Assembly (NCBI RefSeq): GCF_039538045.1
Contig: NZ_BAABBQ010000001.1
Coordinates: 2,723,872-2,787,871 of the forward strand
Length of the DNA stretch: 64,000 bases
Source: Sphingomonas swuensis
GTDB taxonomy: Bacteria > Pseudomonadota > Alphaproteobacteria > Sphingomonadales > Sphingomonadaceae
Direction: 5' to 3'
Part shown: positions 1 through 64,000 of the stretch, one piece after another
Numbering within the stretch: the stretch's first letter is position 1
How the letters are laid out: each line of letters begins with the position of its first letter
Notes under the pieces: model-generated
What the model saw: the letters and a program-made list of their open reading frames with translations, nothing else
Databases searched by the model: none
Told to the model about the DNA's origin: nothing
Translations under genes and position numbers: made by a program

Positions 1-100
1 CGAGGGTTGGCTCGGTCATTGGAAATCCTTGGATGGAAAGCGCAAGCGCGGGCGGGTAGCGGCAGCGGCCTTGCCAGTCCAGCAAGTGGGCGGCAGAGCC

Positions 101-460
101 ATGCCCATGCGTCGCCTGCTTCCCTTCGCCGCCCTGTCCGTCGCCGCCTGTGCCGGCACCCCGCCGCCGGCGCCGACGCCTCAGCCCGCTTCGCTTCCGG
201 CCCAGCCGACAGAGCGCGGTGCCCTGATCGGCCGAAGCCAGGCCGAACTCGTCGCTCGGCTGGGCAATCCGACCTTTCAGGTGCGCGAAGGCATCGGCCT
301 CAAGCTCCAGTGGCAGAACGACCGCTGCGTGATCGATGCCTATCTCTACCCGCCGGCGAGCGGCACTGGGGTCGCCACTGCCACCCATGTCGACAGCCGG
401 CGACCGCTCAGCGGCGACGATCTTCCACAGGACGCCTGCCTAGCGAGCTTCTCCGGTTAG
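101..460 (+). CDS. small outer-membrane-type lipoprotein, unknown function
   Basis: The reading frame could open earlier at 29, but the ATG at 101 places a basic start and a short hydrophobic stretch directly before a lipobox (SVAAC, Cys about residue 17), so this start gives a classic signal peptidase II substrate of about 119 residues. After the cysteine comes a Pro/Ala-rich linker and then a compact domain containing GRSQAELVARLGNP, which resembles the repeat seen in SmpA/OmlA (BamE-like) lipoproteins. That similarity is by eye only. The gene ends inside the 3' end of the convergent queG (21-base overlap). It is near the window edge, so its upstream context is unknown. Confidence 0.7.
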   Translation: MPMRRLLPFAALSVAACAGTPPPAPTPQPASLPAQPTERGALIGRSQAELVARLGNPTFQVREGIGLKLQWQNDRCVIDAYLYPPASGTGVATATHVDSRRPLSGDDLPQDACLASFSG

Positions 461-1492
461 GCACTGCCCGGCCCAGACGGCTGCCTCGGCAACCACCGGG
501 TCATCGCTCGCCGCATGCCTATGTACCTGCGGCAGCAGCGCGGCATCGCCGCTGTTGCCCGCCGCGATCAGGCAATTTCGCAGGAAGCGTGCAACCCCGA
601 TCCGCTTGATCGGCGATCCCGCGAACAGCGCTCGGAAGCCTGCATCGTCGAGCAGCAGGAGGTCGCCCAGCGCAGGCGCCGCCAGCTCGGCGCGCGGCAG
701 GAAGGCCTTGTTCGCCCGCCCCGCCTCAGCGAACCGGTTCCATGGGCAAGCCGCGAGGCAGTCGTCGCAACCATAGATGCGATTGCCCATCGCAGCCCGG
801 AACTCGAGCGGGATCGGCCCGTGATGCTCGATCGTCAGGTAGGAAATGCACCGTCGCGCATCGATCCGGCGGGGTGCGTCAATCGCACCTGTCGGGCAGG
901 CAACCATGCAGCGCGAGCAGCTTCCGCAATGATCGCTGGCGACTTCGTCGGGCTCGATCTCCAGTTCGGTGAAGATGATCCCGAGAAACATCCAGTTGCC
1001 ATGCTCGCGGCTCAGGAGGTTGGTGTGCTTGCCCTGCCAGCCGATCCCGGCCGCCCCCGACAGCGGCTTCTCCATGACGGGCGCGGTGTCGACGAACACC
1101 TTGAGGTCGCTGGGGATGGTGTCGACGATGAAGCGGGCGAGCGCCTTCAGCGCCTTCTTGACCGTCTTGTGATAGTCCGCGCCCTGCGCATAGACGCTGA
1201 TCCTGGCGCACGATGGCTCGGCCTCGAGACGCCGGGGATCCTCCGCCGGTGCGTAGCTCATGCCGAGCGCGATGATGCTCTTTGCCTCGGGCCACAGCGC
1301 CTGCGGATGCGCGCGCTGGCCGCTTCGCTCCTCCATCCACCCCATTGTGGCGTGTCGCCCCTCGGCCAGCCATTCGCGAAGTCGCTCCCCCGCTTCCGGG
1401 ACCGCGTCGGCACGCGCGAAGCCACAGGCGACGAAGCCCAGCCGCTCCGCCTCCGCTCGTATCTGTTCCTTAAGGCTTGCAGGGCCAAGCAC
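440..1492 (-). CDS. queG: epoxyqueuosine reductase QueG
   Basis: QueG carries out the last step of queuosine tRNA modification, the cobalamin-dependent reduction of epoxyqueuosine to queuosine in the cytoplasm. The 350-residue product has the expected layout: an N-terminal cobalamin-binding part with the conserved VDTAPVMEK acid (about residue 134), then two ferredoxin-like 4Fe-4S clusters, CGSCSRCMVACP near residues 189-200 and CDDCLAACPW near 242-251, and a C-terminal HEAT-like tail. Length is normal for the family. It starts 40 bases from the divergent ABC transporter gene and overlaps the lipoprotein gene tail to tail. No other queuosine genes are in the window. Confidence 0.96.
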   Translation of the reverse strand: MLGPASLKEQIRAEAERLGFVACGFARADAVPEAGERLREWLAEGRHATMGWMEERSGQRAHPQALWPEAKSIIALGMSYAPAEDPRRLEAEPSCARISVYAQGADYHKTVKKALKALARFIVDTIPSDLKVFVDTAPVMEKPLSGAAGIGWQGKHTNLLSREHGNWMFLGIIFTELEIEPDEVASDHCGSCSRCMVACPTGAIDAPRRIDARRCISYLTIEHHGPIPLEFRAAMGNRIYGCDDCLAACPWNRFAEAGRANKAFLPRAELAAPALGDLLLLDDAGFRALFAGSPIKRIGVARFLRNCLIAAGNSGDAALLPQVHRHAASDDPVVAEAAVWAGQCLTGEAR

Positions 1493-1532
1493 ATGCTTCC
1501 ACTACAAGCGCGACGGGCGGAGGACCAGACGA

Positions 1533-2483
1533 GTGCTGCAGCAGGCCAGTGGCGGCGACACGGCGGTCGAGGCCCATGATCTCGTCAAGACCTTCGGCGA
1601 CAAGCGCGCGGTCGACGGCGTCAGCCTGGCGGTCCCGACCGGCACCATCTTCGGCCTGCTCGGCCCCAATGGAGCTGGCAAGACGACCTCGCTCCGCATG
1701 CTGCTCGGGATCATCGATCCGGACAGCGGCACCCGCCGGCTGCTTGGGCGCGAGCGGCCGCTCGAGGCCGCGCGTGAGGTCGGCTACCTGCCTGAGGAAC
1801 GCGGCCTCTATCCCGCCATGCCTGTGCGCGAAGCGATCGCCTTCATGGGCGCGCTCCGTGGGCTGCCGCTTGCCGAAAGCCGTCGGCGCGCCGATGTCCT
1901 GCTCGCCGAGCGCGACCTGTCCGACTGGTCGACCAAGCCGATCCGCACCCTGTCCAAGGGAATGGCGCAAACCGTCCAGCTGCTCGGCACCCTCATCCAC
2001 CGCCCGCGACTGATCGTCCTCGATGAACCCTTTTCAGGGCTCGACGCGATCAACCAGGAGAAGCTCGAGAGCCTGATCCGCGCCGAAGCGGCCGGCGGCG
2101 CGACGGTGATCTTCTCGACCCACGTCATCGCCCATGCCGAGCGGCTGTGCGAGCGGATCGCGATCATCGCGCAGGGCAAGGTTGCCTTTGCCGGAGCGGT
2201 CGACGCCGCTCGCGACCGGCTCCGGCCGATCGTCCGGTTGCGCACCCGGGCCGAGGACGGGCCGTGGCGCTCGGCTCTCCCGCCCGAGGCACGCTGGACC
2301 GGTCGCGAATGGCGCTTTGAGCTTCCGCCTGAAGGTCCCGAGCCACTGCTCCGCGCGCTTCTCGCCGGCGAGGCGGGGATCGAGACGCTGTCGATCGAGC
2401 GCCCCGGCCTTCACGACGCCTTCGTCGCCATCGCGGGCGAGGCCGCGGCCGAGGCGATGGGCCGCGGAGGAGACACCCAATGA
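1533..2483 (+). CDS. ABC transporter ATP-binding protein (NatA-like exporter family)
   Basis: I place the start at GTG 1533, preceded by a GGGCGGAGG ribosome-binding site, rather than at earlier in-frame ATGs that lie inside the opposite-strand queG. The 316-residue protein has Walker A GPNGAGKT (about 44-51), the ABC signature LSKGMAQ, and Walker B LIVLDEPFSGLD. After the nucleotide-binding domain there is a C-terminal extension of about 80 residues typical of NatA/YhaQ-type exporters. It overlaps the permease gene by ATGA, so the two are translationally coupled and form one exporter. Substrate is not predictable; family members move Na+, antibiotics or peptides. Confidence 0.93.
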   Translation: MLQQASGGDTAVEAHDLVKTFGDKRAVDGVSLAVPTGTIFGLLGPNGAGKTTSLRMLLGIIDPDSGTRRLLGRERPLEAAREVGYLPEERGLYPAMPVREAIAFMGALRGLPLAESRRRADVLLAERDLSDWSTKPIRTLSKGMAQTVQLLGTLIHRPRLIVLDEPFSGLDAINQEKLESLIRAEAAGGATVIFSTHVIAHAERLCERIAIIAQGKVAFAGAVDAARDRLRPIVRLRTRAEDGPWRSALPPEARWTGREWRFELPPEGPEPLLRALLAGEAGIETLSIERPGLHDAFVAIAGEAAAEAMGRGGDTQ

Positions 2484-3694
2484 CCCTGCCCCCGCTCGGC
2501 CGCCTCGCCGCGGCCTTCGTCATCGGTCGCCGCGATTATGGCGCGACCGTCTTCTCCAAGACCTTCCTCCTGTTCCTTCTCGGGCCGCTGTTCCCGATCC
2601 TGCTCGTACTGCTCTTTGGCACGATCGGCGCGCGCGCCGCTGACGACGTTGAGCAGCCGAGGGTCGCGATCGCTGCTCCTTCGTCGCTGTTCGCCGCCTA
2701 TGCCGCTGCCGCCGAGGAACTCGACAGCCTTCCGGGCCAGCCCGGCCTGCCACTGCTTGAGCGGGTTGATCCCGCCACCGATCCCGAGCGGCTGCTGCAG
2801 GCTCCGAACTCGCGCTACAGCGCGGTCCTGACCTTCCCGGCCGGGCGACCGCACCTGACGGGAGGCATGAGCTGGAAGCATCCGACCTACGGCCAGATGA
2901 AATTGCTCGTCAGCTGGGTCGAGCGCGGCAAGCCGGCGGTCGCCGAGCTCGGCATGACGACCATCCGGGCGACCGGCGGAACCACCCACCAGGCGCGCTC
3001 GGTCACCGCCCGCGGGGCGCAGGCCCTGCTTTTCCTCCTGACCCTGCTGCTCTCGACCATGCTTCTCAGCCAGCTGATCGAAGAGAAGTCGAACAAGGTC
3101 ATCGAGGTGCTCGCCGCGGCCGTGCCGGTCGAATCGATCTTTATCGGCAAGCTGTTCGCGATGCTCTGCGTCAGCCTGACCGGGATACTGGTTTGGGGCG
3201 GCGTGGCGCTGTCCGTACTCCTGCTGCTCGCGCCGGCGGGGATTCTCACGGCCCTGCCCGCTCCGGCGGTCGGCTGGCCCGCCTATCTGCTCCTCGGCGC
3301 CGCCTATTTCACGATGAGCTATCTGCTGATCGGCGGGGCCTTCCTCGCGATCGGCGCACAGGCTTCGACGGTTCGCGAGGTGCAGACGCTCTCGATGCCG
3401 ATCACCATGTCGCAAGTCGGGCTGTTCGCCCTCGCCAGCTTCGCCATCGCCGACATGAACGGCCCGTCGGGCATCGCCGCGGCAGTGTTTCCGCTCTCAT
3501 CGCCATTCGCGATGATTGCCCGCGGCGCGCTCGATCCGGCGCTGTGGCCGCACCTGATCGCCGTCGCTTGGCAGGCCTTGTGGATCGCGCTCATCCTCAA
3601 GGGGGCTGCCGCCTGGTTCCGCCGCTCGGTTCTGAGCGGGCCCGGAAAGAAGCCGCCGATCTTCCGCCGTCGCTCCGCCACCGCGAGCCGCTAG
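2480..3694 (+). CDS. ABC-2 type transporter permease (NatB-like)
   Basis: This 404-residue inner-membrane permease partners the ATPase encoded immediately upstream (ATGA overlap). It has one N-terminal membrane helix (FLLFLLGPLFPILLVLLFG), a periplasmic domain of about 150 residues, and then five or so membrane helices in the C-terminal half. The cytoplasmic motif EEKSNKVIEVLAAAVPVESI around residues 203-222 is the hallmark of the NatB/YhaP branch of ABC-2 permeases. Its stop overlaps the stop of the convergent GGDEF gene by four bases. The transported substrate is unknown. Confidence 0.92.
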   Translation: MTLPPLGRLAAAFVIGRRDYGATVFSKTFLLFLLGPLFPILLVLLFGTIGARAADDVEQPRVAIAAPSSLFAAYAAAAEELDSLPGQPGLPLLERVDPATDPERLLQAPNSRYSAVLTFPAGRPHLTGGMSWKHPTYGQMKLLVSWVERGKPAVAELGMTTIRATGGTTHQARSVTARGAQALLFLLTLLLSTMLLSQLIEEKSNKVIEVLAAAVPVESIFIGKLFAMLCVSLTGILVWGGVALSVLLLLAPAGILTALPAPAVGWPAYLLLGAAYFTMSYLLIGGAFLAIGAQASTVREVQTLSMPITMSQVGLFALASFAIADMNGPSGIAAAVFPLSSPFAMIARGALDPALWPHLIAVAWQALWIALILKGAAAWFRRSVLSGPGKKPPIFRRRSATASR

Positions 3695-4272
3695 GCGGCG
3701 GCCTTGACCTCGTACATCGCGCGGTCGGCGCGGGCGATCACCGCCTCGGGCGTATCCTCCGCCTCTACCTCGGCGATGCCGATCGCCGCCGAAAGCGGGA
3801 TGGCCCGCCCCTCGAAGGTGAATTGAGTCCCGGCGAGGGCATCGGTCAGGCGCGCCGCCGTCTCCGACGCGAGATCGAGGTCAACCCGCTCGAGCAGCAC
3901 CGCGAACTCGTCCCCACCGAATCGCGCCACGCAGTCGCTCTGCCGCACCCCGCTCATCAGAAGCTCGGCGATGTGGATCAGCGCCGCGTCGCCGGCATCA
4001 TGCCCGAAGCTGTCGTTGAGCATCTTCAGACCGTCGACGTCGACGAACAGGACCGCCCCCTGGTCACCGTAGCGCGCCACCCGGTCGATCAGGCTGGCAA
4101 GCTGCCGCTCGAACCCGCGCCGGTTGGGCAGCGGTACCAGCGGATCCTGGTGCGCCAGCCGGTCGAGCTCGCCGCACTGTCGCTCGAGCCGGGCTACCTC
4201 GCCACGCAGGCGCGCGATCTCTTCCCGCAGCGCCAGCGGATCGTCGTTGGGGAAGTGACTCACGTCAGTCAT
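3691..4272 (-). CDS. GGDEF-domain diguanylate cyclase
   Basis: A 193-residue single-domain protein. The first 35-40 residues form a short heptad-rich coiled coil (LREEIARLRGEVARLERQ), then a complete GGDEF domain follows with the DPL..LPNRRGFE entry motif, the FVDVDGLKMLND strand and an intact active site FGGDEFAVLL. It should make cyclic di-GMP from GTP. I see no RxxD inhibitory site directly before GGDEF and no sensory or membrane domain, so control may come through coiled-coil dimerisation. It is divergent from purE with 105 bases between them. An HD-GYP phosphodiesterase lies at 19445-20791. Confidence 0.93.
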   Translation of the reverse strand: MTDVSHFPNDDPLALREEIARLRGEVARLERQCGELDRLAHQDPLVPLPNRRGFERQLASLIDRVARYGDQGAVLFVDVDGLKMLNDSFGHDAGDAALIHIAELLMSGVRQSDCVARFGGDEFAVLLERVDLDLASETAARLTDALAGTQFTFEGRAIPLSAAIGIAEVEAEDTPEAVIARADRAMYEVKAAA

Positions 4273-4377
4273 CGGACGGCGGCTGCATAACCCAGATCAA
4301 CCGGCTTGGGGAGCCGGGTGACAGCGTCGGCCTGCGGCACTAGAGCAGGGCCCTGATCGCACGGGGGCAGGAGCGGA

Positions 4378-4851
4378 ATGGACGTCGGGATCATCATGGG
4401 CAGCCGGTCCGACTGGGAGACGATGCGGCATGCCGCATCGATGCTCGAGGAACTTGGCATAACCCATGAAGCAAAGGTCGTGTCCGCGCATCGCACTCCC
4501 GCGCGGCTGTACGATTATGCGACAGGCGCGAAGGCGCGCGGGCTCAAGCTGATCATCGCCGGAGCGGGCGGCGCGGCGCATCTTCCGGGCATGGCCGCAA
4601 GCATGACCAGCCTCCCGGTTCTCGGTGTTCCGGTCGAGAGCAAGGCGCTGAGCGGTCTCGATAGCCTGCTGTCGATCGTCCAGATGCCCGGGGGCGTGCC
4701 CGTCGCGACGCTCGCCATCGGCAAGCCCGGCGCGATCAACGCCGCGCTCCTTGCCGCCTCCATCCTCGCGCTCGGTGATCCCGCTCTTGCCGGACGGCTC
4801 GATGCCTGGCGCGCGGCGCAGACCGAGGCCGTCGGAGAAAGCCCCGAATGA
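4378..4851 (+). CDS. purE: N5-carboxyaminoimidazole ribonucleotide mutase PurE
   Basis: PurE converts N5-CAIR to CAIR in de novo purine synthesis. At 157 residues it has normal class I length. The sequence begins with the diagnostic [12 protein letters not shown] loop and contains the SAHRTP motif with the catalytic histidine, plus [11 protein letters not shown]. An AGGAGCGG-like ribosome-binding site precedes ATG 4378. It overlaps purK by ATGA, giving the usual purEK operon. Confidence 0.97.
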
Positions 4852-5903
4852 TCGCGCCGGGCGGCACCATCGGCATTGTCGGTGGCGGCCAGCTTGGCCG
4901 GATGCTGGCGCTGGCCGCGGCTCCGCTGGGCTACCGGGTCCACGTCTTCGACCCGCATGAGCGGCCCTGCGCCGCCGACGTGTCCGCCGGCTTCACCCGC
5001 GCCGCCTTCGACGACGTCTCCGCCCTCGAGCGCTTCGCGGCGGCCTGCGACGTCGTCACCTACGAGTTCGAGAACTTGCCCGTCGGACCGCTTGCGACCA
5101 TCGCCGGCAAGCTCCGCCCCGGCACTGCCAGCCTGTCGATCGCCCAAGACCGCGATGCCGAGAAGAGCTTTGTCCGCGACTCCGGAGGGCAGCCGGCCGA
5201 GTGGCGGACGATCGATAGCCAGGACGACGTCGAGCAGGCTTGGACCGACCTTGGCGGACCATTGATCCTCAAGACCCGCCGTGACGGCTATGACGGCAAG
5301 GGCCAGGCCTGGCTCCGCACCGAAGAAGACGTAAGGGGCGCTTGGACCCGTCTCGGCGGGCGACCGCTGATCGCCGAGAAAGTGGTCGCTTTCGAGGCCG
5401 AATTCTCGGTCGTCCTTGCCCGCGGCCTCGATGGCGCGGTTGCCTTCTTCGACTCCCCACGCAACCACCACGAGGATGGCATCCTCCGCCGCTCCGAGCT
5501 TCCCGCCGGTCCCGTGGTGGAAGCACAGCAGGCGGCCGCGCGCTTGCAGGCGGCCCGCATCGCCGAGCGGCTCGGCCATGTCGGCGTGCTCACCGTCGAG
5601 TTCTTCGCCGCCGAGGGTGGCCCCTTCGTCAACGAGATCGCCCCCCGGGTCCATAACAGCGGACACTGGACGATCGAGGGCGCCGCCACCTCGCAGTTCG
5701 AACAGCACATCCGCGCCATCTGCGGCCTTCCGCTCGGCTCGACCGCGCTGCGCTCGCCCAAGGTGACGATGGACAATCTCATCGGCAACGACGTCGACCG
5801 CTGGCCCGAGCTCGTCGCCGAGCCCGGCGCCGCCCTGCACCTCTACGGCAAGGGCGAGGCCCGCCCCGGCCGCAAGATGGGCCACGTCACCCGCCTCGGC
5901 TGA
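4848..5903 (+). CDS. purK: 5-(carboxyamino)imidazole ribonucleotide synthase PurK
   Basis: PurK is the ATP- and bicarbonate-dependent enzyme that makes N5-CAIR from AIR, the substrate of PurE. This 351-residue protein has the N-terminal [13 protein letters not shown] dinucleotide-like loop and an ATP-grasp core ([31 protein letters not shown]) with the family's closing motif [16 protein letters not shown]. It is coupled to purE by a four-base overlap and followed by a strong hairpin terminator at 5937-5966. Confidence 0.97.
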
Positions 5904-5936
5904 GCCGAGGCTCTCCGCCTTCACCGACCAAGAAGA

Positions 5937-5966
5937 AAGGCCCGGAGCATCGCTGCCCCGGGCCTT
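5937..5966. terminator. bidirectional intrinsic terminator between purK and the M16 peptidase gene
   Basis: A nine-base-pair perfect stem, AAGGCCCGG (5937-5945) with CCGGGCCTT (5958-5966) and a 12-base loop, lies between two convergent genes. It has A-rich sequence on the left and TTCTGTCTGTC on the right, so it can work for both directions. Confidence 0.8.
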
Positions 5967-5992
5967 CTGTCTGTCCTCCGCGAGGTCGCGGC

Positions 5993-8806
5993 CTAGCGGC
6001 CCTGGATGACCTCGACCGGGATGCCGAGCTTGTCGAGCTGCGGCTTGACCTTGGCGGCGTCGCCGACGACCAGCCAGGTGAAGCGCTGCGAGTCGACCGC
6101 GGCCTTCAGCGCCGGAACCAGCTGCCCGACGGCAAGTGCCTGGTAGCGGCGACCGAGCTGCTCCTGGTAGGTGTCCGGCCGGCCGAGCATGGCGTTCTGC
6201 ATCATCGCGCCCAGCACCGCCGAGCCGGTCTCGAACTGGCCGGGAAGCGACTTGACGTTGCTGCTGACTAGCCGCCCCAGTTCCTCTTCGGTGATCGGCT
6301 TCGATCCGTAGAGGTCCGCGATCTGGCTGTTGAGCGCAGCGATCGACTCACCCGTGCGGTCGGACTGCACCGGCGCATTGATGCCATAGGCAACGTTGTT
6401 CTCGTTGAGCGAGAAGTTGCCGCCGACGCCGTAGCTCCAGCCCTTGGTCTCGCGCAGGTCGGCGTTGAAGCGCGACAGGAAGTTACCGCCGAGCACTTCG
6501 GAACCCGCCTGCGCCGTCAGGATGTCGGCGTTCGACTTGAGGTCGGTCAGCTGGATCGCCCGAATGATCGACTGGGGCGAGCCCGGCCGGTCGACGAGGT
6601 AGATCTTGGCGCCCGAGACCGCCGGCGGCGCGACGTTGAACGCCTTCACCCCCTTGGCCACGCCGGCAGGTGCGGCCCAGTTGCCGAAGCGGCTTTCGAG
6701 CTGCGCGCGGACGTCGGCCAGCGGCAGGTTCGAGACCACGAAGATCTCGAGATTGTCGGGCCGTAGCCACTTCTGCTGGAAGGCCACCGCATCGGCGCGG
6801 GTGAAGCGCGTCACCGCCGCCGGATCGCCCGCTCCGACCGTCGCATAGGGGTGGTTCGCCCCATAGACGAGCGTCGGCAGGGTCCGCGCCGCGATCGACG
6901 CCGGATCCTTCTGCGCGTTGGCGATCCCGGCCAGCGTCTGGCTCTTCAGCCGGTCGAAATCGGCCTGCGCGAAGGAGGGCTGCTCGACGATCGTCTCGAG
7001 CAGGTCGAGCGATGGCGCCAGATTGGCCGACAGCGCCGACCCCAGCACGACCGTGCGGTCGAGGCTGCTGGCCACGCTATAGTCCATGCCGAGCTCCTCG
7101 CGGCGTTCGGCGATCTGCTGCGCGGTCATTCCGCCCGCACCCTCGTCGAGCAGGTTGGTGGTCAGCGACCCAAGGCCGCGCGCAGTCGGCGCATCGGCCG
7201 AATTGCCGGCATTGAACGACAGCGCCATCTGCGTCAGCGGCACCGCGTTGCGGCGGGCGTAGGTCACCTTGATGCCGTTGCTGAGCGTCGCGCGCTCGAC
7301 CGTCGGGAAGTCGAGGTCGGCGAAGGTGCCGAGCCCCGGCACTTCGCGCTTGGTCGAAGGCGGCGGGGCACCGGCAGCGCTGGGCGTGCCGCCCTTGGCT
7401 TCGTCGGTCGCGGGACGCTCGCCCGGCTCGAGCCGGACCTTGAGCGCCGGCCGGGTCAGCCACTGGCGGGTGACCGCATTGACCTGCGCCGGGGTCACCG
7501 CCGCGTAGCGGTCGAGCTCGGTGCGATACCAGTTGGCGTTGCCGGCATAGAGCTGGCCCTCGGCCAGCGCAGTCGCCTTGCCGCCGAAGCCGCCGACCTG
7601 CTCGAGCCCGCGGATCTGGCTGGCGACGAGGCTGGTCGAGGCGCGCTTCAGTTCGGCCTGGGTCGGGCCCTTGGCAATGAAGTCGGCGACGATCTCGTCG
7701 AGCCGCCTTTCGACCACCGACGGATCGACTCCCGGCCGAACCACCGCCTGCACCGAGAAGGTGCCGACGCGATGCATCGCGCTGGCGCCGGCCGAAGCCT
7801 GCACCGCAAGCTTCTCGTCACGCACCAGCGTGTTGCTCAGCCGCGACGAGGCCAGTCCGCCGAGGACCGAACCGGCGAGGTCGAGCGCCGCCGTGCTCTT
7901 GTCGAGCATCCCCGGCACCGCCCACCAGCGCGACACGAGGGTGGTCGCGACCTTGTCCTTGAGGACGAGCGAGCGGCCCGTGGCCGCCGGCACGCTCGCC
8001 TGGGCTGGGGTATTCACCGGACCGCGCTTGATCGCGCCGAAATACTTCTCGACCAGCGGCCGCGCCTCGGCGGCGCTGAGGTCGCCCGCAAGCACCAGCA
8101 CGGCGTTGTTCGGGCCGTAATTGTCGCGGAACCACTTCTGCGCGTCAGCAAGGCTCGCGGCGTCGAGGTCGGCCATCGAGCCGATCGGGATGTGATGATA
8201 GGGGTGCCCGGCGGGGAAGAGGTTCTTGTAGACCTCGGGATAGACCATCCCGCCCGGCTGGTTGTCGTAGCGCTGGCGCTTCTCGTTCTGGACGACGCCG
8301 CGCTGATTATCGAGCTTGTCCTGCGTCAGCGCGCCGAGCAGATAGCCCATGCGATCGCTCTCGAGGAACAGCGCGCGGTCGAGCGCCGCCTTGGGCACCG
8401 TCTGGAAGTAGTTGGTCCGGTCGGCGCTGGTGGTGCCGTTCTCGTCGGTGGCGCCCATTTCCTGGAGCCACTTGAAGGTGTCGCCCGGCATGTTCTCCGA
8501 CCCGTTGAACATCAGATGCTCGAAGAGGTGGGCGAAGCCGGTCTTGCCCGCGGGCTCGTCCTTAGCGCCGACATTGTACCAGGTGCTGACCGCGACGATC
8601 GGGGCCTTGCGATCCTCGTGAACCACCACCGTCAGGCCGTTCTGCAGCTTGAACACGGTGTTGGGGATGCGGACTTCGCGCACCAGCGACGTCAGCGGGG
8701 CAGGAGCCTGGACGGTGGCGGCGGTCTGCGCGGCAGAAGCCGGAACCGCGAGCGCTCCGACCGACGCTCCCGCGAGCAGCAGGCCGAGCTGGGAAAGATG
8801 TCGCAT
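5993..8806 (-). CDS. secreted M16 family zinc metallopeptidase (two-domain, pitrilysin-like)
   Basis: I start at ATG 8806 because it gives a Sec signal peptide (LLLAGASVGALAVPASAA) in a 937-residue protein; an in-frame ATG at 8881 would only add non-conserved sequence. The inverted zinc motif HLFEH falls at about residues 93-97 with the third ligand Glu in the ESDRMGYLL region about 75 residues on. The second half repeats the M16 fold without the zinc motif (starting near TLSNGIKVTYARR), as in pitrilysin-type enzymes. It should act in the periplasm on peptides. The gene stands alone, bounded by the purK terminator and divergent from lepA. Confidence 0.95.
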   Translation of the reverse strand: MRHLSQLGLLLAGASVGALAVPASAAQTAATVQAPAPLTSLVREVRIPNTVFKLQNGLTVVVHEDRKAPIVAVSTWYNVGAKDEPAGKTGFAHLFEHLMFNGSENMPGDTFKWLQEMGATDENGTTSADRTNYFQTVPKAALDRALFLESDRMGYLLGALTQDKLDNQRGVVQNEKRQRYDNQPGGMVYPEVYKNLFPAGHPYHHIPIGSMADLDAASLADAQKWFRDNYGPNNAVLVLAGDLSAAEARPLVEKYFGAIKRGPVNTPAQASVPAATGRSLVLKDKVATTLVSRWWAVPGMLDKSTAALDLAGSVLGGLASSRLSNTLVRDEKLAVQASAGASAMHRVGTFSVQAVVRPGVDPSVVERRLDEIVADFIAKGPTQAELKRASTSLVASQIRGLEQVGGFGGKATALAEGQLYAGNANWYRTELDRYAAVTPAQVNAVTRQWLTRPALKVRLEPGERPATDEAKGGTPSAAGAPPPSTKREVPGLGTFADLDFPTVERATLSNGIKVTYARRNAVPLTQMALSFNAGNSADAPTARGLGSLTTNLLDEGAGGMTAQQIAERREELGMDYSVASSLDRTVVLGSALSANLAPSLDLLETIVEQPSFAQADFDRLKSQTLAGIANAQKDPASIAARTLPTLVYGANHPYATVGAGDPAAVTRFTRADAVAFQQKWLRPDNLEIFVVSNLPLADVRAQLESRFGNWAAPAGVAKGVKAFNVAPPAVSGAKIYLVDRPGSPQSIIRAIQLTDLKSNADILTAQAGSEVLGGNFLSRFNADLRETKGWSYGVGGNFSLNENNVAYGINAPVQSDRTGESIAALNSQIADLYGSKPITEEELGRLVSSNVKSLPGQFETGSAVLGAMMQNAMLGRPDTYQEQLGRRYQALAVGQLVPALKAAVDSQRFTWLVVGDAAKVKPQLDKLGIPVEVIQGR

Positions 8807-8994
8807 GGGGTATTGGCTCCACGAAGAAATGAACGGCGAAGTGGTAGCCGCCCCGCCCGCCTGCGCAACCGCTATCGACAAACCGTCGAGAGCTTTCGAC
8901 GAGCGACTGCAACCTGTTGCTGCGGCGGCACTTTCTCACTCCACCGGATGGCCATGCTGACAGCCGCGCACGACCCTGCTAGCGGGCGCACGAC

Positions 8995-10818
<1,824 letters not shown>

Positions 10819-10922
10819 GGCGCCGCGTACCGGCGTGTTCTTCTGCCGGCCAGTATTGCCGGCAAGCGGATCCGAACAATGACCTGTTCCCTCCCGATTG
10901 TACGAGACCCGGGCGAGTTTTC

Positions 10923-11384
10923 GTGACTGACGATCTGGCTGATCGCGACCTGCCGGCAGCGGCGCTGTCCGAGCGCCAGAAGCTGTGCCTGCGCCTCGTC
11001 GGTCGGGGCATGACCTCGAAGGAGATCGCGCTCGAGACCGGTCTGACCCCCCAGACGGTCGACACCTACATAAAGGGTGCGATGGCACGCCTTTCGGCGA
11101 GCAATCGGCGCGATGCGGCGCGTATTCTCGCCGACGTGGAGATATCCCAACAAATGGGATCACCACCGCCAGCGGTTGTCAGCAGGTCGGCTTTTGTCGA
11201 CCAACGGGGGGCAGCCGAGCGGAGAGTGGCAGCGTTGCTCGCTCCTCCGCCAATCGGTGGAAGACCCATTCAACTCACTGGTGTGCAGCGCACCAGGGCC
11301 ATCCTTCGCGTCGCCCTAACCGCGGCGGTCGTCGTGTTTGCGCTCCTGCTGCTGATCACCGGCGTGCTGATGACCTTCCGCTGA
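10923..11384 (+). CDS. LuxR-type HTH protein with C-terminal membrane helix
   Basis: The start is inferred as GTG 10923 after a GGGCGAG site; upstream in-frame sequence lies in the lepA end. The 153-residue protein opens with a LuxR/GerE helix-turn-helix (LSERQKLCLRLVGRGMTSKE; GLTPQTVDTYIKGAMARLSA) and ends with one clear membrane helix (ILRVALTAAVVVFALLLLIT). There is no receiver or autoinducer domain. A membrane-anchored small DNA-binding protein of this plan is seen again, in broken form, at 20876-21604. It heads a four-gene same-strand run. Targets are unknown. Confidence 0.85.
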   Translation: MTDDLADRDLPAAALSERQKLCLRLVGRGMTSKEIALETGLTPQTVDTYIKGAMARLSASNRRDAARILADVEISQQMGSPPPAVVSRSAFVDQRGAAERRVAALLAPPPIGGRPIQLTGVQRTRAILRVALTAAVVVFALLLLITGVLMTFR

Positions 11385-11432
11385 GCGGCCGCCGGCGCGT
11401 TCCCGTCGAACGTCTCGACGCATAGGTGAATC

Positions 11433-11792
11433 ATGATCGAACTGAAGCCCGGAGCAGGAATGGTGGTCGTGGCAGACGTCCGCAGCGCCTTCGCCTCGGT
11501 CGACGACGCCCTCCTCAGCCAGGCCCGGATGATCGTGTCGGTGCTTGAGGCCACGCAGAATGCCAACATCCCTGCGGGCCAGTCACAGCGGCTGCTCCGC
11601 TCGATGACCGACGGGATGAGTTCGACCGTCGAAGGCCGTGCGAAGATCTGCTCGGCGCTCGGCGAGATGCTCGAGATCAAGAAGAACAGCAACCTCGCCC
11701 CGGTCGGCTACGGCTGCCCGGTCGGCTGGGAAGATCTCAAGGCGTCGGCCGAGCCGGTCGAACGCAAGGCTCCGGCGAAGACGCTCGCCTGA
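11433..11792 (+). CDS. conserved-looking hypothetical protein, 119 residues
   Basis: I do not recognise a family. The soluble 119-residue product is mainly helical, with a stretch (SAFASVDDALLSQARMIVSV) and a lysine-containing C terminus, and no signal peptide. The small size, the start ATG 48 bases after the LuxR-type gene and the composition typical of neighbours support a real gene. The context (LuxR-type membrane regulator before it, a membrane protein and a winged-helix protein after it) suggests a shared regulatory role, but this is only association. Confidence 0.65.
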   Translation: MIELKPGAGMVVVADVRSAFASVDDALLSQARMIVSVLEATQNANIPAGQSQRLLRSMTDGMSSTVEGRAKICSALGEMLEIKKNSNLAPVGYGCPVGWEDLKASAEPVERKAPAKTLA

Positions 11793-11820
11793 CCGCACTG
11801 ACCAACGGGGGGTGGCATCA

Positions 11821-12270
11821 ATGGTAATCGGGCTGGCATTCTGGCTCCTGACGCTCTCGACCTGCGCCTATGCGTGGACGCGGGGCGGAAGGGACGGGCG
11901 ACTTGCCGCCGGACTGATCCTTGGCGCCTCCCTCCTCAGCGTTCCGGCGACCCTCATCGGGGCGCATTGGGCACGAACCGAGCAGGCCGTGTTCGTGATC
12001 GACATCGCGCTTCTCGCAGGGCTCTACGCCCTTGCACTTCGAAGCCAGCGCTATTTCGTCATCTGGCTCGCCGGGCTTCATCTCGTCGCGGTGATCAGCC
12101 ACATGAGCACCCTCCTCGCACCCGACTTCGCACCGCGCATCTACCGGGCACTCAGCAACTTCTGGGCTGTGCCCATGTCGCTCGTCATGTTCTTCGGCAT
12201 TCGTGCCGACGTGCGCTCCGCCTTCCTCGGCAACGGGATCGGCGATGCTTCTCAGGATCCAACAACGTGA
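11821..12270 (+). CDS. small integral membrane protein, unknown
   Basis: Start ATG 11821 follows a GGGGGG-rich ribosome-binding site (ACGGGGGGTGG). The 149-residue protein has four or five hydrophobic helices (VIGLAFWLLTLSTCAYAW; LAAGLILGASLLSVPATL; VFVIDIALLAGLYALAL; YFVIWLAGLHLVAVI; AVPMSLVMFFGI), so it is an inner-membrane protein. I do not recognise the family. Its stop overlaps the GTG start of the next gene, so the two are translationally coupled. Confidence 0.75.
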   Translation: MVIGLAFWLLTLSTCAYAWTRGGRDGRLAAGLILGASLLSVPATLIGAHWARTEQAVFVIDIALLAGLYALALRSQRYFVIWLAGLHLVAVISHMSTLLAPDFAPRIYRALSNFWAVPMSLVMFFGIRADVRSAFLGNGIGDASQDPTT

Positions 12271-12836
12271 ACCGACAACTCCTCCGTGCCGTCGACGACG
12301 CTGCCGAAGCGCTCGAGTCCAGGGAGGTGCCGGGCGAGCTGTTTGCGCAGGTCATCGACCTGCTCGAGGCGATCACCGCACGCAGCCGCGAACAGGCCGA
12401 GCAGGCCCTTCTCGCCTCGTCGATGACGGTCGCCGAGCGCCGGAAGCTGGTCCTGGAGCTTGCCCGCGATGAGCGTGACAAGCGGCAGGAGCGGCAACGC
12501 CACTTCGCTCGCGCCCTGTTTGGCGAGCCGGCTTGGGAGCTGCTGCTGGCAATCTTCATCAGCGAGGGCGAGGGCCGCTCGCTCGCCTTGTCGAAAGCGG
12601 CCGAGCTGATCGATCACCCGCTAACCACCACGATCCGCTGGGTCGAGTATCTGGAAGCCTCCGGCCTCCTCATTCGCGAGCGCTTCGGCGCCGACCGCAG
12701 GGTGATCAACATCCGGCCGACGACGCGGGCGATCGCGCAGATCGAGGCTTACTTCCTCGGCGAGAAGGACGATCTCGACTCCGAGCCTGCCGAACCCCGC
12801 CTGTTCGGTCGGGGATCATCCACCGCACGCGGCTAA
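12267..12836 (+). CDS. winged-helix (MarR-like) regulator
   Basis: GTG 12267 overlaps the stop of the membrane protein gene by four bases. The 189-residue product has an N-terminal helical part rich in Glu and Arg (residues 1-75) and a C-terminal winged helix in which LSKAAELIDHPLTTTIRWVE would be the recognition region and LIRERFGADRRVINIRPT the wing. This pattern fits the MarR-like replication-type regulators common in sphingomonads. It ends ten bases before a convergent small gene. DNA targets are not deducible. Confidence 0.75.
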   Translation: MNRQLLRAVDDAAEALESREVPGELFAQVIDLLEAITARSREQAEQALLASSMTVAERRKLVLELARDERDKRQERQRHFARALFGEPAWELLLAIFISEGEGRSLALSKAAELIDHPLTTTIRWVEYLEASGLLIRERFGADRRVINIRPTTRAIAQIEAYFLGEKDDLDSEPAEPRLFGRGSSTARG

Positions 12837-12845
12837 GCCGCCAAG

Positions 12846-13001
12846 CTAGGCTCCAGGAAAGCCCGCAACCTCACGAATCCGGCGCACGACATCCTCGAGA
12901 CGCGCGGCAAGGTCGGGCGGAGCCGAGCTCTGATCGAGCAAGGCGATGGCCTGGTCGACGAGGGTCGCGGCCTGAAGGAGGGTTTGGGGGTCAAGGGACA
13001 T
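12846..13001 (-). CDS. small hypothetical protein (51 residues)
   Basis: A short frame starting at ATG 13001, with an upstream in-frame ATG at 13052 that is less likely. The product is a helical acidic peptide (LDPQTLLQAATLVDQAIALL) with no membrane segment. Codon choice matches the neighbours but the small size leaves real doubt. Confidence 0.45.
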   Translation of the reverse strand: MSLDPQTLLQAATLVDQAIALLDQSSAPPDLAARLEDVVRRIREVAGFPGA

Positions 13002-13133
13002 GCTGAACTCGCTAGGAAGCCTTGCGCATAGGTAGCTGCCCCGTTCCCGCAACGCTGGTCAATGGAATGTATCAATCGGAGACGCGGCCAACCCGGATGC
13101 ATCCATTCGGTCTTTGCGTCCGTGCGGTGACAA

Positions 13134-14093
13134 TCAGGGCGCGAAGCGTTCTGGCTGAGCCTCCGCCAGAATCAGGCTGAAATCGCCGGCAGCGTCGGTC
13201 CATTCGCGGATTGGCGTCCACCCCCCGGCAAGCAGCAGCAAGCGTCCCCCGCGCGGGCCGTACTTGTGGCTGTTCTCCGAGTGGATGCTTTCGCCTGCTG
13301 CCATCGCGAACGAGCGGCCAGCGACTTCGAAGGTGACGTCGGCCGTCGCGACGAGGTGCATCTCGATGCGGCTCATAATGTCGTTCCAGCGCGCCTCGTG
13401 AACGAAGCTTCCAACCGGAATGGTGCCGTCCAGTTCGCGATTTATGCGGTCGAGCAGATTGAGGTTGAAGGCGGCAGTGACGCCCTCGGGCTCGTCATAG
13501 GCGGCGACCAGTCGCTCGACCGGCTTCACCCGGTCCATCCCGATCAGCAGCAGCGCGCCGGTGCCGAGCGTCGTCCGGAAGTGGCGCAGGAGATTGGTCG
13601 CGCTCCACGGCACGAAGTTGCCGATCGTCGAACCCGGGAAGAAGCCCAGCACCTTTTCGCCGTGAGCGCTGTCGGGCAGGTCCATCGCCTCCCCGAAGTT
13701 CGCTTCGACCGGATGGATGTCGAGATCAGGAAATTCTCCGGCAAGTCCCTCGGCCGCCTCGCGCAGATAGTCGCCAGAGATGTCGACCGGCACATAGCGG
13801 AGGGCGTCAACTGCCCGGAGCAGGATCGGAGTCTTGGTCAGCGAGCCCGCACCGAACTCCACCACTGTCCGGCCGGCGCCGACCGCCTTGGCCACCTCGG
13901 GCATGATCCGCTCGAGCAGCCGGGTCTCGGTCGCGGTCGGATAATAGCTCGCAAGCCGCGTGATGTCGTCGAACAGCTCGGACCCGCGGCTGTCGTAGAG
14001 CCAGCGCGCGGGGATCGCCCTTGGCAAGCTCGACAGCCCGCGCAGAACGTCCTCCCGGAATTGAGGATCGACCGAACTAGACGTCGCGAGCAA
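13134..14093 (-). CDS. egtD: L-histidine N-alpha-methyltransferase EgtD
   Basis: EgtD trimethylates histidine to hercynine, the first step of ergothioneine synthesis. No ATG or GTG fits; TTG 14093, seven bases after ACGGGAG, gives 319 residues, the normal family length. The protein has the SAM-binding VVEFGAGSLTKTPILL loop, YVPVDISGDYL, FFPGSTIGNF, LLIGMDRVKP and the conserved RIEMHLVA segment, all typical of EgtD (DUF2260-type methyltransferases). It overlaps the end of egtB by 17 bases and is the last gene of a three-gene operon. The other end of the path, EgtC and EgtE, is not in the window. Confidence 0.93.
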   Translation of the reverse strand: MLATSSSVDPQFREDVLRGLSSLPRAIPARWLYDSRGSELFDDITRLASYYPTATETRLLERIMPEVAKAVGAGRTVVEFGAGSLTKTPILLRAVDALRYVPVDISGDYLREAAEGLAGEFPDLDIHPVEANFGEAMDLPDSAHGEKVLGFFPGSTIGNFVPWSATNLLRHFRTTLGTGALLLIGMDRVKPVERLVAAYDEPEGVTAAFNLNLLDRINRELDGTIPVGSFVHEARWNDIMSRIEMHLVATADVTFEVAGRSFAMAAGESIHSENSHKYGPRGGRLLLLAGGWTPIREWTDAAGDFSLILAEAQPERFAP

Positions 14094-15318
14094 GGCGGAC
14101 TCCCGTGAACTGCCAGCGCGCCGCCGGCGGAAAGAAATTGCGATAGCTGGCGCGGCTGTGACCACGTGGGGTCGCGCAGCTTGCGCCCTTGAGCACCATC
14201 TGCCCGGACATGAACTTGCCGTTATATTCGCCGACCGTGCCCTCAGCGGGACGGAAGCCGGGGTAGGAAAGATAGGCCGACCCGGTCCAGTTCCAGACGT
14301 CGCCGAACCAGTCGCCGCCCGCGGCCGGAAGCACGGCCCCGGCACGGTCCAGCTGGTGGCCGCCCGCCGCGTCGGCCAGGCGCGCCCGGTCTTCCCACTC
14401 GGCTTCGGTCGGCAGCCGCGCGCCTGCCCAGCGGGCAAAGGCGTCGGCTTCGTAATAGGAGACGTGCGCGACCGGGGCTGCCGGGTCCCGCTCACGCCGA
14501 CCGGCAAGCGTGAAGTGGCTTCCGTCCTTATTCCAGTAGAGCGGCCCCCGGATGCCCTCGCGGGACACCCAGTCCCAGCCTTCGCTGAGCCACAGGCCGG
14601 CCTTGTCGTAGCCTCCGTCGGCGATGAACTCCTGCCACTCGCCGTTGCTGACGCAGCGGCTGGCAAGCGCATGCGGATGGAGGAGGGCGCGATGCCGCGG
14701 TCCCTCGCAGTCGAAGGCGAAGCCACGACCGTCCGTGCCGATCTCGACCACTCCGTCACGACCCGGCAGCCAGGCCATCGGCGCGGCCGCGACACGCTCC
14801 CTCAGCGGAAGCGCCGCGTAGGCGGGCTCCAGCGGATTGGCGGCGAAGGTCGAGAGGATGTCGGTCAGGAAGAGTTCCTGATGCTGCTGCTCGTGATGGA
14901 TCCCGAGCTCGATCAGGGTCAGCGCCTCGGCCCCAAGCGTCGGCAGCGACTCCTGCACTGCCTCGTCGACCCGGGCGCGCCAGCCGCGTACCTCGTCGAG
15001 ACTTGGCCGCGTGATCATTCCGCGCCGTCCGCGCTCCAGTCGGGCGCCTTCGCCTTCGTAATAGCTATTGAACAGGAAGGCCCAGCGCTCGTCGACCGGG
15101 CCATAGCCCGGGACATGGTCGCGCAAGACGAAGGTCTCGAGGAACCAGGTGGTATGCGCCAGGTGCCACTTGGCGGGCGATGCGTCGATGTTGGGCTGGA
15201 TGGTCGCATCGGCGTCGCTCAGCGGCTCGGCCAGCGCCAACGTCAGCGCCCGCGTCGCCTGCAGTCGCTCGCCGAGGCTTCGATGCTCTTCGATCCCCTG
15301 CCGTTGCTCAGCCTTCAA
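14077..15318 (-). CDS. egtB: hercynine oxygenase (ergothioneine synthase) EgtB
   Basis: EgtB is the non-haem iron enzyme that joins a thiol (gamma-glutamylcysteine or cysteine) to hercynine using oxygen. TTG 15318 overlaps the stop of the upstream gene (TTGA) and gives 413 residues. The N-terminal DinB-like part holds KWHLAHTTWFLETF and IHHEQQHQELFLTDI, which supply the three iron-binding histidines; the C-terminal part is an FGE-sulfatase/C-type-lectin fold with LPTEAEWE, VWNWTGSAY and YRNFFPP. Which thiol it uses cannot be read by eye. With no egtC/egtE nearby, a cysteine-using form or unlinked genes are both possible. Confidence 0.94.
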   Translation of the reverse strand: MKAEQRQGIEEHRSLGERLQATRALTLALAEPLSDADATIQPNIDASPAKWHLAHTTWFLETFVLRDHVPGYGPVDERWAFLFNSYYEGEGARLERGRRGMITRPSLDEVRGWRARVDEAVQESLPTLGAEALTLIELGIHHEQQHQELFLTDILSTFAANPLEPAYAALPLRERVAAAPMAWLPGRDGVVEIGTDGRGFAFDCEGPRHRALLHPHALASRCVSNGEWQEFIADGGYDKAGLWLSEGWDWVSREGIRGPLYWNKDGSHFTLAGRRERDPAAPVAHVSYYEADAFARWAGARLPTEAEWEDRARLADAAGGHQLDRAGAVLPAAGGDWFGDVWNWTGSAYLSYPGFRPAEGTVGEYNGKFMSGQMVLKGASCATPRGHSRASYRNFFPPAARWQFTGVRLARDV

Positions 15319-15941
15319 CCATCCACTCCCGGAAAGGCGTCCGACTTCAACAGTCTGGCGAGATGCGCCGTGCTCGACGCTAGCAACTTTGCGGTGGATT
15401 GCACTTCGTCGGGCACCTTGGGAAGATCCTTGAAGTCCGTCTTGTGCATCGCTTCGCCAACCCAGTAGCAGGCCGCGGCCGGCGGCACCGTCCAGCCCAC
15501 GTCGTTCAGTCCCTGGAAGAGGTCGGCCGTCACGCGGTGCGCGCCGTCCTCGTTGCCGACGATCGCCGCCACGACCAATTTGCCGAAGCTTGGATAACGA
15601 CCCTTGTCGTCGGCCTCGCTCAGGAACGCGTCCATCCGCTCGAGCACGCTCTTGCCGATGCTCGACAGCTGGCCGAGCCAGATCGGCGTACCGAAGATCA
15701 GGACGTCGGCGGCGAGGATCTTGGCACGAAGCTCGGGCCACTGGTCGCCGTCGCCCATGTCGCTCTCGACACCCGGCAGGATGCGATAGTCCGCCAGCCG
15801 AAGCGTCTCGGTGAGCGTCACCCCGTGCTTGCCGAGTTCGCCCGCGACCAGCTCGATCATCTTGTCGGTCGAGGACGGCTCCCCGTCAGACTTCTTGAGC
15901 GTGCAGTTGATGGCGACGGCGGTCAGCGCGGGGTTGGTCAT
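15315..15941 (-). CDS. flavodoxin-like NAD(P)H-dependent reductase
   Basis: A 208-residue flavodoxin-fold protein of the NADPH-dependent FMN reductase/WrbA-like group: it opens with a VAINCTLKKSDGEPSSTDKM phosphate loop and has the central ADVLIFGTPIWLGQLSSIGK motif for FMN binding. It is the first gene of the operon with egtB and egtD, joined to egtB by a TTGA overlap. This suggests a redox role linked to ergothioneine metabolism, which is inference from position only. Confidence 0.88.
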   Translation of the reverse strand: MTNPALTAVAINCTLKKSDGEPSSTDKMIELVAGELGKHGVTLTETLRLADYRILPGVESDMGDGDQWPELRAKILAADVLIFGTPIWLGQLSSIGKSVLERMDAFLSEADDKGRYPSFGKLVVAAIVGNEDGAHRVTADLFQGLNDVGWTVPPAAACYWVGEAMHKTDFKDLPKVPDEVQSTAKLLASSTAHLARLLKSDAFPGVDG

Positions 15942-16040
15942 GGGGCAAGGGTCTCCGTGGCGGACGAAGGATCGTCACCGCCATGGAACGAAGCTCGCGG
16001 CTTTGGGTGCCGTGATGCCGCCCTGCCCTTTGGTCCCGGG

Positions 16041-16730
16041 CTAGCGCTCGCTCAGATAGTAGCGGTCCACACGGTTCAGCGCCTCGTCGAGCTCGTAGAC
16101 GATCGGCTGCCCGGTCGGGATCTCAAGCCCGGTAATGTCGGCGTCCGAGATGCCCGACAAATGCTTCTCGAGCGCGCGCAGGCTGTTGCCGTGCGCCGCC
16201 ACCAGCACCCTCTTGCCCGCCTTGAGCGCGGGAACGATCTCCGCCTCGTAATAGGGCAGCACCCGCGCGATCGTGTCCTTCAGGCTTTCCGTCGCCGGTA
16301 CCGCGATCCCGGCGTAGCGACGGTCCTGCTGAAGGCTCGCATAGGCACTGTCGGCCTCGAGCGGCGGCGGCGGCACGTCGAAGCTTCGGCGCCAGATCTT
16401 GACCTGCTCCTCGCCGACCTTGGCCACAGTCTCGGCCTTGTTGAGCCCGGTCAGCCCGCCATAGTGCCGCTCGTTCAGCCGCCAGTCCTTCACCAGCGGA
16501 AGCCACAGCCGGTCCATCGCTTCCAGCGCCAGGTTGGCGGTGCGGATCGCGCGCTTCTGGACCGAGGTGAAGACGAGATCGAGGTCCATTCCCTTGTCGG
16601 TCAGCAGCGTTCCCGCCGCCTTGGCCTCCGCGACCCCCTGCTCGGTCAGGTCCACATCCCACCAGCCGGTGAAACGGTTCTCGAGGTTCCACTGGCTCTG
16701 GCCGTGGCGAAGCAGGATCAGCGTCGGCAT
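16041..16730 (-). CDS. gpmA: 2,3-bisphosphoglycerate-dependent phosphoglycerate mutase
   Basis: GpmA interconverts 3- and 2-phosphoglycerate in glycolysis. The 229-residue protein begins [20 protein letters not shown], with the phosphorylated histidine at about residue 9, and has the second catalytic histidine in [16 protein letters not shown] and the [11 protein letters not shown] substrate loop. Length is normal. Its ATG lies five bases after the stop of the M14 carboxypeptidase gene, so it is probably co-transcribed with it and hutH, an unusual setting for this gene. Confidence 0.97.
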
Positions 16731-16735
16731 GGGTG

Positions 16736-17863
16736 TCAGCGCCGCTCCAGCTCGGGCACGATCTGGTAGAGCGCGTCGAGGCAGCTGTGGGCCAGCGCCT
16801 TGCTCCGCTCGGGGCTCCAGCCATGGTCGGGATCGGCCAGCGGCTGGTGGTCCTTGAACGGCATCTCCAGCGTCATCGAGACGCAGCCGAATCGCTCGGC
16901 CAGCTGGGTCGTCGACATCGACAGGTTGGCCTGGCCCGGCCGAGCCAGTTCATAGCCCTGCTCGGTCTGGAAGTCGGGGCAGATCCGCTCGAGCGTGGTC
17001 CCGAACAGGTCGTAGAGTTGGCTCTGCCGCTCGGTCAGCGAGGGAATGCCCTCGAAGCCCGCGAGGAAGTTGGCGGCGATCGCCTCGTCGCCGTGGATGT
17101 CCATCGCGAACACCGGCGGATCCTTGTCCATTGCCTCGCGGACGCACAGCACTTCGGGGCTGCGCTCGGCGGTCGGCGCATGCCACTCGCGGTTGAGGTT
17201 CACGCCCGCAGCGTTGGTCCTGAGGTAGCCGCGGCGGCTGCCGTCGGGATTCATGTTCGGCACCACATGGAAGGTGCAGCGGCTGAGCAGTGCGCGGGCG
17301 ACGGGATCGTCGGGATCGGCCAGTTTCTCGAGCGCGCCTTCCATCCACCATTCGGCCATGCTCTCGCCCGGGTGCTGGCGGGCATAGAGCCACACGGTGG
17401 TCGCGCCCTCGCCCAGCGTCAGGCAGTCGATCGGCTGCCCGTCGAGGCTGTGGCCGAGCGTCCGGTGGGTGACATCGGGGAGGCTGGCGATCAGCGCCAC
17501 GAGGTCGTGGTGCCGCTCCATCGAGTAAGGCGCGAAATAGGCGACCCAGAGGACGCCACTTTCCGGGGTTACGCGGATGGTCAACACGCCGTCGGCATAG
17601 CTGGTGTCGGCCAACGTCCAGGTCTCGCGGTCGCTCGACACGCGCGCGCTGTAGCCGGGCCAACCCATCGGATAAGCCGAATCGGCGCAGTTGGTGATCC
17701 TGAGGGTCAGTGCCTCGCCTGCCGCGCCGGAAACCCGGAAGTGGAACCACTGGCGGAACTCGCCGCCGGCATCGTCGACGATCTCGAGGTCGAGGGTCGT
17801 GCCCTCCTGCTTGATGAGGCGAATGTTGCCGCTGTCAAAGGCGCTGCTGACGGTGATGGACAT
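16736..17863 (-). CDS. M14 family cytosolic carboxypeptidase (CCP-like)
   Basis: Start ATG 17863 begins the conserved sequence [16 protein letters not shown]; the frame opens further upstream only inside hutH. The 375-residue protein has an N-terminal beta-sandwich domain and a zinc carboxypeptidase domain with the [14 protein letters not shown] motif (His and Glu zinc ligands), [13 protein letters not shown] and [10 protein letters not shown] (third ligand His). This is the bacterial relative of the eukaryotic cytosolic carboxypeptidases that trim glutamate from tubulin. No signal peptide is present, so it acts in the cytoplasm. It lies 19 bases after hutH and five bases before gpmA. Confidence 0.92.
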
Positions 17864-17882
17864 GGGGAGCGCCCTTAAGCGG

Positions 17883-19385
17883 TCACGCTTCCAGAAGAAA
17901 GGCGTCGTGCATCTTTCCGTCGAGCACCGCCGACTGCAAGGCCGCCATCTCGTCGGCCCAGTAGCGATCGGCTTCGAGGTGTGGGCTGATCCCCCGGACA
18001 CGCCCGTGAAGACCCGCAAGCGCCGGTGAGGTCGTCAGCGGCGCATGATAGTCGACCCCCTGCGCCGCCGTGATCAGCTCGACCGCCACCACGCCGGCCG
18101 CGTTGCGCGCGACGCTCGCCGCCTTGCGCGCCGCGATCGGCGCCATCGACACATGGTCCTCCTGCCCGGCCGAGGTCGGGATCGAATCGACCGAGGCGGG
18201 AAAGGCGAGGCTGCGGTTCTCCGCGACCAGCGCGGCCGCGGTCACCTGCGGGATCATCAGCCCGCTGTTGACCCCGCCGTCGTCGGTAAGGAATGCCGGG
18301 AGGCCGCTCATCTTGGGATCGACCAGCACCGAGATCCGCCGCTCCGACAGGCTCGCCACTTCGCACAGCGCCATGGTGATCGTGTCCGCCGCGAAGGCGA
18401 CCGGCTGGGCATGGAAGTTGCCACCCGAGATCGCGCTGTCCTCGTCCTCGAACACGATCGGATTGTCCGTGACCGCCGCCGCCTCGATGGTCAGCGTGCG
18501 CGCGGCATTGTTGAGCAGGTCAAGGCTCGCGCCCATCACCTGCGGCTGGCAGCGGAAGCTGTAGGGATCCTGCACCCGTCCGCAGCGATGATGCGAGGCG
18601 ACGATATCGCTACCATCGAGCAGCCGCGCGATCTCTGCCGCCACTTGCTCCTGCCCCGGCTGCCCGCGAAGCGCCGAGATGCGCGGGTCGAACGGCTTGA
18701 CGCTCCCCTTCAGCGCATCGACCGACAGCGCCCCGGCGCCGAGCGCCGCGCCGAACACGCGCTCGGCTTGGAACAGCGCGTCGAGCGCCAGCGCCGTCGA
18801 GAATTGGGTCCCGTTGATCAGCGCCAGCCCCTCCTTGGGCCCGAGCTCGAGCGGCGTACGACCCATTCGCTGTAGTGCCGCCGCGGCCGGCAGACGCTCC
18901 TCGCCGAGTTCGATCCAGCCGAAGCCCATCAGCGCCGCGGTCATGTGGGCGAGCGGTGCGAGGTCGCCGCTCGCCCCCACGCTGCCCTGGCTCGGGATCA
19001 CCGGCATTGCGTCGGCGTCGACCAGCGCCTGGAGGGCGTCGACGACCTCGATCCGCACTCCGGAATGGCCACGCCCGAGGCCAAGCAGCTTGAGAAGGAT
19101 CATCAGCCGCACGACCCTCCGCGGGCTCGGCTCCCCCAGTCCGCAGCTGTGCGACAGGATGAGATTGCGCTGAAGCTCGGTCAGCCGGTCCTGCGGAATG
19201 CGCTCCTGCGCCAGAAGCCCAAAGCCGGTGTTGATCCCGTAGACCGTCTCGCCGCTGGCCACGATCCGCGCGACCGCCTCGGCCGACGCACGCACCCTGG
19301 CCAGTGCCCCCTCCCCCAAACGCGCCGGGGCGCCTCCCCAGAGCGAGCGAAGGGCGGTGAGCGAGATGTCCTGCGGATCGAGCAT
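17883..19385 (-). CDS. hutH: histidine ammonia-lyase HutH
   Basis: HutH converts histidine to urocanate. I favour ATG 19385 (spacing of seven bases from GCGGGGG) over ATG 19391. The 500-residue protein carries [15 protein letters not shown], whose Ala-Ser-Gly cyclises into the MIO cofactor, plus [19 protein letters not shown] and [14 protein letters not shown]. No hutU, hutI or hutG is in the window, so this copy is separate from a usual hut operon and instead precedes an M14 carboxypeptidase and gpmA. A tyrosine or phenylalanine lyase is less likely because the active-site region reads like HutH. Confidence 0.94.
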
Positions 19386-19444
19386 ATGCATGCCCCCGCT
19401 TAGTGCCCTGGGACGAAAAGCGGGAGTGGCGAAGATTGGTCCCG

Positions 19445-20791
19445 TTACGCGTCGACGCTGCGCTTCAGCAGTTCGAGACAATCGCCGTCGATTGCCGTGC
19501 CGACGGCGTCGGTCATGATCCTCAGCGCCTCGCTCTGCGACAATGCGGCGCGGTAGGGGCGGTCGGAGACCAGCGCATCATAATGATCGCAGGCGGTGAT
19601 GATCCGTGTCTCGCGGCTGATCGCGGAGGCACCGAGTGCAAGCGGATAGCCGGCCCCGTCGAGCCGCTCGTGGTGCGCCGCAGCGACGTCGGCGAGACCT
19701 GCAAGCGCGCCGATCCGCCCGAGGATGGCGCGGGTGTGCACCGCGTGCGCGCGCATCTCGCTCCATTCCTGCTCGTCGAGGCTGCCCGGTTTCTCGAGGA
19801 TCGTGCTCGACACACCGAGCTTGCCAATGTCGTGGAGCACAGCCGCGCGCCGCAGCCAGCGGGTCCGCCCGCGGTCCATCCCGAACCCTGCCGCCATCCG
19901 CTCGCTCAGCTTCCCGACCCGTGTAGAATGGCCCGCCGTGAACGGGCTCTTGGCATCGATCACGCTGCCGAAGGCGTCGGCGATGCAGTCGAGATACTCC
20001 TCGTCGAGATGCCGCTCGGTCTCGTGCGGCGCAAGCCGGACGACCCGGCTCTCGATTGTCGGCGAGGACAGGGCGGTCCAGAACAGCGGCGCCGCACTCG
20101 CCTGCTCGAGCGCTCGGACCAGCGCCGGATCGAGCCACACGCCGCTCCGCCGCCGCGCCTCGTCCAGCGCGGCGCTGGGCCCGGCATGGACGTGAAAGAC
20201 GTCCACCACCTGCGCCAGCAGCGCGATGCGCGAGAAGAGCGGGATCGCCTCCGACTGTCGCCGCTCCGGGCGGCCCGAGCCATCCCAATGCTCGTCGAGA
20301 TGGTAGATGCCGTCGCACACCGCATCGGAGAAGCGCAGGGTCCGGGCGATGTCGGCGCCCCTCGTGCAGCGCGAAACGATCATCTCCTGCGCGATCGCAC
20401 CACCATTGCGAAGGATATTGCCGATCGCCGCCGCACGCTGTCGCAGCGGTCGCCCCCGCGCAGTCTTGCTGAAGACGAAGTGGAGGGTCGCGGCGAGGCT
20501 CGTTCCGACGGTCTTGTAGCCCTGTTTGAAGGCGCGGTCGTCGGCTTCGTACAGCTCGCAGATCCGCGCGGCATTGCTGCTGCAGCCGAGGTCCTTGAGC
20601 AGCAGCGTATAGTAGAGATCGCCCATCTCTGCCGAAGACAGGCCGATGATCCGCCCGATCTCCATGCCGATCCAGCAGCTGCGGATCGAATGGCCGGCGG
20701 GCTGCCCCTCGGTGAGGTCAAGCGCATAGCTGAAGGCGGCGATGACTTCTGCCCGGCTGACCGCCGGGACCGTAAGCGACTGGTGAAGCAT
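19445..20791 (-). CDS. HD-GYP-type cyclic di-GMP phosphodiesterase candidate
   Basis: A 448-residue protein with two HD-like regions. The first (residues about 30-260) is degenerate, although it keeps GHSIRSCWIGMEIG and YHLDEHWDGSGRP. The C-terminal region has AGHSTRVGKLSERMA, LHDIGKLGVSSTIL, AHHERLDGAGYPLAL and the ACDHYDALVSDRPYR metal motif, matching HD-GYP domains. It should hydrolyse c-di-GMP, opposing the GGDEF protein at 3691-4272. There is no membrane segment or receiver. It is divergent from the plus strand and 59 bases upstream of hutH, so it could lie in the same transcript. Confidence 0.88.
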   Translation of the reverse strand: MLHQSLTVPAVSRAEVIAAFSYALDLTEGQPAGHSIRSCWIGMEIGRIIGLSSAEMGDLYYTLLLKDLGCSSNAARICELYEADDRAFKQGYKTVGTSLAATLHFVFSKTARGRPLRQRAAAIGNILRNGGAIAQEMIVSRCTRGADIARTLRFSDAVCDGIYHLDEHWDGSGRPERRQSEAIPLFSRIALLAQVVDVFHVHAGPSAALDEARRRSGVWLDPALVRALEQASAAPLFWTALSSPTIESRVVRLAPHETERHLDEEYLDCIADAFGSVIDAKSPFTAGHSTRVGKLSERMAAGFGMDRGRTRWLRRAAVLHDIGKLGVSSTILEKPGSLDEQEWSEMRAHAVHTRAILGRIGALAGLADVAAAHHERLDGAGYPLALGASAISRETRIITACDHYDALVSDRPYRAALSQSEALRIMTDAVGTAIDGDCLELLKRSVDA

Positions 20792-20875
20792 CGCACCGAC
20801 TTGGACGCGTCTTCTTAATCTCGCTCCTAATGAAGAAGGTTAACCGCTTCGCTCGCCGTTGGGTCGCGCACGCTG

Positions 20876-21226
20876 CTAACGCTGGGCGACGGTCACCTCG
20901 ACGCAGCGTTCGGGCCGGCAGGCCAGTTCGCGGTCGACCAGTTGGCGTGCGCGCTGGATCGAGGCGGACGCGACATCGTCGGCATGGGTCAGGACAATCA
21001 GCGGCGGCGGCGTCATCCCGTTCACCACGCGGAGGAAGTGGGCGACCATAGGCTCAGCCACGGTCCGGCCATTCCACTGCCATCCGCCGGGCGCCACGTG
21101 CAGGCGGTTGACGGGCCCGGGTCCGCTCGGAACCGCGCGGGCCTGCTTCCAATGCCCGAGCGGCGAATTCGCCGCGCCGTCGGGCGTCATCGACATGAAC
21201 AGGGTTGCAGCCACCACAAGCGACAT
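20876..21226 (-). pseudogene. membrane/periplasmic part of an amber-interrupted LuxR-type gene
   Basis: From ATG 21226 this frame encodes 116 residues: a hydrophobic stretch (MSLVVAATLFMSM) and a periplasmic-looking domain with MTPPPLIVLTHADDVASA and two late cysteines. The same frame stays open leftwards of the ATG: back to the TAG at 21314-21316 it reads a basic linker and GRYSRRQLGFAVGGACI, which completes the membrane helix. Because the upstream HTH gene ends at exactly that TAG in the same frame, I read the two as one original gene of HTH, membrane helix and periplasmic domain. If the internal ATG is used, this could still be expressed alone. Confidence 0.6.
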
Positions 21227-21313
21227 GATGCACGCTCCTCCGACCGCAAACCCAAGCTGCCGCCGCGAGTAGCGGCCCTCACCGCGGCGCTTCTCGCCTT
21301 CCGCGCTCGGCGG

Positions 21314-21604
21314 CTACGGTGCCACCCCGATTTGCTTGGACACAGAATTTCCGGTGGGGTTCTCGGCCGCCGCCAGCACGCGGGCCGCTTCGCGGCTGCT
21401 CCCAACGCCAAGCTTGCGCCGAGCGCCGCGAAGCCGCTCGTTGACGGTGTGTACCGACAGTCCAAGGTAGGTCGCGATCGACTTGGCGTCGTGACCCGCG
21501 AGGAGCAGCCGAAGCGCGGCTTTCTCGCGATCGGTTAGGGAGGAGACGCCGGCAACCATGGCCGCACTGTCCTCCGGAGGGCGACCACGCGCAAGAAGCG
21601 GCAT
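21314..21604 (-). CDS. LuxR-type HTH protein, truncated by an in-frame TAG
   Basis: A 96-residue protein whose core is a LuxR/GerE helix-turn-helix (LTDREKAALRLLLAGHDAKS; YLGLSVHTVNERLRGARRKL). A second possible start is ATG 21559 just before it. It ends in QIGVAP at TAG 21314-21316, after which the same frame continues for about 145 more codons through a membrane helix and a periplasmic domain (see 20876-21226). Sphingomonad relatives commonly have HTH, membrane helix and periplasmic domain in one chain, so the stop probably truncates it. It lies 38 bases after the pseudouridine synthase gene. Confidence 0.75.
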   Translation of the reverse strand: MPLLARGRPPEDSAAMVAGVSSLTDREKAALRLLLAGHDAKSIATYLGLSVHTVNERLRGARRKLGVGSSREAARVLAAAENPTGNSVSKQIGVAP

Positions 21605-21642
21605 GTGATCGATGCCGCGCTCGGCCCACTAACGCGCGAATT

Positions 21643-22194
21643 TCAGGGTGTCGTGGTCTCGCGCCACGCGCCGGGCGCGAGCCCGTCGAGGCTCCACTCC
21701 CCGATGCGCCAGCGGACCAGCCGGAGCGTAGGCAGACCCACCGCCGCAGTCATCCGCCGGACCTGGCGGTTGCGGCCTTCGCTGATGGTCAGCTTCAGCC
21801 AGCAGTCGGGCACGCTCTTCCGGAAGCGAACCGGCGGGTCGCGCGGCCAGAGGTCGGGATCGGCAATGTGATTGGCCCCGGCCGGACGGGTCAGGCCGTC
21901 CTTGAGCTCGATACCACGACGGAGGCGGAGAAGCTGCGCCTCGTCGGCTTCGCCCTCGACCTGCACCAGGTAGGTCTTGGCCATCTTGAACCGCGGGTCC
22001 GCGATCCTCGCCTGGAGCCGGCCATCGTCGGTCAGCAGCAGCAGGCCCTCGCTGTCGCGATCAAGCCGGCCGGCAGGATAGACGCCGGGAATGTCGAGAT
22101 GATCGGAGAGCGTCGCCCTGGCCTCGGGCGAGCCCCGATCGGTGAATTGCGACAGCACGCCATAGGGCTTGTTGAACAGGATCAGCCGAGCCAT
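21643..22194 (-). CDS. RluE-like 23S rRNA pseudouridine synthase
   Basis: A 183-residue RsuA/RluB/E/F-family enzyme without the S4 domain: it starts MARLILFNKPYGVLSQF and has the catalytic motif YPAGRLDRDSEGLLLLTDDG (Asp in RLD is the nucleophile), then EGRNRQVRRMTAAVG. The lack of an N-terminal S4 RNA-binding domain and the short length fit RluE, which modifies U2457 of 23S rRNA. The exact target is inferred. Confidence 0.92.
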   Translation of the reverse strand: MARLILFNKPYGVLSQFTDRGSPEARATLSDHLDIPGVYPAGRLDRDSEGLLLLTDDGRLQARIADPRFKMAKTYLVQVEGEADEAQLLRLRRGIELKDGLTRPAGANHIADPDLWPRDPPVRFRKSVPDCWLKLTISEGRNRQVRRMTAAVGLPTLRLVRWRIGEWSLDGLAPGAWRETTTP

Positions 22195-22327
22195 GCGCCC
22201 CTTTGGTCGTGCGCGGCGGCGGCTGCAACGTCCGTCATCCTGCCGCGGCTATCGCCGGGCCTTGCGGCTCGGCGCAAAGAGTTCGCTCCAAGCGAACCGC
22301 GCCTGCCTGCTGATGACGCTCGCGCAT

Positions 22328-22348
22328 GGCGGGGCTCGCGAGGCCCCG
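22328..22348 (-). terminator. hairpin after the excalibur-domain gene
   Basis: A seven-base-pair GC stem, GCGGGGC...GCCCCGC, with a seven-base loop lies just downstream of the stop codon at 22357 on the minus strand. There is no T-run, so termination strength is uncertain. Confidence 0.4.
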
Positions 22349-22356
22349 CGCGCTTC

Positions 22357-22623
22357 CTAGGGGCGACCGCGGATCGGTTCGCAGGCGAGGCCGTCCATGT
22401 CGCCGTCCATCCAGGGGCGGTAGCCGGGCTCGCCGGCGCGGATCGGGGCGAGGCCGAGGCGGCGGATCTCGTTGCAGCCGCGGTAGGTGACGCTCGCCTC
22501 GCGCTTGGTCAGCGGGCGGGTCTCGCTGCGGGGCGGATAGTCGTAGGGACGCGCATCCTGCGGCGCGGCGACCAGCGGCACCAGCGGGAGCAGGGCCGAG
22601 GCGGCAAGGAGAAGCTTGAGCAT
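22357..22623 (-). CDS. exported excalibur calcium-binding domain protein
   Basis: An 88-residue protein with a Sec signal peptide (MLKLLLAASALLPLVPLVAA) and a C-terminal excalibur motif, WMDGDMDGLACEPI, preceded by YRGCNEIRRLG with the partner cysteine. Excalibur domains are EF-hand-like calcium-binding modules in secreted proteins. The rest is a short linker, so this is a minimal family member acting outside the cytoplasm; its role is unknown. Confidence 0.85.
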   Translation of the reverse strand: MLKLLLAASALLPLVPLVAAPQDARPYDYPPRSETRPLTKREASVTYRGCNEIRRLGLAPIRAGEPGYRPWMDGDMDGLACEPIRGRP

Positions 22624-22683
22624 GGCCCGAGCCTAGGATCGGTCGGTGAAGGAAGGTTTAAGGGACCGCCCCTCCCCCCTCGT

Positions 22684-23256
22684 TCAGGCGCCAGGCATCG
22701 TCCCGGGGCGGAGGTAGGCGAACATGTGCGGGACGAAGTCCTGCTTGCCCAGCGGAACGCCGGCGCTGCGCAGCAGGGCGTAGGCCATGTCGGCGTGGAA
22801 GGCCGACTGCGGAAGCACCCAGTCGCGGACGTAGGTGGCGCCGGTCATGTCGAACACCATGCCCATCGGAAGCGCATGGGCGAGCGGGCGGTCGGCGGCG
22901 GAATCGAGCTCGTCCGGACCGACGCCGCGGAGGAAGGCGATCGCCTGCCCGAGGATCGCGCGGAGGTCGGCAAGCGAGCCCGGCTCGTCCTGCGCCATGG
23001 CCGCATGGGTGCGCAGCGCGGTGGTCGCCTCGGGTGTCTCCTCGCCGCGCAGCCGGTGCACCGCCTCCTGGGCGAGGAAGGCCGCGATCCGGACCTGGCT
23101 GTGGAGCGGGAACATGTCGACCGCGAGCCGGACGGCGAGCAGGTCTTCGGGATCGTTGCCGTGGGCTCGCGCATGCGCCTCGCCCTTGTCCAGCCAGCCG
23201 CCGAGCGCGATCAACTGGTTCGAGAGAGTGGGGACGAGGAGGTCGGTGAGGGTCAT
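22684..23256 (-). CDS. DUF1993 family protein (DinB-like fold)
   Basis: A 190-residue protein matching the DUF1993 pattern: an N-terminal helix with LLVPTLSNQLIALGGWLDKG, a central DFPLHSQ-like segment (VDMFPLHSQVRIAAFLAQ) and the closing motif FHADMAYALLRSAGVPLGKQ. DUF1993 proteins form DinB-like four-helix bundles; the histidines here could bind metal. Function is unknown. It is a single gene with a 60-base gap to the excalibur gene. Confidence 0.85.
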   Translation of the reverse strand: MTLTDLLVPTLSNQLIALGGWLDKGEAHARAHGNDPEDLLAVRLAVDMFPLHSQVRIAAFLAQEAVHRLRGEETPEATTALRTHAAMAQDEPGSLADLRAILGQAIAFLRGVGPDELDSAADRPLAHALPMGMVFDMTGATYVRDWVLPQSAFHADMAYALLRSAGVPLGKQDFVPHMFAYLRPGTMPGA

Positions 23257-23563
23257 GGCCAGGTCCTAGCCCGGCCTTCCGCGAAGTTCACGAAGTTCTC
23301 GAAGTTCACAGGGTGCGGGGGTCTCGCGCCGTTTTCCCTCCGGACCCGATCATCCGCGCAGGGCATGACAAAGGGAAGCGCAGGACGAACCATATAGGTT
23401 GTTTACTGCTTGAAAGCCTACAAGGCAAGCGGGATGGGTCGGCCTCTTCGCCGGCTCGGGCGACCGAAACGCTTCCCGCCGTTGTGCGCGTAGGCGTCGA
23501 TCTGCTGGCGAACGAGGAAGTGGCCGCGCCGGGTCACCAGCGCGGCATCCTGCCCCTTCCCGC
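23257..23563. repeat. gene-free 307 bases with three 9-base tandem repeats
   Basis: Between the DUF1993 start and the next stop codon there is no convincing gene. At 23282-23308 the unit CGAAGTTC(A/T) occurs three times head to tail, immediately upstream of the DUF1993 gene. Further on is a less GC-rich patch (ACCATATAGGTTGTTTACTG, 23389-23408). Short GAACTTCG-type repeats of this kind recur in sphingomonad intergenic regions as I recall, but their role is unknown. Confidence 0.6.
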
Positions 23564-23788
23564 TCAGCCGCGCGAGAAGGCGGGGCGGAAGGGTTCGCGG
23601 CGGGCGCTGTCGGGGATGAGGCTGCCCTTGAACTTGCGGTTCATCAGCGCGGCGCCGGCGCTGCTCTGGCAGACCAGCCGGGTGCCGCCGTCGGGCAGGC
23701 GCTCGAGCGCGGAGATCCCGACGTCGGCCGCGTCGCACTTGGCGATGACGTCCTTCTCGGGCAGCTTGAGGAAGAGAACCCGGCTCAT
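23564..23788 (-). CDS. hypothetical protein, 74 residues
   Basis: The reading frame is open from further upstream, but ATG 23788 overlaps the stop of the preceding small gene by four bases, so I start there. The product begins MSRVLFLKLPEKDVIAKCD, has a CQSSAG segment in the middle and a basic Arg/Pro-rich end. I do not recognise the family; there is no signal or membrane segment. The coupling to the gene upstream supports both being real. Confidence 0.55.
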   Translation of the reverse strand: MSRVLFLKLPEKDVIAKCDAADVGISALERLPDGGTRLVCQSSAGAALMNRKFKGSLIPDSARREPFRPAFSRG

Positions 23789-23949
23789 GCGTTGGCCGCC
23801 CGGCGGCGCGCCACGATGCGCTGGCCATAAGCCTCGAACAGGTCGAGATGCGCCTGGGCCGAGGCCTGGCAGGTGGCGGCGCGCGCCCGCGTCAGCGACA
23901 CTCCGCGGCGCCAGTAAAGGTAGTTCATGTCCATGAGGTGCAGCTCCAT
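23785..23949 (-). CDS. hypothetical protein, 54 residues
   Basis: A short gene from ATG 23949, with other in-frame ATGs at 23934 and 23928. The product is a helical peptide containing YLYWRRGVSLTRARAATCQA and a basic end. It overlaps the next gene by ATGA, which argues for a two-gene operon. No family recognised. Confidence 0.5.
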   Translation of the reverse strand: MELHLMDMNYLYWRRGVSLTRARAATCQASAQAHLDLFEAYGQRIVARRRAANA

Positions 23950-24287
23950 TGCCGGTAAGCAAGAGCGCGTAAAATCTCTCAGCCGCACGGGCTTACAGGG
24001 CCGATCCGTGCGATGGGGAGGATGTAGCACGGATGGTGCAATTTCCCTAATCGCGCGGCGCCAAATCGGCGACAGTGGTGGTCCCGCGTTTGACAAGGTC
24101 TGGGACCGAAACTAGGAGCGCGCCTCCGTTCAACCCAGTGGAGGTCGCGAGAATGCTGAAATTTCGCCTTGCGCCTCGTGAAGCGCCACTAGGCTTCTAG
24201 GCCTACGCATTGCGCGGCCGCCCATCGCGGCGGCTTCCCAGAGCAGCGACACAGACGCGGGGCGAGGATCCCCGCCGGGGTCTTTCA
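23950..24287 (+). promoter_or_regulatory. 338-base gene-free stretch with a possible sigma-70 promoter
   Basis: No gene is evident here. A TTGACA hexamer at 24090-24095 is followed after 17 bases by TAGGAG (24113-24118), a possible promoter for the gene at 24288 with a leader of about 165 bases. The last 20 bases before that start hold CCCCGCCGGGG, which could fold back near the ribosome-binding region. Both are weak calls. Confidence 0.3.
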
Positions 24288-24692
24288 ATGAACTACGTGC
24301 GTTTCATCACGCCGTGGTGGCGCGTGCGCCGCCAGGTGGACTGCGGGCCGTTCGGTCCGGCTTACGAGGCATGGCGTGACCGCGACGTGCCCGAAGTGCT
24401 GCGGGTCGCGATCGGCGAGGAGATCGACTGGTTCGAGCGGCATCTGCCGGTCCCGGGCCGGCAGGCGTTCCGGGTCAAGTCGTGCCGGCGCTGGCGCTCG
24501 GACGGGATCTGCTGGTTCCATGCCGAGGCGCGCGAGATGATCGCGCACGCCTTCGTGCTTGCGGCGCTGCTCGAGGAAGTGGGGGTGCCGGTCCGCAAGG
24601 CCGCGACCCACCGCCCGGGCACGATCCTCTACCGCGATGCCTATCAGATCGTGGCGAAGCCGATCGAGGCGACGCCGACCCTCTACCACTGA
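24288..24692 (+). CDS. hypothetical protein, 134 residues
   Basis: Start ATG 24288 (MNYVRFITPWWRVRRQVDCG). The protein is soluble, basic and rich in Trp, with ICWFHAEAREMIAHAFVLAA forming a probable helix and a conserved-looking end (HRPGTILYRDAYQIVAKPIE). I do not recognise the family; it looks like a conserved sphingomonad protein. The ribosome-binding site is poor. A hairpin follows the stop at 24696-24728. Confidence 0.65.
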   Translation: MNYVRFITPWWRVRRQVDCGPFGPAYEAWRDRDVPEVLRVAIGEEIDWFERHLPVPGRQAFRVKSCRRWRSDGICWFHAEAREMIAHAFVLAALLEEVGVPVRKAATHRPGTILYRDAYQIVAKPIEATPTLYH

Positions 24693-24695
24693 CCC

Positions 24696-24728
24696 GCTCC
24701 CGTCCCGGCCCGGTGCCGGGGCGGGAGC
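24696..24728 (+). terminator. GC-rich hairpin after the 24288 gene
   Basis: GCTCCCG (24696-24702) pairs with CGGGAGC (24722-24728), with a further CCCGGC/GCCGGG pairing inside. It begins three bases after the stop codon. There is no clear T-run. Confidence 0.5.
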
Positions 24729-24749
24729 CAACCCCCGAGGAGACGAACG

Positions 24750-25081
24750 ATGACGACGAACCATGACGAGCTGCCCTGCTTTCGAGCGGATAGCCAAGCG
24801 GCGTAAGGGCTTCCCGAGCGAGACGCGGGTCAAGCGCGGGCTGCGCTTCGTGCGCGGCGGGACAAAGGAGCTGATCGAGAAGCTCGGCCGCAACGACCCC
24901 TGCCCGTGCGGCTCGAACCTGCGGTTTCAAGCGCTGCTGCCTGACCAGCGGCCGCTTTCGATGGGTCGGAGCGGAAGGATTACTGGCGGTGAAGGGCGTG
25001 GGTCGCTGCCAAGGCCAGGCACGGCTCGGGTTTAGTAGTCGAAATTTGCATGCAGCAATACTCAGTTCCCCTGTGCTTTGA
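24750..25081 (+). pseudogene. SEC-C motif protein gene with two +1 frameshifts
   Basis: ATG 24750 follows a GAGGAGACG ribosome-binding site and reads MTTNHDELP, then leaves frame. The frame one base on continues as [15 protein letters not shown] and [19 protein letters not shown], a SEC-C zinc motif. The last cysteine pair (FKRCCL) is in the third frame. Removing one T in CCCTGC (about 24775-24780) and one in GGTTTC (about 24923-24928) would restore a single protein with the full C-x-C...C-C motif. Read as is, a 90-residue ORF from ATG 24763 lacks the last zinc ligands. SEC-C motifs bind zinc, for example in SecA. Sequencing error is the alternative. Confidence 0.6.
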
Positions 25082-25314
25082 GTTATACCTGCAGGCAGGT
25101 GCTGCACGGGGATCGAACGCGACCTGATCGTTTCGGGAACCAACAAATCCTTCGTCCGCCGCCGTGACTAGGTTGCCATCCGCGCTCCCCGATCAAGCTG
25201 TTCAACCGCAGGGTAAGAACTTCTAGGATAAAGATCATGTCTGTCGCTTAATCGCGTTTGCGGCGTTGATCTGTGACGCTACTCTCTCGCAAATGCTGAT
25301 CTAACATGGAGTAA

Positions 25315-26475
25315 GTGTTGGCGAGTTGGTCCGAAGCAGTGTTGGCAGCGGTTCGGCGGCATGTGCGCAAGACCGGCTCGACAATATTTAGCCGCCAAGG
25401 ACTTCTTGACGCGGAGATGGAAGCCATCGTCGCGGCGACCGCTTCGATTGGGGCGACCCCGTGGCAGACCCTAAGCCGCGTGCTTCAGGAATTGCGCGAT
25501 GGCGGCACGATCGAATTCGTAGGTGAAGGCGTTTATAGGTACGCTGGACAGCCGGTGACAGAGGATTCAGCAGGTCCGACAAAGGGCGTTTTCGTTACCG
25601 GCCCACATTCAATCTACGACGATCAGCCAGAAAGATTTTACCGCTTTCCGCCGACTTATCTTACTGCGGCGCGTCGAATGGTAGGTCAGTGGATCGTTTA
25701 TTTGGAGCCCAGGCGCGCTGGCGGACGTGGGTTTTGGGCCGTCGCAAAGGTGAGCAACATTGAACGGGATTCCGAACGTCCGGGCATGTTTCTAGCTTTA
25801 ATTGAGCCAGGCAGTTTTCTTGAATTTGGGACAAGCGTTCCCTTCAGCATTGATCGGCTCCCCATGGAGCGCGCACTGCTTAATACCGACGGCAGCATCA
25901 AGGGCAGCAAGCAACTTGCGATCCGTGCCCTAAGGAACGCGGACTTCAACCGAATTGTTGAAGTCGGCTTACTGGACCCCGAACCCGAACTGCCGAGAGT
26001 TGGCGAGGCTGAGCAGATACCATCTTTTCTACTTGGCCAGCCTGATCAGGAAGAGTTCGAAGGGCCGATCGATCGTGCAAAGATGCTCGTCAGCCGAAAG
26101 GTGCGCGATGCCAAGTTTAGACGCGCAATTCTCCACGTATACGATGGGCGATGCGCGTTAACGGGGATGCGTTTAGTTAATGGCGGAGGTCGATTAGAAA
26201 CCGAAGCAGCGCACATCATGAGTGTCGGAGATGGAGGCCCGGACTCAGTTTCGAACGGCATCGCATTAAGTGGGACAGCTCATTGGATGTTTAACCGCGG
26301 CCTCATCTCTCTTAACGATAATGGTCACATTTTACTGTCCGGCAAGATTAACGATCGTGACGGAATCGAAAAGATGCTCCTGCCGGGGCGTCAGGCCAAC
26401 TTTCCGGCTGGGGCTTACCGACCACATCATCGCTATTTGTCTCACCATCGTGAGCGCTTCGGATTTGAAGTATAG
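25315..26475 (+). CDS. HNH endonuclease with N-terminal winged-helix-like region
   Basis: A 386-residue protein with start GTG 25315 after GGAG; TTG 25318 is also possible. Residues about 1-80 look like a winged helix (LSRVLQELRDGGTIEFVGEG). The C-terminal third is an HNH nuclease: CALTGM, the metal-binding ETEAAHI histidine, NGIALSGTAHWMFNRGLISL and a final HHRYLSHHRERF. The layout resembles restriction-type HNH proteins that act without a linked methylase. Codon use is visibly more AT-rich than that of all neighbours, which points to transfer. It sits between the broken SEC-C gene and a perfect terminator hairpin. Confidence 0.85.
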   Translation: MLASWSEAVLAAVRRHVRKTGSTIFSRQGLLDAEMEAIVAATASIGATPWQTLSRVLQELRDGGTIEFVGEGVYRYAGQPVTEDSAGPTKGVFVTGPHSIYDDQPERFYRFPPTYLTAARRMVGQWIVYLEPRRAGGRGFWAVAKVSNIERDSERPGMFLALIEPGSFLEFGTSVPFSIDRLPMERALLNTDGSIKGSKQLAIRALRNADFNRIVEVGLLDPEPELPRVGEAEQIPSFLLGQPDQEEFEGPIDRAKMLVSRKVRDAKFRRAILHVYDGRCALTGMRLVNGGGRLETEAAHIMSVGDGGPDSVSNGIALSGTAHWMFNRGLISLNDNGHILLSGKINDRDGIEKMLLPGRQANFPAGAYRPHHRYLSHHRERFGFEV

Positions 26476-26479
26476 ATAG

Positions 26480-26508
26480 CGTGACCCCGGGTAAATCCCG
26501 GGGTCACG
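26480..26508. terminator. perfect 12-bp hairpin terminator, bidirectional
   Basis: CGTGACCCCGGG pairs perfectly with CCCGGGGTCACG around the loop TAAAT. It separates the convergent HNH and nrdB genes and starts a few bases after the HNH stop codon. Confidence 0.85.
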
Positions 26509-26524
26509 GCACTTCGTGGTGCTC

Positions 26525-27577
26525 CTACTCCGCCGCCACCGTAGCTGCGTCGAACAGCCCACCCTCGGCCTCGGCCTCCGGCGCGTCGTTGGCGATCTTG
26601 GCCTTCTGGCGGTTGTCGAAGTTGCTCCAGACGGTGTTCCAGTCACCCCGCGTCGCGGCCTTGGAATATTCGGTGGCGCGCTGCTCGAAGAAGTTGGCGT
26701 GCTCGACGCCGTTGAGGAGCGGTGCGAGCCAGGGGAGCGGATGTTCGTCGACCATGTAGATCGGCTGGAAGCCGAGCTGTCCCAGGCGCCAGTCGGCGAT
26801 GTAGCGGACATACTTCTTGATCGACTTGGCGGTCATGCCCTCGACCGGACCCTGCTCGAAGGCGAGGTCGATGAAGGCGTCCTCGAGGCGCACCGTCTTC
26901 TGGCACTGGTCGATGATCGCTTCCTTGACGTCGGCGGTGAGGCAGTCGCGCTCCTTCACGAAGGTGTGGAAGAGCTTGATGATGCCCTCGCAGTGGAGGC
27001 TCTCGTCGCGGACCGACCAGCTGACGATCTGGCCCATGCCCTTCATCTTGTTGAAGCGCGGGAAGTTCATCAGCATCGCGAAGCTGGCGAACAGCTGCAG
27101 CCCCTCGGTGAAGGCACCGAACATGGCGAGCGTCTTGGCGATGTCGGCATCGGTGTCGACGCCGAAGGTGTTCAGATAGTCGTGCTTGTCCTTCATCTCC
27201 TTGTACTGGAGGAAGGCGCTATACTCGCTCTCGGGCATGCCGATGGTGTCGAGCAGGTGGCTGTAGGCGGCGATGTGCACCGTCTCCATGTTGGAGAAGG
27301 CGGTCAGCATCATCTTGATCTCGGTCGGCTTGAACACCGAGCCGTACTTGTCGTGGTAGCAGTCCTGCACCTCGACGTCGGCCTGGGTGAAGAAGCGGAA
27401 GATCTGGGTGAGGAGGTTGCGCTCGTGCGGGGTGAGCTTCTGCGCCCAGTCGCGGCAGTCCTCGCCCAGCGGCACTTCCTCGGGCATCCAGTGGATCTGC
27501 TGCTGGCGCTTCCAGAACTCGAACGCCCAGGGGTATTCGAACGGCTTGTAGGACTTGGAGGCGGAGAGAAGGGACAT
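26525..27577 (-). CDS. nrdB: ribonucleoside-diphosphate reductase small subunit NrdB
   Basis: NrdB carries the di-iron tyrosyl radical of class Ia ribonucleotide reductase, the source of dNTPs. Start ATG 27577 (MSLLSASKSYKPFEYP) shares its A and T with the stop of the gene before it (TGATG). The 350-residue protein has the iron-ligand segments SNMETVHIAAYSHLL and VRDESLHCEGIIKLFH, and ends with an acidic tail typical of the NrdA-docking peptide. The partner nrdA lies at 29264-31147 on the same strand, split from it by four small membrane-protein genes and one opposite-strand gene. Confidence 0.96.
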   Translation of the reverse strand: MSLLSASKSYKPFEYPWAFEFWKRQQQIHWMPEEVPLGEDCRDWAQKLTPHERNLLTQIFRFFTQADVEVQDCYHDKYGSVFKPTEIKMMLTAFSNMETVHIAAYSHLLDTIGMPESEYSAFLQYKEMKDKHDYLNTFGVDTDADIAKTLAMFGAFTEGLQLFASFAMLMNFPRFNKMKGMGQIVSWSVRDESLHCEGIIKLFHTFVKERDCLTADVKEAIIDQCQKTVRLEDAFIDLAFEQGPVEGMTAKSIKKYVRYIADWRLGQLGFQPIYMVDEHPLPWLAPLLNGVEHANFFEQRATEYSKAATRGDWNTVWSNFDNRQKAKIANDAPEAEAEGGLFDAATVAAE

Positions 27578-27936
27578 CAGCGGTCTCCCATGAAGGTGAT
27601 GACGGTGGCCGCGCCGAGGATGGCGGCGCAGAAGGCGATGGTGAGAAGGGTCCAGCGGCGGCGGGCCGGGGCGAGCTCGGGCGCGAGATCGACGTCGCCG
27701 GCGCGGCGGCTGTTGATCAGCGACAGGCCGACGACGGTCAGGAGCATGAAGGGCGTGCCGTTGGCGACCACCGGGGCGGTCCAGCCCGCCTTGCCGGTGA
27801 TGTAGAGGAGGAAGCCGGCGAACCCGACCACCTCGAGCGCCACCCCGCTCCACTGGACCCAGTTGAAGGGTCGCGCGGGCGCCAGCGCCGGGCTCGGCGC
27901 ATAGGGGTCGTAGGAGGAGGACTGACGGTAGCTCAC
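27577..27936 (-). CDS. small membrane protein in the nrd locus
   Basis: GTG 27936 overlaps the preceding stop by four bases. The 119-residue protein has three hydrophobic helices (VQWSGVALEVVGFAGFLLYI; GTPFMLLTVVGLSLINS; WTLLTIAFCAAILGAATVIT). No family recognised. Its stop overlaps the nrdB start, so translation of nrdB is probably coupled to it. A role in supporting ribonucleotide reductase cannot be claimed from this, but the arrangement is tight. Confidence 0.75.
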   Translation of the reverse strand: MSYRQSSSYDPYAPSPALAPARPFNWVQWSGVALEVVGFAGFLLYITGKAGWTAPVVANGTPFMLLTVVGLSLINSRRAGDVDLAPELAPARRRWTLLTIAFCAAILGAATVITFMGDR

Positions 27937-28310
27937 CAGAAGAACCTCCCCTTGGCCGAGCTCTTGCCGGCGCGTTTCCGGAACATCTGGATATACATCC
28001 AAAGCCCTGAAAATGCGAAGAAAAGAAGGGCAAACCCACTCATCAACGAAAGCACGACCCCGAGCGGCCCGAACTCCTCGCCCGAATGCAGGTGATGGAG
28101 CAGGCCGACGTTCCACCCGCCCGGCTGCGGCTTCGGGCGGCAGTTCATCGTCTCGGGGCAGACGAAGTCGGCAGGGACGGCCGGCGGCGGCGCGGCCTCC
28201 TGGCGGGCGTCGTTCACGAGGGCGCCGACCTGGCTGAGGATGCCGGTCGAGGCGATGAACAGGATGAGGACGCCGAAGAAGACGCTCAGCCAGCGGTGCC
28301 AGCGACGCAT
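27933..28310 (-). CDS. PepSY-associated membrane-helix protein
   Basis: A 125-residue protein with an N-terminal helix MRRWHRWLSVFFGVLILFIA and a C-terminal helix GVVLSLMSGFALLFFAFSGL, matching the PepSY-associated TM helix pattern (paired His-Arg-Trp at the membrane edge, then GxWN...LHSGEEFG in the periplasm). Two periplasmic cysteines (VCPETMNC) could form a disulfide. PepSY-TM proteins are often linked to metal or electron transfer. It heads the three-gene run ending in nrdB. Confidence 0.82.
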   Translation of the reverse strand: MRRWHRWLSVFFGVLILFIASTGILSQVGALVNDARQEAAPPPAVPADFVCPETMNCRPKPQPGGWNVGLLHHLHSGEEFGPLGVVLSLMSGFALLFFAFSGLWMYIQMFRKRAGKSSAKGRFFW

Positions 28311-28408
28311 CAGTGCCCCCTCCCGGCCAAGGACGAGGCGAACCGCCGGGCATCGAAATCCGGGACGGCGCGTTCAGCGGGCATCACCATCTCAGGAGAA
28401 GAACCACC

Positions 28409-28666
28409 ATGGCCGACAGCAGCCAGATCCGTGAACATATGGAAGTGATCGGCGCCGACGGAGCCCACGTCGGCACCGTCGACAAGATCGAGGGCGAGCG
28501 GATCAAGCTCACCAAGAAGGACAGCGGCGCCGAGATCGAGGGCGCCGAGGGCAGCCACGCCGGACACCATCATTTCATCCCACTCGGCCTCGTCGCCGAG
28601 GTCGAGGGCGACCAGGTGCGCCTGTCGGCCACCGGCGCCAATGCCGTGACCTTCGTCGAGGAATAA
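28409..28666 (+). CDS. DUF2171 family protein
   Basis: Start ATG 28409, after CAGGAG. The 85-residue protein (MADSSQIREHMEVIGADGAH) is a PRC-barrel-like DUF2171 protein with VGTVDKIEGERIKLTKKDSG and a HAGHHHFIPL histidine cluster. These small proteins are usually stress-linked, of unknown biochemistry. It is the only plus-strand gene within the nrd locus and ends in a hairpin at 28676-28707. Confidence 0.88.
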   Translation: MADSSQIREHMEVIGADGAHVGTVDKIEGERIKLTKKDSGAEIEGAEGSHAGHHHFIPLGLVAEVEGDQVRLSATGANAVTFVEE

Positions 28667-28675
28667 GCCTGCCGC

Positions 28676-28707
28676 TCCCCCGTCCCGCCGGTGGCGGCGG
28701 CGGGGGA
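28676..28707. terminator. GC-rich hairpin between convergent genes
   Basis: TCCCCC...GGGGGA outer pairing with a CCGCCG/CGGCGG-type inner stem lies between the DUF2171 stop and the stop of the minus-strand gene at 28753. It can serve both strands; pairing is imperfect. Confidence 0.5.
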
Positions 28708-28752
28708 CTGGAAGCGGCGCCGTAAGGCACCGACCGAGGAGGGCCGGAGCGG

Positions 28753-28983
28753 TCACTGTGCCGCCTCGTTGGCGAACTCGGGATAGGGCTTGGTCGTCGA
28801 GTAAGCGATGGCGAAGCCCGACAGGACGAGGCCGAAGGCGAGCGCCATCATGCCGGCGATGAGCAGCCCGGTGCTCTTGCGCGATTCGCCCGGCCGGCCG
28901 CGGAGCGCCGCGATCAGCATGATGAGCCCGGCCAGGCCGGCGACCGCCCCCACGGCGACGAACAGGATGTTGGTCCCGGTCAT
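28753..28983 (-). CDS. small two-helix membrane protein
   Basis: A 76-residue protein with two membrane helices (ILFVAVGAVAGLAGLIMLIA; GLLIAGMMALAFGLVLSGFA) joined by a basic loop. ATG 28983 overlaps the stop of the preceding lipoprotein gene by four bases. No family recognised. It is the last gene of the nrdA transcript as far as spacing shows. Confidence 0.7.
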   Translation of the reverse strand: MTGTNILFVAVGAVAGLAGLIMLIAALRGRPGESRKSTGLLIAGMMALAFGLVLSGFAIAYSTTKPYPEFANEAAQ

Positions 28984-29282
28984 GACTTGCGGCCGCCAGC
29001 CGCGACTCCGCAGGAGAAGGCGCCGACCCCGAGCGCAAAGCCGAAGTTGTACCAGCCGCCGTTGTTGGGAACCGCGTAGATGGTGATGCTGTCCGAGAAG
29101 AGCGAGCCGATGAACGAGAAGAGGATGATCCAGCCGTGAAACAGTCCGTGCAGGAAGCCGGGCGCGCCGGTCTCCACGGCGGCCGGCACCTGCCGTGCAC
29201 ATGATGCAAGAAGAGTGACGAGCAGCGCCGCTCCCAAGAGCCGCGCCGCCCGCCCGGGGCGTTCTACTGACACGCCAGGCAC
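28980..29282 (-). CDS. small lipoprotein/membrane protein after nrdA
   Basis: A 100-residue protein with a lipoprotein signal (LLGAALLVTLLASC) and two hydrophobic segments around GWIILFSFIGSLFSDSITIY and FGFALGVGAFSCG. Its start lies 19 bases inside the 3' end of nrdA, and it is coupled by ATGA to the next gene. Function unknown; the strict packing suggests co-expression with nrdA. Confidence 0.75.
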   Translation of the reverse strand: MPGVSVERPGRAARLLGAALLVTLLASCARQVPAAVETGAPGFLHGLFHGWIILFSFIGSLFSDSITIYAVPNNGGWYNFGFALGVGAFSCGVAAGGRKS

Positions 29283-31147
29283 TCGTCATAGTCGGTCGAC
29301 GAGGCGAGTTCGTATTTGGGGGCTTCGGCGGTGTTGTCGGCCTCGACCCCGCCCGCGAAGCCGGCGCGCTGCACCGACTTGGAGCGGAGATAGTAGAGCG
29401 ACTTGATGCCGAGCTCCCAGGCGCGGAAATGGAGCATCATCAGGTCCCACTTGTCGACGTCGGCCGGGATGAACAGGTTCAGCGAAGTGGCCTGGTCGAT
29501 GTAGGGCGTGCGGTCGGCGGCAAGCTCGATCAGCCAGCGCTGGTCGATCTCGAAGCTGGTCTTGAAGGTCGCCTTCTCGTCCTCCGAGAGGAAGTCGAGG
29601 TGCTGGACCGAGCCGCCCTGCTCGAGGATCGAATTCCACACCGCGTCGGAGTTCTTGCTCTTCTCGATGAGGAGCTTCTCCAGATACGGATTGCGGATCG
29701 AGAAGCTGCCCGACAGCGTCTTGTGGGTGTAGACGTTGGCCGGGATCGGCTCGATGCAGGCCGAGGTGCCGCCGCAGATGATCGAGATCGACGCGGTCGG
29801 CGCGATCGCCATCTTGCAGGAGAAGCGCTCCATCACGCCCATGTCGGCGGCGTCGGGGCACGGCCCGCGCTCGTGCGCCAGCATCATCGAGGCCTCGTCG
29901 ACCTGCGCCTTGACGTGCTTGAAGATGCGCATGTTCCAGCTCTTGGCCATGGCACCCTCGAAGGGCAGGCCGCGGGCCTGGAGGAAGCTGTGGAAGCCCA
30001 TCACGCCCAAGCCGACCGAGCGCTCGCGCTCGGCGCTGTACTTGGCCCGCGCCATCTCGTCGGGCGCACGGGCGATATAGTCGGAGAGCACGTTGTCGAG
30101 GAAGCGCATGACGTCCTCGATGAACTGCTTGTCGCCGTTCCACTCGTCCCAGGTCTCGAGGTTGAGCGAGGACAGGCAGCAGACCGCGGTCCGGTCGGCG
30201 CCGAGATGGTCCTTGCCGGTCGGCAGGGTGATCTCGGAGCAGAGGTTCGAGGTCGAGACCTTGAGCCCGAGGTCGCGATGGTGCTTCGGCATCGACCGGT
30301 TCACCTGGTCGATGAAGATGATGTAGGGCTCGCCCGTCGCGAGGCGGGTCTCGACCAGCTTCTGGAACAGCGAGCGGGCGTCGACCTTGCCCCGCTCGGA
30401 CTGGTCCTTGGGACTGCGGAGGATGAACTCCGTGCCCTCGCGGACAGCCTCCATGAACTCGTCGGTGATGAGCACGCCGTGGTGCAGGTTCAGCGCCTTG
30501 CGGTTGAAGTCGCCCGACGGCTTGCGGATCTCGAGGAACTCCTCGATCTCGGGGTGCGAGACGTCGAGGTAGCAGGCGGCCGAGCCGCGGCGCAGCGAAC
30601 CCTGGCTGATCGCGAGCGTGAGCGAGTCCATCACCCGGACGAAGGGGATGATGCCGCTGGTCTTGCCGTTGAGGCCGACCGGCTCGCCGATCCCGCGGAC
30701 GCTGCCCCAGTAGGTGCCGATGCCGCCGCCCTTGGAGGCCAGCCAGACATTCTCGTTCCAGGTGTTGACGATGCCGTCGAGGCTGTCGCTGACCGAGTTC
30801 AGGTAGCAGCTGATCGGCAGGCCGCGACCGGTGCCGCCGTTCGACAGGACCGGAGTCGCCGGCATGAACCACAGCTTCGAGATATAGTCGTAGACGCGCT
30901 GGGCATGCGCCTCGTCGTCGGCATAGGCCGAGGCGACGCGGGCGAAGAGGTCCTGGAAGTTCTCACCCGGGAGAAGGTAGCGATCGTTCAGCGTGTCCTT
31001 GCCGAAATCGGTGAGGAGCGCGTCGCGCGACGTATCGGTGGTGACGGCGAATCGACGCTGGTCGACCGTGTGGCTGTCCTTCTTCGCCGCCACCGCAGTG
31101 CCGGCCACGTCGCCCGACGAAACGTCGCTGCTGCTCGAGAAGTCCAT
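29264..31147 (-). CDS. nrdA: ribonucleoside-diphosphate reductase large subunit NrdA
   Basis: NrdA holds the active and allosteric sites of class I ribonucleotide reductase. ATG 31147 follows an AGGAGGAATC ribosome-binding site; an ATG at 31171 is less well placed. The 627-residue protein has the SAACYLDVSHPEIEEFL segment with the first redox cysteine, TSNLCSEITLP with the thiyl-radical cysteine, and ends YDECLACQ, the C-terminal cysteine pair reduced by thioredoxin or glutaredoxin. It is much shorter than E. coli NrdA and shows no N-terminal ATP-cone, so dATP overall-activity control may be absent. Upstream lie two NrdR boxes and a DnaA box. Confidence 0.96.
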   Translation of the reverse strand: MDFSSSSDVSSGDVAGTAVAAKKDSHTVDQRRFAVTTDTSRDALLTDFGKDTLNDRYLLPGENFQDLFARVASAYADDEAHAQRVYDYISKLWFMPATPVLSNGGTGRGLPISCYLNSVSDSLDGIVNTWNENVWLASKGGGIGTYWGSVRGIGEPVGLNGKTSGIIPFVRVMDSLTLAISQGSLRRGSAACYLDVSHPEIEEFLEIRKPSGDFNRKALNLHHGVLITDEFMEAVREGTEFILRSPKDQSERGKVDARSLFQKLVETRLATGEPYIIFIDQVNRSMPKHHRDLGLKVSTSNLCSEITLPTGKDHLGADRTAVCCLSSLNLETWDEWNGDKQFIEDVMRFLDNVLSDYIARAPDEMARAKYSAERERSVGLGVMGFHSFLQARGLPFEGAMAKSWNMRIFKHVKAQVDEASMMLAHERGPCPDAADMGVMERFSCKMAIAPTASISIICGGTSACIEPIPANVYTHKTLSGSFSIRNPYLEKLLIEKSKNSDAVWNSILEQGGSVQHLDFLSEDEKATFKTSFEIDQRWLIELAADRTPYIDQATSLNLFIPADVDKWDLMMLHFRAWELGIKSLYYLRSKSVQRAGFAGGVEADNTAEAPKYELASSTDYDECLACQ

Positions 31148-31255
31148 GGTCGATTCCTCCTGGCGGTGCATTGCGCGCCGCTCCTTTGTTCCCGTTTCGT
31201 TCGCCTGGGGTGTACGCTTCCACCAAGCGATTCGCTAGGGCCCGGAAGGTCTGCC

Positions 31256-31293
31256 GGAGACGCTATCCCCGTTATTCACAGGGACGCGTCTCC
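31256..31293 (-). promoter_or_regulatory. hairpin and DnaA box in the nrdA leader
   Basis: GGAGACGC (31256-31263) and GCGTCTCC (31286-31293) form an eight-base-pair stem, with TCCCC/GGGA able to pair inside. The loop holds TTATTCACA (31272-31280), a full match to the DnaA-box consensus TTATNCACA; TTATCCCCA at 31312-31320 is one base off TTATCCACA. DnaA control of nrd genes is known in E. coli; here it is inferred from the site alone. Confidence 0.5.
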
Positions 31294-31327
31294 ACCTCGC
31301 TGGAGATATAGTTATCCCCAGCGCCAA

Positions 31328-31375
31328 CCACAATCATGTGCGTTGGTGCCCCCGAGCCGCTACAACATCTTGTGT
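31328..31375 (-). promoter_or_regulatory. tandem NrdR boxes upstream of nrdA
   Basis: On the minus strand, ACACAAGATGTTGTAG (31375-31360) matches the NrdR palindrome acaCwAtATaTwGtgt at 12 of 16 positions by my count, and ACGCACATGATTGTGG (31343-31328) at about 10. The two 16-base sites are offset by 32 bases, three helical turns, which is the usual spacing of paired NrdR boxes. NrdR represses ribonucleotide reductase genes when dATP is high. They lie 180-230 bases upstream of the nrdA start. The 321-base gap 31148-31468 holds only these sites and the hairpin nearby. Confidence 0.7.
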
Positions 31376-31468
31376 CTTGAGCCGGGTTTTGGCGCAAGCC
31401 GGAAAATGCTCATCGACGCTAATTTGCGGTGAATGACGTGGCCGACAAGCCGCAGCGAACGCGTAGGC

Positions 31469-32365
31469 TCAGGGACTCGCAGTGACCCGCGAGGCGAAGG
31501 TAGCGACGTCGGCCAGGACCGGCGCGCGGCCACGGAACGGACGGGCGAGCCCGGTGACCATGCCGACGTGTCCGACGCCCGGGTAGAGCCGCAACTCGGC
31601 CGTCGCGCCGGCGGCGTTGAGCCGCTCCGCCAGCCGCTGGCTGTTGCGCGGGAGCACGGTCGTGTCGCCGGTCCCGTGAAGCAGCAGGGAGGGCGGATCG
31701 TCGCGCGAGGCGAAGCGGATCGGCTGCGTGCTTGCTGGGTCGGGCTCGCGGCCGAAGGCGGCGCGGGTCACCGGCCCTTCGAACGGCAGGAAGTCGTAGG
31801 GACCCGCAAGCCCGGCGAAGCCCCTGATCCGGGTTCGGTCGGCGCCGAGCCAGCGCGGATCAAGCGCGAGCATCGCTGCATTGTAGGCCCCGGCCGAATG
31901 GCCGACGAGGACGATCCGCGACGGATCGCCTCCGTAGCGCGCGGCCTCGGCCGCGACCCAGCGAACCGCCGCCGCATTGTCCTCGAGGAAGGTCGGATAG
32001 CGGACCTGCGGGACCAGCCGGTAGTCCGGCACCGCGACGAGGAAGCCGCGCGACGCAAGCGCCCGTCCTGCGAAGGCATAGCCACCCTTGTCTCCCGAGT
32101 TCCACGAGCCGCCATAGAGGAAGATGATGATCGGCAGCGGCTTGCCGGTGGCGCTCGCGGCGGGACGGTAGAGGTCGAGCTTCTGGCGCGGATCGGTGCC
32201 GAAGGCGAGGTCGCGCCCGACCGACGCCACCCCGGCGTCCTTGGGCACGATCGCGTTGAAGGTCTCAAGCGGTGAGCAGGCCCCGACCCCCGCCATCAGC
32301 AAGGCGGCAAGGAGAGGAAAGCGGCGGACGGGCGGAATATGCCGGGGCGGCGAAACAGAGGTCAT
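31469..32365 (-). CDS. alpha/beta hydrolase lipoprotein (esterase/lipase-like)
   Basis: A 298-residue protein with a lipoprotein signal (FPLLAALLMAGVGAC) and an esterase fold of the BD-FAE/hormone-sensitive-lipase group: oxyanion motif FLYGGSW, nucleophile elbow VLVGHSAGA, catalytic acid in HGTGDTTVLP and histidine in YPGVGHVGMV. It should be anchored in the envelope and hydrolyse esters; substrate unknown. It is divergent from the TonB-like gene and is followed by the nrdA leader. Confidence 0.9.
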   Translation of the reverse strand: MTSVSPPRHIPPVRRFPLLAALLMAGVGACSPLETFNAIVPKDAGVASVGRDLAFGTDPRQKLDLYRPAASATGKPLPIIIFLYGGSWNSGDKGGYAFAGRALASRGFLVAVPDYRLVPQVRYPTFLEDNAAAVRWVAAEAARYGGDPSRIVLVGHSAGAYNAAMLALDPRWLGADRTRIRGFAGLAGPYDFLPFEGPVTRAAFGREPDPASTQPIRFASRDDPPSLLLHGTGDTTVLPRNSQRLAERLNAAGATAELRLYPGVGHVGMVTGLARPFRGRAPVLADVATFASRVTASP

Positions 32366-32431
32366 GCATGGCTCAACGAAGCGCGGCGTTTTGGTTTCAA
32401 CCGGGCCCTCCCCCGGCTAAAGGCAGCGACC

Positions 32432-33247
32432 ATGGTGACGACCGCAGGCATGGATGATCTCGCGGTCGGGGGAGCCCCGCTCCGCCAGCGGCTGCGTGCG
32501 CCGGCCCGCCGACGGGTTGCCGGGCTCGTTCTCGCGCTTGCGCTCGAGGCGCTGCTGGTGCTCGCGATGCTGACGCTCGGCGAAGGGAAGAGCCGGCTGC
32601 CGGAGGGCGACGACCGGCCGCTCGCGACCTTCGATCTTGCCGCGCCGATGCCCGAGAAGGTCACGCCGCGAGAGGTACGGAAGGAAGAGAGCCGGACGGA
32701 GGCCGCCGCCGCCAAGCCGGTCACTCCGACGACCGCGCCGCCGGCGCCGCCGATCCCGAGCGAAGTCAGGGTGCCCGAGCCGGTCGTCCAGCTGCCCTCG
32801 CCCGTGATGAGCCTGCCGGCCGAGCAGATGGCCCAGTCCGACCTTCGCAACCTCCCCTCTCCGCCGAGCGCGCGCGGCCCCAGCGGACCGCCGGCACCCA
32901 AGGGCGAGAGCGACACGCCGCTGGTCGAAGGACGCGGGCCCAATGGCGAACGGCTCTACGCCGCCTCCTGGTACCGCGAGCCCTATGACAGCGAGCTCAA
33001 GGGCTACCTGTCGACCGCCCAGCCCGGGTGGGCGCTGATCGCCTGCCGGACGGTGCCCGACTACAAGGTCGACGACTGCGTCGCGGTGGACGAACATCCG
33101 AGCCATTCGCAGCTCGCCCGGGCGGTGCTCGCTGCGGCGTGGCAGTTCAAGGTGCGCCCGCCTCGCGTCGGCGGACAGGTCAAGGTCGGCGAGTGGGTGC
33201 GGATCCGGATCGACTATGGGCTGAAGCCGGAGCGCCGCTGGAACTGA
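32432..33247 (+). CDS. TonB-like energy-transducer family protein
   Basis: Start ATG 32432. The 271-residue protein has an N-terminal cytoplasmic basic part, one membrane helix (VAGLVLALALEALLVLAMLT), a long Pro/Ala-rich periplasmic linker (residues about 65-170) and a C-terminal domain with PDYKVDDCVAVDEHPSHSQL and VLAAAWQFKVRPPRV, which resembles a TonB C-terminal fold. It has no exbB/exbD beside it. It could be a TonB paralogue serving a particular receptor, or only a TonB-like envelope protein. Confidence 0.72.
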   Translation: MVTTAGMDDLAVGGAPLRQRLRAPARRRVAGLVLALALEALLVLAMLTLGEGKSRLPEGDDRPLATFDLAAPMPEKVTPREVRKEESRTEAAAAKPVTPTTAPPAPPIPSEVRVPEPVVQLPSPVMSLPAEQMAQSDLRNLPSPPSARGPSGPPAPKGESDTPLVEGRGPNGERLYAASWYREPYDSELKGYLSTAQPGWALIACRTVPDYKVDDCVAVDEHPSHSQLARAVLAAAWQFKVRPPRVGGQVKVGEWVRIRIDYGLKPERRWN

Positions 33248-33312
33248 GCTTGCGCGACCGGGGGTGACTGCTAGCCTCCGTCGGCGAAGTGAAGCGCAGG
33301 GGAGCAGTAGCG

Positions 33313-33759
33313 ATGCGGATCGAATTGGCGTTGATCGCGGCGGCGCTGCTGGCCGGACCGGCCTCGGCGGCGCAGGAGCAGCCCCGCACCAACGAGGCCG
33401 CAGAGCTGTCGCGCCAGCTTGGCAGCGGTGGGCTGACCGGGCGCAAGCTTGCCGAGGCGATCGCCAAGGCGGAAGCCTTTCCGCTCGGCAGCAAGGACAA
33501 TCCGGTGCGGGCCAACATGCCGCAGGGCGAACAGGCCTATCTGCGCAGCCTGCGCTGCGCCGACGGCCAGGCACCCGAGTTCATGCGATCGGGCAGCAGC
33601 GGGACCGGCGTCTACGGCTATATTCTCGACGCCTACGACGTGCGCTGCGCCGGCAAGGACGCGGTGTCGGTGATGATCGACATGTACCACGACCATGTCG
33701 AGCGGCGGCCGGTGCCGGGCTTCGTCGTCGCCAGCGCGCCCCCAACGCCGACCAGCTAG
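33313..33759 (+). CDS. exported hypothetical protein
   Basis: ATG 33313 follows AGGGGAGCAG and starts a signal peptide (MRIELALIAAALLAGPASAA); an ATG at 33289 would spoil it. The mature protein of about 128 residues has two cysteines (LRCADGQAPEF; YDVRCAGKDA) in a pattern seen in small periplasmic sphingomonad proteins. I do not recognise the family. Confidence 0.75.
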   Translation: MRIELALIAAALLAGPASAAQEQPRTNEAAELSRQLGSGGLTGRKLAEAIAKAEAFPLGSKDNPVRANMPQGEQAYLRSLRCADGQAPEFMRSGSSGTGVYGYILDAYDVRCAGKDAVSVMIDMYHDHVERRPVPGFVVASAPPTPTS

Positions 33760-33980
33760 GCACCGCTCTTGGTCCAGTGAGGAACCAGGCGCTTGAAACC
33801 TTAATCCGCGTCGTTCATTTGTGTCGTCGCGGACCGGGCCCCTCTGGCGTGCGCTTTCGAAGCCCACGTGATGTCGGACCGCATCGGATGTGACCGATGT
33901 GACTGGCCCGGCGTGCTTCCCACGCTATCCGTACGCAACGCGTCCCATTCGATCCTTCGGTTTCGCATGAGGATGGCTTT

Positions 33981-35030
33981 ATGGAATTTCTGTTCGCCGA
34001 CTGGCTCGGCACCCCGGCCTGGTTCTGGCTGGCCTTCATCGGCCTGGTCGCCGGCCTGACCGCCTTCGATCTCGGGATCCTCCACAAGGAGGACAAGGAG
34101 ATGGGCATCGGCGAGAGCCTCAAGCTCTCGCTCTTCTACATCAGCATCGCCTTGCTGTTCGGCGCCTGGGTGTGGGTCGAGCGCGGGCCCGAACTCGGCA
34201 TGGCCTATTACACCGGCTTCTTCATCGAGAAGGCGCTGTCGATCGACAACGTCTTCGTGATCAGCCTCATCTTCACCTACTTCGCGATCCCCGCGAAATA
34301 CCAGTATCGCGCCCTTCTGTGGGGCATCATCGCGGTGATCCTGCTGCGCGGCGCGATGATCGGGCTCGGCGCCGCCGTGGTCCAGCAGTATGAGTGGGTG
34401 CTCTACATCTTCGCCGCCTTCCTGGTCGGAACGGGGATCAAGATGCTGTTCGCCGGCGACAAGCCGATGGACATCGAGCATAATCCGGTGATCCGCTTCA
34501 TTTCGCGCAAGATGCGGGTGACGCGCGAGCTCCATGACCAGCACTTCTTCGTCAAGGTGCCCGACAGCACGAGCGGCAAGCTGGTGTGGGCGGCGACCCC
34601 GCTGTTCCTCGCGCTGGTGGTGATCAACCTCGCGGACCTGGTGTTCGCGGTCGATAGCGTGCCGGCGATCTTTGCGATCACGACCGACACCTTCATCGTC
34701 TACACCTCGAACATCATGGCGATCCTCGGGCTTCGCGCGCTCTACTTCGCGCTGGCCGCGATGGTGCACCGCTTCCACTATCTGAAGTATGCGCTGGCGC
34801 TTGTCCTGGTGTTCATCGGCTCGAAGATCTTCGTCGCCGACTTCCTGCTCGGCGGCGACAAATTCCCGCCGGTGCTCAGCCTCGGCGTCACCTTCGGCCT
34901 GATCGGCGCGGGCGTCGCTTACTCGCTGTGGAAGACCCGCGGCGAGGCCGAGCCCGAGTGGCCCGCCAAGGAAGGCGCGGATGCCGCCAAGCGCCACCTC
35001 GACGAGCTGAGCGGCGGCAAGGCGCTGTAG
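33981..35030 (+). CDS. TerC/Alx family membrane protein
   Basis: A 349-residue integral membrane protein with about eight or nine helices and the TerC family signatures FFIEKALSIDNVFVISLIF and INLADLVFAVDSVPAIFAIT, whose acidic residues lie in membrane helices. TerC/Alx proteins are linked to manganese export and to tellurite or alkaline stress. Length is normal. A 221-base leader separates it from the previous gene; I see no clear yybP-ykoY riboswitch there. A strong terminator follows. Confidence 0.93.
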   Translation: MEFLFADWLGTPAWFWLAFIGLVAGLTAFDLGILHKEDKEMGIGESLKLSLFYISIALLFGAWVWVERGPELGMAYYTGFFIEKALSIDNVFVISLIFTYFAIPAKYQYRALLWGIIAVILLRGAMIGLGAAVVQQYEWVLYIFAAFLVGTGIKMLFAGDKPMDIEHNPVIRFISRKMRVTRELHDQHFFVKVPDSTSGKLVWAATPLFLALVVINLADLVFAVDSVPAIFAITTDTFIVYTSNIMAILGLRALYFALAAMVHRFHYLKYALALVLVFIGSKIFVADFLLGGDKFPPVLSLGVTFGLIGAGVAYSLWKTRGEAEPEWPAKEGADAAKRHLDELSGGKAL

Positions 35031-35033
35031 GCA

Positions 35034-35076
35034 AGGGTCCGCCTCCCCGCCAATCTAGGCGCGGGAGGCGGACCCT
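35034..35076. terminator. strong bidirectional terminator after terC
   Basis: A 14-base-pair stem, AGGGTCCGCCTCCC (35034-35047) with GGGAGGCGGACCCT (35063-35076), is followed by CTTCTC. It separates terC from the convergent DUF3617 gene. Confidence 0.85.
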
Positions 35077-35085
35077 CTTCTCAGG

Positions 35086-35574
35086 TCAGGCCTTGGGCGC
35101 GGCCGCCGGGGCGGTGCACTGGTCGGCGACCTTGCGTGCGGTCACTTCCTCGACCAGCCGGTAGTCGCCAGGGCCGCTGAAGCTGCTGTTGCTGGTGATC
35201 GTGCCCTTGAAGCCGTCGGCGGTGTAGCTTCCGGAGAAGTCGGCGGTGACGGTGCCCTTGCCCGGGCGGTTGCAGCTGAGCTGGACGTTCATCCGGCCGT
35301 TGCGGATGTAGGGGCTCTGCTGGGTGCAGACGTCGGCCGTCTCGCCGGTCGGCTTGAGGTCGTCGGAACCGCAGCTGGTGTAGGTCCGCTTGTCGCCCTG
35401 CTTGGCGAAGGTCGGAAGCGGGGTCTTGTCGGTCGAGGCCATGGTGGTGAGCGTGGTCGTCACCTCATACTGGCCGGCGGGAAGCGTGGCCGGCACCGGC
35501 TTGGCGGCTTCCTTGGGCGCTTCCTGGCCGCAACCGGCGAGCAGGACGGCGCCGAACAGGACGAATGAACGCAT
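35086..35574 (-). CDS. DUF3617 family lipoprotein
   Basis: Start ATG 35574 (MRSFVLFGAVLLAGCGQ) gives a lipoprotein signal; an in-frame ATG at 35631 would not. The 162-residue protein contains the DUF3617 pattern: LPAGQYEVTTTLTTM, a central SCGSDD...CTQQ cysteine pair, and the SFSGPGDYRLVEEVTARKVA strand. The function of the family is unknown. Confidence 0.88.
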   Translation of the reverse strand: MRSFVLFGAVLLAGCGQEAPKEAAKPVPATLPAGQYEVTTTLTTMASTDKTPLPTFAKQGDKRTYTSCGSDDLKPTGETADVCTQQSPYIRNGRMNVQLSCNRPGKGTVTADFSGSYTADGFKGTITSNSSFSGPGDYRLVEEVTARKVADQCTAPAAAPKA

Positions 35575-35731
35575 GCAATGATCTCCCCCGTACAAAGAGG
35601 GGCAGCTTAGCCTTGCGGAGGGCGGACGCAACCGCCGCCGGAACTCACGTGCGGAACAAGAGTCTGGTTCGCGACGGAGAAATGACTATTCCCCCGAACC
35701 CTTGTCCCCTTAGCAGGCAGGCACGATCACT

Positions 35732-37504
35732 GTGAGTGAAGACGTAAGGCAGACCGAGGCCGATCCCGATGCCGCCACCGACATCGAGGGCGGCGGGCAG
35801 AGCCGTGGCCGGCCGGCCGAGGGGCTGCTGGATAGCGGGCGTGGCGACGAGACCTTCGGCGACAGCCGCGGTTTGAACCACTGGCGCGAGAGCGTCATCA
35901 GCCACCCCGGCCTCGACGAGCGCGGCAACGTCTTCTTCGCCGCGATCGAGATGACCCGGATGCCGATGATCCTGACGGATCCCAACCAGCCGGACAATCC
36001 GATCGCGTTCGCCAACAAGGCCTTCCTCGATCTTACCGGTTATGAGGAAAGCGAAGTCCTCGGGCGCAACTGCCGCTTCCTGCAGGGCGCCAACACCGAC
36101 CGCGAGGCGGTCGCGGCGCTGCGTGAGACGGTCAATGCAGGCGGCTCGATCGCGCTCGAAATCCTCAACTACAAACGCGATGGCACGCCCTTCTGGAACG
36201 CGGTGTTCATCGGGCCGGTGTTCGACCAGCAGGGCAAGCTCGCCTACCAGTTCGCCAGCCAGCTCGACGTCACCCGTCGCCGCAACAGCGAACAGAGCTT
36301 CCGCCAGGCGCAGAAGATGGAGTCGATCGGCCAGCTCACCGCGGGCCTCGCCCACGACTTCAACAACCTGCTGCAGGTCGTGAACGGCAATCTCGAACTG
36401 CTCTCCTCCTGCGTCGATGGCGAGCGCGCCAAGCGCTACATCGACAATGCCCGGACCGCCGCCGACCGCGGCGCCAAGCTGACCCGCCAGCTGCTGGCCT
36501 TCGCCCGCAAGACCAGGCTGAGCCCCAAGCCGACCGACCTCAGCCACCTCGTCTCCGACTTCGTCGACGTGATCGAGAGCTCGCTCGGAAGCCAGGTCCA
36601 GCTCCAGCTCAACCTGCGCCGGCGACTGCCGCGGGTGATGGTCGACGGCGAGCAGCTGGAGATGGCGCTGCTCAACGTGCTGATGAACGCCCGCGACGCG
36701 ATGCCCGGAGGCGGTCTCGTCACCGTCGCCACCAGCCACGTCCACCTCAACGGCGATTCGGCGGCACGGCAGCTGCCCGAGGGCGACTATGTCGCGCTCG
36801 AGGTGCGCGACGAGGGCGAGGGCATGACCAGCGACGTCATCGAGCGCGCGACCGAGCCCTTCTTCACCACCAAGACCCAGGGCAAGGGCACCGGCCTCGG
36901 CCTCGCCATGGCCTCGGGCTTCGTCCAGCAGTCGCGCGGGCGGCTCGAGATCGAGAGCGCGCCGGGCGCCGGCGCGACGCTTCGGTTCCTCTTCCCTGTT
37001 GCACGCGACCAGGACGAGGACGGCGACGAGCGAGCGCCCGAGCGGCAGGTCGCCGTGATCGAAAACCGAAGCCGCGACGCCGAACACCTGCTGGTGGTCG
37101 AGGACAGCGCCGAGGTGCTGGAGCTGGCGATCGAGATCCTCGAGGCGGCGGGCTATCGAGTCACCACCGCGGAAAGCGGCGAGATCGCGCTTCGCATCTT
37201 CGAGAAGGCGCAGCCTGGCACCTTCGATCTTCTTTTCACCGACCTCGTCATGCCCGGCGGGATCAATGGATTGATGCTGGCGGACAAGGTCCGGGAGCAG
37301 GACCCCGAGATCGGCATCCTCCTGACGACCGGATACAATGAGGAGCTGGTGATCGCGGGTCCTGACCGGCCGCACAAGGACGTGCTCGGCAAGCCTTACC
37401 GCCGATCAGAGCTGCTCGATCGTGTCCGTCAGGCGCTCAACAACCGTGCCCACCTCAGCGAGGCGCGGCGCATCCCGTCGGATTACGGCTCGGCCGAGGC
37501 CTAG
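35732..37504 (+). CDS. LOV-domain hybrid histidine kinase
   Basis: A 590-residue soluble sensor with GTG start. Residues about 70-175 form a LOV photosensor with the flavin-adduct cysteine in [14 protein letters not shown] (Cys about 114). Then comes a histidine kinase with H-box [14 protein letters not shown]-box [11 protein letters not shown], and G-boxes DEGEGM and KGTGLGLAM. The C-terminal receiver (about 460-575) has [11 protein letters not shown] with the phosphate-accepting Asp. It should sense blue light and signal by phosphotransfer. The N-terminal 50 residues are disordered. No partner response regulator lies beside it. Confidence 0.93.
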
Positions 37505-37812
37505 CGGGCACGCTTGCGGCGCGTCACTGCATGAAAGTCGGGCTCCTTGCCCGCAATCCAGGCGAGGAAACGCGAAAGATCGGGATTCTTTGCCAGCGCC
37601 GACGGATCGTCTCCGCTTCGCTCCAGCTCCTTGTTCGTGAAGAGATTGTGCAGCGTCCGGTGGCAGATCGGATGCACCGGCCTCGTCTCGCGCCCTCCGC
37701 GCGACTTGGGCACCGGATGATGCTGTTCGATCCGCCTCCCGAGCGGGCGCGCGCAAAGCCAGCAGGGCTGGCTGTCGCCCTCCCCGTCGTCCGGCAGGAG
37801 GCGCCTGGTCAC
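37501..37812 (-). CDS. small HNH-type nuclease-like protein
   Basis: GTG 37812 overlaps the stop of the aldehyde dehydrogenase gene (GTGA). The 103-residue protein has a zinc-type HNH layout: CWLCARPL, IEQHHPVPKSRGG and HPICHRTLHNLF. These small stand-alone HNH proteins are common in sphingomonads and their targets are unknown. It ends by a four-base overlap with the convergent LOV kinase gene. Confidence 0.8.
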   Translation of the reverse strand: MTRRLLPDDGEGDSQPCWLCARPLGRRIEQHHPVPKSRGGRETRPVHPICHRTLHNLFTNKELERSGDDPSALAKNPDLSRFLAWIAGKEPDFHAVTRRKRAR

Positions 37813-39236
37813 TCGACCCGGCTGCCACCCGCCGCGACCAGCGCCTTCACCTGCACGGTCTTGATGTTGACGAACTCGCGGATGCCGAAGGCGGCGCATT
37901 CGCGGCCGTAGCCCGAATGCTTCACCCCGCCGAACGGCAGGCGCGGGTCGGAGCGGACATTCTCGTTCACGAAGCTCATCCCCGCCTCAAGCTCCTCCGC
38001 CGCGATCCGCCGGCCGCGAGCGAGGTCGCCGGTCAGCACGCCCGATCCGAGCCCGAACTCGCTGGCATTGGCGATGGCGATGGCATGCGCCTCGTCGCGG
38101 GCAGCGATGATCGCGGCGACCGGACCGAAAACCTCCTCGTCATGCGCCGGCTGGCCCTCGGCCACGTCGGTGAGGACGGTCGCAGGATACCAGGCCCCGG
38201 CCCGTGCGGGCTTCTCGCCGCCGAGCAGCAACCTTGCGCCGCCCGCGATGCTCTTCTCGACCTGCTCGTGGATCTCGTCGCGCGCCTCGACACTCTGCAT
38301 CGGGCCAAGCTTGGTCCCCTCGCTGGTCGGATCGCCCATGGTGAAGGCCTTCATCGCTTCGACCAAGGCTGTCTCGAACTCGGTCTTGACGGCCTCGACC
38401 ACGATGAAGCGCTTGCCCGCGATGCAGCTCTGCCCGCCGTTCACCATGCGCGCCGTCGCGGCGACCTTGGCGGCGGCGGGAATATCGGCATCCTCTAGGA
38501 CGAGATAGGCGTCCGAACCGCCAAGCTCGAGCACGCATTTCTTGAGCACCGATCCCGCGATCGATGCAACGCTGCGCCCGGCCGGAACGCTTCCGGTCAG
38601 GGTCACCGCGGCAATATGTTCGTCCCTGATCAGCGCCTCGATATGGCTGCTCGACAGGATCAGGCTTCGGAAGAGGTCGTGAGGCACGCCGGCTTCGTGG
38701 AACAGCGCCTCGATCGCCAGCGCGCAGCCGGGCACGTTGCTGGCATGCTTGAGCAATGCGCCATTGCCCGCCATCAGCGCCGGCGCGGCGAAGCGGATCA
38801 CCTGCCAGAAGGGGAAATTCCACGGCATCACCGCCAGCACCACGCCGAGCGGATTGAAGGTGACGAAGGCCTCGGCGCCACTCTCGTCACCAAGGTCGAC
38901 CGGCTGTTCGGCGAGATAATCGGCAGCGTTCCCGGCGAACCAGTCACAATGGAAGGCGCATTTCTCGATCTCGGCGCGACCTTCGTCGAGGGTCTTGCCC
39001 ATTTCGCTGGTCATCAGCGCGGCGAACCGATCGGCATCGCGGCGAAGGAGCTCGGCAGCCTTGCGGACCACGGAGGCGCGATGGTCGAAGTCGGTCTTCC
39101 GCCACTCGCGGAAGGCGGCATGGGCTGCCTTGGCCGCGGCTCCAGCCTCGCCGGGCGAGCAGGGCGGATAGCTCTTGCCGGGTTCACCCGTCGCCGGGTT
39201 GGTTGTCCGGATTCCTCTGTCTTGTCGGTCTGCCAT
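37809..39236 (-). CDS. NAD(P)-dependent aldehyde dehydrogenase (succinate-semialdehyde type)
   Basis: Start ATG 39236 ([18 protein letters not shown]). The 475-residue protein has PWNFPFWQV, the [16 protein letters not shown] motif with the general-base Glu, the catalytic cysteine in [11 protein letters not shown] and the EEVFGPV segment. The short N terminus and the GGSD variation fit the succinate-semialdehyde/glutarate-semialdehyde branch (YneI/GabD-like). The exact substrate is uncertain. It is divergent from uvrB. Confidence 0.92.
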
Positions 39237-39313
39237 TCGCCTGCTCCTTGCCGAACCTCCAACGCTGCAACGCAAGAATTGTCGCGGGCGGCGGCAATGC
39301 CCATATTCCGCTG

Positions 39314-41515
39314 ATGGAAATCCAGATCCGCACGAATCTTGCCGAGCCCGAAACCTCGACCGAGTTCGTGCCGCACCGCCCGGCCCGGCCCGAAAAGGCC
39401 GAGGGCGGGCGCCCCTTCGTGCTCAAGAGCGACTATTCGCCCGCGGGCGACCAGCCGACCGCGATCAAGGAACTGGTCGCGGGGATCCGCGACGAGGGCG
39501 AGAAGAACCAGGTGCTGCTCGGGGTCACCGGCTCGGGCAAGACCTTCACCATGGCGCAGATCATCCAGGCGACCCAGCGCCCGGCACTGATCCTCGCGCC
39601 CAACAAGATCCTCGCGGCGCAGCTTTACGGCGAATTCCGCAGCTTCTTCCCCGACAATGCGGTCGAATATTTCGTCAGCTACTACGACTACTACCAGCCC
39701 GAGGCCTACGTGCCGCGGTCGGACACCTACATCGAGAAGGAAAGCTCGGTGAACGAGGCGATCGACCGGATGCGCCACTCGGCGACGCGCTCGCTGCTAG
39801 AGCGCGACGACGTGATCATCGTCGCCTCGGTCAGCTGCCTCTACGGCATCGGCTCGGTCGAGACCTATTCGGCGATGACCTTTTCAATGAAGAAGGGCGA
39901 GACCGTCGACCAGCGCGAGATCGTCCGCAAGCTCGTCGCGCTCCAGTACAAGCGCAACGACCAGGCCTTCGCGCGGGGCAACTTCCGGGTTCGCGGCGAC
40001 AGCCTCGAGGTGTTCCCGTCGCACTATGAGGACAGCGCCTGGCGTATCTCCTTCTTCGGCGACGAGATCGAGGACATCGTCGAGTTCGATCCGCTGACCG
40101 GCAAGAAGGTCGCGAGCCTGCCGTCGGTGAAGGTCTACGCCAACTCGCACTATGTGACTCCCGGACCGACGCTCAAGCAGGCGAGCCACGCGATCCGCCA
40201 CGAGCTTGAGGAACGGCTCAAGGAGCTGGAGGCGGAGGGCAAGCTGATCGAGCATCAGCGGCTCGAGCAGCGCACCAATTTCGACCTCGAAATGATCGCC
40301 GCGACAGGCTCGTGCGCGGGGATCGAGAATTACTCGCGCTTCCTGACCGGCCGACTGCCCGGTGAGCCGCCGCCGACCCTGTTCGAATATCTCCCCGACA
40401 ATGCACTGCTGTTCGTCGACGAGAGCCACCAGACGGTGCCGCAGATCGGCGCAATGGCGCGGGGCGACCATCGGCGGAAGATCACGCTCGCGGAATATGG
40501 CTTCCGCCTTCCGAGCTGCATCGACAATCGCCCGCTGCGCTTCAACGAGTGGGACGCGATGCGCCCGCAGACGACCTTCGTCTCGGCGACTCCGGGCCCG
40601 TGGGAGATGGAGGCGACCGGCGGCGTCTTCTCCGAGCAGGTCATCCGGCCCACCGGCCTCATCGACCCGCCGGTCGAGATCAAGCCGGTCGAGGACCAGG
40701 TCGACGACCTCGTCAACGAGGCCAAGAAGACCGCCCGGGCGGGTTACCGGACGCTCGTCACCACGCTGACCAAGCGGATGGCCGAGGACCTTACCGAATA
40801 TCTTCACGAGGCGGGGATGAAGGTCCGCTACATGCACTCGGACGTCGAGACGCTGGAGCGCATCGAGCTGATCCGCGACCTCCGCCTCGGGGTCTATGAC
40901 GTACTGGTCGGGATCAACCTGCTGCGCGAGGGCCTCGACATTCCCGAATGCGGCCTGGTCGCGATCCTCGACGCCGACAAGGAAGGCTTCCTGCGCTCGG
41001 AGACGAGCCTCATCCAGACCATCGGCCGCGCAGCGCGCAACGTCGAGGGCCGGGTCATCCTCTATGCCGACCGGGTAACCGGCTCGATGGAGCGCGCGCT
41101 CAACGAGACCAACCGGCGGCGCGAGAAGCAGGAGGAATATAACCGCCTTCACGGGATCACCCCGGCGACGATCAAGCGCGACATCAGCGACATCATCGCC
41201 CACGTCTCGACCCGCGACGGGGTGGTGGTCGACACCGGCGATCCCGACACGCCGCACCTCGTCGGGCACAATCTTCGCGCCTACATCTCCGATCTCGAGG
41301 CGCGGATGCGCAAGGCCGCCGCCGATCTCGAGTTCGAGGAAGCCGGTCGCCTGCGCGACGAGATCCGCAAACTCGAGGAGGACGAGCTCGGCATCCCCGA
41401 CCACCAGCGCGCCGCGCCGCGGGTCGGCCACTCGACCGAGGGCAAGCCCGGCACGCGCAAGACGCGCTACGGCAAGCAGCAGCAGATGCGGATGAACAAG
41501 CGGGCGCGGCGATGA
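39314..41515 (+). CDS. uvrB: excinuclease ABC subunit UvrB
   Basis: UvrB is the damage-verifying helicase-like subunit of nucleotide excision repair. I use ATG 39314 ([15 protein letters not shown]); the frame opens earlier without conserved sequence. The 733-residue protein has the Walker [13 protein letters not shown], the beta-hairpin region [30 protein letters not shown], helicase motifs GRAARN, and a C-terminal UVR motif ([20 protein letters not shown]) that contacts UvrC. I found no clear GTTC-N7-GTTC LexA site in the 77-base upstream gap. It overlaps the next gene by ATGA. Confidence 0.97.
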
Positions 41516-42396
41516 GCGCGGCCGGGCTGTTGCTCGCGGCCCTGGTCCAGCCCGTTGCCATGCCATCTGCCGTGCCGGCCGGGCTCGTCGGTCGCTGCCG
41601 CTTCGACACTGTGGCGCTGAGCTTCGCCGGCTCGCCGGCCGAGCAGGCGCAGTGCCTGATGCGGCCACTTGGCAAGCGCGGGGTGCTCGGCAAGGAATTG
41701 GCACGCTTGCCGCGCGGTCTTTCGGTGGTGCTCAAGCGGGGCACGGCGCTGCCGACGCGCGAAGTTGTCGAGCGCGTGCTGGCCAGTGAGGGCGTGGACA
41801 TCGGCGGGCTCGATGGACCCGTGTCGCGGGCCAACGACGGCGAGGCGACGGCGCCGCTCGCGCGCTACTTCGTCATTCACGACACGAGCACGCCTTATTA
41901 TGGCGACGAGCCCTTCCCGGCTGACGTGGACGGGGACGCCCGAGTCAACGACTTCGCGCCCTATTTTCCTGTCGGGGCCGATCCCGAGAAATATCCAGTC
42001 GCGCACCTGTTCCTCAACCGGCAGGGGGTGGTGAAGGTCGGCCAGCCGCTGTCGCGGCCGTGGCGGGCGACCAAGCTAGAGACGCGGGTGATCGGCCTGC
42101 CCGCCAAGGGCCTGTTCCTCCATGTCGAGACGGTCGCTCCGCGCCGCCGCGACCCGTCCATCGCCGGCTGGAACGACGCCATCGCGCCCAGGCCCGGCTT
42201 CAGCCAGCGCCAGTATGAGCGGCTTGCGCTGCTCTACGTCGCGGCGAGCGCACGGGCGGGTGGCTGGCTGATCCCGGCACAGCACGGCACGATGGATCAT
42301 GGCCTCGAACAGGCGCACGACGATCCGCAGAATTTCGAGCTGAAGCGCTTCGACCGCGCGCTCCGGAAGCTTCTCCGCCGCCTGCGGGAGCGCTGA
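41512..42396 (+). CDS. exported amidase-like protein coupled to uvrB
   Basis: A 294-residue protein with an N-terminal hydrophobic signal-like segment ([20 protein letters not shown]). The middle carries [18 protein letters not shown] and [20 protein letters not shown], and the end has [20 protein letters not shown], a His-containing pattern like zinc amidase_2/peptidoglycan-recognition folds (N-acetylmuramoyl-L-alanine amidase). The zinc-ligand assignment is by eye and tentative. Coupling to uvrB by ATGA probably reflects compact genome layout. It is the last backbone gene before the att site. Confidence 0.65.
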
Positions 42397-42426
42397 AACA
42401 GCGCACCGCAGGAGGAGGGAAGAAGA

Positions 42427-42474
42427 TGGTCGGGGAGAGAGGATTCGAACCTCCGGCCCCTGCCTCCCGAAGGC
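42427..42474 (-). other. 3' remnant of tRNA-Pro(CGG), probable attachment site
   Basis: Read on the minus strand, this is the 3' part of a tRNA: the end of an anticodon stem (GCC), a loop TTCGGGA with anticodon CGG, the 3' stem GGCAG, a five-base variable loop, a T arm GGAGG-TTCGAAT-CCTCT, the acceptor strand CTCCCCG and ACCA. The 5' half (acceptor CGGGGAG, D arm) is absent from the flanking bases. A lone 48-base 3' half with encoded CCA is what is left on the far side when an element integrates into a tRNA gene. Confidence 0.8.
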
Positions 42475-42568
42475 GTATCTCCTCGGCGCATAAGAGAGCA
42501 AGCGGTATTCGCGAGAGAGAACGTAATAGCACCGGACCCCGCACAATATGGTCGGTTTTGGCCGCGGA

Positions 42569-42583
42569 GGTTCAAATTGAACC
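42569..42583. promoter_or_regulatory. palindromic operator-like site upstream of the island operon
   Basis: GGTTCAA-A-TTGAACC is a perfect seven-base inverted repeat around one central base, about 180 bases before the first gene of the operon. The 368-base gap 42397-42764 otherwise holds only the tRNA remnant. It is a candidate operator for the HTH protein encoded at 43586-44155 or an element repressor. Confidence 0.4.
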
Positions 42584-42764
42584 CCGACCCCTGTCTTCGT
42601 CCCGATCGCGGAATCATGCAGCGTTCCGATGCGATCAAACTCCCGCGATTGTCCATTGAGGCGACCGTGCTAAGCACAGCTGGCTCGGATTGAGGCGATA
42701 GGATTCGCTGCCGGGCGCATCGCGCGTGCGACGGGCGGCCTCCTGGCAAGAGGACACTCAGACG

Positions 42765-43589
42765 GTGCAAGAGTCTTGGACGAACGACGATAAGCCAGGA
42801 TCGGACGTGATAGAACCACTGCGCAAGCGCAAGGCTGGCAGTGGCGAGCTCTATACCCGGCCGAGCCAGATCGAGCAGATGCTCAAGATGCTCATCGCTC
42901 TCCCCGTCGAGGAAGCCCTCGCTAGAGCCCGAATCCGCAACCGCAAGTCTCCAGGCTGGCTTCCGGGCGAATGCGTCCTCCACATGACCCGCCGAGCCGC
43001 ACGCCTGCGTGACCGCCGTTCTTACGAGCGTTGGTATGAAATCCTCGCCGAACGAGTGCTGGCCGCCCTCCCGCGGCCATCGAACAAGGATCGGCCGGCC
43101 GCCCGCGAGCTGGAGATTGGCGAGACCGGATTTCACCGCTTCATCGAGATGCTGAGCGTGGATAGCAATGTTTATGACGATCGCCTCGACATCTGGGAAG
43201 CTCGCTTTGATCTCGCGCTGAAAAACTTGCGGCGGGATGCGCTGAGGAAGCTGCTTCCCGCCAAGGATGAGCCAGAGACCGTCGAGATCGGCGACGATCT
43301 CGTCCTCGCCCGGGAAGTCGAGGGCGCCCAGGGCGCATTCGACCCGTTCGACCCAGGACGGCTAAACGAGGAAGATTTCCGATCCCGGCTGTGGGACGCG
43401 ATTGACGCGCTGCCGAGAGAACAAAACAGGATTCTGACGATGATGGCAGAGGGCATACCCATCGGAACGGGTGCGCCGGGTGAGGAGTCGATTGCGACCC
43501 TGCTTGGCCTCCAACCGCGAACGATCAATAATCACAAGCGCCGCGCCTTCGAGACGCTGCGCCAGGCAATGGAAGGAGGTGAAGCATGA
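42765..43589 (+). CDS. sigma-70-family-like protein heading the island operon
   Basis: I favour GTG 42765, ten bases after AAGAGGA, over GTG 42726. The protein of about 274 residues is charged and helical. Its C-terminal 70 residues read as sigma region 4: DAIDALPREQNRILTMMAEG, then ESIATLLGLQPRTINNHKRR as the helix-turn-helix. A region-2-like stretch is the FHRFIEMLSVD...IWEARFDLALKNLRR part. It may direct transcription of the operon itself. Overlap with the next gene is ATGA. It could instead be a sigma-like DNA-binding regulator with no RNA polymerase contact. Confidence 0.7.
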   Translation: MQESWTNDDKPGSDVIEPLRKRKAGSGELYTRPSQIEQMLKMLIALPVEEALARARIRNRKSPGWLPGECVLHMTRRAARLRDRRSYERWYEILAERVLAALPRPSNKDRPAARELEIGETGFHRFIEMLSVDSNVYDDRLDIWEARFDLALKNLRRDALRKLLPAKDEPETVEIGDDLVLAREVEGAQGAFDPFDPGRLNEEDFRSRLWDAIDALPREQNRILTMMAEGIPIGTGAPGEESIATLLGLQPRTINNHKRRAFETLRQAMEGGEA

Positions 43590-44155
43590 GCCCGGGCGTA
43601 CGGCCGGAACTCGAGGATGTGCTCGAGGCGTTCATGCTCGATGCCGATGAGACGGGCGCGCTTGCGCGCTATCTCGGCGACTATCCCCAATACAAGGCCG
43701 AGCTTATCGACCTTGCCCATCAGATGGGAAGCACCGAGCCCGACGAGCTTCCGCCAATGGGAGATCCATGTCAGGCGGTGATCCGCAAAGGCTGGGAAAC
43801 ACTGAGCGCGGCCTGGCCCGGTATCGAGCGCAATCTCTTCGTGAGCCTGTCGCCGGCCGACTATGGGCGGGTGGCCAAGGAACTCAGCATTCCACTGCAG
43901 GTGCTGGCAGCGATCCGCGACGGCCGCGTCCTACTGGAGAGCATTCCGGCCGCCTTCATGCGCAGGCTCGCCGCGAGCCTGAACGGCAGCCTGGAGCAGC
44001 TTAGAGCCAGCTTTGGAGGCGAGCTTGCCGCGGCGCGGAGTTACAAGTCGGAACAGCGGCCAGAGACCTCGGCCCCGGTTAGTTTCGAGCAGCTCCTCAT
44101 CGCGGCGCGCGTCCCCGAGGTCGAGCGTGAACGCCTGCTCGCCGATGACCAATGA
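43586..44155 (+). CDS. hypothetical regulator, XRE-like HTH region
   Basis: A 189-residue soluble protein, coupled on both sides by ATGA overlaps. Its N-terminal part (ALARYLGDYPQYKAELIDLA) resembles the helical region found in partners of sigma-like genes, and the middle (VAKELSIPLQVLAAIRDGRV; FMRRLAASLNGSLEQL) looks like a divergent XRE-type helix-turn-helix. No firm family match. Because the next gene starts with an ImmA/IrrE-type protease domain, this could be the repressor that the protease cuts, as in ImmR/ImmA pairs; this is inference from order only. Confidence 0.65.
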   Translation: MSPGVRPELEDVLEAFMLDADETGALARYLGDYPQYKAELIDLAHQMGSTEPDELPPMGDPCQAVIRKGWETLSAAWPGIERNLFVSLSPADYGRVAKELSIPLQVLAAIRDGRVLLESIPAAFMRRLAASLNGSLEQLRASFGGELAAARSYKSEQRPETSAPVSFEQLLIAARVPEVERERLLADDQ

Positions 44156-47100
44156 TCGATTCCATCGAAGCCGCGCGGCGGCACGCGTCCGCGCTCCAAG
44201 AATCGGCATTGGCCTACGCGGTCGATGTGTGGAACCCGCTCGAGCATGTCCTGTGGCAGGTCGATCAGGCCGGGCTTGTCGCGGAACCGACGGACGCTGA
44301 GGCGAGCCAGCTTGACGGCGCGCTGGCCTGCTTCCTCCCCGATTTCAGGCTGATCCTCTATCGCGATGACGGGAGCACCTTCGACAAGGCATTCTTGATT
44401 GCGCACGAGCTTGGGCATGCACTGCTCGGCGATGCCGCAGGAAGCTGCGCCATCGATTTTGAACGAAGCGCGGAAGCGGCACCGATCGGCGAAGAACGAA
44501 TCATCGAGCATGGCCCGAAGCTTCGCCGGGAAATGCAGATGGATCTGTTCGCTCGCGAACTGCTGCTGCCAAGGCGATGGGTGAAGGCGCTTCACCTCGA
44601 CGAGAGGATGACGGCCGAAGATATCACCAACAAGCTCGGAGCACCGCGCTCCGCGGTTGTGCAGCAGTTGTTCGACGCGATGATGCTTCCCGAAATCGCG
44701 CCGCCGAAAGAAGGCGCCAAGCAGACCAAGCCGCTCAACGACGAGCAGCGCGATGCGGCGCGGCACCGCGGCGTCGCCTATCTGCTCGAGGCGGGACCGG
44801 GCACTGGCAAGACCCAGACGTTGACTGCGAGGGTGGCAGACTTGCTGGCAAGCGCGGTCGATCCCCGGAACATCCTCGTTCTCACCTTTTCCAACAAGGC
44901 TGCCGCCGAGATGTCCGAGCGCATTTCCGGCGCAAACAGCGACGCATTCGCGGCGATGTGGATCGGGACCTTTCATGCGTTCGGGCTCGACCTGCTGCGC
45001 GCGTTCGGCGATCGCCTCGGGCTGAGTCAGAATCCAGGCCTCCTCGACCGAACCGACGCGGTCGCCATGCTCGAGGACGAACTGCCGGGCCTAGGCCTAA
45101 CCCATTACCGCGACATCTACGATCCCACCGCAATCATCTCCGACATCCTCGCCGCCATTTCGCGGGCCAAGGACGAAGTCTGTGATGCCGAGACCTATAG
45201 GGCGCTCGCCGAGGCCATGCTGGGCAAGGCGCAGGCGCTTAGCGGTGACGAGCGCGACGCTGCGATCATCCGCGCCGAGGAGGCCCGCGAGGTCGCCATC
45301 GTCTATGCCCGCTATGAAGAGCTGAAGCGTGGGCGTAACCTCGTCGACTTCGGCGACCTCGTCATGCTGCCGGTGAAGCTGCTCGAAGCCCATGACGACG
45401 TCGCGAAACATTATCGCGACAAGTACACCCATGTCCTCGTCGACGAATATCAGGACGTCAATCGCAGCAGCGTCCGGCTCTTGAAGGCGCTCCGCCCGAC
45501 GGGCGAGGGCCTCTGGGTGGTCGGCGACGCCCGCCAGTCAATCTACCGCTTCCGCGGCGCCTCGTCGCACAACATCACGATGTTCGAAGCGGATTTCCCA
45601 GGGGCAATCACCGCCGACCTCGTGCTAAATTATCGCTCCAACGAGGAGATCGTTCAGCTTTACTCGGGCTTCGCCAAATCGATGTCGGGCGCCGGCGGCA
45701 AGCTCAAGGAGCTGGTTGCCGATCGCGGCCTTTCGGGGGAGCTTCCCGAGCTGCGCGTCGTTCACGACAAGCACTGCATCCCGCCCGCGATCGCTGATGC
45801 GATTGCGGAGCTGCGGGGATTGGGCCGCAGCTACCGCGATCATTGTGTGCTCGTGTCGGGCAACGACCGGCTGGCCGACATCGGGGCCGGCCTCGAGGCG
45901 CTCGGGATTCCGGTGCTCTACCTCGGAAGCCTGTTCGAGCGGCCCGAGATCAAGGAGCTGCTGAGCCTGTTATGGCTCGTCAGCGATCCGCGGGGCGTCG
46001 GCCTTGTCGGCACGGCATGCATGCCGGAATTTAAGATGACACTGGCCGAGGTCGACGCAGCGTTGTCGGCAACGGCGAACGCGGGCACAGACGGCCGCAC
46101 CTGGCGCGACCTTGGCGAGGACCAGGGAGCGCTAAGCGAGGTCGGACGGGCAACGATCCGCCTCTTGCGCGATGCGCTCAACGGCTTTGACCCTGCCGCG
46201 AGCCCGTGGCACATCCTCTCGGTCGTGCTGCTCGACCGGACGCGGATCGCGGCCCGCATCGCGGACTCGAAAGAGCCGCGGGACGTCTCGTCGGGCCTTG
46301 CCATCTGGCAGTTCATGAACTTCCTCCGCGCGCAGCCGCCGTCATGGCCTGCGGTGCCCAAGCTGCTTGCGAGAATTCGCCGCCTGTTGCGGCTCGCCGA
46401 CGAACGGGGTCTGAGGCATTTGCCGGCGGCCGCCTCGGGGATTGACGCGGTTCGCCTGATGACGATTCACGGCTCGAAAGGCCTCGAGTTTCCGGTCGTG
46501 CACCTGCCCGGATTGAATGCCGACACTATGCCCAAATATCCGCACATGAGCCGGCCGAAGTGCCCGCCGCCCGACGGCATGATAGCCGGCGCTTCCGGTT
46601 CGGCCGAAGACGAATTTCTGGTGAGCCACGATGAGGAGCAGGATTGCCTGTTCTACGTCGCTCTGTCGCGCGCCCGCGACCGCTTGCGCCTCTACTCCTG
46701 CAGTCACACGGCGCGGGGCACGCGCAAGGAATCGAGCTTCATCCCCAGGCTGGGGTCCGACGTCGTGCGGCTGGAGGTGAACCCGACGCGCGAGCTTCCC
46801 GAAGCGCCGAGCGCGCGGCGGGTTCCGATCACGTTCGAACCGGGCTGCTCGTGGGAGGCTTGGCACTTCGACACCTACGATGGGTGCCCGCGGCGGCTGC
46901 TCTATGAGCATATCCTCGGCGTGCGCGGAGCGACCGAGCGGACGCCCTACCGGCGCGTGCACGACGCCGTACGCAAGCTCTGCCAAAGCATCGCCGAAGC
47001 GGACGGCGTTCCCGACGATGCCGAGCTCGAGCGGCTTGCCCACGAAGCGTGCGATATCCCGGCTCTCGCGGAACACGGCTATTTCGACGACTTCAAACGC

Positions 47101-47562
47101 TTTGCGACGGCGATGGTGCAGTTCTTCGGTGACTCGCGGAGGGATCTCGAACCGGTCGAACCACAGTCGCTGTCGATCGAGTTCGGCGGCGATCGTGTCC
47201 TGGTGAAGCCGGACGACATCCTGCGCGGTGTCGACGGCCATGTTGTCCGCAACATTAGGACCGGGCACTTCAAGAAAAGCCATGTCGAAAAGAAGTTTAC
47301 CGCCCGGGCGCTGGTAATCGCCGCTCAGCAGGCCTTTCCCGGCTCGAAAGTGCAGGTGCTTCATCTCGCCGACGGCCTCGCGACCGACATTCCTTGCAAG
47401 AGCGGCCAAGAGGCGAAGGACCGGGCGAAGATGAGCTCGATGCTGGCGTCCATACGTGCCGGCGCATTCGAAGCGAAGCCAAGCGCCTTCACCTGCCCGG
47501 GCTGCTCCGCGTTGTTCGTCTGCGACGCGCTGCCCGAAGGCGCGCTCTCCAAGAAATTTTGA
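44152..47562 (+). CDS. ImmA/IrrE metallopeptidase - UvrD helicase - Cas4-like fusion protein
   Basis: An 1136-residue three-part fusion. Residues about 1-180 are an M78 ImmA/IrrE zinc peptidase with IAHELGHALLGD (His about 85 and 89, Glu 86) and the later LRREMQMDLFARELLLP helix. Residues about 190-880 are a UvrD/PcrA superfamily 1 helicase: Walker A EAGPGTGKTQT (about 214-224), TFSNKAAAEM, VLVDEYQDVN, GDARQSIYRFRGA, IHGSKGLEFPVV and VALSRARDRL. The C-terminal part has a cysteine in DGCPRRLLYE (about 917) and three in CPGCSALFVC (about 1113-1122), the Fe-S layout of AddB/Cas4 nucleases. The expected nuclease lysine motif reads VRNIRTG instead of DxKTG, so nuclease activity is doubtful. Confidence 0.9.
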   Translation: MIDSIEAARRHASALQESALAYAVDVWNPLEHVLWQVDQAGLVAEPTDAEASQLDGALACFLPDFRLILYRDDGSTFDKAFLIAHELGHALLGDAAGSCAIDFERSAEAAPIGEERIIEHGPKLRREMQMDLFARELLLPRRWVKALHLDERMTAEDITNKLGAPRSAVVQQLFDAMMLPEIAPPKEGAKQTKPLNDEQRDAARHRGVAYLLEAGPGTGKTQTLTARVADLLASAVDPRNILVLTFSNKAAAEMSERISGANSDAFAAMWIGTFHAFGLDLLRAFGDRLGLSQNPGLLDRTDAVAMLEDELPGLGLTHYRDIYDPTAIISDILAAISRAKDEVCDAETYRALAEAMLGKAQALSGDERDAAIIRAEEAREVAIVYARYEELKRGRNLVDFGDLVMLPVKLLEAHDDVAKHYRDKYTHVLVDEYQDVNRSSVRLLKALRPTGEGLWVVGDARQSIYRFRGASSHNITMFEADFPGAITADLVLNYRSNEEIVQLYSGFAKSMSGAGGKLKELVADRGLSGELPELRVVHDKHCIPPAIADAIAELRGLGRSYRDHCVLVSGNDRLADIGAGLEALGIPVLYLGSLFERPEIKELLSLLWLVSDPRGVGLVGTACMPEFKMTLAEVDAALSATANAGTDGRTWRDLGEDQGALSEVGRATIRLLRDALNGFDPAASPWHILSVVLLDRTRIAARIADSKEPRDVSSGLAIWQFMNFLRAQPPSWPAVPKLLARIRRLLRLADERGLRHLPAAASGIDAVRLMTIHGSKGLEFPVVHLPGLNADTMPKYPHMSRPKCPPPDGMIAGASGSAEDEFLVSHDEEQDCLFYVALSRARDRLRLYSCSHTARGTRKESSFIPRLGSDVVRLEVNPTRELPEAPSARRVPITFEPGCSWEAWHFDTYDGCPRRLLYEHILGVRGATERTPYRRVHDAVRKLCQSIAEADGVPDDAELERLAHEACDIPALAEHGYFDDFKRFATAMVQFFGDSRRDLEPVEPQSLSIEFGGDRVLVKPDDILRGVDGHVVRNIRTGHFKKSHVEKKFTARALVIAAQQAFPGSKVQVLHLADGLATDIPCKSGQEAKDRAKMSSMLASIRAGAFEAKPSAFTCPGCSALFVCDALPEGALSKKF

Positions 47563-47656
47563 AACCTCCGTTTCCGGTCGCTCCTGGCGGCCGCGATTGA
47601 CCGGTTGCGAGCGACAACTTCGCTTCGACGACAACCTAACGGAGTTTTGAAAAACC

Positions 47657-47932
47657 ATGACTGAGCATCCAGAAAAAGGCGGCGGCCAGGACAATAAGTT
47701 CGAGGTCACCATTTCCTATGGTGGCATCAACAAGCCGCTCGAGATCAATCGCAACCAACAGGTCCAAGCCGTCTTCGCGCGGGCGATGGAGCTGTTCCAC
47801 CAGCCGGGCGGTGAGCTTGCCTTGTTCAACGGCGCCAACGAGGTGCCGCTGCACCAGAGCGTCGGCGACGCCGGGATCGTCGCCGGCAGTCTACTCCTGC
47901 TGCGCCCGCGCAACGTCGGCGGCGGCCGCTGA
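47657..47932 (+). CDS. ubiquitin-like beta-grasp modifier protein
   Basis: A 91-residue protein. After a flexible N terminus, residues about 14-86 fit a beta-grasp fold: FEVTISYGGINKPLEINRNQ, a helix VQAVFARAMELFHQ, ELALFNGANEVPLHQSV and a closing strand SLLLLRPRNVGGGR. The C-terminal Gly-Gly-Gly followed by one Arg is what a ubiquitin-like precursor would show before removal of the last residue. It is the first of three coupled genes (TGATG overlap with the JAB gene, then E1). It may belong to the bacterial ubiquitin-like family catalogued as DUF2604, which I cannot confirm. Confidence 0.85.
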   Translation: MTEHPEKGGGQDNKFEVTISYGGINKPLEINRNQQVQAVFARAMELFHQPGGELALFNGANEVPLHQSVGDAGIVAGSLLLLRPRNVGGGR

Positions 47933-48372
47933 TGCGCTACCGGCTGCCGCGGGACATCCTCGCCCAGACGTTCGACCTGTTCAGGACGTGCGGGCGGGGG
48001 CGGTGCGAGTGCCAGACACTGTGGGTCGGGCCCTGGTCCGACCCACAGCGGATCACCGAGGTCGTCCATCCGCTCCACAGTGCGTCCCCCGTCGGCTTCG
48101 ACGTGGACAGTGACTGGCTGAGCGAATTCTGGACCCGCTTGGCCAAGGAAGAGCTCGGAATCCGGGTCCAGTGCCACACCCATCCGGGCGCGGCCTACCA
48201 TAGCGCGACCGACGATGCGGTGCCGATCCTGAAGACACCGGGCTTCCTGAGCTTCGTCGTCCCGCGCTTCGCGACCGGCGCGATCGGCTTCGACGGCGCT
48301 TTCCTGGCCCGCGTGGATGACGCGGGCCGGTTCCGGGAAGTCCCCATCACCGACCATCTGGAGCTTGTATGA
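47932..48372 (+). CDS. JAB/JAMM family metalloprotease (deubiquitinase-like)
   Basis: A 146-residue single-domain JAB1/MPN protease. The JAMM zinc site is visible: catalytic Glu in RITEVVHPL (about 43), and CHTHPGAAYHSATDDA with His 82, His 84, Ser 91 and Asp 94 or 95. The spacing between the second His and the Ser is one residue shorter than the usual H-x-H-x7-S-x2-D. In related operons JAB enzymes trim the ubiquitin-like precursor and remove it from targets. It is translationally coupled to the ubiquitin-like gene before it and the E1 gene after it. Confidence 0.9.
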   Translation: MRYRLPRDILAQTFDLFRTCGRGRCECQTLWVGPWSDPQRITEVVHPLHSASPVGFDVDSDWLSEFWTRLAKEELGIRVQCHTHPGAAYHSATDDAVPILKTPGFLSFVVPRFATGAIGFDGAFLARVDDAGRFREVPITDHLELV

Positions 48373-49661
48373 CCAAGATCAACGCCCTCAACCGGACCTT
48401 TCTCCTGATGCGCTCCGACCTGAACGAGGGCGTGTCCGACGAACAGCTGCTCGAAGCGCTCTGCTCAACCCGCGTGCTCCTGGCAGCTGATCAGACGGTT
48501 CTCGCAACCCACTCAGGCCAGTCGGCCTTCATTGCCGCGGCGACGACCATGGCGCGTTCGGCGCACTCGGTTTGGCTTCAAGCGGACGACGTGCCTTTGC
48601 TCGGAGAGCAGCCGCCGCTGCAGGGCGCCACGATGCTCGAGGCTCTGCGTGAGACCGGCCGCGACCTGCTTCCGGACTGGTCGTTTGAGGAAGGCGACCC
48701 CAAAACGGCGGATATCGCGATCCTGTTCGGCGCTCCGCAAGTGACGGTCGAAGCCGGTCTCACGCTTCATGCCAATGCCACCGACTGGGCCTGTGAGGTG
48801 GGGGTGTCCCCGGACGGCGGTTGGCAGGGCGGAGACTGGCCGATGGGCGGCCTTGCCGTAGCGGCCATCGTTGCCGGCGAGGCGTTCAAGACCGCGATGC
48901 GCAAGCTTCGTGAGCATGCGCTCTCGCCGCCGCTGTTCGACGATCTTCATGCGCCGGTCAGCAAGGCCGGAATTGCGCTTGCCCCGCCGGACACGCCCAA
49001 GGTGTCAGACCTTGGCTCGTTCGACCTCGTCAGCGCGGGCGCGATTGGTAATGCCGCGCTCCACGTGCTGATGCGACTTCCAGGCATCTGCGGGATCTGC
49101 CGGGTGATCGACCATGACACGAGCGCGATCACCAACCTCAACCGCAACGCCTTGCTGCGCCGTTCGAGGCTCAACGATCCCAAGGTTGAGGATCTGGCGT
49201 CCTACGCCAACGGGCTTGCGATCGAGCCGGTGCCGCATCGCTATAAGGGCGAAGGCGAGCCGCCCATCGCGCTTGGCGATGTCGTCTTGGTCGGCGTCGA
49301 CCATATCCCGTCCCGCTGGGCGGTGCAGCGCGAAAACCCGTCCTGGCTCGGCATCGGCGGGACCGAGGGCACGTCCGTCCAATGCTCGTGGCACGAACCG
49401 GGACTGGCCTGCGCGCGCTGCGTCCACCCGTCCGACATCGAGCGCAGCGGTGACATCCCGACCACCGCCTTCGTGTCATACTGGGCGGGCCTGCTATTGG
49501 CCGCGGCATTCCTTCGATGCCGTGCTGGGGTGGCCCGGCCGATGAACGAGCAGGCCGCCTTCCTCTCAGCGCTTCGGCCGGAAAGCTGGGCCTATGCCTA
49601 TTCGCCGATCTTGCCGCTGCCCGATTGTCCCGAATGCGGAGGGGCGCGGCGCGCCGCCTGA
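48369..49661 (+). CDS. E1-like (ThiF family) adenylating enzyme
   Basis: A 430-residue protein whose second half is a ThiF/MoeB/E1 adenylation domain: nucleotide loop VSAGAIGNAALHVL (about 221-234), the VIDHDTSAITNLNRNALLRR strand with Asp and Arg (about 246-265), VGVDHIPSRW (about 308-317), and zinc pairs CARC (348-351) and CPEC (420-423). The first 200 residues look like a second, degenerate Rossmann domain (ALCSTRVLLAADQTVLATHS), recalling the inactive half of eukaryotic E1. Candidate catalytic cysteines include Cys 339. It should adenylate the GGG end of the modifier encoded two genes upstream. Confidence 0.88.
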   Translation: MTKINALNRTFLLMRSDLNEGVSDEQLLEALCSTRVLLAADQTVLATHSGQSAFIAAATTMARSAHSVWLQADDVPLLGEQPPLQGATMLEALRETGRDLLPDWSFEEGDPKTADIAILFGAPQVTVEAGLTLHANATDWACEVGVSPDGGWQGGDWPMGGLAVAAIVAGEAFKTAMRKLREHALSPPLFDDLHAPVSKAGIALAPPDTPKVSDLGSFDLVSAGAIGNAALHVLMRLPGICGICRVIDHDTSAITNLNRNALLRRSRLNDPKVEDLASYANGLAIEPVPHRYKGEGEPPIALGDVVLVGVDHIPSRWAVQRENPSWLGIGGTEGTSVQCSWHEPGLACARCVHPSDIERSGDIPTTAFVSYWAGLLLAAAFLRCRAGVARPMNEQAAFLSALRPESWAYAYSPILPLPDCPECGGARRAA

Positions 49662-49697
49662 TCGCCCAACCGTTGTACCTGAAGAGGAAAGCTTCCG

Positions 49698-51242
49698 ATG
49701 GACCTGATTGTCGTTGCAACCCTGGCGCTCGCGCTCATCGCCGTCGTGCTATGCGTCCTCATCCTCCTCAAAGTCGGCCGGCCCACCGCTTTGCCCGAGG
49801 AATTGAAGACAAGGATTGCGGTGCTCGAGCAGCTCGTAACCGGGCTTCCCGGCACCGTACGAGAGGAAGCGCGGGCCGGCCGCGAGGAACTGCGCGGCGC
49901 GGTCGGAGCGCAGACCGAAACCCTCGAAACGCGGTTCGTCGCGTTCGAGACGAGGCTCGGTGAATTCGGCAAGGCGCAGACCGAGCAGCTGACCGCGATG
50001 CGCTCCGAAGCATCGGACGGCCGGTCCAAGCTTGAAGACGCCGTGCAACGCAACGCCGACGGCTTTGCCAAGACCCAATCGGAGCGGCTCGCAGAAACGA
50101 TCGACGCGGTCCGCAGCCTCTCCGATCGGCTGCTGGCGTCGCAACGGGAAGGCCGGGACGAGCAGCGTTTGGCGCTCGAAGCCGTAGCCGGTAGGGTCGG
50201 CCAGCTCATCGATAGCAACGAGAAAAGGCAGGAAGCGCTTCGGGAGACCGTCGCAGGCGGACTGGAAACCCTACGTAACGACAATGCCGATAAGCTCGAG
50301 AAGATGCGGGCGACTGTCGAGGAGAAGCTCCAGGGGACACTTGAAAAGCGGCTCGGCGAATCCTTCCAACTCGTCAGCGACCGCCTCGAGCAAGTCCACA
50401 AGGGTCTCGGCGAAATGCAGAACCTCGCAACCGGTGTTGGGGATCTCAAGCGCGTGCTCAGCAATGTTAAGTCGCGCGGTGGATGGGGCGAGGTTCAGCT
50501 TGGGATGCTGCTCGAAGACATGCTCACCAAGGATCAATTTGCGACCAACGTTCGGATACGGCCTGATTCCGGAGAGGTGGTCGAATATGCTGTTAGGCTT
50601 CCTGGCCGAGGCGAGGATGACAAACCCTTATGGCTGCCGATCGATGCCAAGTTCCCGCACGAGGATTATGATCGGCTACTGCAGGCTCAAGATGGCGCGG
50701 TCGCGGAGGAGGTGGAGAAGGCGGCATTGGCGCTCGAGCGAGCCATCAGGCTTCAGGCAAAGACCATCTGCGAGAAATACGTACATCCGCCTTATTCAAC
50801 GGACTTCGCTATTATGTACCTTCCGACGGAAGGTCTGTTTGCTGAGGTAATTCGTCGGCCTGGTCTCGCCAACGAGCTTCAAACGAAGCATCGCGTCATG
50901 GTACAGGGGCCGACCACGCTCGCGGCTCTGTTGACCAGCCTCCAGATGGGATTCCGCACTCTCGCCATTGAGAAGCGATCGAGCGAGGTCTGGCAGGTTC
51001 TGGGTGCGGCTAAAGCCGAGTTTATGAAATATGGCCAGGTTTGGGAAAAGCTCGGTCGACAGCTCGACACTGCGAAGCGAACGGTTGATGAAGCAGGCCG
51101 TCGGACACGTGCAGTGACCAAGCGCCTCCGTGATGTTGAAACCCTGGACGGCACCGACGCGCCAGACTTGCTCGAGCTCGTCTCTCCAAACCCCGAGGCC
51201 GATGACCTTAATGAGGACGATCTCCAACACGCGGCCGAGTAA
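49698..51242 (+). CDS. rmuC: RmuC family DNA recombination protein
   Basis: A 514-residue protein with an N-terminal membrane helix (LIVVATLALALIAVVLCVLI), a long coiled coil (about 35-230) and the RmuC domain with SRGGWGEVQLGMLLEDML, LPIDAKFPHEDYDRLL, the PD-(D/E)XK-like core, and YLPTEGLFAEV. RmuC limits inversions and is thought to be a nuclease; in islands it is often carried with defence genes. It lies 36 bases after the E1 gene, probably in the same operon. From about 50440 on its codon use is less GC-biased than in its first half, which hints at a mosaic origin. Confidence 0.92.
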   Translation: MDLIVVATLALALIAVVLCVLILLKVGRPTALPEELKTRIAVLEQLVTGLPGTVREEARAGREELRGAVGAQTETLETRFVAFETRLGEFGKAQTEQLTAMRSEASDGRSKLEDAVQRNADGFAKTQSERLAETIDAVRSLSDRLLASQREGRDEQRLALEAVAGRVGQLIDSNEKRQEALRETVAGGLETLRNDNADKLEKMRATVEEKLQGTLEKRLGESFQLVSDRLEQVHKGLGEMQNLATGVGDLKRVLSNVKSRGGWGEVQLGMLLEDMLTKDQFATNVRIRPDSGEVVEYAVRLPGRGEDDKPLWLPIDAKFPHEDYDRLLQAQDGAVAEEVEKAALALERAIRLQAKTICEKYVHPPYSTDFAIMYLPTEGLFAEVIRRPGLANELQTKHRVMVQGPTTLAALLTSLQMGFRTLAIEKRSSEVWQVLGAAKAEFMKYGQVWEKLGRQLDTAKRTVDEAGRRTRAVTKRLRDVETLDGTDAPDLLELVSPNPEADDLNEDDLQHAAE

Positions 51243-51299
51243 GCGGAGCTCGTAAACTCCGGGGAACGAGAATGGGTAGCATTCTTATCGCCCCATTGC

Positions 51300-51605
51300 T
51301 CAGCTGGTGGAAGAGGTTGGTTCAGGCGCACTCACCGGCGCGGACAGCCCGTGAAGCCGCTCCATCTCTCGATCGAACCGCTCCCACAGGAGTGCGCCTT
51401 CGTCACCAAGCAGTTGGCTATCGCGCTCGAAGCGATTCTCCTCATGCACGGCGTCGAGCGGATCACGCCACGGGAAGTCTGTAGCTGCTTCGAGCCTGGT
51501 CAAGGTCGCCTCCAAGCGCGATCGGATTGTGGAACGCCGCGAATCTGACAACTTGTTGCGTTCGTCGCCGCCTTCCGCGAACAAGTCTGCCTGGGTGTTT
51601 CTCAT
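51300..51605 (-). CDS. hypothetical island protein, 101 residues
   Basis: From ATG 51605, a soluble charged helical protein (LEATLTRLEAATDFPWRDPL; GALLWERFDREMERLHGL). I do not recognise the family. It is divergent from the restriction-modification gene with 63 bases between the starts and convergent with rmuC, and could be a small regulator or an accessory protein. Confidence 0.6.
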   Translation of the reverse strand: MRNTQADLFAEGGDERNKLSDSRRSTIRSRLEATLTRLEAATDFPWRDPLDAVHEENRFERDSQLLGDEGALLWERFDREMERLHGLSAPVSAPEPTSSTS

Positions 51606-51668
51606 ACTGGCAGCCTATGCTCCCGCGCCTGCGGCAGCAACGGGGGAGCCACCAAGCGAGGGGGAAAA

Positions 51669-54665
51669 GTGGCAAACGGTTGGCGTGGTGATCGGCTGCC
51701 TGAAATCGTCCGCTCGATGGCTTCACGCCCGCGGCACGAAGCGCTGCGAGGGCTGGTGACCGAACTGCTGCGCGAAGGTTTCGGAGCGGCTTTCAGCGAG
51801 CTCGAGCACGAACGCTACCTCGTCGACAATAGCGGCCGCATAGACGTGGCTTGGGGCGCTACCGTTATCGAGCTCAAGAGCGACCTTCGACGAGAAGAGC
51901 GCGACGTTGTCGCGAGAATGCCTGATTATCTGGCGGACGCAAGCCGACGAAGCGCACCTGGCCGCACGACCGTTGGCGTCGCGACGGACGGAGCAACGCT
52001 CCTTGCTTATACGCTCGATCACGACATGCTTACGCCAATCGGCCGCTACGAAGTGGAGGTCGATCATCCAGAACGGCTGCTGAGCTGGCTCGAGCCGCTG
52101 CTTGCGCCTGTTCCCGAGGTTATGCCGACGCCAATCGCCGTTGCGCTTACGTTCGGCCGACACAGCCTCGCCTTCGGACGCGCGCATGCGGAACTGCGGC
52201 GGTTATGGACGGAGGTCGGCGATCATCCCGAAGTGCGCCTGAAGCGCGACTTGTGGGAAGGATTGCTGCGCCAGGTCTATGGCGACGATGTTGGCAGCGA
52301 TACCCTGTTCCTCCAGCACACCTATTTGACAATCCTCGTGAAGGCGATCGCGGCGCGGGTGCTCGATCTCGCGGTGGATGATCCCGGTGAGATGTTGTCC
52401 GGCAGGCTGCTGGCCAATGCAGGCATTGTCGGGGCCGTCGAGGCTGATTTCTTCGACTGGCCTCTGCTCGCCGAGGGCGGTGCCGACCTGGTGCGCTCCC
52501 TGGCAGCGGAGACGGTGCGCTTCCGGCTGCGCGACGTCGAGGTGGACGTACTCAAGAGCCTGTACGAAAGTCTAATCGACCCGGAGGAGCGCCACGATTT
52601 AGGCGAATATTACACCCCCGATTGGCTGGCGGCTCGTGTGGTTGCTGCTGCAATCCCGCGCCCGCTTGAGCAGCGCGTCCTCGATCCTTCTTGCGGCTCG
52701 GGGACCTTCCTGTTCCACGCCCTCCGCCGCCTGATAGCAGCAGGTAGGGAGGCGCAGCTGGCGCCGGCCGAGATTGTTGCGGCTTGCGCTGAAAGCGTGT
52801 TCGGGATCGACGTGCACCCCGTTGCCGTCTCCCTAGCGCGCGTCACCTGGCTGCTCGCGCTGGGCGATGTGGTGCAGGATCGCCCGCCAGCACTCAGCGT
52901 GCCGGTGTACATGGGCGATTCGATGCAGTGGAGCCTACGCCCGCTCGGCGCATCGGCCGAAGTTCTGGTGGACGTGCCTCCGAACGATCCCCCGCTTCGC
53001 ATCCCCGCCGGTCTGGCGAGCGACCAGACTCTGTTTGAGCGCGCGCTGGACGAACTCAACCGTGGGCTTGACACGCTTGCCGAACCCGAAACGATTTGTG
53101 ACGCTATTGCCCGCGCAGGCGCCACTGACGAGGACGCGGCGTTACTCGGCCGCACCTTCGCGCAGCTCAAGCAGCTCTATCTCGACGGCCGCAACCACAT
53201 CTGGACTTTCGTCCTTCGCAATTTGCTGCGCCCCGTCTGGCTGTCGCATCCCGACCACCGTGCGGACGTGCTAATCGGTAATCCGCCGTGGATCGTCTAC
53301 CGCCATCTCAGCCCAGAGATGAAGGAGCGACTGCGCGAAGGGCTACAGAGCTACGGTCTTTGGATCGGTGGCAGTCTCGCCACTCAACAGGACATGTGTG
53401 CCCTATTCTGGGCGCGTGGGGCCGAGCGTTATTTGCGCGAAGGCGGCACGGTGGCGCTGGTCCTGCCGTATGCAGCGCTCAATGCTCCCGTCTTCGCCGC
53501 GATGCGCGACGGCAGCATGCAACGTGTGAAGGTCGCGATCACCGGCGGGTGGGGGCTGGAGCGCGTGTGGCCGATCTTCGGCGCGCAATCGGGCAGCAGC
53601 ACCACGAGCACCTGCGTGCTGTTCGGCGAACGCGATCGGGAGGGAGGTCCGCCCGAGCGGCTCGACCGTTGGGTTGGTGTCCTGCCCCGGCGCGACGCCA
53701 GCGAGGCCGAGGCGGCGGAAGTGCTCGAACATGCGAACGCTCGTTGGCCGCGTCCTCGTACGCTTTTGGCCGCCTCACCTTACCGCCGACGCTTTCGTAA
53801 TGGCGCAAGCCTGTTCCCGAGACGTTTCGTCCTAGTTGAGCATGTTGCAGCTGGACGTATTTTGAGCCGCCGCGACGCGCCGCAGCTCCGAGGGCGAGTT
53901 ACCAACTTAGATAAGCGGCCGTGGACAGGCGTCGAGCCTCCCGAAGGGCCGGTCGAAAGGGTGTTCGTCCGCCGGATTAGTTTGGGCGAATCCGTCGCGC
54001 CATACCGCATGCTCGACCTCGTGACCGGCGTTGTTCCAATGGAGGATGGTATCATCCTGACTTCGGCAGGCGCCGATGCGCACGGGCATCGCGGACTCGC
54101 GGCTTGGCTGCGTGACGCTGAGACGAAGTGGAACGAGCACAGCAACAAGGCCGCCGACGGCTCTCCGCGTGTATCGCTAACCCACTCTCTCAACCACCTA
54201 CAGAAACTAACAGCCCAGGCGGAGCGATCGCCGATCCGCATTCTCTACACGAAGGCCGGAACGCGGCTCAGCGCCTGTTGGCTTGAGGACGACGATGTCA
54301 TCGTCGATCACAAGGCTTACTGGTCGGCAGCGAACTCGCTGGAGGAAGCCGCCTATGTTGCGGCCGTTCTGAACACGAGCATCGTGCTCGATCGGGTCAG
54401 GGATCTCCAGCCTGTCGGTCAGCGCGATCCGCGTGACTTCGATAATCTGGTGTGGACGCTGCCGATCCCCGAATTCGATGCTAACGATTCGGTACACGCT
54501 GATCTCGCTGCGGCGGCGCTTCATGCCGCCGAGGTGGCCGCAGGGGTCGAGCTGCCCGAGAACGCGCATTTCACTACCAAGCGGCGCATGATCCGGCAGG
54601 CGCTGGAGGATGACGGCGCGGCGGAGATGATCGAGCGCCTTGTTGACGCACTGCTTCCTCTTTGA
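51669..54665 (+). CDS. single-chain restriction-modification enzyme (type IIG-like N6-adenine methylase with nuclease domain)
   Basis: A 998-residue protein with GTG start after GAGGGG. Near residues 55-70 there is a PD-(D/E)XK nuclease motif (GRIDVAWGATVIELKSD). The methylase domain begins with a helical region and has motif I VLDPSCGSGTFLFHAL (about 337-352), GIDVHPVAVSLARVTW and motif IV VLIGNPPWIVY (about 534-544), of the gamma N6-adenine type. The C-terminal 400 residues would hold target recognition. No separate specificity or restriction gene is near, so it probably both cuts and methylates, as type IIG enzymes do. A BREX/DISARM-type methylase is the alternative. Confidence 0.85.
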   Translation: MANGWRGDRLPEIVRSMASRPRHEALRGLVTELLREGFGAAFSELEHERYLVDNSGRIDVAWGATVIELKSDLRREERDVVARMPDYLADASRRSAPGRTTVGVATDGATLLAYTLDHDMLTPIGRYEVEVDHPERLLSWLEPLLAPVPEVMPTPIAVALTFGRHSLAFGRAHAELRRLWTEVGDHPEVRLKRDLWEGLLRQVYGDDVGSDTLFLQHTYLTILVKAIAARVLDLAVDDPGEMLSGRLLANAGIVGAVEADFFDWPLLAEGGADLVRSLAAETVRFRLRDVEVDVLKSLYESLIDPEERHDLGEYYTPDWLAARVVAAAIPRPLEQRVLDPSCGSGTFLFHALRRLIAAGREAQLAPAEIVAACAESVFGIDVHPVAVSLARVTWLLALGDVVQDRPPALSVPVYMGDSMQWSLRPLGASAEVLVDVPPNDPPLRIPAGLASDQTLFERALDELNRGLDTLAEPETICDAIARAGATDEDAALLGRTFAQLKQLYLDGRNHIWTFVLRNLLRPVWLSHPDHRADVLIGNPPWIVYRHLSPEMKERLREGLQSYGLWIGGSLATQQDMCALFWARGAERYLREGGTVALVLPYAALNAPVFAAMRDGSMQRVKVAITGGWGLERVWPIFGAQSGSSTTSTCVLFGERDREGGPPERLDRWVGVLPRRDASEAEAAEVLEHANARWPRPRTLLAASPYRRRFRNGASLFPRRFVLVEHVAAGRILSRRDAPQLRGRVTNLDKRPWTGVEPPEGPVERVFVRRISLGESVAPYRMLDLVTGVVPMEDGIILTSAGADAHGHRGLAAWLRDAETKWNEHSNKAADGSPRVSLTHSLNHLQKLTAQAERSPIRILYTKAGTRLSACWLEDDDVIVDHKAYWSAANSLEEAAYVAAVLNTSIVLDRVRDLQPVGQRDPRDFDNLVWTLPIPEFDANDSVHADLAAAALHAAEVAAGVELPENAHFTTKRRMIRQALEDDGAAEMIERLVDALLPL

Positions 54666-54810
54666 GGTTCATCGTCAAAGAGCTGCTTTCAACTCACTCG
54701 GCCGGTCGCAGGCATTCGGCCGTAGACTGCGGCTTACTCGCAGTGACAGGCGCAGCGGCGCGTGGTATAAATCCTCGGATTGATTAGCATTTGCCCCTAG
54801 GTTTTGTACC

Positions 54811-55434
54811 ATGTCTCCCAACATATCGGAAACGCATCGAGATCGAATCCTTGCACTGCTCGGACGGCAGAATGTCGCTCGGCTCTCAGAGATTCTGGCT
54901 ACCGGCGCTACAGCAACGGCCGTCTCGCGTCTCGAGCGCGACGGCTCAATCGTCCGTCTTAGCCGCGGACTGTACCAGCTCGCTGATAGCCCTCTTAGCG
55001 TGCACCAACCGCTTGTTGAAGTAGCCAAGCTGGTACCGAAGGGCGTGATCTGCCTCGTCTCCGCCCTCGCCTACCACGAGCTGACGGACCACATTCCGCG
55101 GCGCGTCTGGGTTGCCATCGGTCCGAAGGACTGGCGCCCTCACATCAGCTATCCCCCTATCCGCTTCGTTCGCTTCTCTCCGGAAGCGCTCCGCCATCAC
55201 GTCGATACGCACTCCGCCGAAGGAGCAGAAATCCGTATCACCAACCCGGCGCGAACGGTCGTCGACCTGTTCAAGTATCGGACGAAGGTGGGCCCGAACA
55301 TCGCGATCGAGGGCCTCAGGGAAGTGCTGCGGACCCGGAAAGCCACCCCCGCTGAAATCCACAACATCGCTGCTGAGATGAAGCAGTGGAAAGTCATCCA
55401 GCCCTATCTCGAGGCACTTACAATCAATGGCTAA
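54811..55434 (+). CDS. AbiEi-type antitoxin
   Basis: A 207-residue antitoxin of a type IV toxin-antitoxin pair. It has an N-terminal winged helix (LGRQNVARLSEILATGATAT; LSRGLYQLADSPLS) and the AbiEi C-terminal domain with SALAYHELTDHIPRRVWVAI and NPARTVVDLFKYRTKVG. AbiEi represses its own promoter and offsets the toxin. The next gene starts eight bases before its stop. The 145-base upstream gap contains no operator I can identify with confidence. Confidence 0.93.
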   Translation: MSPNISETHRDRILALLGRQNVARLSEILATGATATAVSRLERDGSIVRLSRGLYQLADSPLSVHQPLVEVAKLVPKGVICLVSALAYHELTDHIPRRVWVAIGPKDWRPHISYPPIRFVRFSPEALRHHVDTHSAEGAEIRITNPARTVVDLFKYRTKVGPNIAIEGLREVLRTRKATPAEIHNIAAEMKQWKVIQPYLEALTING

Positions 55435-56368
55435 AGACGTGAAAGATGTCGGCGCCTCCGTGCGCGCGCGCTTGCTCAACCTCGCGCGCAAGACGGGCCA
55501 GTCACACGATCTCCTTCTCACCCGCTACGCACTGGAACGACTGCTCTATCGTCTAACGCAGACGGAACACGCCGACTGGTTCGTACTCAAGGGCGCGATG
55601 CTGATGACGACTTGGTTCAACGATCCGCATCGACCGACACGCGACATCGACCTGCTCGGATTTGGCGATCCGCGACCCGAAGAAATGCTTCAGGTCTTCA
55701 AAGAGATCTGCAGCATTCCCGAGAATGACGGCGTCGAGTTCGATATCGAGAAGCTGGCGGTCACAGCCAATCGAGAAGATCTCGCCTACGGCGGCCTTCG
55801 TCTTCAGACCTATGCGGTCATCAGCGGCGCACGACTTCGCATCATCATCGACATCGGCTTCGGCGATTCTGTTGAACCGGGTGTAGAAGAGATGGAACTT
55901 CCGGTTCTGCTCGACCAGCCCCCGCCTCATCTGCGCGCTTATGCGCGAGAGACCGTCGTGGCTGAGAAATTCCAGGCCATGGTGATGATCGGCCAAGCCA
56001 ACACTCGGCTGAAGGACTATTACGATATGTGGCTGCTCGCCCGGAGTTATGACTTCGACTCAGATCGTCTCGCGGAAGCCATTGCGGCGACCTTCGCGCG
56101 TCGCGGCACTCCCATTCCGACGGACACGCCGGACGGCCTGAAGCCTACGTTTTACGAAGATCGCGCGAAGACCTCTCAGTGGCGCGCCTTTGTGGAGGAT
56201 GTTGCAGTTGACCCGGGGTCACTCGCGGAAGTCTCGGCGGTGCTCCTCGATTTCCTAATGCCGGCCGCCCGCGCTGCGAACTCTTTGGCCGTCGGCGGCG
56301 GCGACGGCGATGCCGTCGGCAAACCCGGCCGGCCGGCGGTCGGCGACGGCGAACGGCCGCCGGCGTAA
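55427..56368 (+). CDS. AbiEii-type nucleotidyltransferase toxin
   Basis: A 313-residue toxin of the AbiEii family, a minimal nucleotidyltransferase that can cause abortive infection. It has FVLKGAMLM, the metal-binding RPTRDIDLLG (Asp-x-Asp), ETVVAEKFQAMVMIG and RLKDYYDMWLLARSYDFD. The last 27 residues (from NSLAVGGGDGDAVG) are a low-complexity Gly/Pro tail encoded by GC-rich repeats, not the usual C terminus. It is coupled to the antitoxin by an eight-base overlap. Confidence 0.92.
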   Translation: MAKDVKDVGASVRARLLNLARKTGQSHDLLLTRYALERLLYRLTQTEHADWFVLKGAMLMTTWFNDPHRPTRDIDLLGFGDPRPEEMLQVFKEICSIPENDGVEFDIEKLAVTANREDLAYGGLRLQTYAVISGARLRIIIDIGFGDSVEPGVEEMELPVLLDQPPPHLRAYARETVVAEKFQAMVMIGQANTRLKDYYDMWLLARSYDFDSDRLAEAIAATFARRGTPIPTDTPDGLKPTFYEDRAKTSQWRAFVEDVAVDPGSLAEVSAVLLDFLMPAARAANSLAVGGGDGDAVGKPGRPAVGDGERPPA

Positions 56369-56401
56369 AGTCATCGAGCGAGCCGCCCTAGCCAGCTCAA
56401 C

Positions 56402-57109
56402 TTATGACGGCTCGAACTGCAGCACCACGGCGGTGATGTTATCATGGCCACCGGCGGTGAGCGCGGCTTCGACAAGCTCCTCGGCCGGCCGGTCGCTTCT
56501 CGAGAGGATGTCTTGGATCTGGTCATCGGGCACGAGGTCCGTCAGGCCGTCACTGCTCAGCAGGAGTCGGGCGTCACCCGGAAGGGGTTCGGTCACAATG
56601 CACGGTGCGAGCGTTCGACCTTGCGACGAGCCGCCGAGGCATTGGGTTAGAATATGTCCATGGACAACGTGATCCTCCGACAGCTGCCGCAGTTCGCCGG
56701 CATTCCAAAACTGGATTTTAGAGTCGCCAATGTTGAACACGCTCATCTTGTTGCTGATCGCGAGGATGCCGCAGATGGTCGTTCCCATTCCCTTAAGCGA
56801 CGGCTCCTCGGCCATCGCGTGTCTTATCGCCCAATCGGCCGACGCTAGGGCTGTTGGCAGATCATCCGCCGACGAACACTCAGTCAGGAATGGTGCCATT
56901 ACCTCCACGGCAAGGCGACTGGCGACCTCACCGGCAGCATGTCCGCCCATGCCATCGGCGACCATGGCCCATGCGCGCTCACCCGCCAACTGGCCTTCCC
57001 AAGTGCCCTCACTGCCCAGGTCGAAGGCCGCAGAGACAGCAAGCGCGTCTTCATTTTGCTCCCGAACCAGCCCCACGTGCGTCGCGGCCCAGCAATAAAC
57101 ATTCGTCAT
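56402..57109 (-). CDS. PP2C family serine/threonine phosphatase
   Basis: ATG 57109 (MTNVYCWAATHVGLVREQNE) is preferred because it follows AGGACGAGAG and the first PP2C motif; an ATG at 57151 lies inside the upstream gene. The 235-residue protein has the metal-binding motifs VREQNEDALAV, VADGMGGHAAGE, SSDGLTDLVPDD and GGHDNITAVVL. It should dephosphorylate Ser/Thr targets; no kinase is visible in the window. It lies 23 bases after the Cas4-like gene. Confidence 0.92.
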   Translation of the reverse strand: MTNVYCWAATHVGLVREQNEDALAVSAAFDLGSEGTWEGQLAGERAWAMVADGMGGHAAGEVASRLAVEVMAPFLTECSSADDLPTALASADWAIRHAMAEEPSLKGMGTTICGILAISNKMSVFNIGDSKIQFWNAGELRQLSEDHVVHGHILTQCLGGSSQGRTLAPCIVTEPLPGDARLLLSSDGLTDLVPDDQIQDILSRSDRPAEELVEAALTAGGHDNITAVVLQFEPS

Positions 57110-57132
57110 CTCTCGTCCTACTTCTGCGTGGC

Positions 57133-57849
57133 CTATGCCTGCTGTGAGCAATGATCCCTGAACTCGCAGCGGAATGGATAAGTACAGTGCGCCCCAACAG
57201 CACGCTGAGGCTCCGGCCCGCGTATGACTTCCCGGGCGGCAGCAGCAACGCGAGACCGACTGCGGATTATATTTCGGATCTCAGATGTCACATCGACGTC
57301 GACCGTCGGCGCGGTGAGCGCGCGCGCGAACGGGCTGGTGAGGCGGCGGCGCGCATGGCGGATGATTACGCTCGAGATACATAGGCCGCTCTCACGAGCC
57401 ACCCAGACCTGCGTCGCCGCATCGCGAACATGATGATTACGAACCGCAGTGGAGCTCTTGGCTTCGATCAACCGCCAGCCGCCCCAGCCGTCAGGCTGCA
57501 GAACGTCGGGACGCACGATCACGTCCTCGTGCTGGAGGGCGGCTTCGAAAATGGGACGGTTCCAAGGTCCGCTTAGTATCGCCTTCGTTTCGGCAATCGC
57601 GTCATCGACGCGCCTCGGGTCTGTATCGAGCAGAATGCCGTTGGGTACCTGCTCGCGAACGAGCTCCCCGAAGCGGTGGCCGATCGCAAACAGGAGCTCG
57701 GTGGGCGGATCAATCTTCGCGAGGTCGCGTCGGTAAACGCTTAACCACAGCCGCCGCGCGCAATGCTCGAACGTCGCAATCTTGCTCTTCGATAATCGAG
57801 GCCACTTGGGGGCGCCGCCGATGAAGGTAAGAGTAGATTCTGCTGACAT
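57133..57849 (-). CDS. Cas4/DUF2779-like Fe-S PD-(D/E)XK nuclease
   Basis: A 238-residue protein laid out like Cas4-type nucleases: an N-terminal cysteine in FEHCARRLWLSVYRRDL (Cys 30), the nuclease core RPDVLQPDGWGGWRLIEAKS with Asp and Glu-x-Lys intact (about 111-130), and three C-terminal cysteines in HCTYPFRCEFRDHC (222, 228, 234) to complete a 4Fe-4S site. It resembles the N-terminal half of DUF2779 proteins without their C-terminal domain. No CRISPR array or other cas gene is in the window. It is followed by the PP2C gene. Confidence 0.82.
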   Translation of the reverse strand: MSAESTLTFIGGAPKWPRLSKSKIATFEHCARRLWLSVYRRDLAKIDPPTELLFAIGHRFGELVREQVPNGILLDTDPRRVDDAIAETKAILSGPWNRPIFEAALQHEDVIVRPDVLQPDGWGGWRLIEAKSSTAVRNHHVRDAATQVWVARESGLCISSVIIRHARRRLTSPFARALTAPTVDVDVTSEIRNIIRSRSRVAAAAREVIRGPEPQRAVGAHCTYPFRCEFRDHCSQQA

Positions 57850-57980
57850 CCTTCCTGTTCAGCTCTGGTCGCTCCAAGTTGCCGCGAGCAGTCGGTCGTT
57901 TCACCTAGAGTGCGGGACTTCCGTCCGAAGATTCTCCTGAGAGTTAAGGACGGAGTTTTGGAAAGTTACCGACGGTGCGT

Positions 57981-59297
57981 TCATCGGGGTGGCGGCGCGT
58001 ACGCAAAGATATGCGTCAGCGAAGCCTCGCCGCGATACTGCTTCAACACGCCGGCATGCGATCCGAGATAGAGCTCCGCAGCATCGAAGCTTCCAGGATC
58101 GACCATCCGGACCAGCGTATCGGCCCGAATAAACGCGCGGTCCAACTCAGGCTCAGACCCTGTTGGAACAATGCTGATCGGCGACCAGCCATGTGCTTCC
58201 GGAGTCTGACCGACTAGGTGCAACTCGCGACCGCCGGGGCCGTCGCGCACCTCGAATCTGACAAGGTGCTCACTCCTTTTGCTCAGCGCCAGCATAGGCC
58301 GCGCCAACCTCACTAGCTCGAAGGTCGAGATGCTAATCTTGAGACCGGATTCAGCATTGGCGCGCGCGACGTCGATCTTGGGTACGACAACGTCACTCGT
58401 CGAAACAGCAACGGTCATGTCCGCGCTGTTGAAAATGAACCTGTGCTCGTCATCTCGACTAATTCGAACGTTGCCCTTCAATCGTTTGAGTACGGAACGG
58501 ACAGCCGCGACGTCGTTGACATGCACGGCGAGGTCGAAAGCATCTAGACCTGGCTCCACATACTCCACGATGCCGTCCCAGCTGGCAGCTCTTGCGACGC
58601 CGCCATTTACCTCGATGACGCCAAAGCGGTTATCCTTCGGCCGGAAGACATTCGCGAAGCCGAGCGCTCTGCCAAGCACGGTCAAAGAGCCGTGGGGAGC
58701 GAGCTCAGCGGTCTCGGTCTTCGGCAGCGGAAGAGACGCAATCAGTTCCTCGGCGCTGAGATGCAAACGCGTCAGATCAGAGCTCAGGCCGAGAAAGCCG
58801 CCTACCTTTTCGGATTGCCGCCCAACCAGTCGCCACTGAACAACCTCCTGCTCCCGCCAGTTCAGGCGCGCCTTGCCCTGCCCTCCAAAGAGAGCCGCTA
58901 CCGCACGAGCAGGTAGCGAGAAGGCGACGCCCGCCGCGCGCACGGCTGACCTCCGCGGCAGTGCTGTTTGCGCTTCCGAGACGACCCCGCCGGACGCAGC
59001 TCGAGCAACAATGCGCTCGGGGTAGAGCGTAAGCGCAAACGGGGGCGAACTTTCCGTTGAGCTGCGCGAGCCGGGAAGCAGCACACGGGTTGCAAGAATT
59101 GCAATCAGCGGCACAGGTGCCGAGAACCGTGCGAGCTCCCCAACAGCGGCGGCATCCTCCCCATCCATGAAGAAGAATTCGAGCTGGTAAGCAGCGAGTT
59201 GATCCGCCGCCCAATCGGCATCGGCGTCAAGATTGTTCTGGGCAGCAGGAGAGCCTTCACCCTCCGGCTGATCGTCACTAGGTAGATCGTCAAACAT
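57981..59297 (-). CDS. candidate sliding-clamp-like (DnaN-fold) protein
   Basis: A 438-residue protein with no obvious motif match, but its strand-helix rhythm fits three DnaN-type domains after an acidic N terminus of about 40 residues: VAFSLPARAVAALFGG resembles the vpaR..l turn of domain 1; GVIEVNGGVARAASWDGIVE, FDLAVHVNDVAAVRSVLKRL and RISRDDEHRFIFNSADM resemble domain 2; AFIRADTLVRMVDPGSF and the ending THIFAYAPPPR resemble domain 3, whose usual end is imPvr. The divergent neighbour is a DnaX-like clamp loader, which supports the idea. This is by-eye similarity and needs a structure prediction. Confidence 0.6.
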   Translation of the reverse strand: MFDDLPSDDQPEGEGSPAAQNNLDADADWAADQLAAYQLEFFFMDGEDAAAVGELARFSAPVPLIAILATRVLLPGSRSSTESSPPFALTLYPERIVARAASGGVVSEAQTALPRRSAVRAAGVAFSLPARAVAALFGGQGKARLNWREQEVVQWRLVGRQSEKVGGFLGLSSDLTRLHLSAEELIASLPLPKTETAELAPHGSLTVLGRALGFANVFRPKDNRFGVIEVNGGVARAASWDGIVEYVEPGLDAFDLAVHVNDVAAVRSVLKRLKGNVRISRDDEHRFIFNSADMTVAVSTSDVVVPKIDVARANAESGLKISISTFELVRLARPMLALSKRSEHLVRFEVRDGPGGRELHLVGQTPEAHGWSPISIVPTGSEPELDRAFIRADTLVRMVDPGSFDAAELYLGSHAGVLKQYRGEASLTHIFAYAPPPR

Positions 59298-59372
59298 GGC
59301 CGGCGCGCCTAGGCTCCTCGGCGACGTGCGTCACCCGTTTCGAGGCCTAAGTCCCCTAGCGTTTGGGAAAAA

Positions 59373-61481
59373 GTGAGCTTTTCCGCCGAAAAAAACTGGC
59401 CTGCGAAATACCGGCCGCGCAGTTTCGAAGATGTTGTCGGGCAAGCCGATGCCGTCGCGCGCCTTGGGGCGATGGTTCGAGCGCCCCGCCATCTCATCTT
59501 GGCCGGACCTAGCGGCGCCGGCAAAACCAGCCTTGGACTGGTTTTTGCTAAGGCTCTGATGTGCCAGACGCAGCGTCGTGGCCCGTCGCCATGCGGGTAT
59601 TGCGAGGCGTGTCAGACATTCGACCGGAGGCTGAACCCGAACTTCAACGAACGGTCTGGTCCAGAGCTCACCGTCGAGCAGGCCCGCGAGGTGATGAGCC
59701 AGACCAGTGGGTCACACATGTTCGCCGCGCGGCACGTCATTTTCATCGACGAGGCGCAGAGCCTGAAAGACGGTCCCATCAACGCTCTCCTCGGACCGAT
59801 GGAAGATGAACGCGCCGAGCGAACACTGATCTTTACGCTGATTGATCCTGGCGACCTCCCCGAGCCGCTCCGAACTCGGTGCCAGGAAGTACAGCTCGCC
59901 GCCCCGACGCTGAGCGATAAGCTGACATTCTTGAGCCGGATCACGACGACCGAGGGCGTGAGCGCCGATCACCTGGCGCTTGAGCTCATTGCGCTCTTCC
60001 GTACCGGCTTCCGCGGTTTGGCTAGAGATATGCAAGCCGTCGCTGAAATTGCGGCAGGCTCGAGGGTGGATCTCAATCTCGTGCGGAGCACGGTGCTGCG
60101 AGACAGGGCCGAGCGCGTCGTAGATTACTTAAAGGCGGTTTGCCGAAGCGACTGGGCTGGCCAGGAGTCGTCGCTCCAAGCGATGAACCTCGGCTCTGTC
60201 GAGAAACATCATGCGATCGTCGATGTCCTGATGCATCTGAAGCTGGGCTTCATCGGACCGACCAAGCAGCTGGATAGACGCTTCGAGCTCCTGCTGCCCG
60301 CGGCGGACTGCGTGCGATTGGTCGAACTTTTCGGCGAACGTGCGCGCGCGCACGGCCTGAGCTTGACCAGCCTCTTCGACGAGGTCCTGGAATTCTGGGC
60401 TTACATGCCGCTGCGGCTGGATGAGCGCTCGTTGCGCATTCAGCTCGTCCGCTTTCAGGATCTAATGAACCTCGAACGGTCCGAGCCTGTCGATGGCAAA
60501 GCGATCGCAGTCGCAGCGCTAGAGGCAGAGCAAGGCTACCGGTCCAGTGCTGCAGCCAGACGAAAGCCCAAGCACCGCACCGTGAAATCGGGGGTGCTCG
60601 ACCCTGAGGAGTATCTCTCCGAGGACCAGGCGCGCAGCTTGCACGAGGCCGGAAGCTTCTTAGTACAGAAGTACGGCGCTTATCTGAACTACCGACTGAC
60701 GCTTCGCTTGCCCGGAGGCGACACGGGCAAAGTATCGGCTTGGATCGGGGGTCTGGACAAGGATCTTCGGCGAGGGTTGGCGACGTGGGGCGGTGTTGAG
60801 GCCGAGCGAATGCAGCGGCTGGAGTTACACCGGATAAGCATCGTCGAGCGAGACCGCGACGGGTCTGCAACCGGGATCGCGCTATTTCATCTTCCGCACG
60901 AGGTGTACGCTAGAGCGAAACAGGCATTGAGTGACGGCGTCCGTCAGATCCAGACGGACGTTCCCGACGTGGATGCCGACATTATCGCTGATCCGCTGAC
61001 AGGCGATCGTGCCGTTACACAGCATTGGCGATTTGTGCGGGGGCTTTGGCGAGGAGTCGATCCCACGATCATCGCCGACGGACGGCCATTGATCGAGCGG
61101 CTTCGCATACCTCCAGCGCATCGCCGCCCGGCTGGAAGGCTGAACGGAGGCAAGCGCTTCAACATGTCGCAAAGTCTAGGAGGGACCGCTCGACGCGAGG
61201 AAGCGATCATCGGCCTTGCTGCTCTGTCAGCTTGGGGCGACGGGGCATGGGATTGGCTATTCTCGGGATGGGAGATGCGCGAGCACCTTGACCGGAAGAT
61301 AGAGGCAGGAAGGCGGCGCCAGGAGATGGCTGAGCTGGAGCGGCTTATGGAAGCTGCCCCCGACGCGCTTCACCGATCGGCAATCAACGCTCTGATCCGC
61401 AAGGCCATCGATACCCGGCCAGGCCCTCGTCGCCGTCCTCGGTCTCAGAAGCTCTGGCTTGATGAGGTCGAAAACGACTGA
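59373..61481 (+). CDS. DnaX-like AAA+ clamp-loader protein
   Basis: A 702-residue protein with GTG start. Residues about 1-240 match the DNA polymerase III gamma/tau core: KYRPRSFEDVVGQADAVARL, Walker A LAGPSGAGKTSLGLVFAKAL, the zinc-finger CGYCEACQTFDRRLNPNF, Walker B FIDEAQSLKDGPINALL and a TRCQEVQL sensor region. The remaining 450 residues are not like tau and I do not recognise them. A chromosomal dnaX must exist elsewhere, so this is an accessory clamp loader. It is divergent from the clamp-like gene (76-base shared promoter region). Confidence 0.85.
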   Translation: MSFSAEKNWPAKYRPRSFEDVVGQADAVARLGAMVRAPRHLILAGPSGAGKTSLGLVFAKALMCQTQRRGPSPCGYCEACQTFDRRLNPNFNERSGPELTVEQAREVMSQTSGSHMFAARHVIFIDEAQSLKDGPINALLGPMEDERAERTLIFTLIDPGDLPEPLRTRCQEVQLAAPTLSDKLTFLSRITTTEGVSADHLALELIALFRTGFRGLARDMQAVAEIAAGSRVDLNLVRSTVLRDRAERVVDYLKAVCRSDWAGQESSLQAMNLGSVEKHHAIVDVLMHLKLGFIGPTKQLDRRFELLLPAADCVRLVELFGERARAHGLSLTSLFDEVLEFWAYMPLRLDERSLRIQLVRFQDLMNLERSEPVDGKAIAVAALEAEQGYRSSAAARRKPKHRTVKSGVLDPEEYLSEDQARSLHEAGSFLVQKYGAYLNYRLTLRLPGGDTGKVSAWIGGLDKDLRRGLATWGGVEAERMQRLELHRISIVERDRDGSATGIALFHLPHEVYARAKQALSDGVRQIQTDVPDVDADIIADPLTGDRAVTQHWRFVRGLWRGVDPTIIADGRPLIERLRIPPAHRRPAGRLNGGKRFNMSQSLGGTARREEAIIGLAALSAWGDGAWDWLFSGWEMREHLDRKIEAGRRRQEMAELERLMEAAPDALHRSAINALIRKAIDTRPGPRRRPRSQKLWLDEVEND

Positions 61482-61565
61482 CTTTTCTGAAGCCCTATAT
61501 CATCGATTTTGACGTACGCGTCGCAACAATGGGCGCATCACATTTGCCGCCGGCGAGGCCGTTTC

Positions 61566-62483
61566 TCACGCAGCCAAATCATCAACGGGCTGTTGTGTTT
61601 GGGTTGTCGAAGCGCCTCCAGCAATCGCGCAGAGATAGTCGGCGGCCGCTTGCGCTTTGGATGCAACAGTGAGGATTGCACGAGCGTCATTCCTCAGCAC
61701 GCCAAGCCAAGACGAGATGTAGCGTGCATGGTCCGGCCGGGGCTCAACTGATAACCCGAGTTTGGCGCAGATGAAGGCGGCGCCCAGTTCAGCAACGAGC
61801 TCTTCAACGGCATAACTATCAGACCCAAAGCGACCAGTCAGATCCCGATTGAGTCGGCGTTCAGCGCCTGTCCAATGGATGTGCTCGTGCCCTAGAACAC
61901 TATAGAAGCCGCCGGCATCGCGGAACTGCTCGAAGTGCGGCACCGAGATCTTATCGGCGCTCGGCATGTAGAAGGCTCGGTCGCCGCCATAGGCTATGTC
62001 TGCGCCGCAGGCGCCGAAGAACGCCTCCGCCGATGCCACCCGCTCCTCTGCCGACAAGCCGCTGGCCGCAGTGGGCTCCAGAGCTCCGTCAACCTGGCTA
62101 GAATTGAAGACATGGAAGACACGGGAAACGAGGGCGGAGCGGCTTGTTCGCTGATCATCGTCATCATCATGATCGTCACGATTGCCGGAGGCTGACTTCC
62201 AAAACAGGATGGTCGACGCCTTCTCGTTCTTACGGACCTGAGCACCTGCAGCGGACCATTGGCGGTAAGTTGCCCAGCGGCCGGACGAATAGCCGCCGAG
62301 CTCGGCCGCGGCCCACAGCAACAAGGTATTCAAACCGCGATAGGACCGGCCGGTAATTGCGTTGATCGGTGCCCCTGTCCCCTCCCCCCATTTGTGCCAT
62401 GGCATGATGAAGTCCGCTGCACCGGCCTCAATGGATGAAATGATGTGGCGAGTGATGCGCTCATAAAGCTCATTGCTGCGCAT
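61566..62483 (-). CDS. ArdC family anti-restriction protein
   Basis: A 305-residue protein with the ArdC N-terminal domain (LYERITRHIISSIEAGAADF; PINAITGRSYRGLNTLLLW; WATYRQWSAAGAQVRKNEKA) and the zincin-like C-terminal domain with VLGHEHIHWTGAERRLNRDL, AVEELVAELGAAF and YISSWLGVL. ArdC protects incoming DNA from restriction during conjugation, which fits an integrative element. An acidic insert (RDDHDDDDDQRT) sits between the domains. It is convergent with the DnaX-like gene and follows the next gene by ten bases. Confidence 0.93.
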   Translation of the reverse strand: MRSNELYERITRHIISSIEAGAADFIMPWHKWGEGTGAPINAITGRSYRGLNTLLLWAAAELGGYSSGRWATYRQWSAAGAQVRKNEKASTILFWKSASGNRDDHDDDDDQRTSRSALVSRVFHVFNSSQVDGALEPTAASGLSAEERVASAEAFFGACGADIAYGGDRAFYMPSADKISVPHFEQFRDAGGFYSVLGHEHIHWTGAERRLNRDLTGRFGSDSYAVEELVAELGAAFICAKLGLSVEPRPDHARYISSWLGVLRNDARAILTVASKAQAAADYLCAIAGGASTTQTQQPVDDLAA

Positions 62484-62493
62484 GGCGTCGCCC

Positions 62494-63558
62494 TCAAGCC
62501 GCTTTGTTGACGAGCGCGAGGGGTCGGCTGATCGTCGGCGCGACCAGCGCCCAATTCCCGGACTTCGCTTTCAGTGCCTCGTCGATGAGGTCATCGATTT
62601 TTGACCAATCGAGATAGCGACTGTGCAGAGCGAACGCGTAATCCATCTCGCCGCACCAGCCGAGCGCCTCGATAACGCGCTCGAGCTCGAGGTTGATGAA
62701 CGGCACGGTGCTGGATTCCGGTTCTAGGTGCGCGGAATACAGGCATGCGGCCTGCTGAATGAGATGATTGTGCCGCGGCGCGATCAAGAGGAAGCGGCCT
62801 TCCGCATAGTCCCCTCGTCGAACGGCAGCGAAAGTTAGCAAGTGTTCTCGGGAAAGTTGCTGCAGCGACGGCGTGCGGAGGACCGCCGAACACGAGTTCC
62901 GATAAAGCTCGGACCGACCCGCCAGCTCGTTGAAGCGCGCGCCGAGGTCCAATCGCGCGCCTTCGCTTCCGCTTTCGGAATACTTCATTTCGACGCCGAT
63001 GAGACCGCGCTGCCCGTCCGAACGCTCGTAGATGATCGCTGCGTCGAACGAGGATCGATCGCCCGTCAGCTCGGCATCAAGGCGTCCTGGAGAGTGCTCG
63101 AACAGAACATGAAGGACCTTCGCGACATCAATGCCAGGAATGAGACAGCGAACGACGTTCGCCGCGAGTTGAAGATTGAAGCGCAGCGGGGCGAAGAGGT
63201 TGAAAGCCAGAGGCTGGCTGGACAATAAATTGCCATAGAGCCTGCGCCGCTCGATCAGGGCGCCTCGTTGCTGATACGCCACCTCCCGATGAACCAGGTT
63301 CGCGACAGCTGGTGACAAGAAGTTCCGGCCAGCATCCGCAGCGCTAGCGCCGAGGAGCGAACCTATGCGCCGGTTGCGTCCATCGCGGCCTTGATGAACA
63401 CCGACGGGGAGACCTTGTCTCTCACGCCACAGTGCCTGCAACAACCGCGCGCATGAACGGAAGCGTGTGTCGTGCTTCTCAAGGACGCGGAAGCGTCGGA
63501 GAATGGATTGGGGAATAAGTGGCAGTTGATGAATGTGAGCGTCGCGCTCTGCCGCCAT
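62494..63558 (-). CDS. PD-(D/E)XK endonuclease-like protein (PGN_0703-type)
   Basis: A 354-residue protein with a nuclease core in the middle: SFDAAIIYERSDGQRGLIGV then EMKYSE, i.e. Asp...Glu-x-Lys, preceded by a conserved-looking Asn/Arg-rich region (LSSQPLAFNLFAPLRFN). The layout fits PGN_0703-like restriction-endonuclease domains. It starts at ATG 63558 and lies ten bases before ardC on the same strand, so the two are probably co-transcribed. Its target is unknown. Confidence 0.75.
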   Translation of the reverse strand: MAAERDAHIHQLPLIPQSILRRFRVLEKHDTRFRSCARLLQALWRERQGLPVGVHQGRDGRNRRIGSLLGASAADAGRNFLSPAVANLVHREVAYQQRGALIERRRLYGNLLSSQPLAFNLFAPLRFNLQLAANVVRCLIPGIDVAKVLHVLFEHSPGRLDAELTGDRSSFDAAIIYERSDGQRGLIGVEMKYSESGSEGARLDLGARFNELAGRSELYRNSCSAVLRTPSLQQLSREHLLTFAAVRRGDYAEGRFLLIAPRHNHLIQQAACLYSAHLEPESSTVPFINLELERVIEALGWCGEMDYAFALHSRYLDWSKIDDLIDEALKAKSGNWALVAPTISRPLALVNKAA

Positions 63559-64000
63559 GAACCAGCCTTTCCGTGCCTAGTCGGTTGAACGAGGCACGAT
63601 TCATCTGAGCCCGGAATTTCATGCGACGAGGGCCGCGGCGATTATGCATTCCCCGTGGGCCTAGGTGATGAACCGGGCAGCGGCCGCGGCAGATGTTGAG
63701 TTGCTGAGAATGGGCGGCGGCCCAGGCCGCCTGACCGTAACGAATGAACTGCGGCGATTGGGCCGGGGCGGCCGCAGCAGGGCTGATCATGATGAATGAA
63801 CTGCGGCCGAGGTCAGAGCGCGAGTACCCGCACTTTCAGACGAAGGGAGCCGTCCGCATGCGTGGCCGCGGTTCTGGCTGTCAGGAAGGGCCTGGTGGCG
63901 TGGCGGCCCTGGCGCGCTTGTGAGGCAGATGGGGAAAGGAAGGAAGGAAGATGAAGTGAAAGGGGATTGGAAGGGGGAGGTAAAGGGGGGGGGTAAGGGG
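63559..64000. other. terminal 442 bases without a supported gene; purine-rich end
   Basis: No frame here is convincing. GAATGAACTGCGGC occurs twice, near 63743-63756 and 63794-63807. From about 63926 the plus strand is almost entirely purine, with runs of G, ending in AAAGGGGGGGGGTAAGGGG. This could form G-quadruplex structure or be low-quality sequence at a contig end. Confidence 0.5.

Follow-up and report, generated by a model that had tools for sequence, protein, structure and literature searches.

How might a ubiquitin-like protein be attached to its target by a gene cassette that supplies an E1 and a JAB protease and in which no E2 can be recognized? This question is raised by a set of three genes at positions 47657-49661 of the window, the stretch of 64,000 nucleotides from Sphingomonas swuensis analyzed here. 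The first-pass annotation of this DNA had described a 91-aa beta-grasp protein, a JAMM protease and an E1, encoded by genes that overlap by TGATG and ATGA. This three-gene set is real and the overlaps are as read; the genes of the cassette and of its surroundings are the following.

42765..43589, + strand: SIG, a sigma-70-region-4-like protein of 274 aa with an uncertain start, in an ORF that opens at 42726
43586..44155, + strand: HTH, a protein of 189 aa with no family match (helical, HTH-like by eye only)
44152..47562, + strand: HEL, an M78 (ImmA/IrrE) peptidase-UvrD helicase-PDDEXK-type fusion of 1136 aa
47657..47932, + strand: UBL modifier of 91 aa, with one residue (R91) past the aligned diglycine
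47932..48372, + strand: JAB/JAMM protease, BilC-like, 146 aa
48369..49661, + strand: E1 of 430 aa, BilD-like but devoid of the cysteine-bearing insert
49698..51242, + strand: RmuC-family protein, of which the genome has another copy; a neighbor only
51669..54665, + strand: Type IIG-like restriction/methylase, an island neighbor outside the cassette

For the JAB protein, both the closest profile and the closest structure are those of BilC, and the JAMM catalytic Glu, the HxH motif and the S and D residues are present. The residues E26, H82, H84, S91, D94 and D95 are invariant in 11 of 11 aligned rows and are also found in the homolog encoded by a Rhizobium plasmid (protein P0010 of locus L004), in which E26 aligns with the E33A position of BilC. 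The E1 is closest to BilD by profile and by structure (5.6e-14 for the BilD profile and only 0.0018 for the E1-E2 profile), its model aligns with BilD over the full length, and it comprises the BilD-type inactive and active adenylation halves. The residues N256, R259, K272 and D311 are invariant in 10 aligned rows of this family; by motif, R259, K272 and D311 would appear to correspond to Arg73, Lys86 and Asp130, which are among the adenylation residues of MoeB (PMC12355090). The earlier assignments of a JAMM protease and of a ThiF/E1 adenylation domain are thus borne out, as homologs of BilC and BilD, respectively, with the catalytic and adenylation residues intact.

A scan of 84,980 species, each represented by a single genome, with two short exact patterns taken from a two-row JAB alignment yielded at least 10 loci (a lower bound). 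Together with the window and a conjugative plasmid of Rhizobium beringeri (L004), this makes 12 cassette loci in all: four from Sphingomonas, two from Caulobacter, one each from Novosphingobium, Brevundimonas, an Afipia MAG and an alphaproteobacterial MAG, the plasmid, and the window itself. The first-pass annotation had proposed surveying this gene order in other genomes, and the set does recur: the order UBL-JAB-E1 is present in all 12 loci, one of which is cut inside the E1 gene (L040) and another of which starts inside the UBL gene (L039). Such cassettes are uncommon: among 372 genomes from the class, the JAB profile retrieved the source genome only (E <= 1e-12), and an E1 search of 385 genomes retrieved the source genome and one stand-alone C-terminal fragment (E <= 1e-10). 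This fragment of a window-type E1 (L035, 1456-1761), from another alphaproteobacterium, is apparently a relic; an adjacent ORF resembles mnmA by eye. Within the order, 30 of 296 genomes, apart from the source genome, gave weak E1 matches (E 1e-9 to 9e-4), which cover the ThiF core only and were rejected as members. A scan of genome contigs with a single E1 sequence gave no relative, and there were no matches among viral contigs with the JAB alignment or among phage records with the E1 query. Nei-Gojobori counts for one species pair, Sphingomonas abaci and S. montanisoli, give dN/dS values of 0.086 for HEL, 0.131 for UBL, 0.138 for JAB and 0.142 for E1, which indicate that these genes are kept.

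The window modifier is a single beta-grasp domain with the C-terminus NVGGGR; it falls just short of DUF2604 (24.9 bits, cut-off 25) and has no Pfam match to Multi_ubiq. The modifiers of 10 of the 12 loci end in GG, and in the other two a single residue follows the aligned diglycine (R in the window, A in L045), so that trimming by the JAB protease would be needed in these two only. Given that the JAMM residues are invariant in all rows, the conservation suggests that in the loci with GG-ending modifiers the JAB acts as a deconjugase. Eight of the 12 loci encode a chimeric modifier, with two multiubiquitin-like domains followed by a last domain that resembles the window protein and ends in GG. 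In the plasmid locus L004, Pfam recognizes two Multi_ubiq stretches in the modifier (P0009), residues 12-181 of which are 41% identical to the multiubiquitin protein of an adjoining gene set, and the last domain is homologous to the window modifier (29% over 78 residues). All eight chimeric modifiers match a multiubiquitin protein at 37-48% in tblastn, and the multiubiquitin part of six of them matches nine such proteins at 37-55%. The eight multiubiquitins located beside ThiF-DUF6527 sets (L004, L060-L066) end in ..QS or ..KS, not in GG.

A review assigns to BilD a Cys domain of about 80 aa that contains Cys417 (PMC11354881), and the 70-residue, cysteine-carrying insert of the control BilD is missing from all 11 complete E1s of the cassette family. 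Only three cysteine columns are common to these 11 proteins (C348, C351 and C420 in window numbering), all zinc-type by position and present also in the control BilD. The E1s of L004, L038 and L039 contain four cysteines in total, all zinc-type, and that of L044 contains three. The window E1 has ten, six of them outside the zinc-type positions, so the case against a cysteine is drawn from the E1 family and not from the window alone, and a lineage-specific cysteine nucleophile in the window E1 is possible. The absence of the insert throughout the family makes an ordinary thioester cascade unlikely. The stretch flanking the missing insert contains the tripeptide I363-P364-T365, which is invariant in 10 of 10 aligned rows and present in L004 too.

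No E2 was found in any of the 12 loci, of which L039 and L040 have flanks that are partly seen because of contig ends. The Bil operon used as a control (L058) encodes a modifier, an E2, a JAB and an E1, and its E2 belongs to the Pfam family Metal_CEHH (PF14455). This family is found in two of two Bil control genomes and in none of the 11 genomes that carry the window-type cassette, a count made without the host of the Rhizobium plasmid. A phmmer search with the control E2 over stop-to-stop frames of at least 40 aa from the 12 loci and both controls gave matches in the controls only. Scanning 10 of the 12 loci for a CEHH-like motif produced two matches, which both lie antisense to the cassette, one of them in a 60-aa frame, and which we judged to be due to chance. 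Because the PADLOC BilB model failed to detect BilB where it is present (negative in 10 genomes, it was likewise negative in two that have this gene), we dropped its negatives as evidence and used PF14455 instead; PF14461 matched nothing, controls included, and hence carries no weight. PF14462 is absent from 10 of the 11 genomes with the window-type cassette, and the genome of the window encodes a Prok-E2_E protein in a second cassette. The earlier statement that there is no separate E2 accordingly stands for the cassette, across the 12 loci, and fails for the genome. The joint absence of the E2 and of the cysteine-bearing insert is what would be expected if the thioester relay had been abandoned as a whole.

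The genes directly upstream of the cassette form a module of their own. SIG shows a weak match to Sigma70_r4_2 (6e-5, below the cut-off), other sigma families also remain below the cut-off, and its plasmid homologs are annotated as sigma-70 or response regulator. The 189-aa HTH protein has no Pfam or PDB match and no recognizable HTH family; a C-terminal SYK..P-type segment, a possible peptidase recognition site, is conserved in it and its homologs. HEL contains a Peptidase_M78 domain (1.4e-11), and the HExxH, GTGKT and DEYQD motifs are present in 13 of 13 aligned homologs. In none of these 13 could a D/E-x-K nuclease motif be recognized by eye, and the C-terminal cysteines are kept; the nuclease motif of HEL looks degenerate. 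SIG, HTH and HEL lie directly upstream of the cassette in eight of the 12 loci (the window, L004, L036, L037, L038, L040, L041 and L042). The link to a helicase fusion noted in the first-pass annotation is therefore recurrent, the helicase being the third gene of a three-gene module. The fetched flanks of L043, L044 and L045 contain no match to any of the three genes, so the module is not indispensable; in L045, genes for an HTH protein and an M78 peptidase adjoin the cassette instead.

The same module precedes other ubiquitin-like cassettes. SIG and the HTH protein matched 77 and 74 plasmid records, respectively, and in eight plasmid regions that were found with these two queries alone (L060-L067), matches to SIG, HTH and HEL follow in this order in all eight. 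In seven of these regions (L060-L066), the module is followed by genes for multiubiquitin, ThiF and DUF6527 proteins, a set identified by Pfam in L061; in the remaining one (L067), it is followed by a multiubiquitin-E2_E fusion, a JAB-ThiF fusion and DUF6527. Pfam detects DUF6791 on the ThiF protein in L004 and L061, and the other six align along their length. The HEL match in the Rhizobium plasmid region L064 (10366-13763) is split over two frames, so the gene is either broken or mis-sequenced there. A second copy of the module is present in the window genome (C1 886-902 kb, L069), in front of multiubiquitin, Prok-E2_E, JAB-ThiF and DUF6527 genes, so that one cell carries two ubiquitin-like sets, each behind a copy of this module. 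In L004, a multiubiquitin-ThiF(DUF6791)-DUF6527 set lies back to back with the window-type cassette (784-11287), and this second set has no module of its own in the annotation table.

In a 16-row tree of the helicases, the JAB-type rows do not group together; the JAB label changes three times, and at least two of these changes are forced by starred branches, suggesting that cassettes have probably been exchanged more than once behind the module. A single cassette swap, allowed by a 13-row tree in which one branch separated the two cassette types, did not survive the addition of three rows. A second UvrD-like helicase is encoded downstream of E1 in L004, L036, L037, L038, L039 and L041, and was not seen after the window E1; in L060 and L065 such a helicase forms a same-strand pair with a PD-(D/E)XK protein, which is so named in L004, L060 and L065 and looks similar by eye in the others.

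The window cassette is embedded in an island. The extra RmuC gene directly follows the cassette E1, the other copy in this genome being located at C1:1117690, and RmuC has no match in any of the 20 other related loci searched. Further along are an AbiEi/AbiEii type IV toxin-antitoxin pair (54811-56368), a 702-aa DNA polymerase III clamp-loader-like protein (59373-61481), and an ArdC-like anti-restriction protein with a PDDEXK_13 nuclease (61566-63558); the ArdC-like protein and the nuclease suggest a mobile element. A scan for promoters and terminators (42.4-51.7 kb) was uninformative.

Taken together, these observations give, in our estimate, an even chance that the locus encodes a DNA-triggered, E2-less ubiquitin-like modification system that uses non-thioester chemistry; that the cassette conjugates its modifier, responds to a trigger and serves in phage defense, we infer. 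Under this proposal, the M78-UvrD-PDDEXK protein would engage damaged or foreign DNA, and its peptidase would then cut the 189-aa partner, freeing the sigma-like protein and turning the operon on. Such reading of the DNA state coupled to cleavage of a partner would be analogous to the action of CapP, an immune-operon protease described as activated by ssDNA and cleaving the repressor CapH (PMC13373217). The JAB would remove the single residue past the diglycine of the modifier, and the BilD-like E1, which retains the active-site residues, is predicted to adenylate the GG tail. Because neither a conserved catalytic cysteine of E1 nor an E2 was found, the tail would be transferred without a thioester, passing from the acyl-adenylate either straight to an amine or via a hydroxyl of E1, for which the invariant Thr365, situated where the BilD insert is missing, is the candidate. 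The JAB could later reverse the modification. The two multiubiquitin-like domains found in eight of the 12 loci may oligomerize the modifier; the window version has none. In its most specific form, the proposal is tentative: a single E1, needing neither a cysteine nor an E2, would attach the modifier directly from the acyl-adenylate (or via a threonine oxyester), at the command of an M78-helicase DNA sensor wired to interchangeable ubiquitin-like cassettes. The version in which E1 forms an oxyester on its own hydroxyl, such as that of Thr365, before transfer seems rather improbable: the invariance of I363-P364-T365 next to the missing insert speaks for it, and this is sequence conservation only, with I-P occurring at the same place in the aligned control BilD.

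Among the alternatives, the modifier could be a sulfur carrier, with a MoeB-like E1, a host sulfurtransferase that makes the thiocarboxylate, and a JAB that releases the product. MoeB and ThiF are described as adenylating without promoting conjugation (PMC12687455), the cassette E1 likewise has no cysteine-bearing insert, and rows 4a-4e of Iyer 2006 (PMC1779556) pair ThiS/MoaD-like proteins with JABs, mostly together with an E1-like enzyme and with rhodanese domains or sulfur-metabolism genes. We nevertheless consider this unlikely, because the closest profiles and structures of E1 and JAB are those of BilD and BilC, no rhodanese domain or sulfur-transfer gene was found among the window proteins scanned, and all eight plasmid regions opened have a ubiquitin-like cassette behind the upstream module. 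It is similarly unlikely that conjugation is conventional and served in trans by a diverged or host-encoded E2. The Prok-E2_E gene in the second cassette of the window genome would be at hand for this role, and an unrecognized E2 or a host E2-like protein may escape profile searches, as the real BilB escaped the PADLOC model; against this stand the absence of PF14462 from 10 of 11 and of PF14455 from all 11 genomes with the cassette, the reported lack of the cysteine in the E2/RWD domains encoded by row 6e operons (PMC1779556), and the E1 itself, which with no cysteine would have no thioester to hand over.

The missing E2 and insert, along with the stand-alone E1 fragment in another genome, could also be taken as signs of a decayed, non-working Bil operon. 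This appears highly improbable, given that the insert is absent from all 11 complete E1s while the catalytic residues stay invariant, and that dN/dS is 0.13-0.14 for UBL, JAB and E1 in the one pair compared. We rank the decayed-Bil and sulfur-carrier readings, as well as an ordinary CBASS, below the E2-less system.

If the E2-less reading is correct, hardly any gene set for ligating a ubiquitin-like protein would be simpler than modifier, E1 and protease; it would show how conjugation can proceed without a thioester relay, with implications for the origin of ubiquitin chemistry. The chemistry could be tested with three small proteins. One upstream module, probably a DNA-responsive switch, stands before three different ubiquitin-like cassettes, and does so twice in one genome; shared in this way, it offers a natural comparison for cassette function and switching. 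In the literature searched, a set that does not extend to Hör 2024, Ye 2026, Gong 2025 and Chambers 2024, we found no account of the E2-less three-gene layout or of its link to SIG-HTH-HEL, and the novelty of both is provisional.

The layout differs from Bil and from type II CBASS, as had been noted earlier, in having no E2 and no CD-NTase family match. With type II CBASS (Cap2/Cap3) the cassette shares an E1 and a JAB in one operon; the proteins scanned (41.5-63.6 kb) include neither a CD-NTase family member nor the E1-E2 fusion Cap2. MoeB and ThiF have the adenylation residues and, like the cassette E1, no large cysteine-bearing insert, but are homodimeric sulfur-carrier enzymes, whereas here a fused two-half E1 accompanies a JAB. 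The CapP peptidase is of the M78 type, and the CapH + CapP pair resembles the module in placing such a peptidase (HExxH) and a small partner upstream of an immune-type operon; here, however, the peptidase is part of a UvrD-PDDEXK fusion and is accompanied by a sigma-like protein.

The Bub operons are presumably those of row 6e (multiubiquitin, ThiF with DUF6791 or JAB, DUF6527). The sets opened here share with the cassette the upstream SIG-HTH-HEL module, which to our knowledge is not a published defining feature of Bub or row 6e, and also the multiubiquitin part of the modifier in eight cassette loci. The Bub pathway is also said to depart from thioester chemistry. The cassette differs in that its JAB and E1 are Bil-type and unfused, that Pfam detects no DUF6527 or DUF6791 in the window proteins or in the cassette proteins P0009-P0011 of L004, and that the window modifier is one domain with a GG tail rather than a multiubiquitin ending in ..QS or ..KS. 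Of 544 Bub operons, 219 are reported beside CapW or CapH+CapP (PMC13373217).

The closest relative is Bil, the gene content of which (Ub-like, JAB, E1, E2) we equate with row 6d of Iyer 2006 (PMC1779556). That row resembles one parent of the cassette, and row 6e (polyUbl, E2/RWD, JAB-E1, metal-binding protein) resembles the other; none of the rows 6a-6e gives a Ub-like protein with a separate JAB and an E1 without E2, and E1s in which a different domain replaces the E2 are noted in the comment to 6c. The cassette has the modifier, JAB and E1 in the same order as the control Bil operon, with JAB and E1 homologous to BilC and BilD, and differs in the absence of the BilB E2 (CEHH) and of the 70-residue cysteine insert of E1, and in the extra upstream module and the multiubiquitin-like modifier domains, each found in eight of the 12 loci. 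By membership tests, the cassette is neither a Bil nor a Bub nor a type II CBASS system, but a variant of the bacterial ubiquitin-like pathways.
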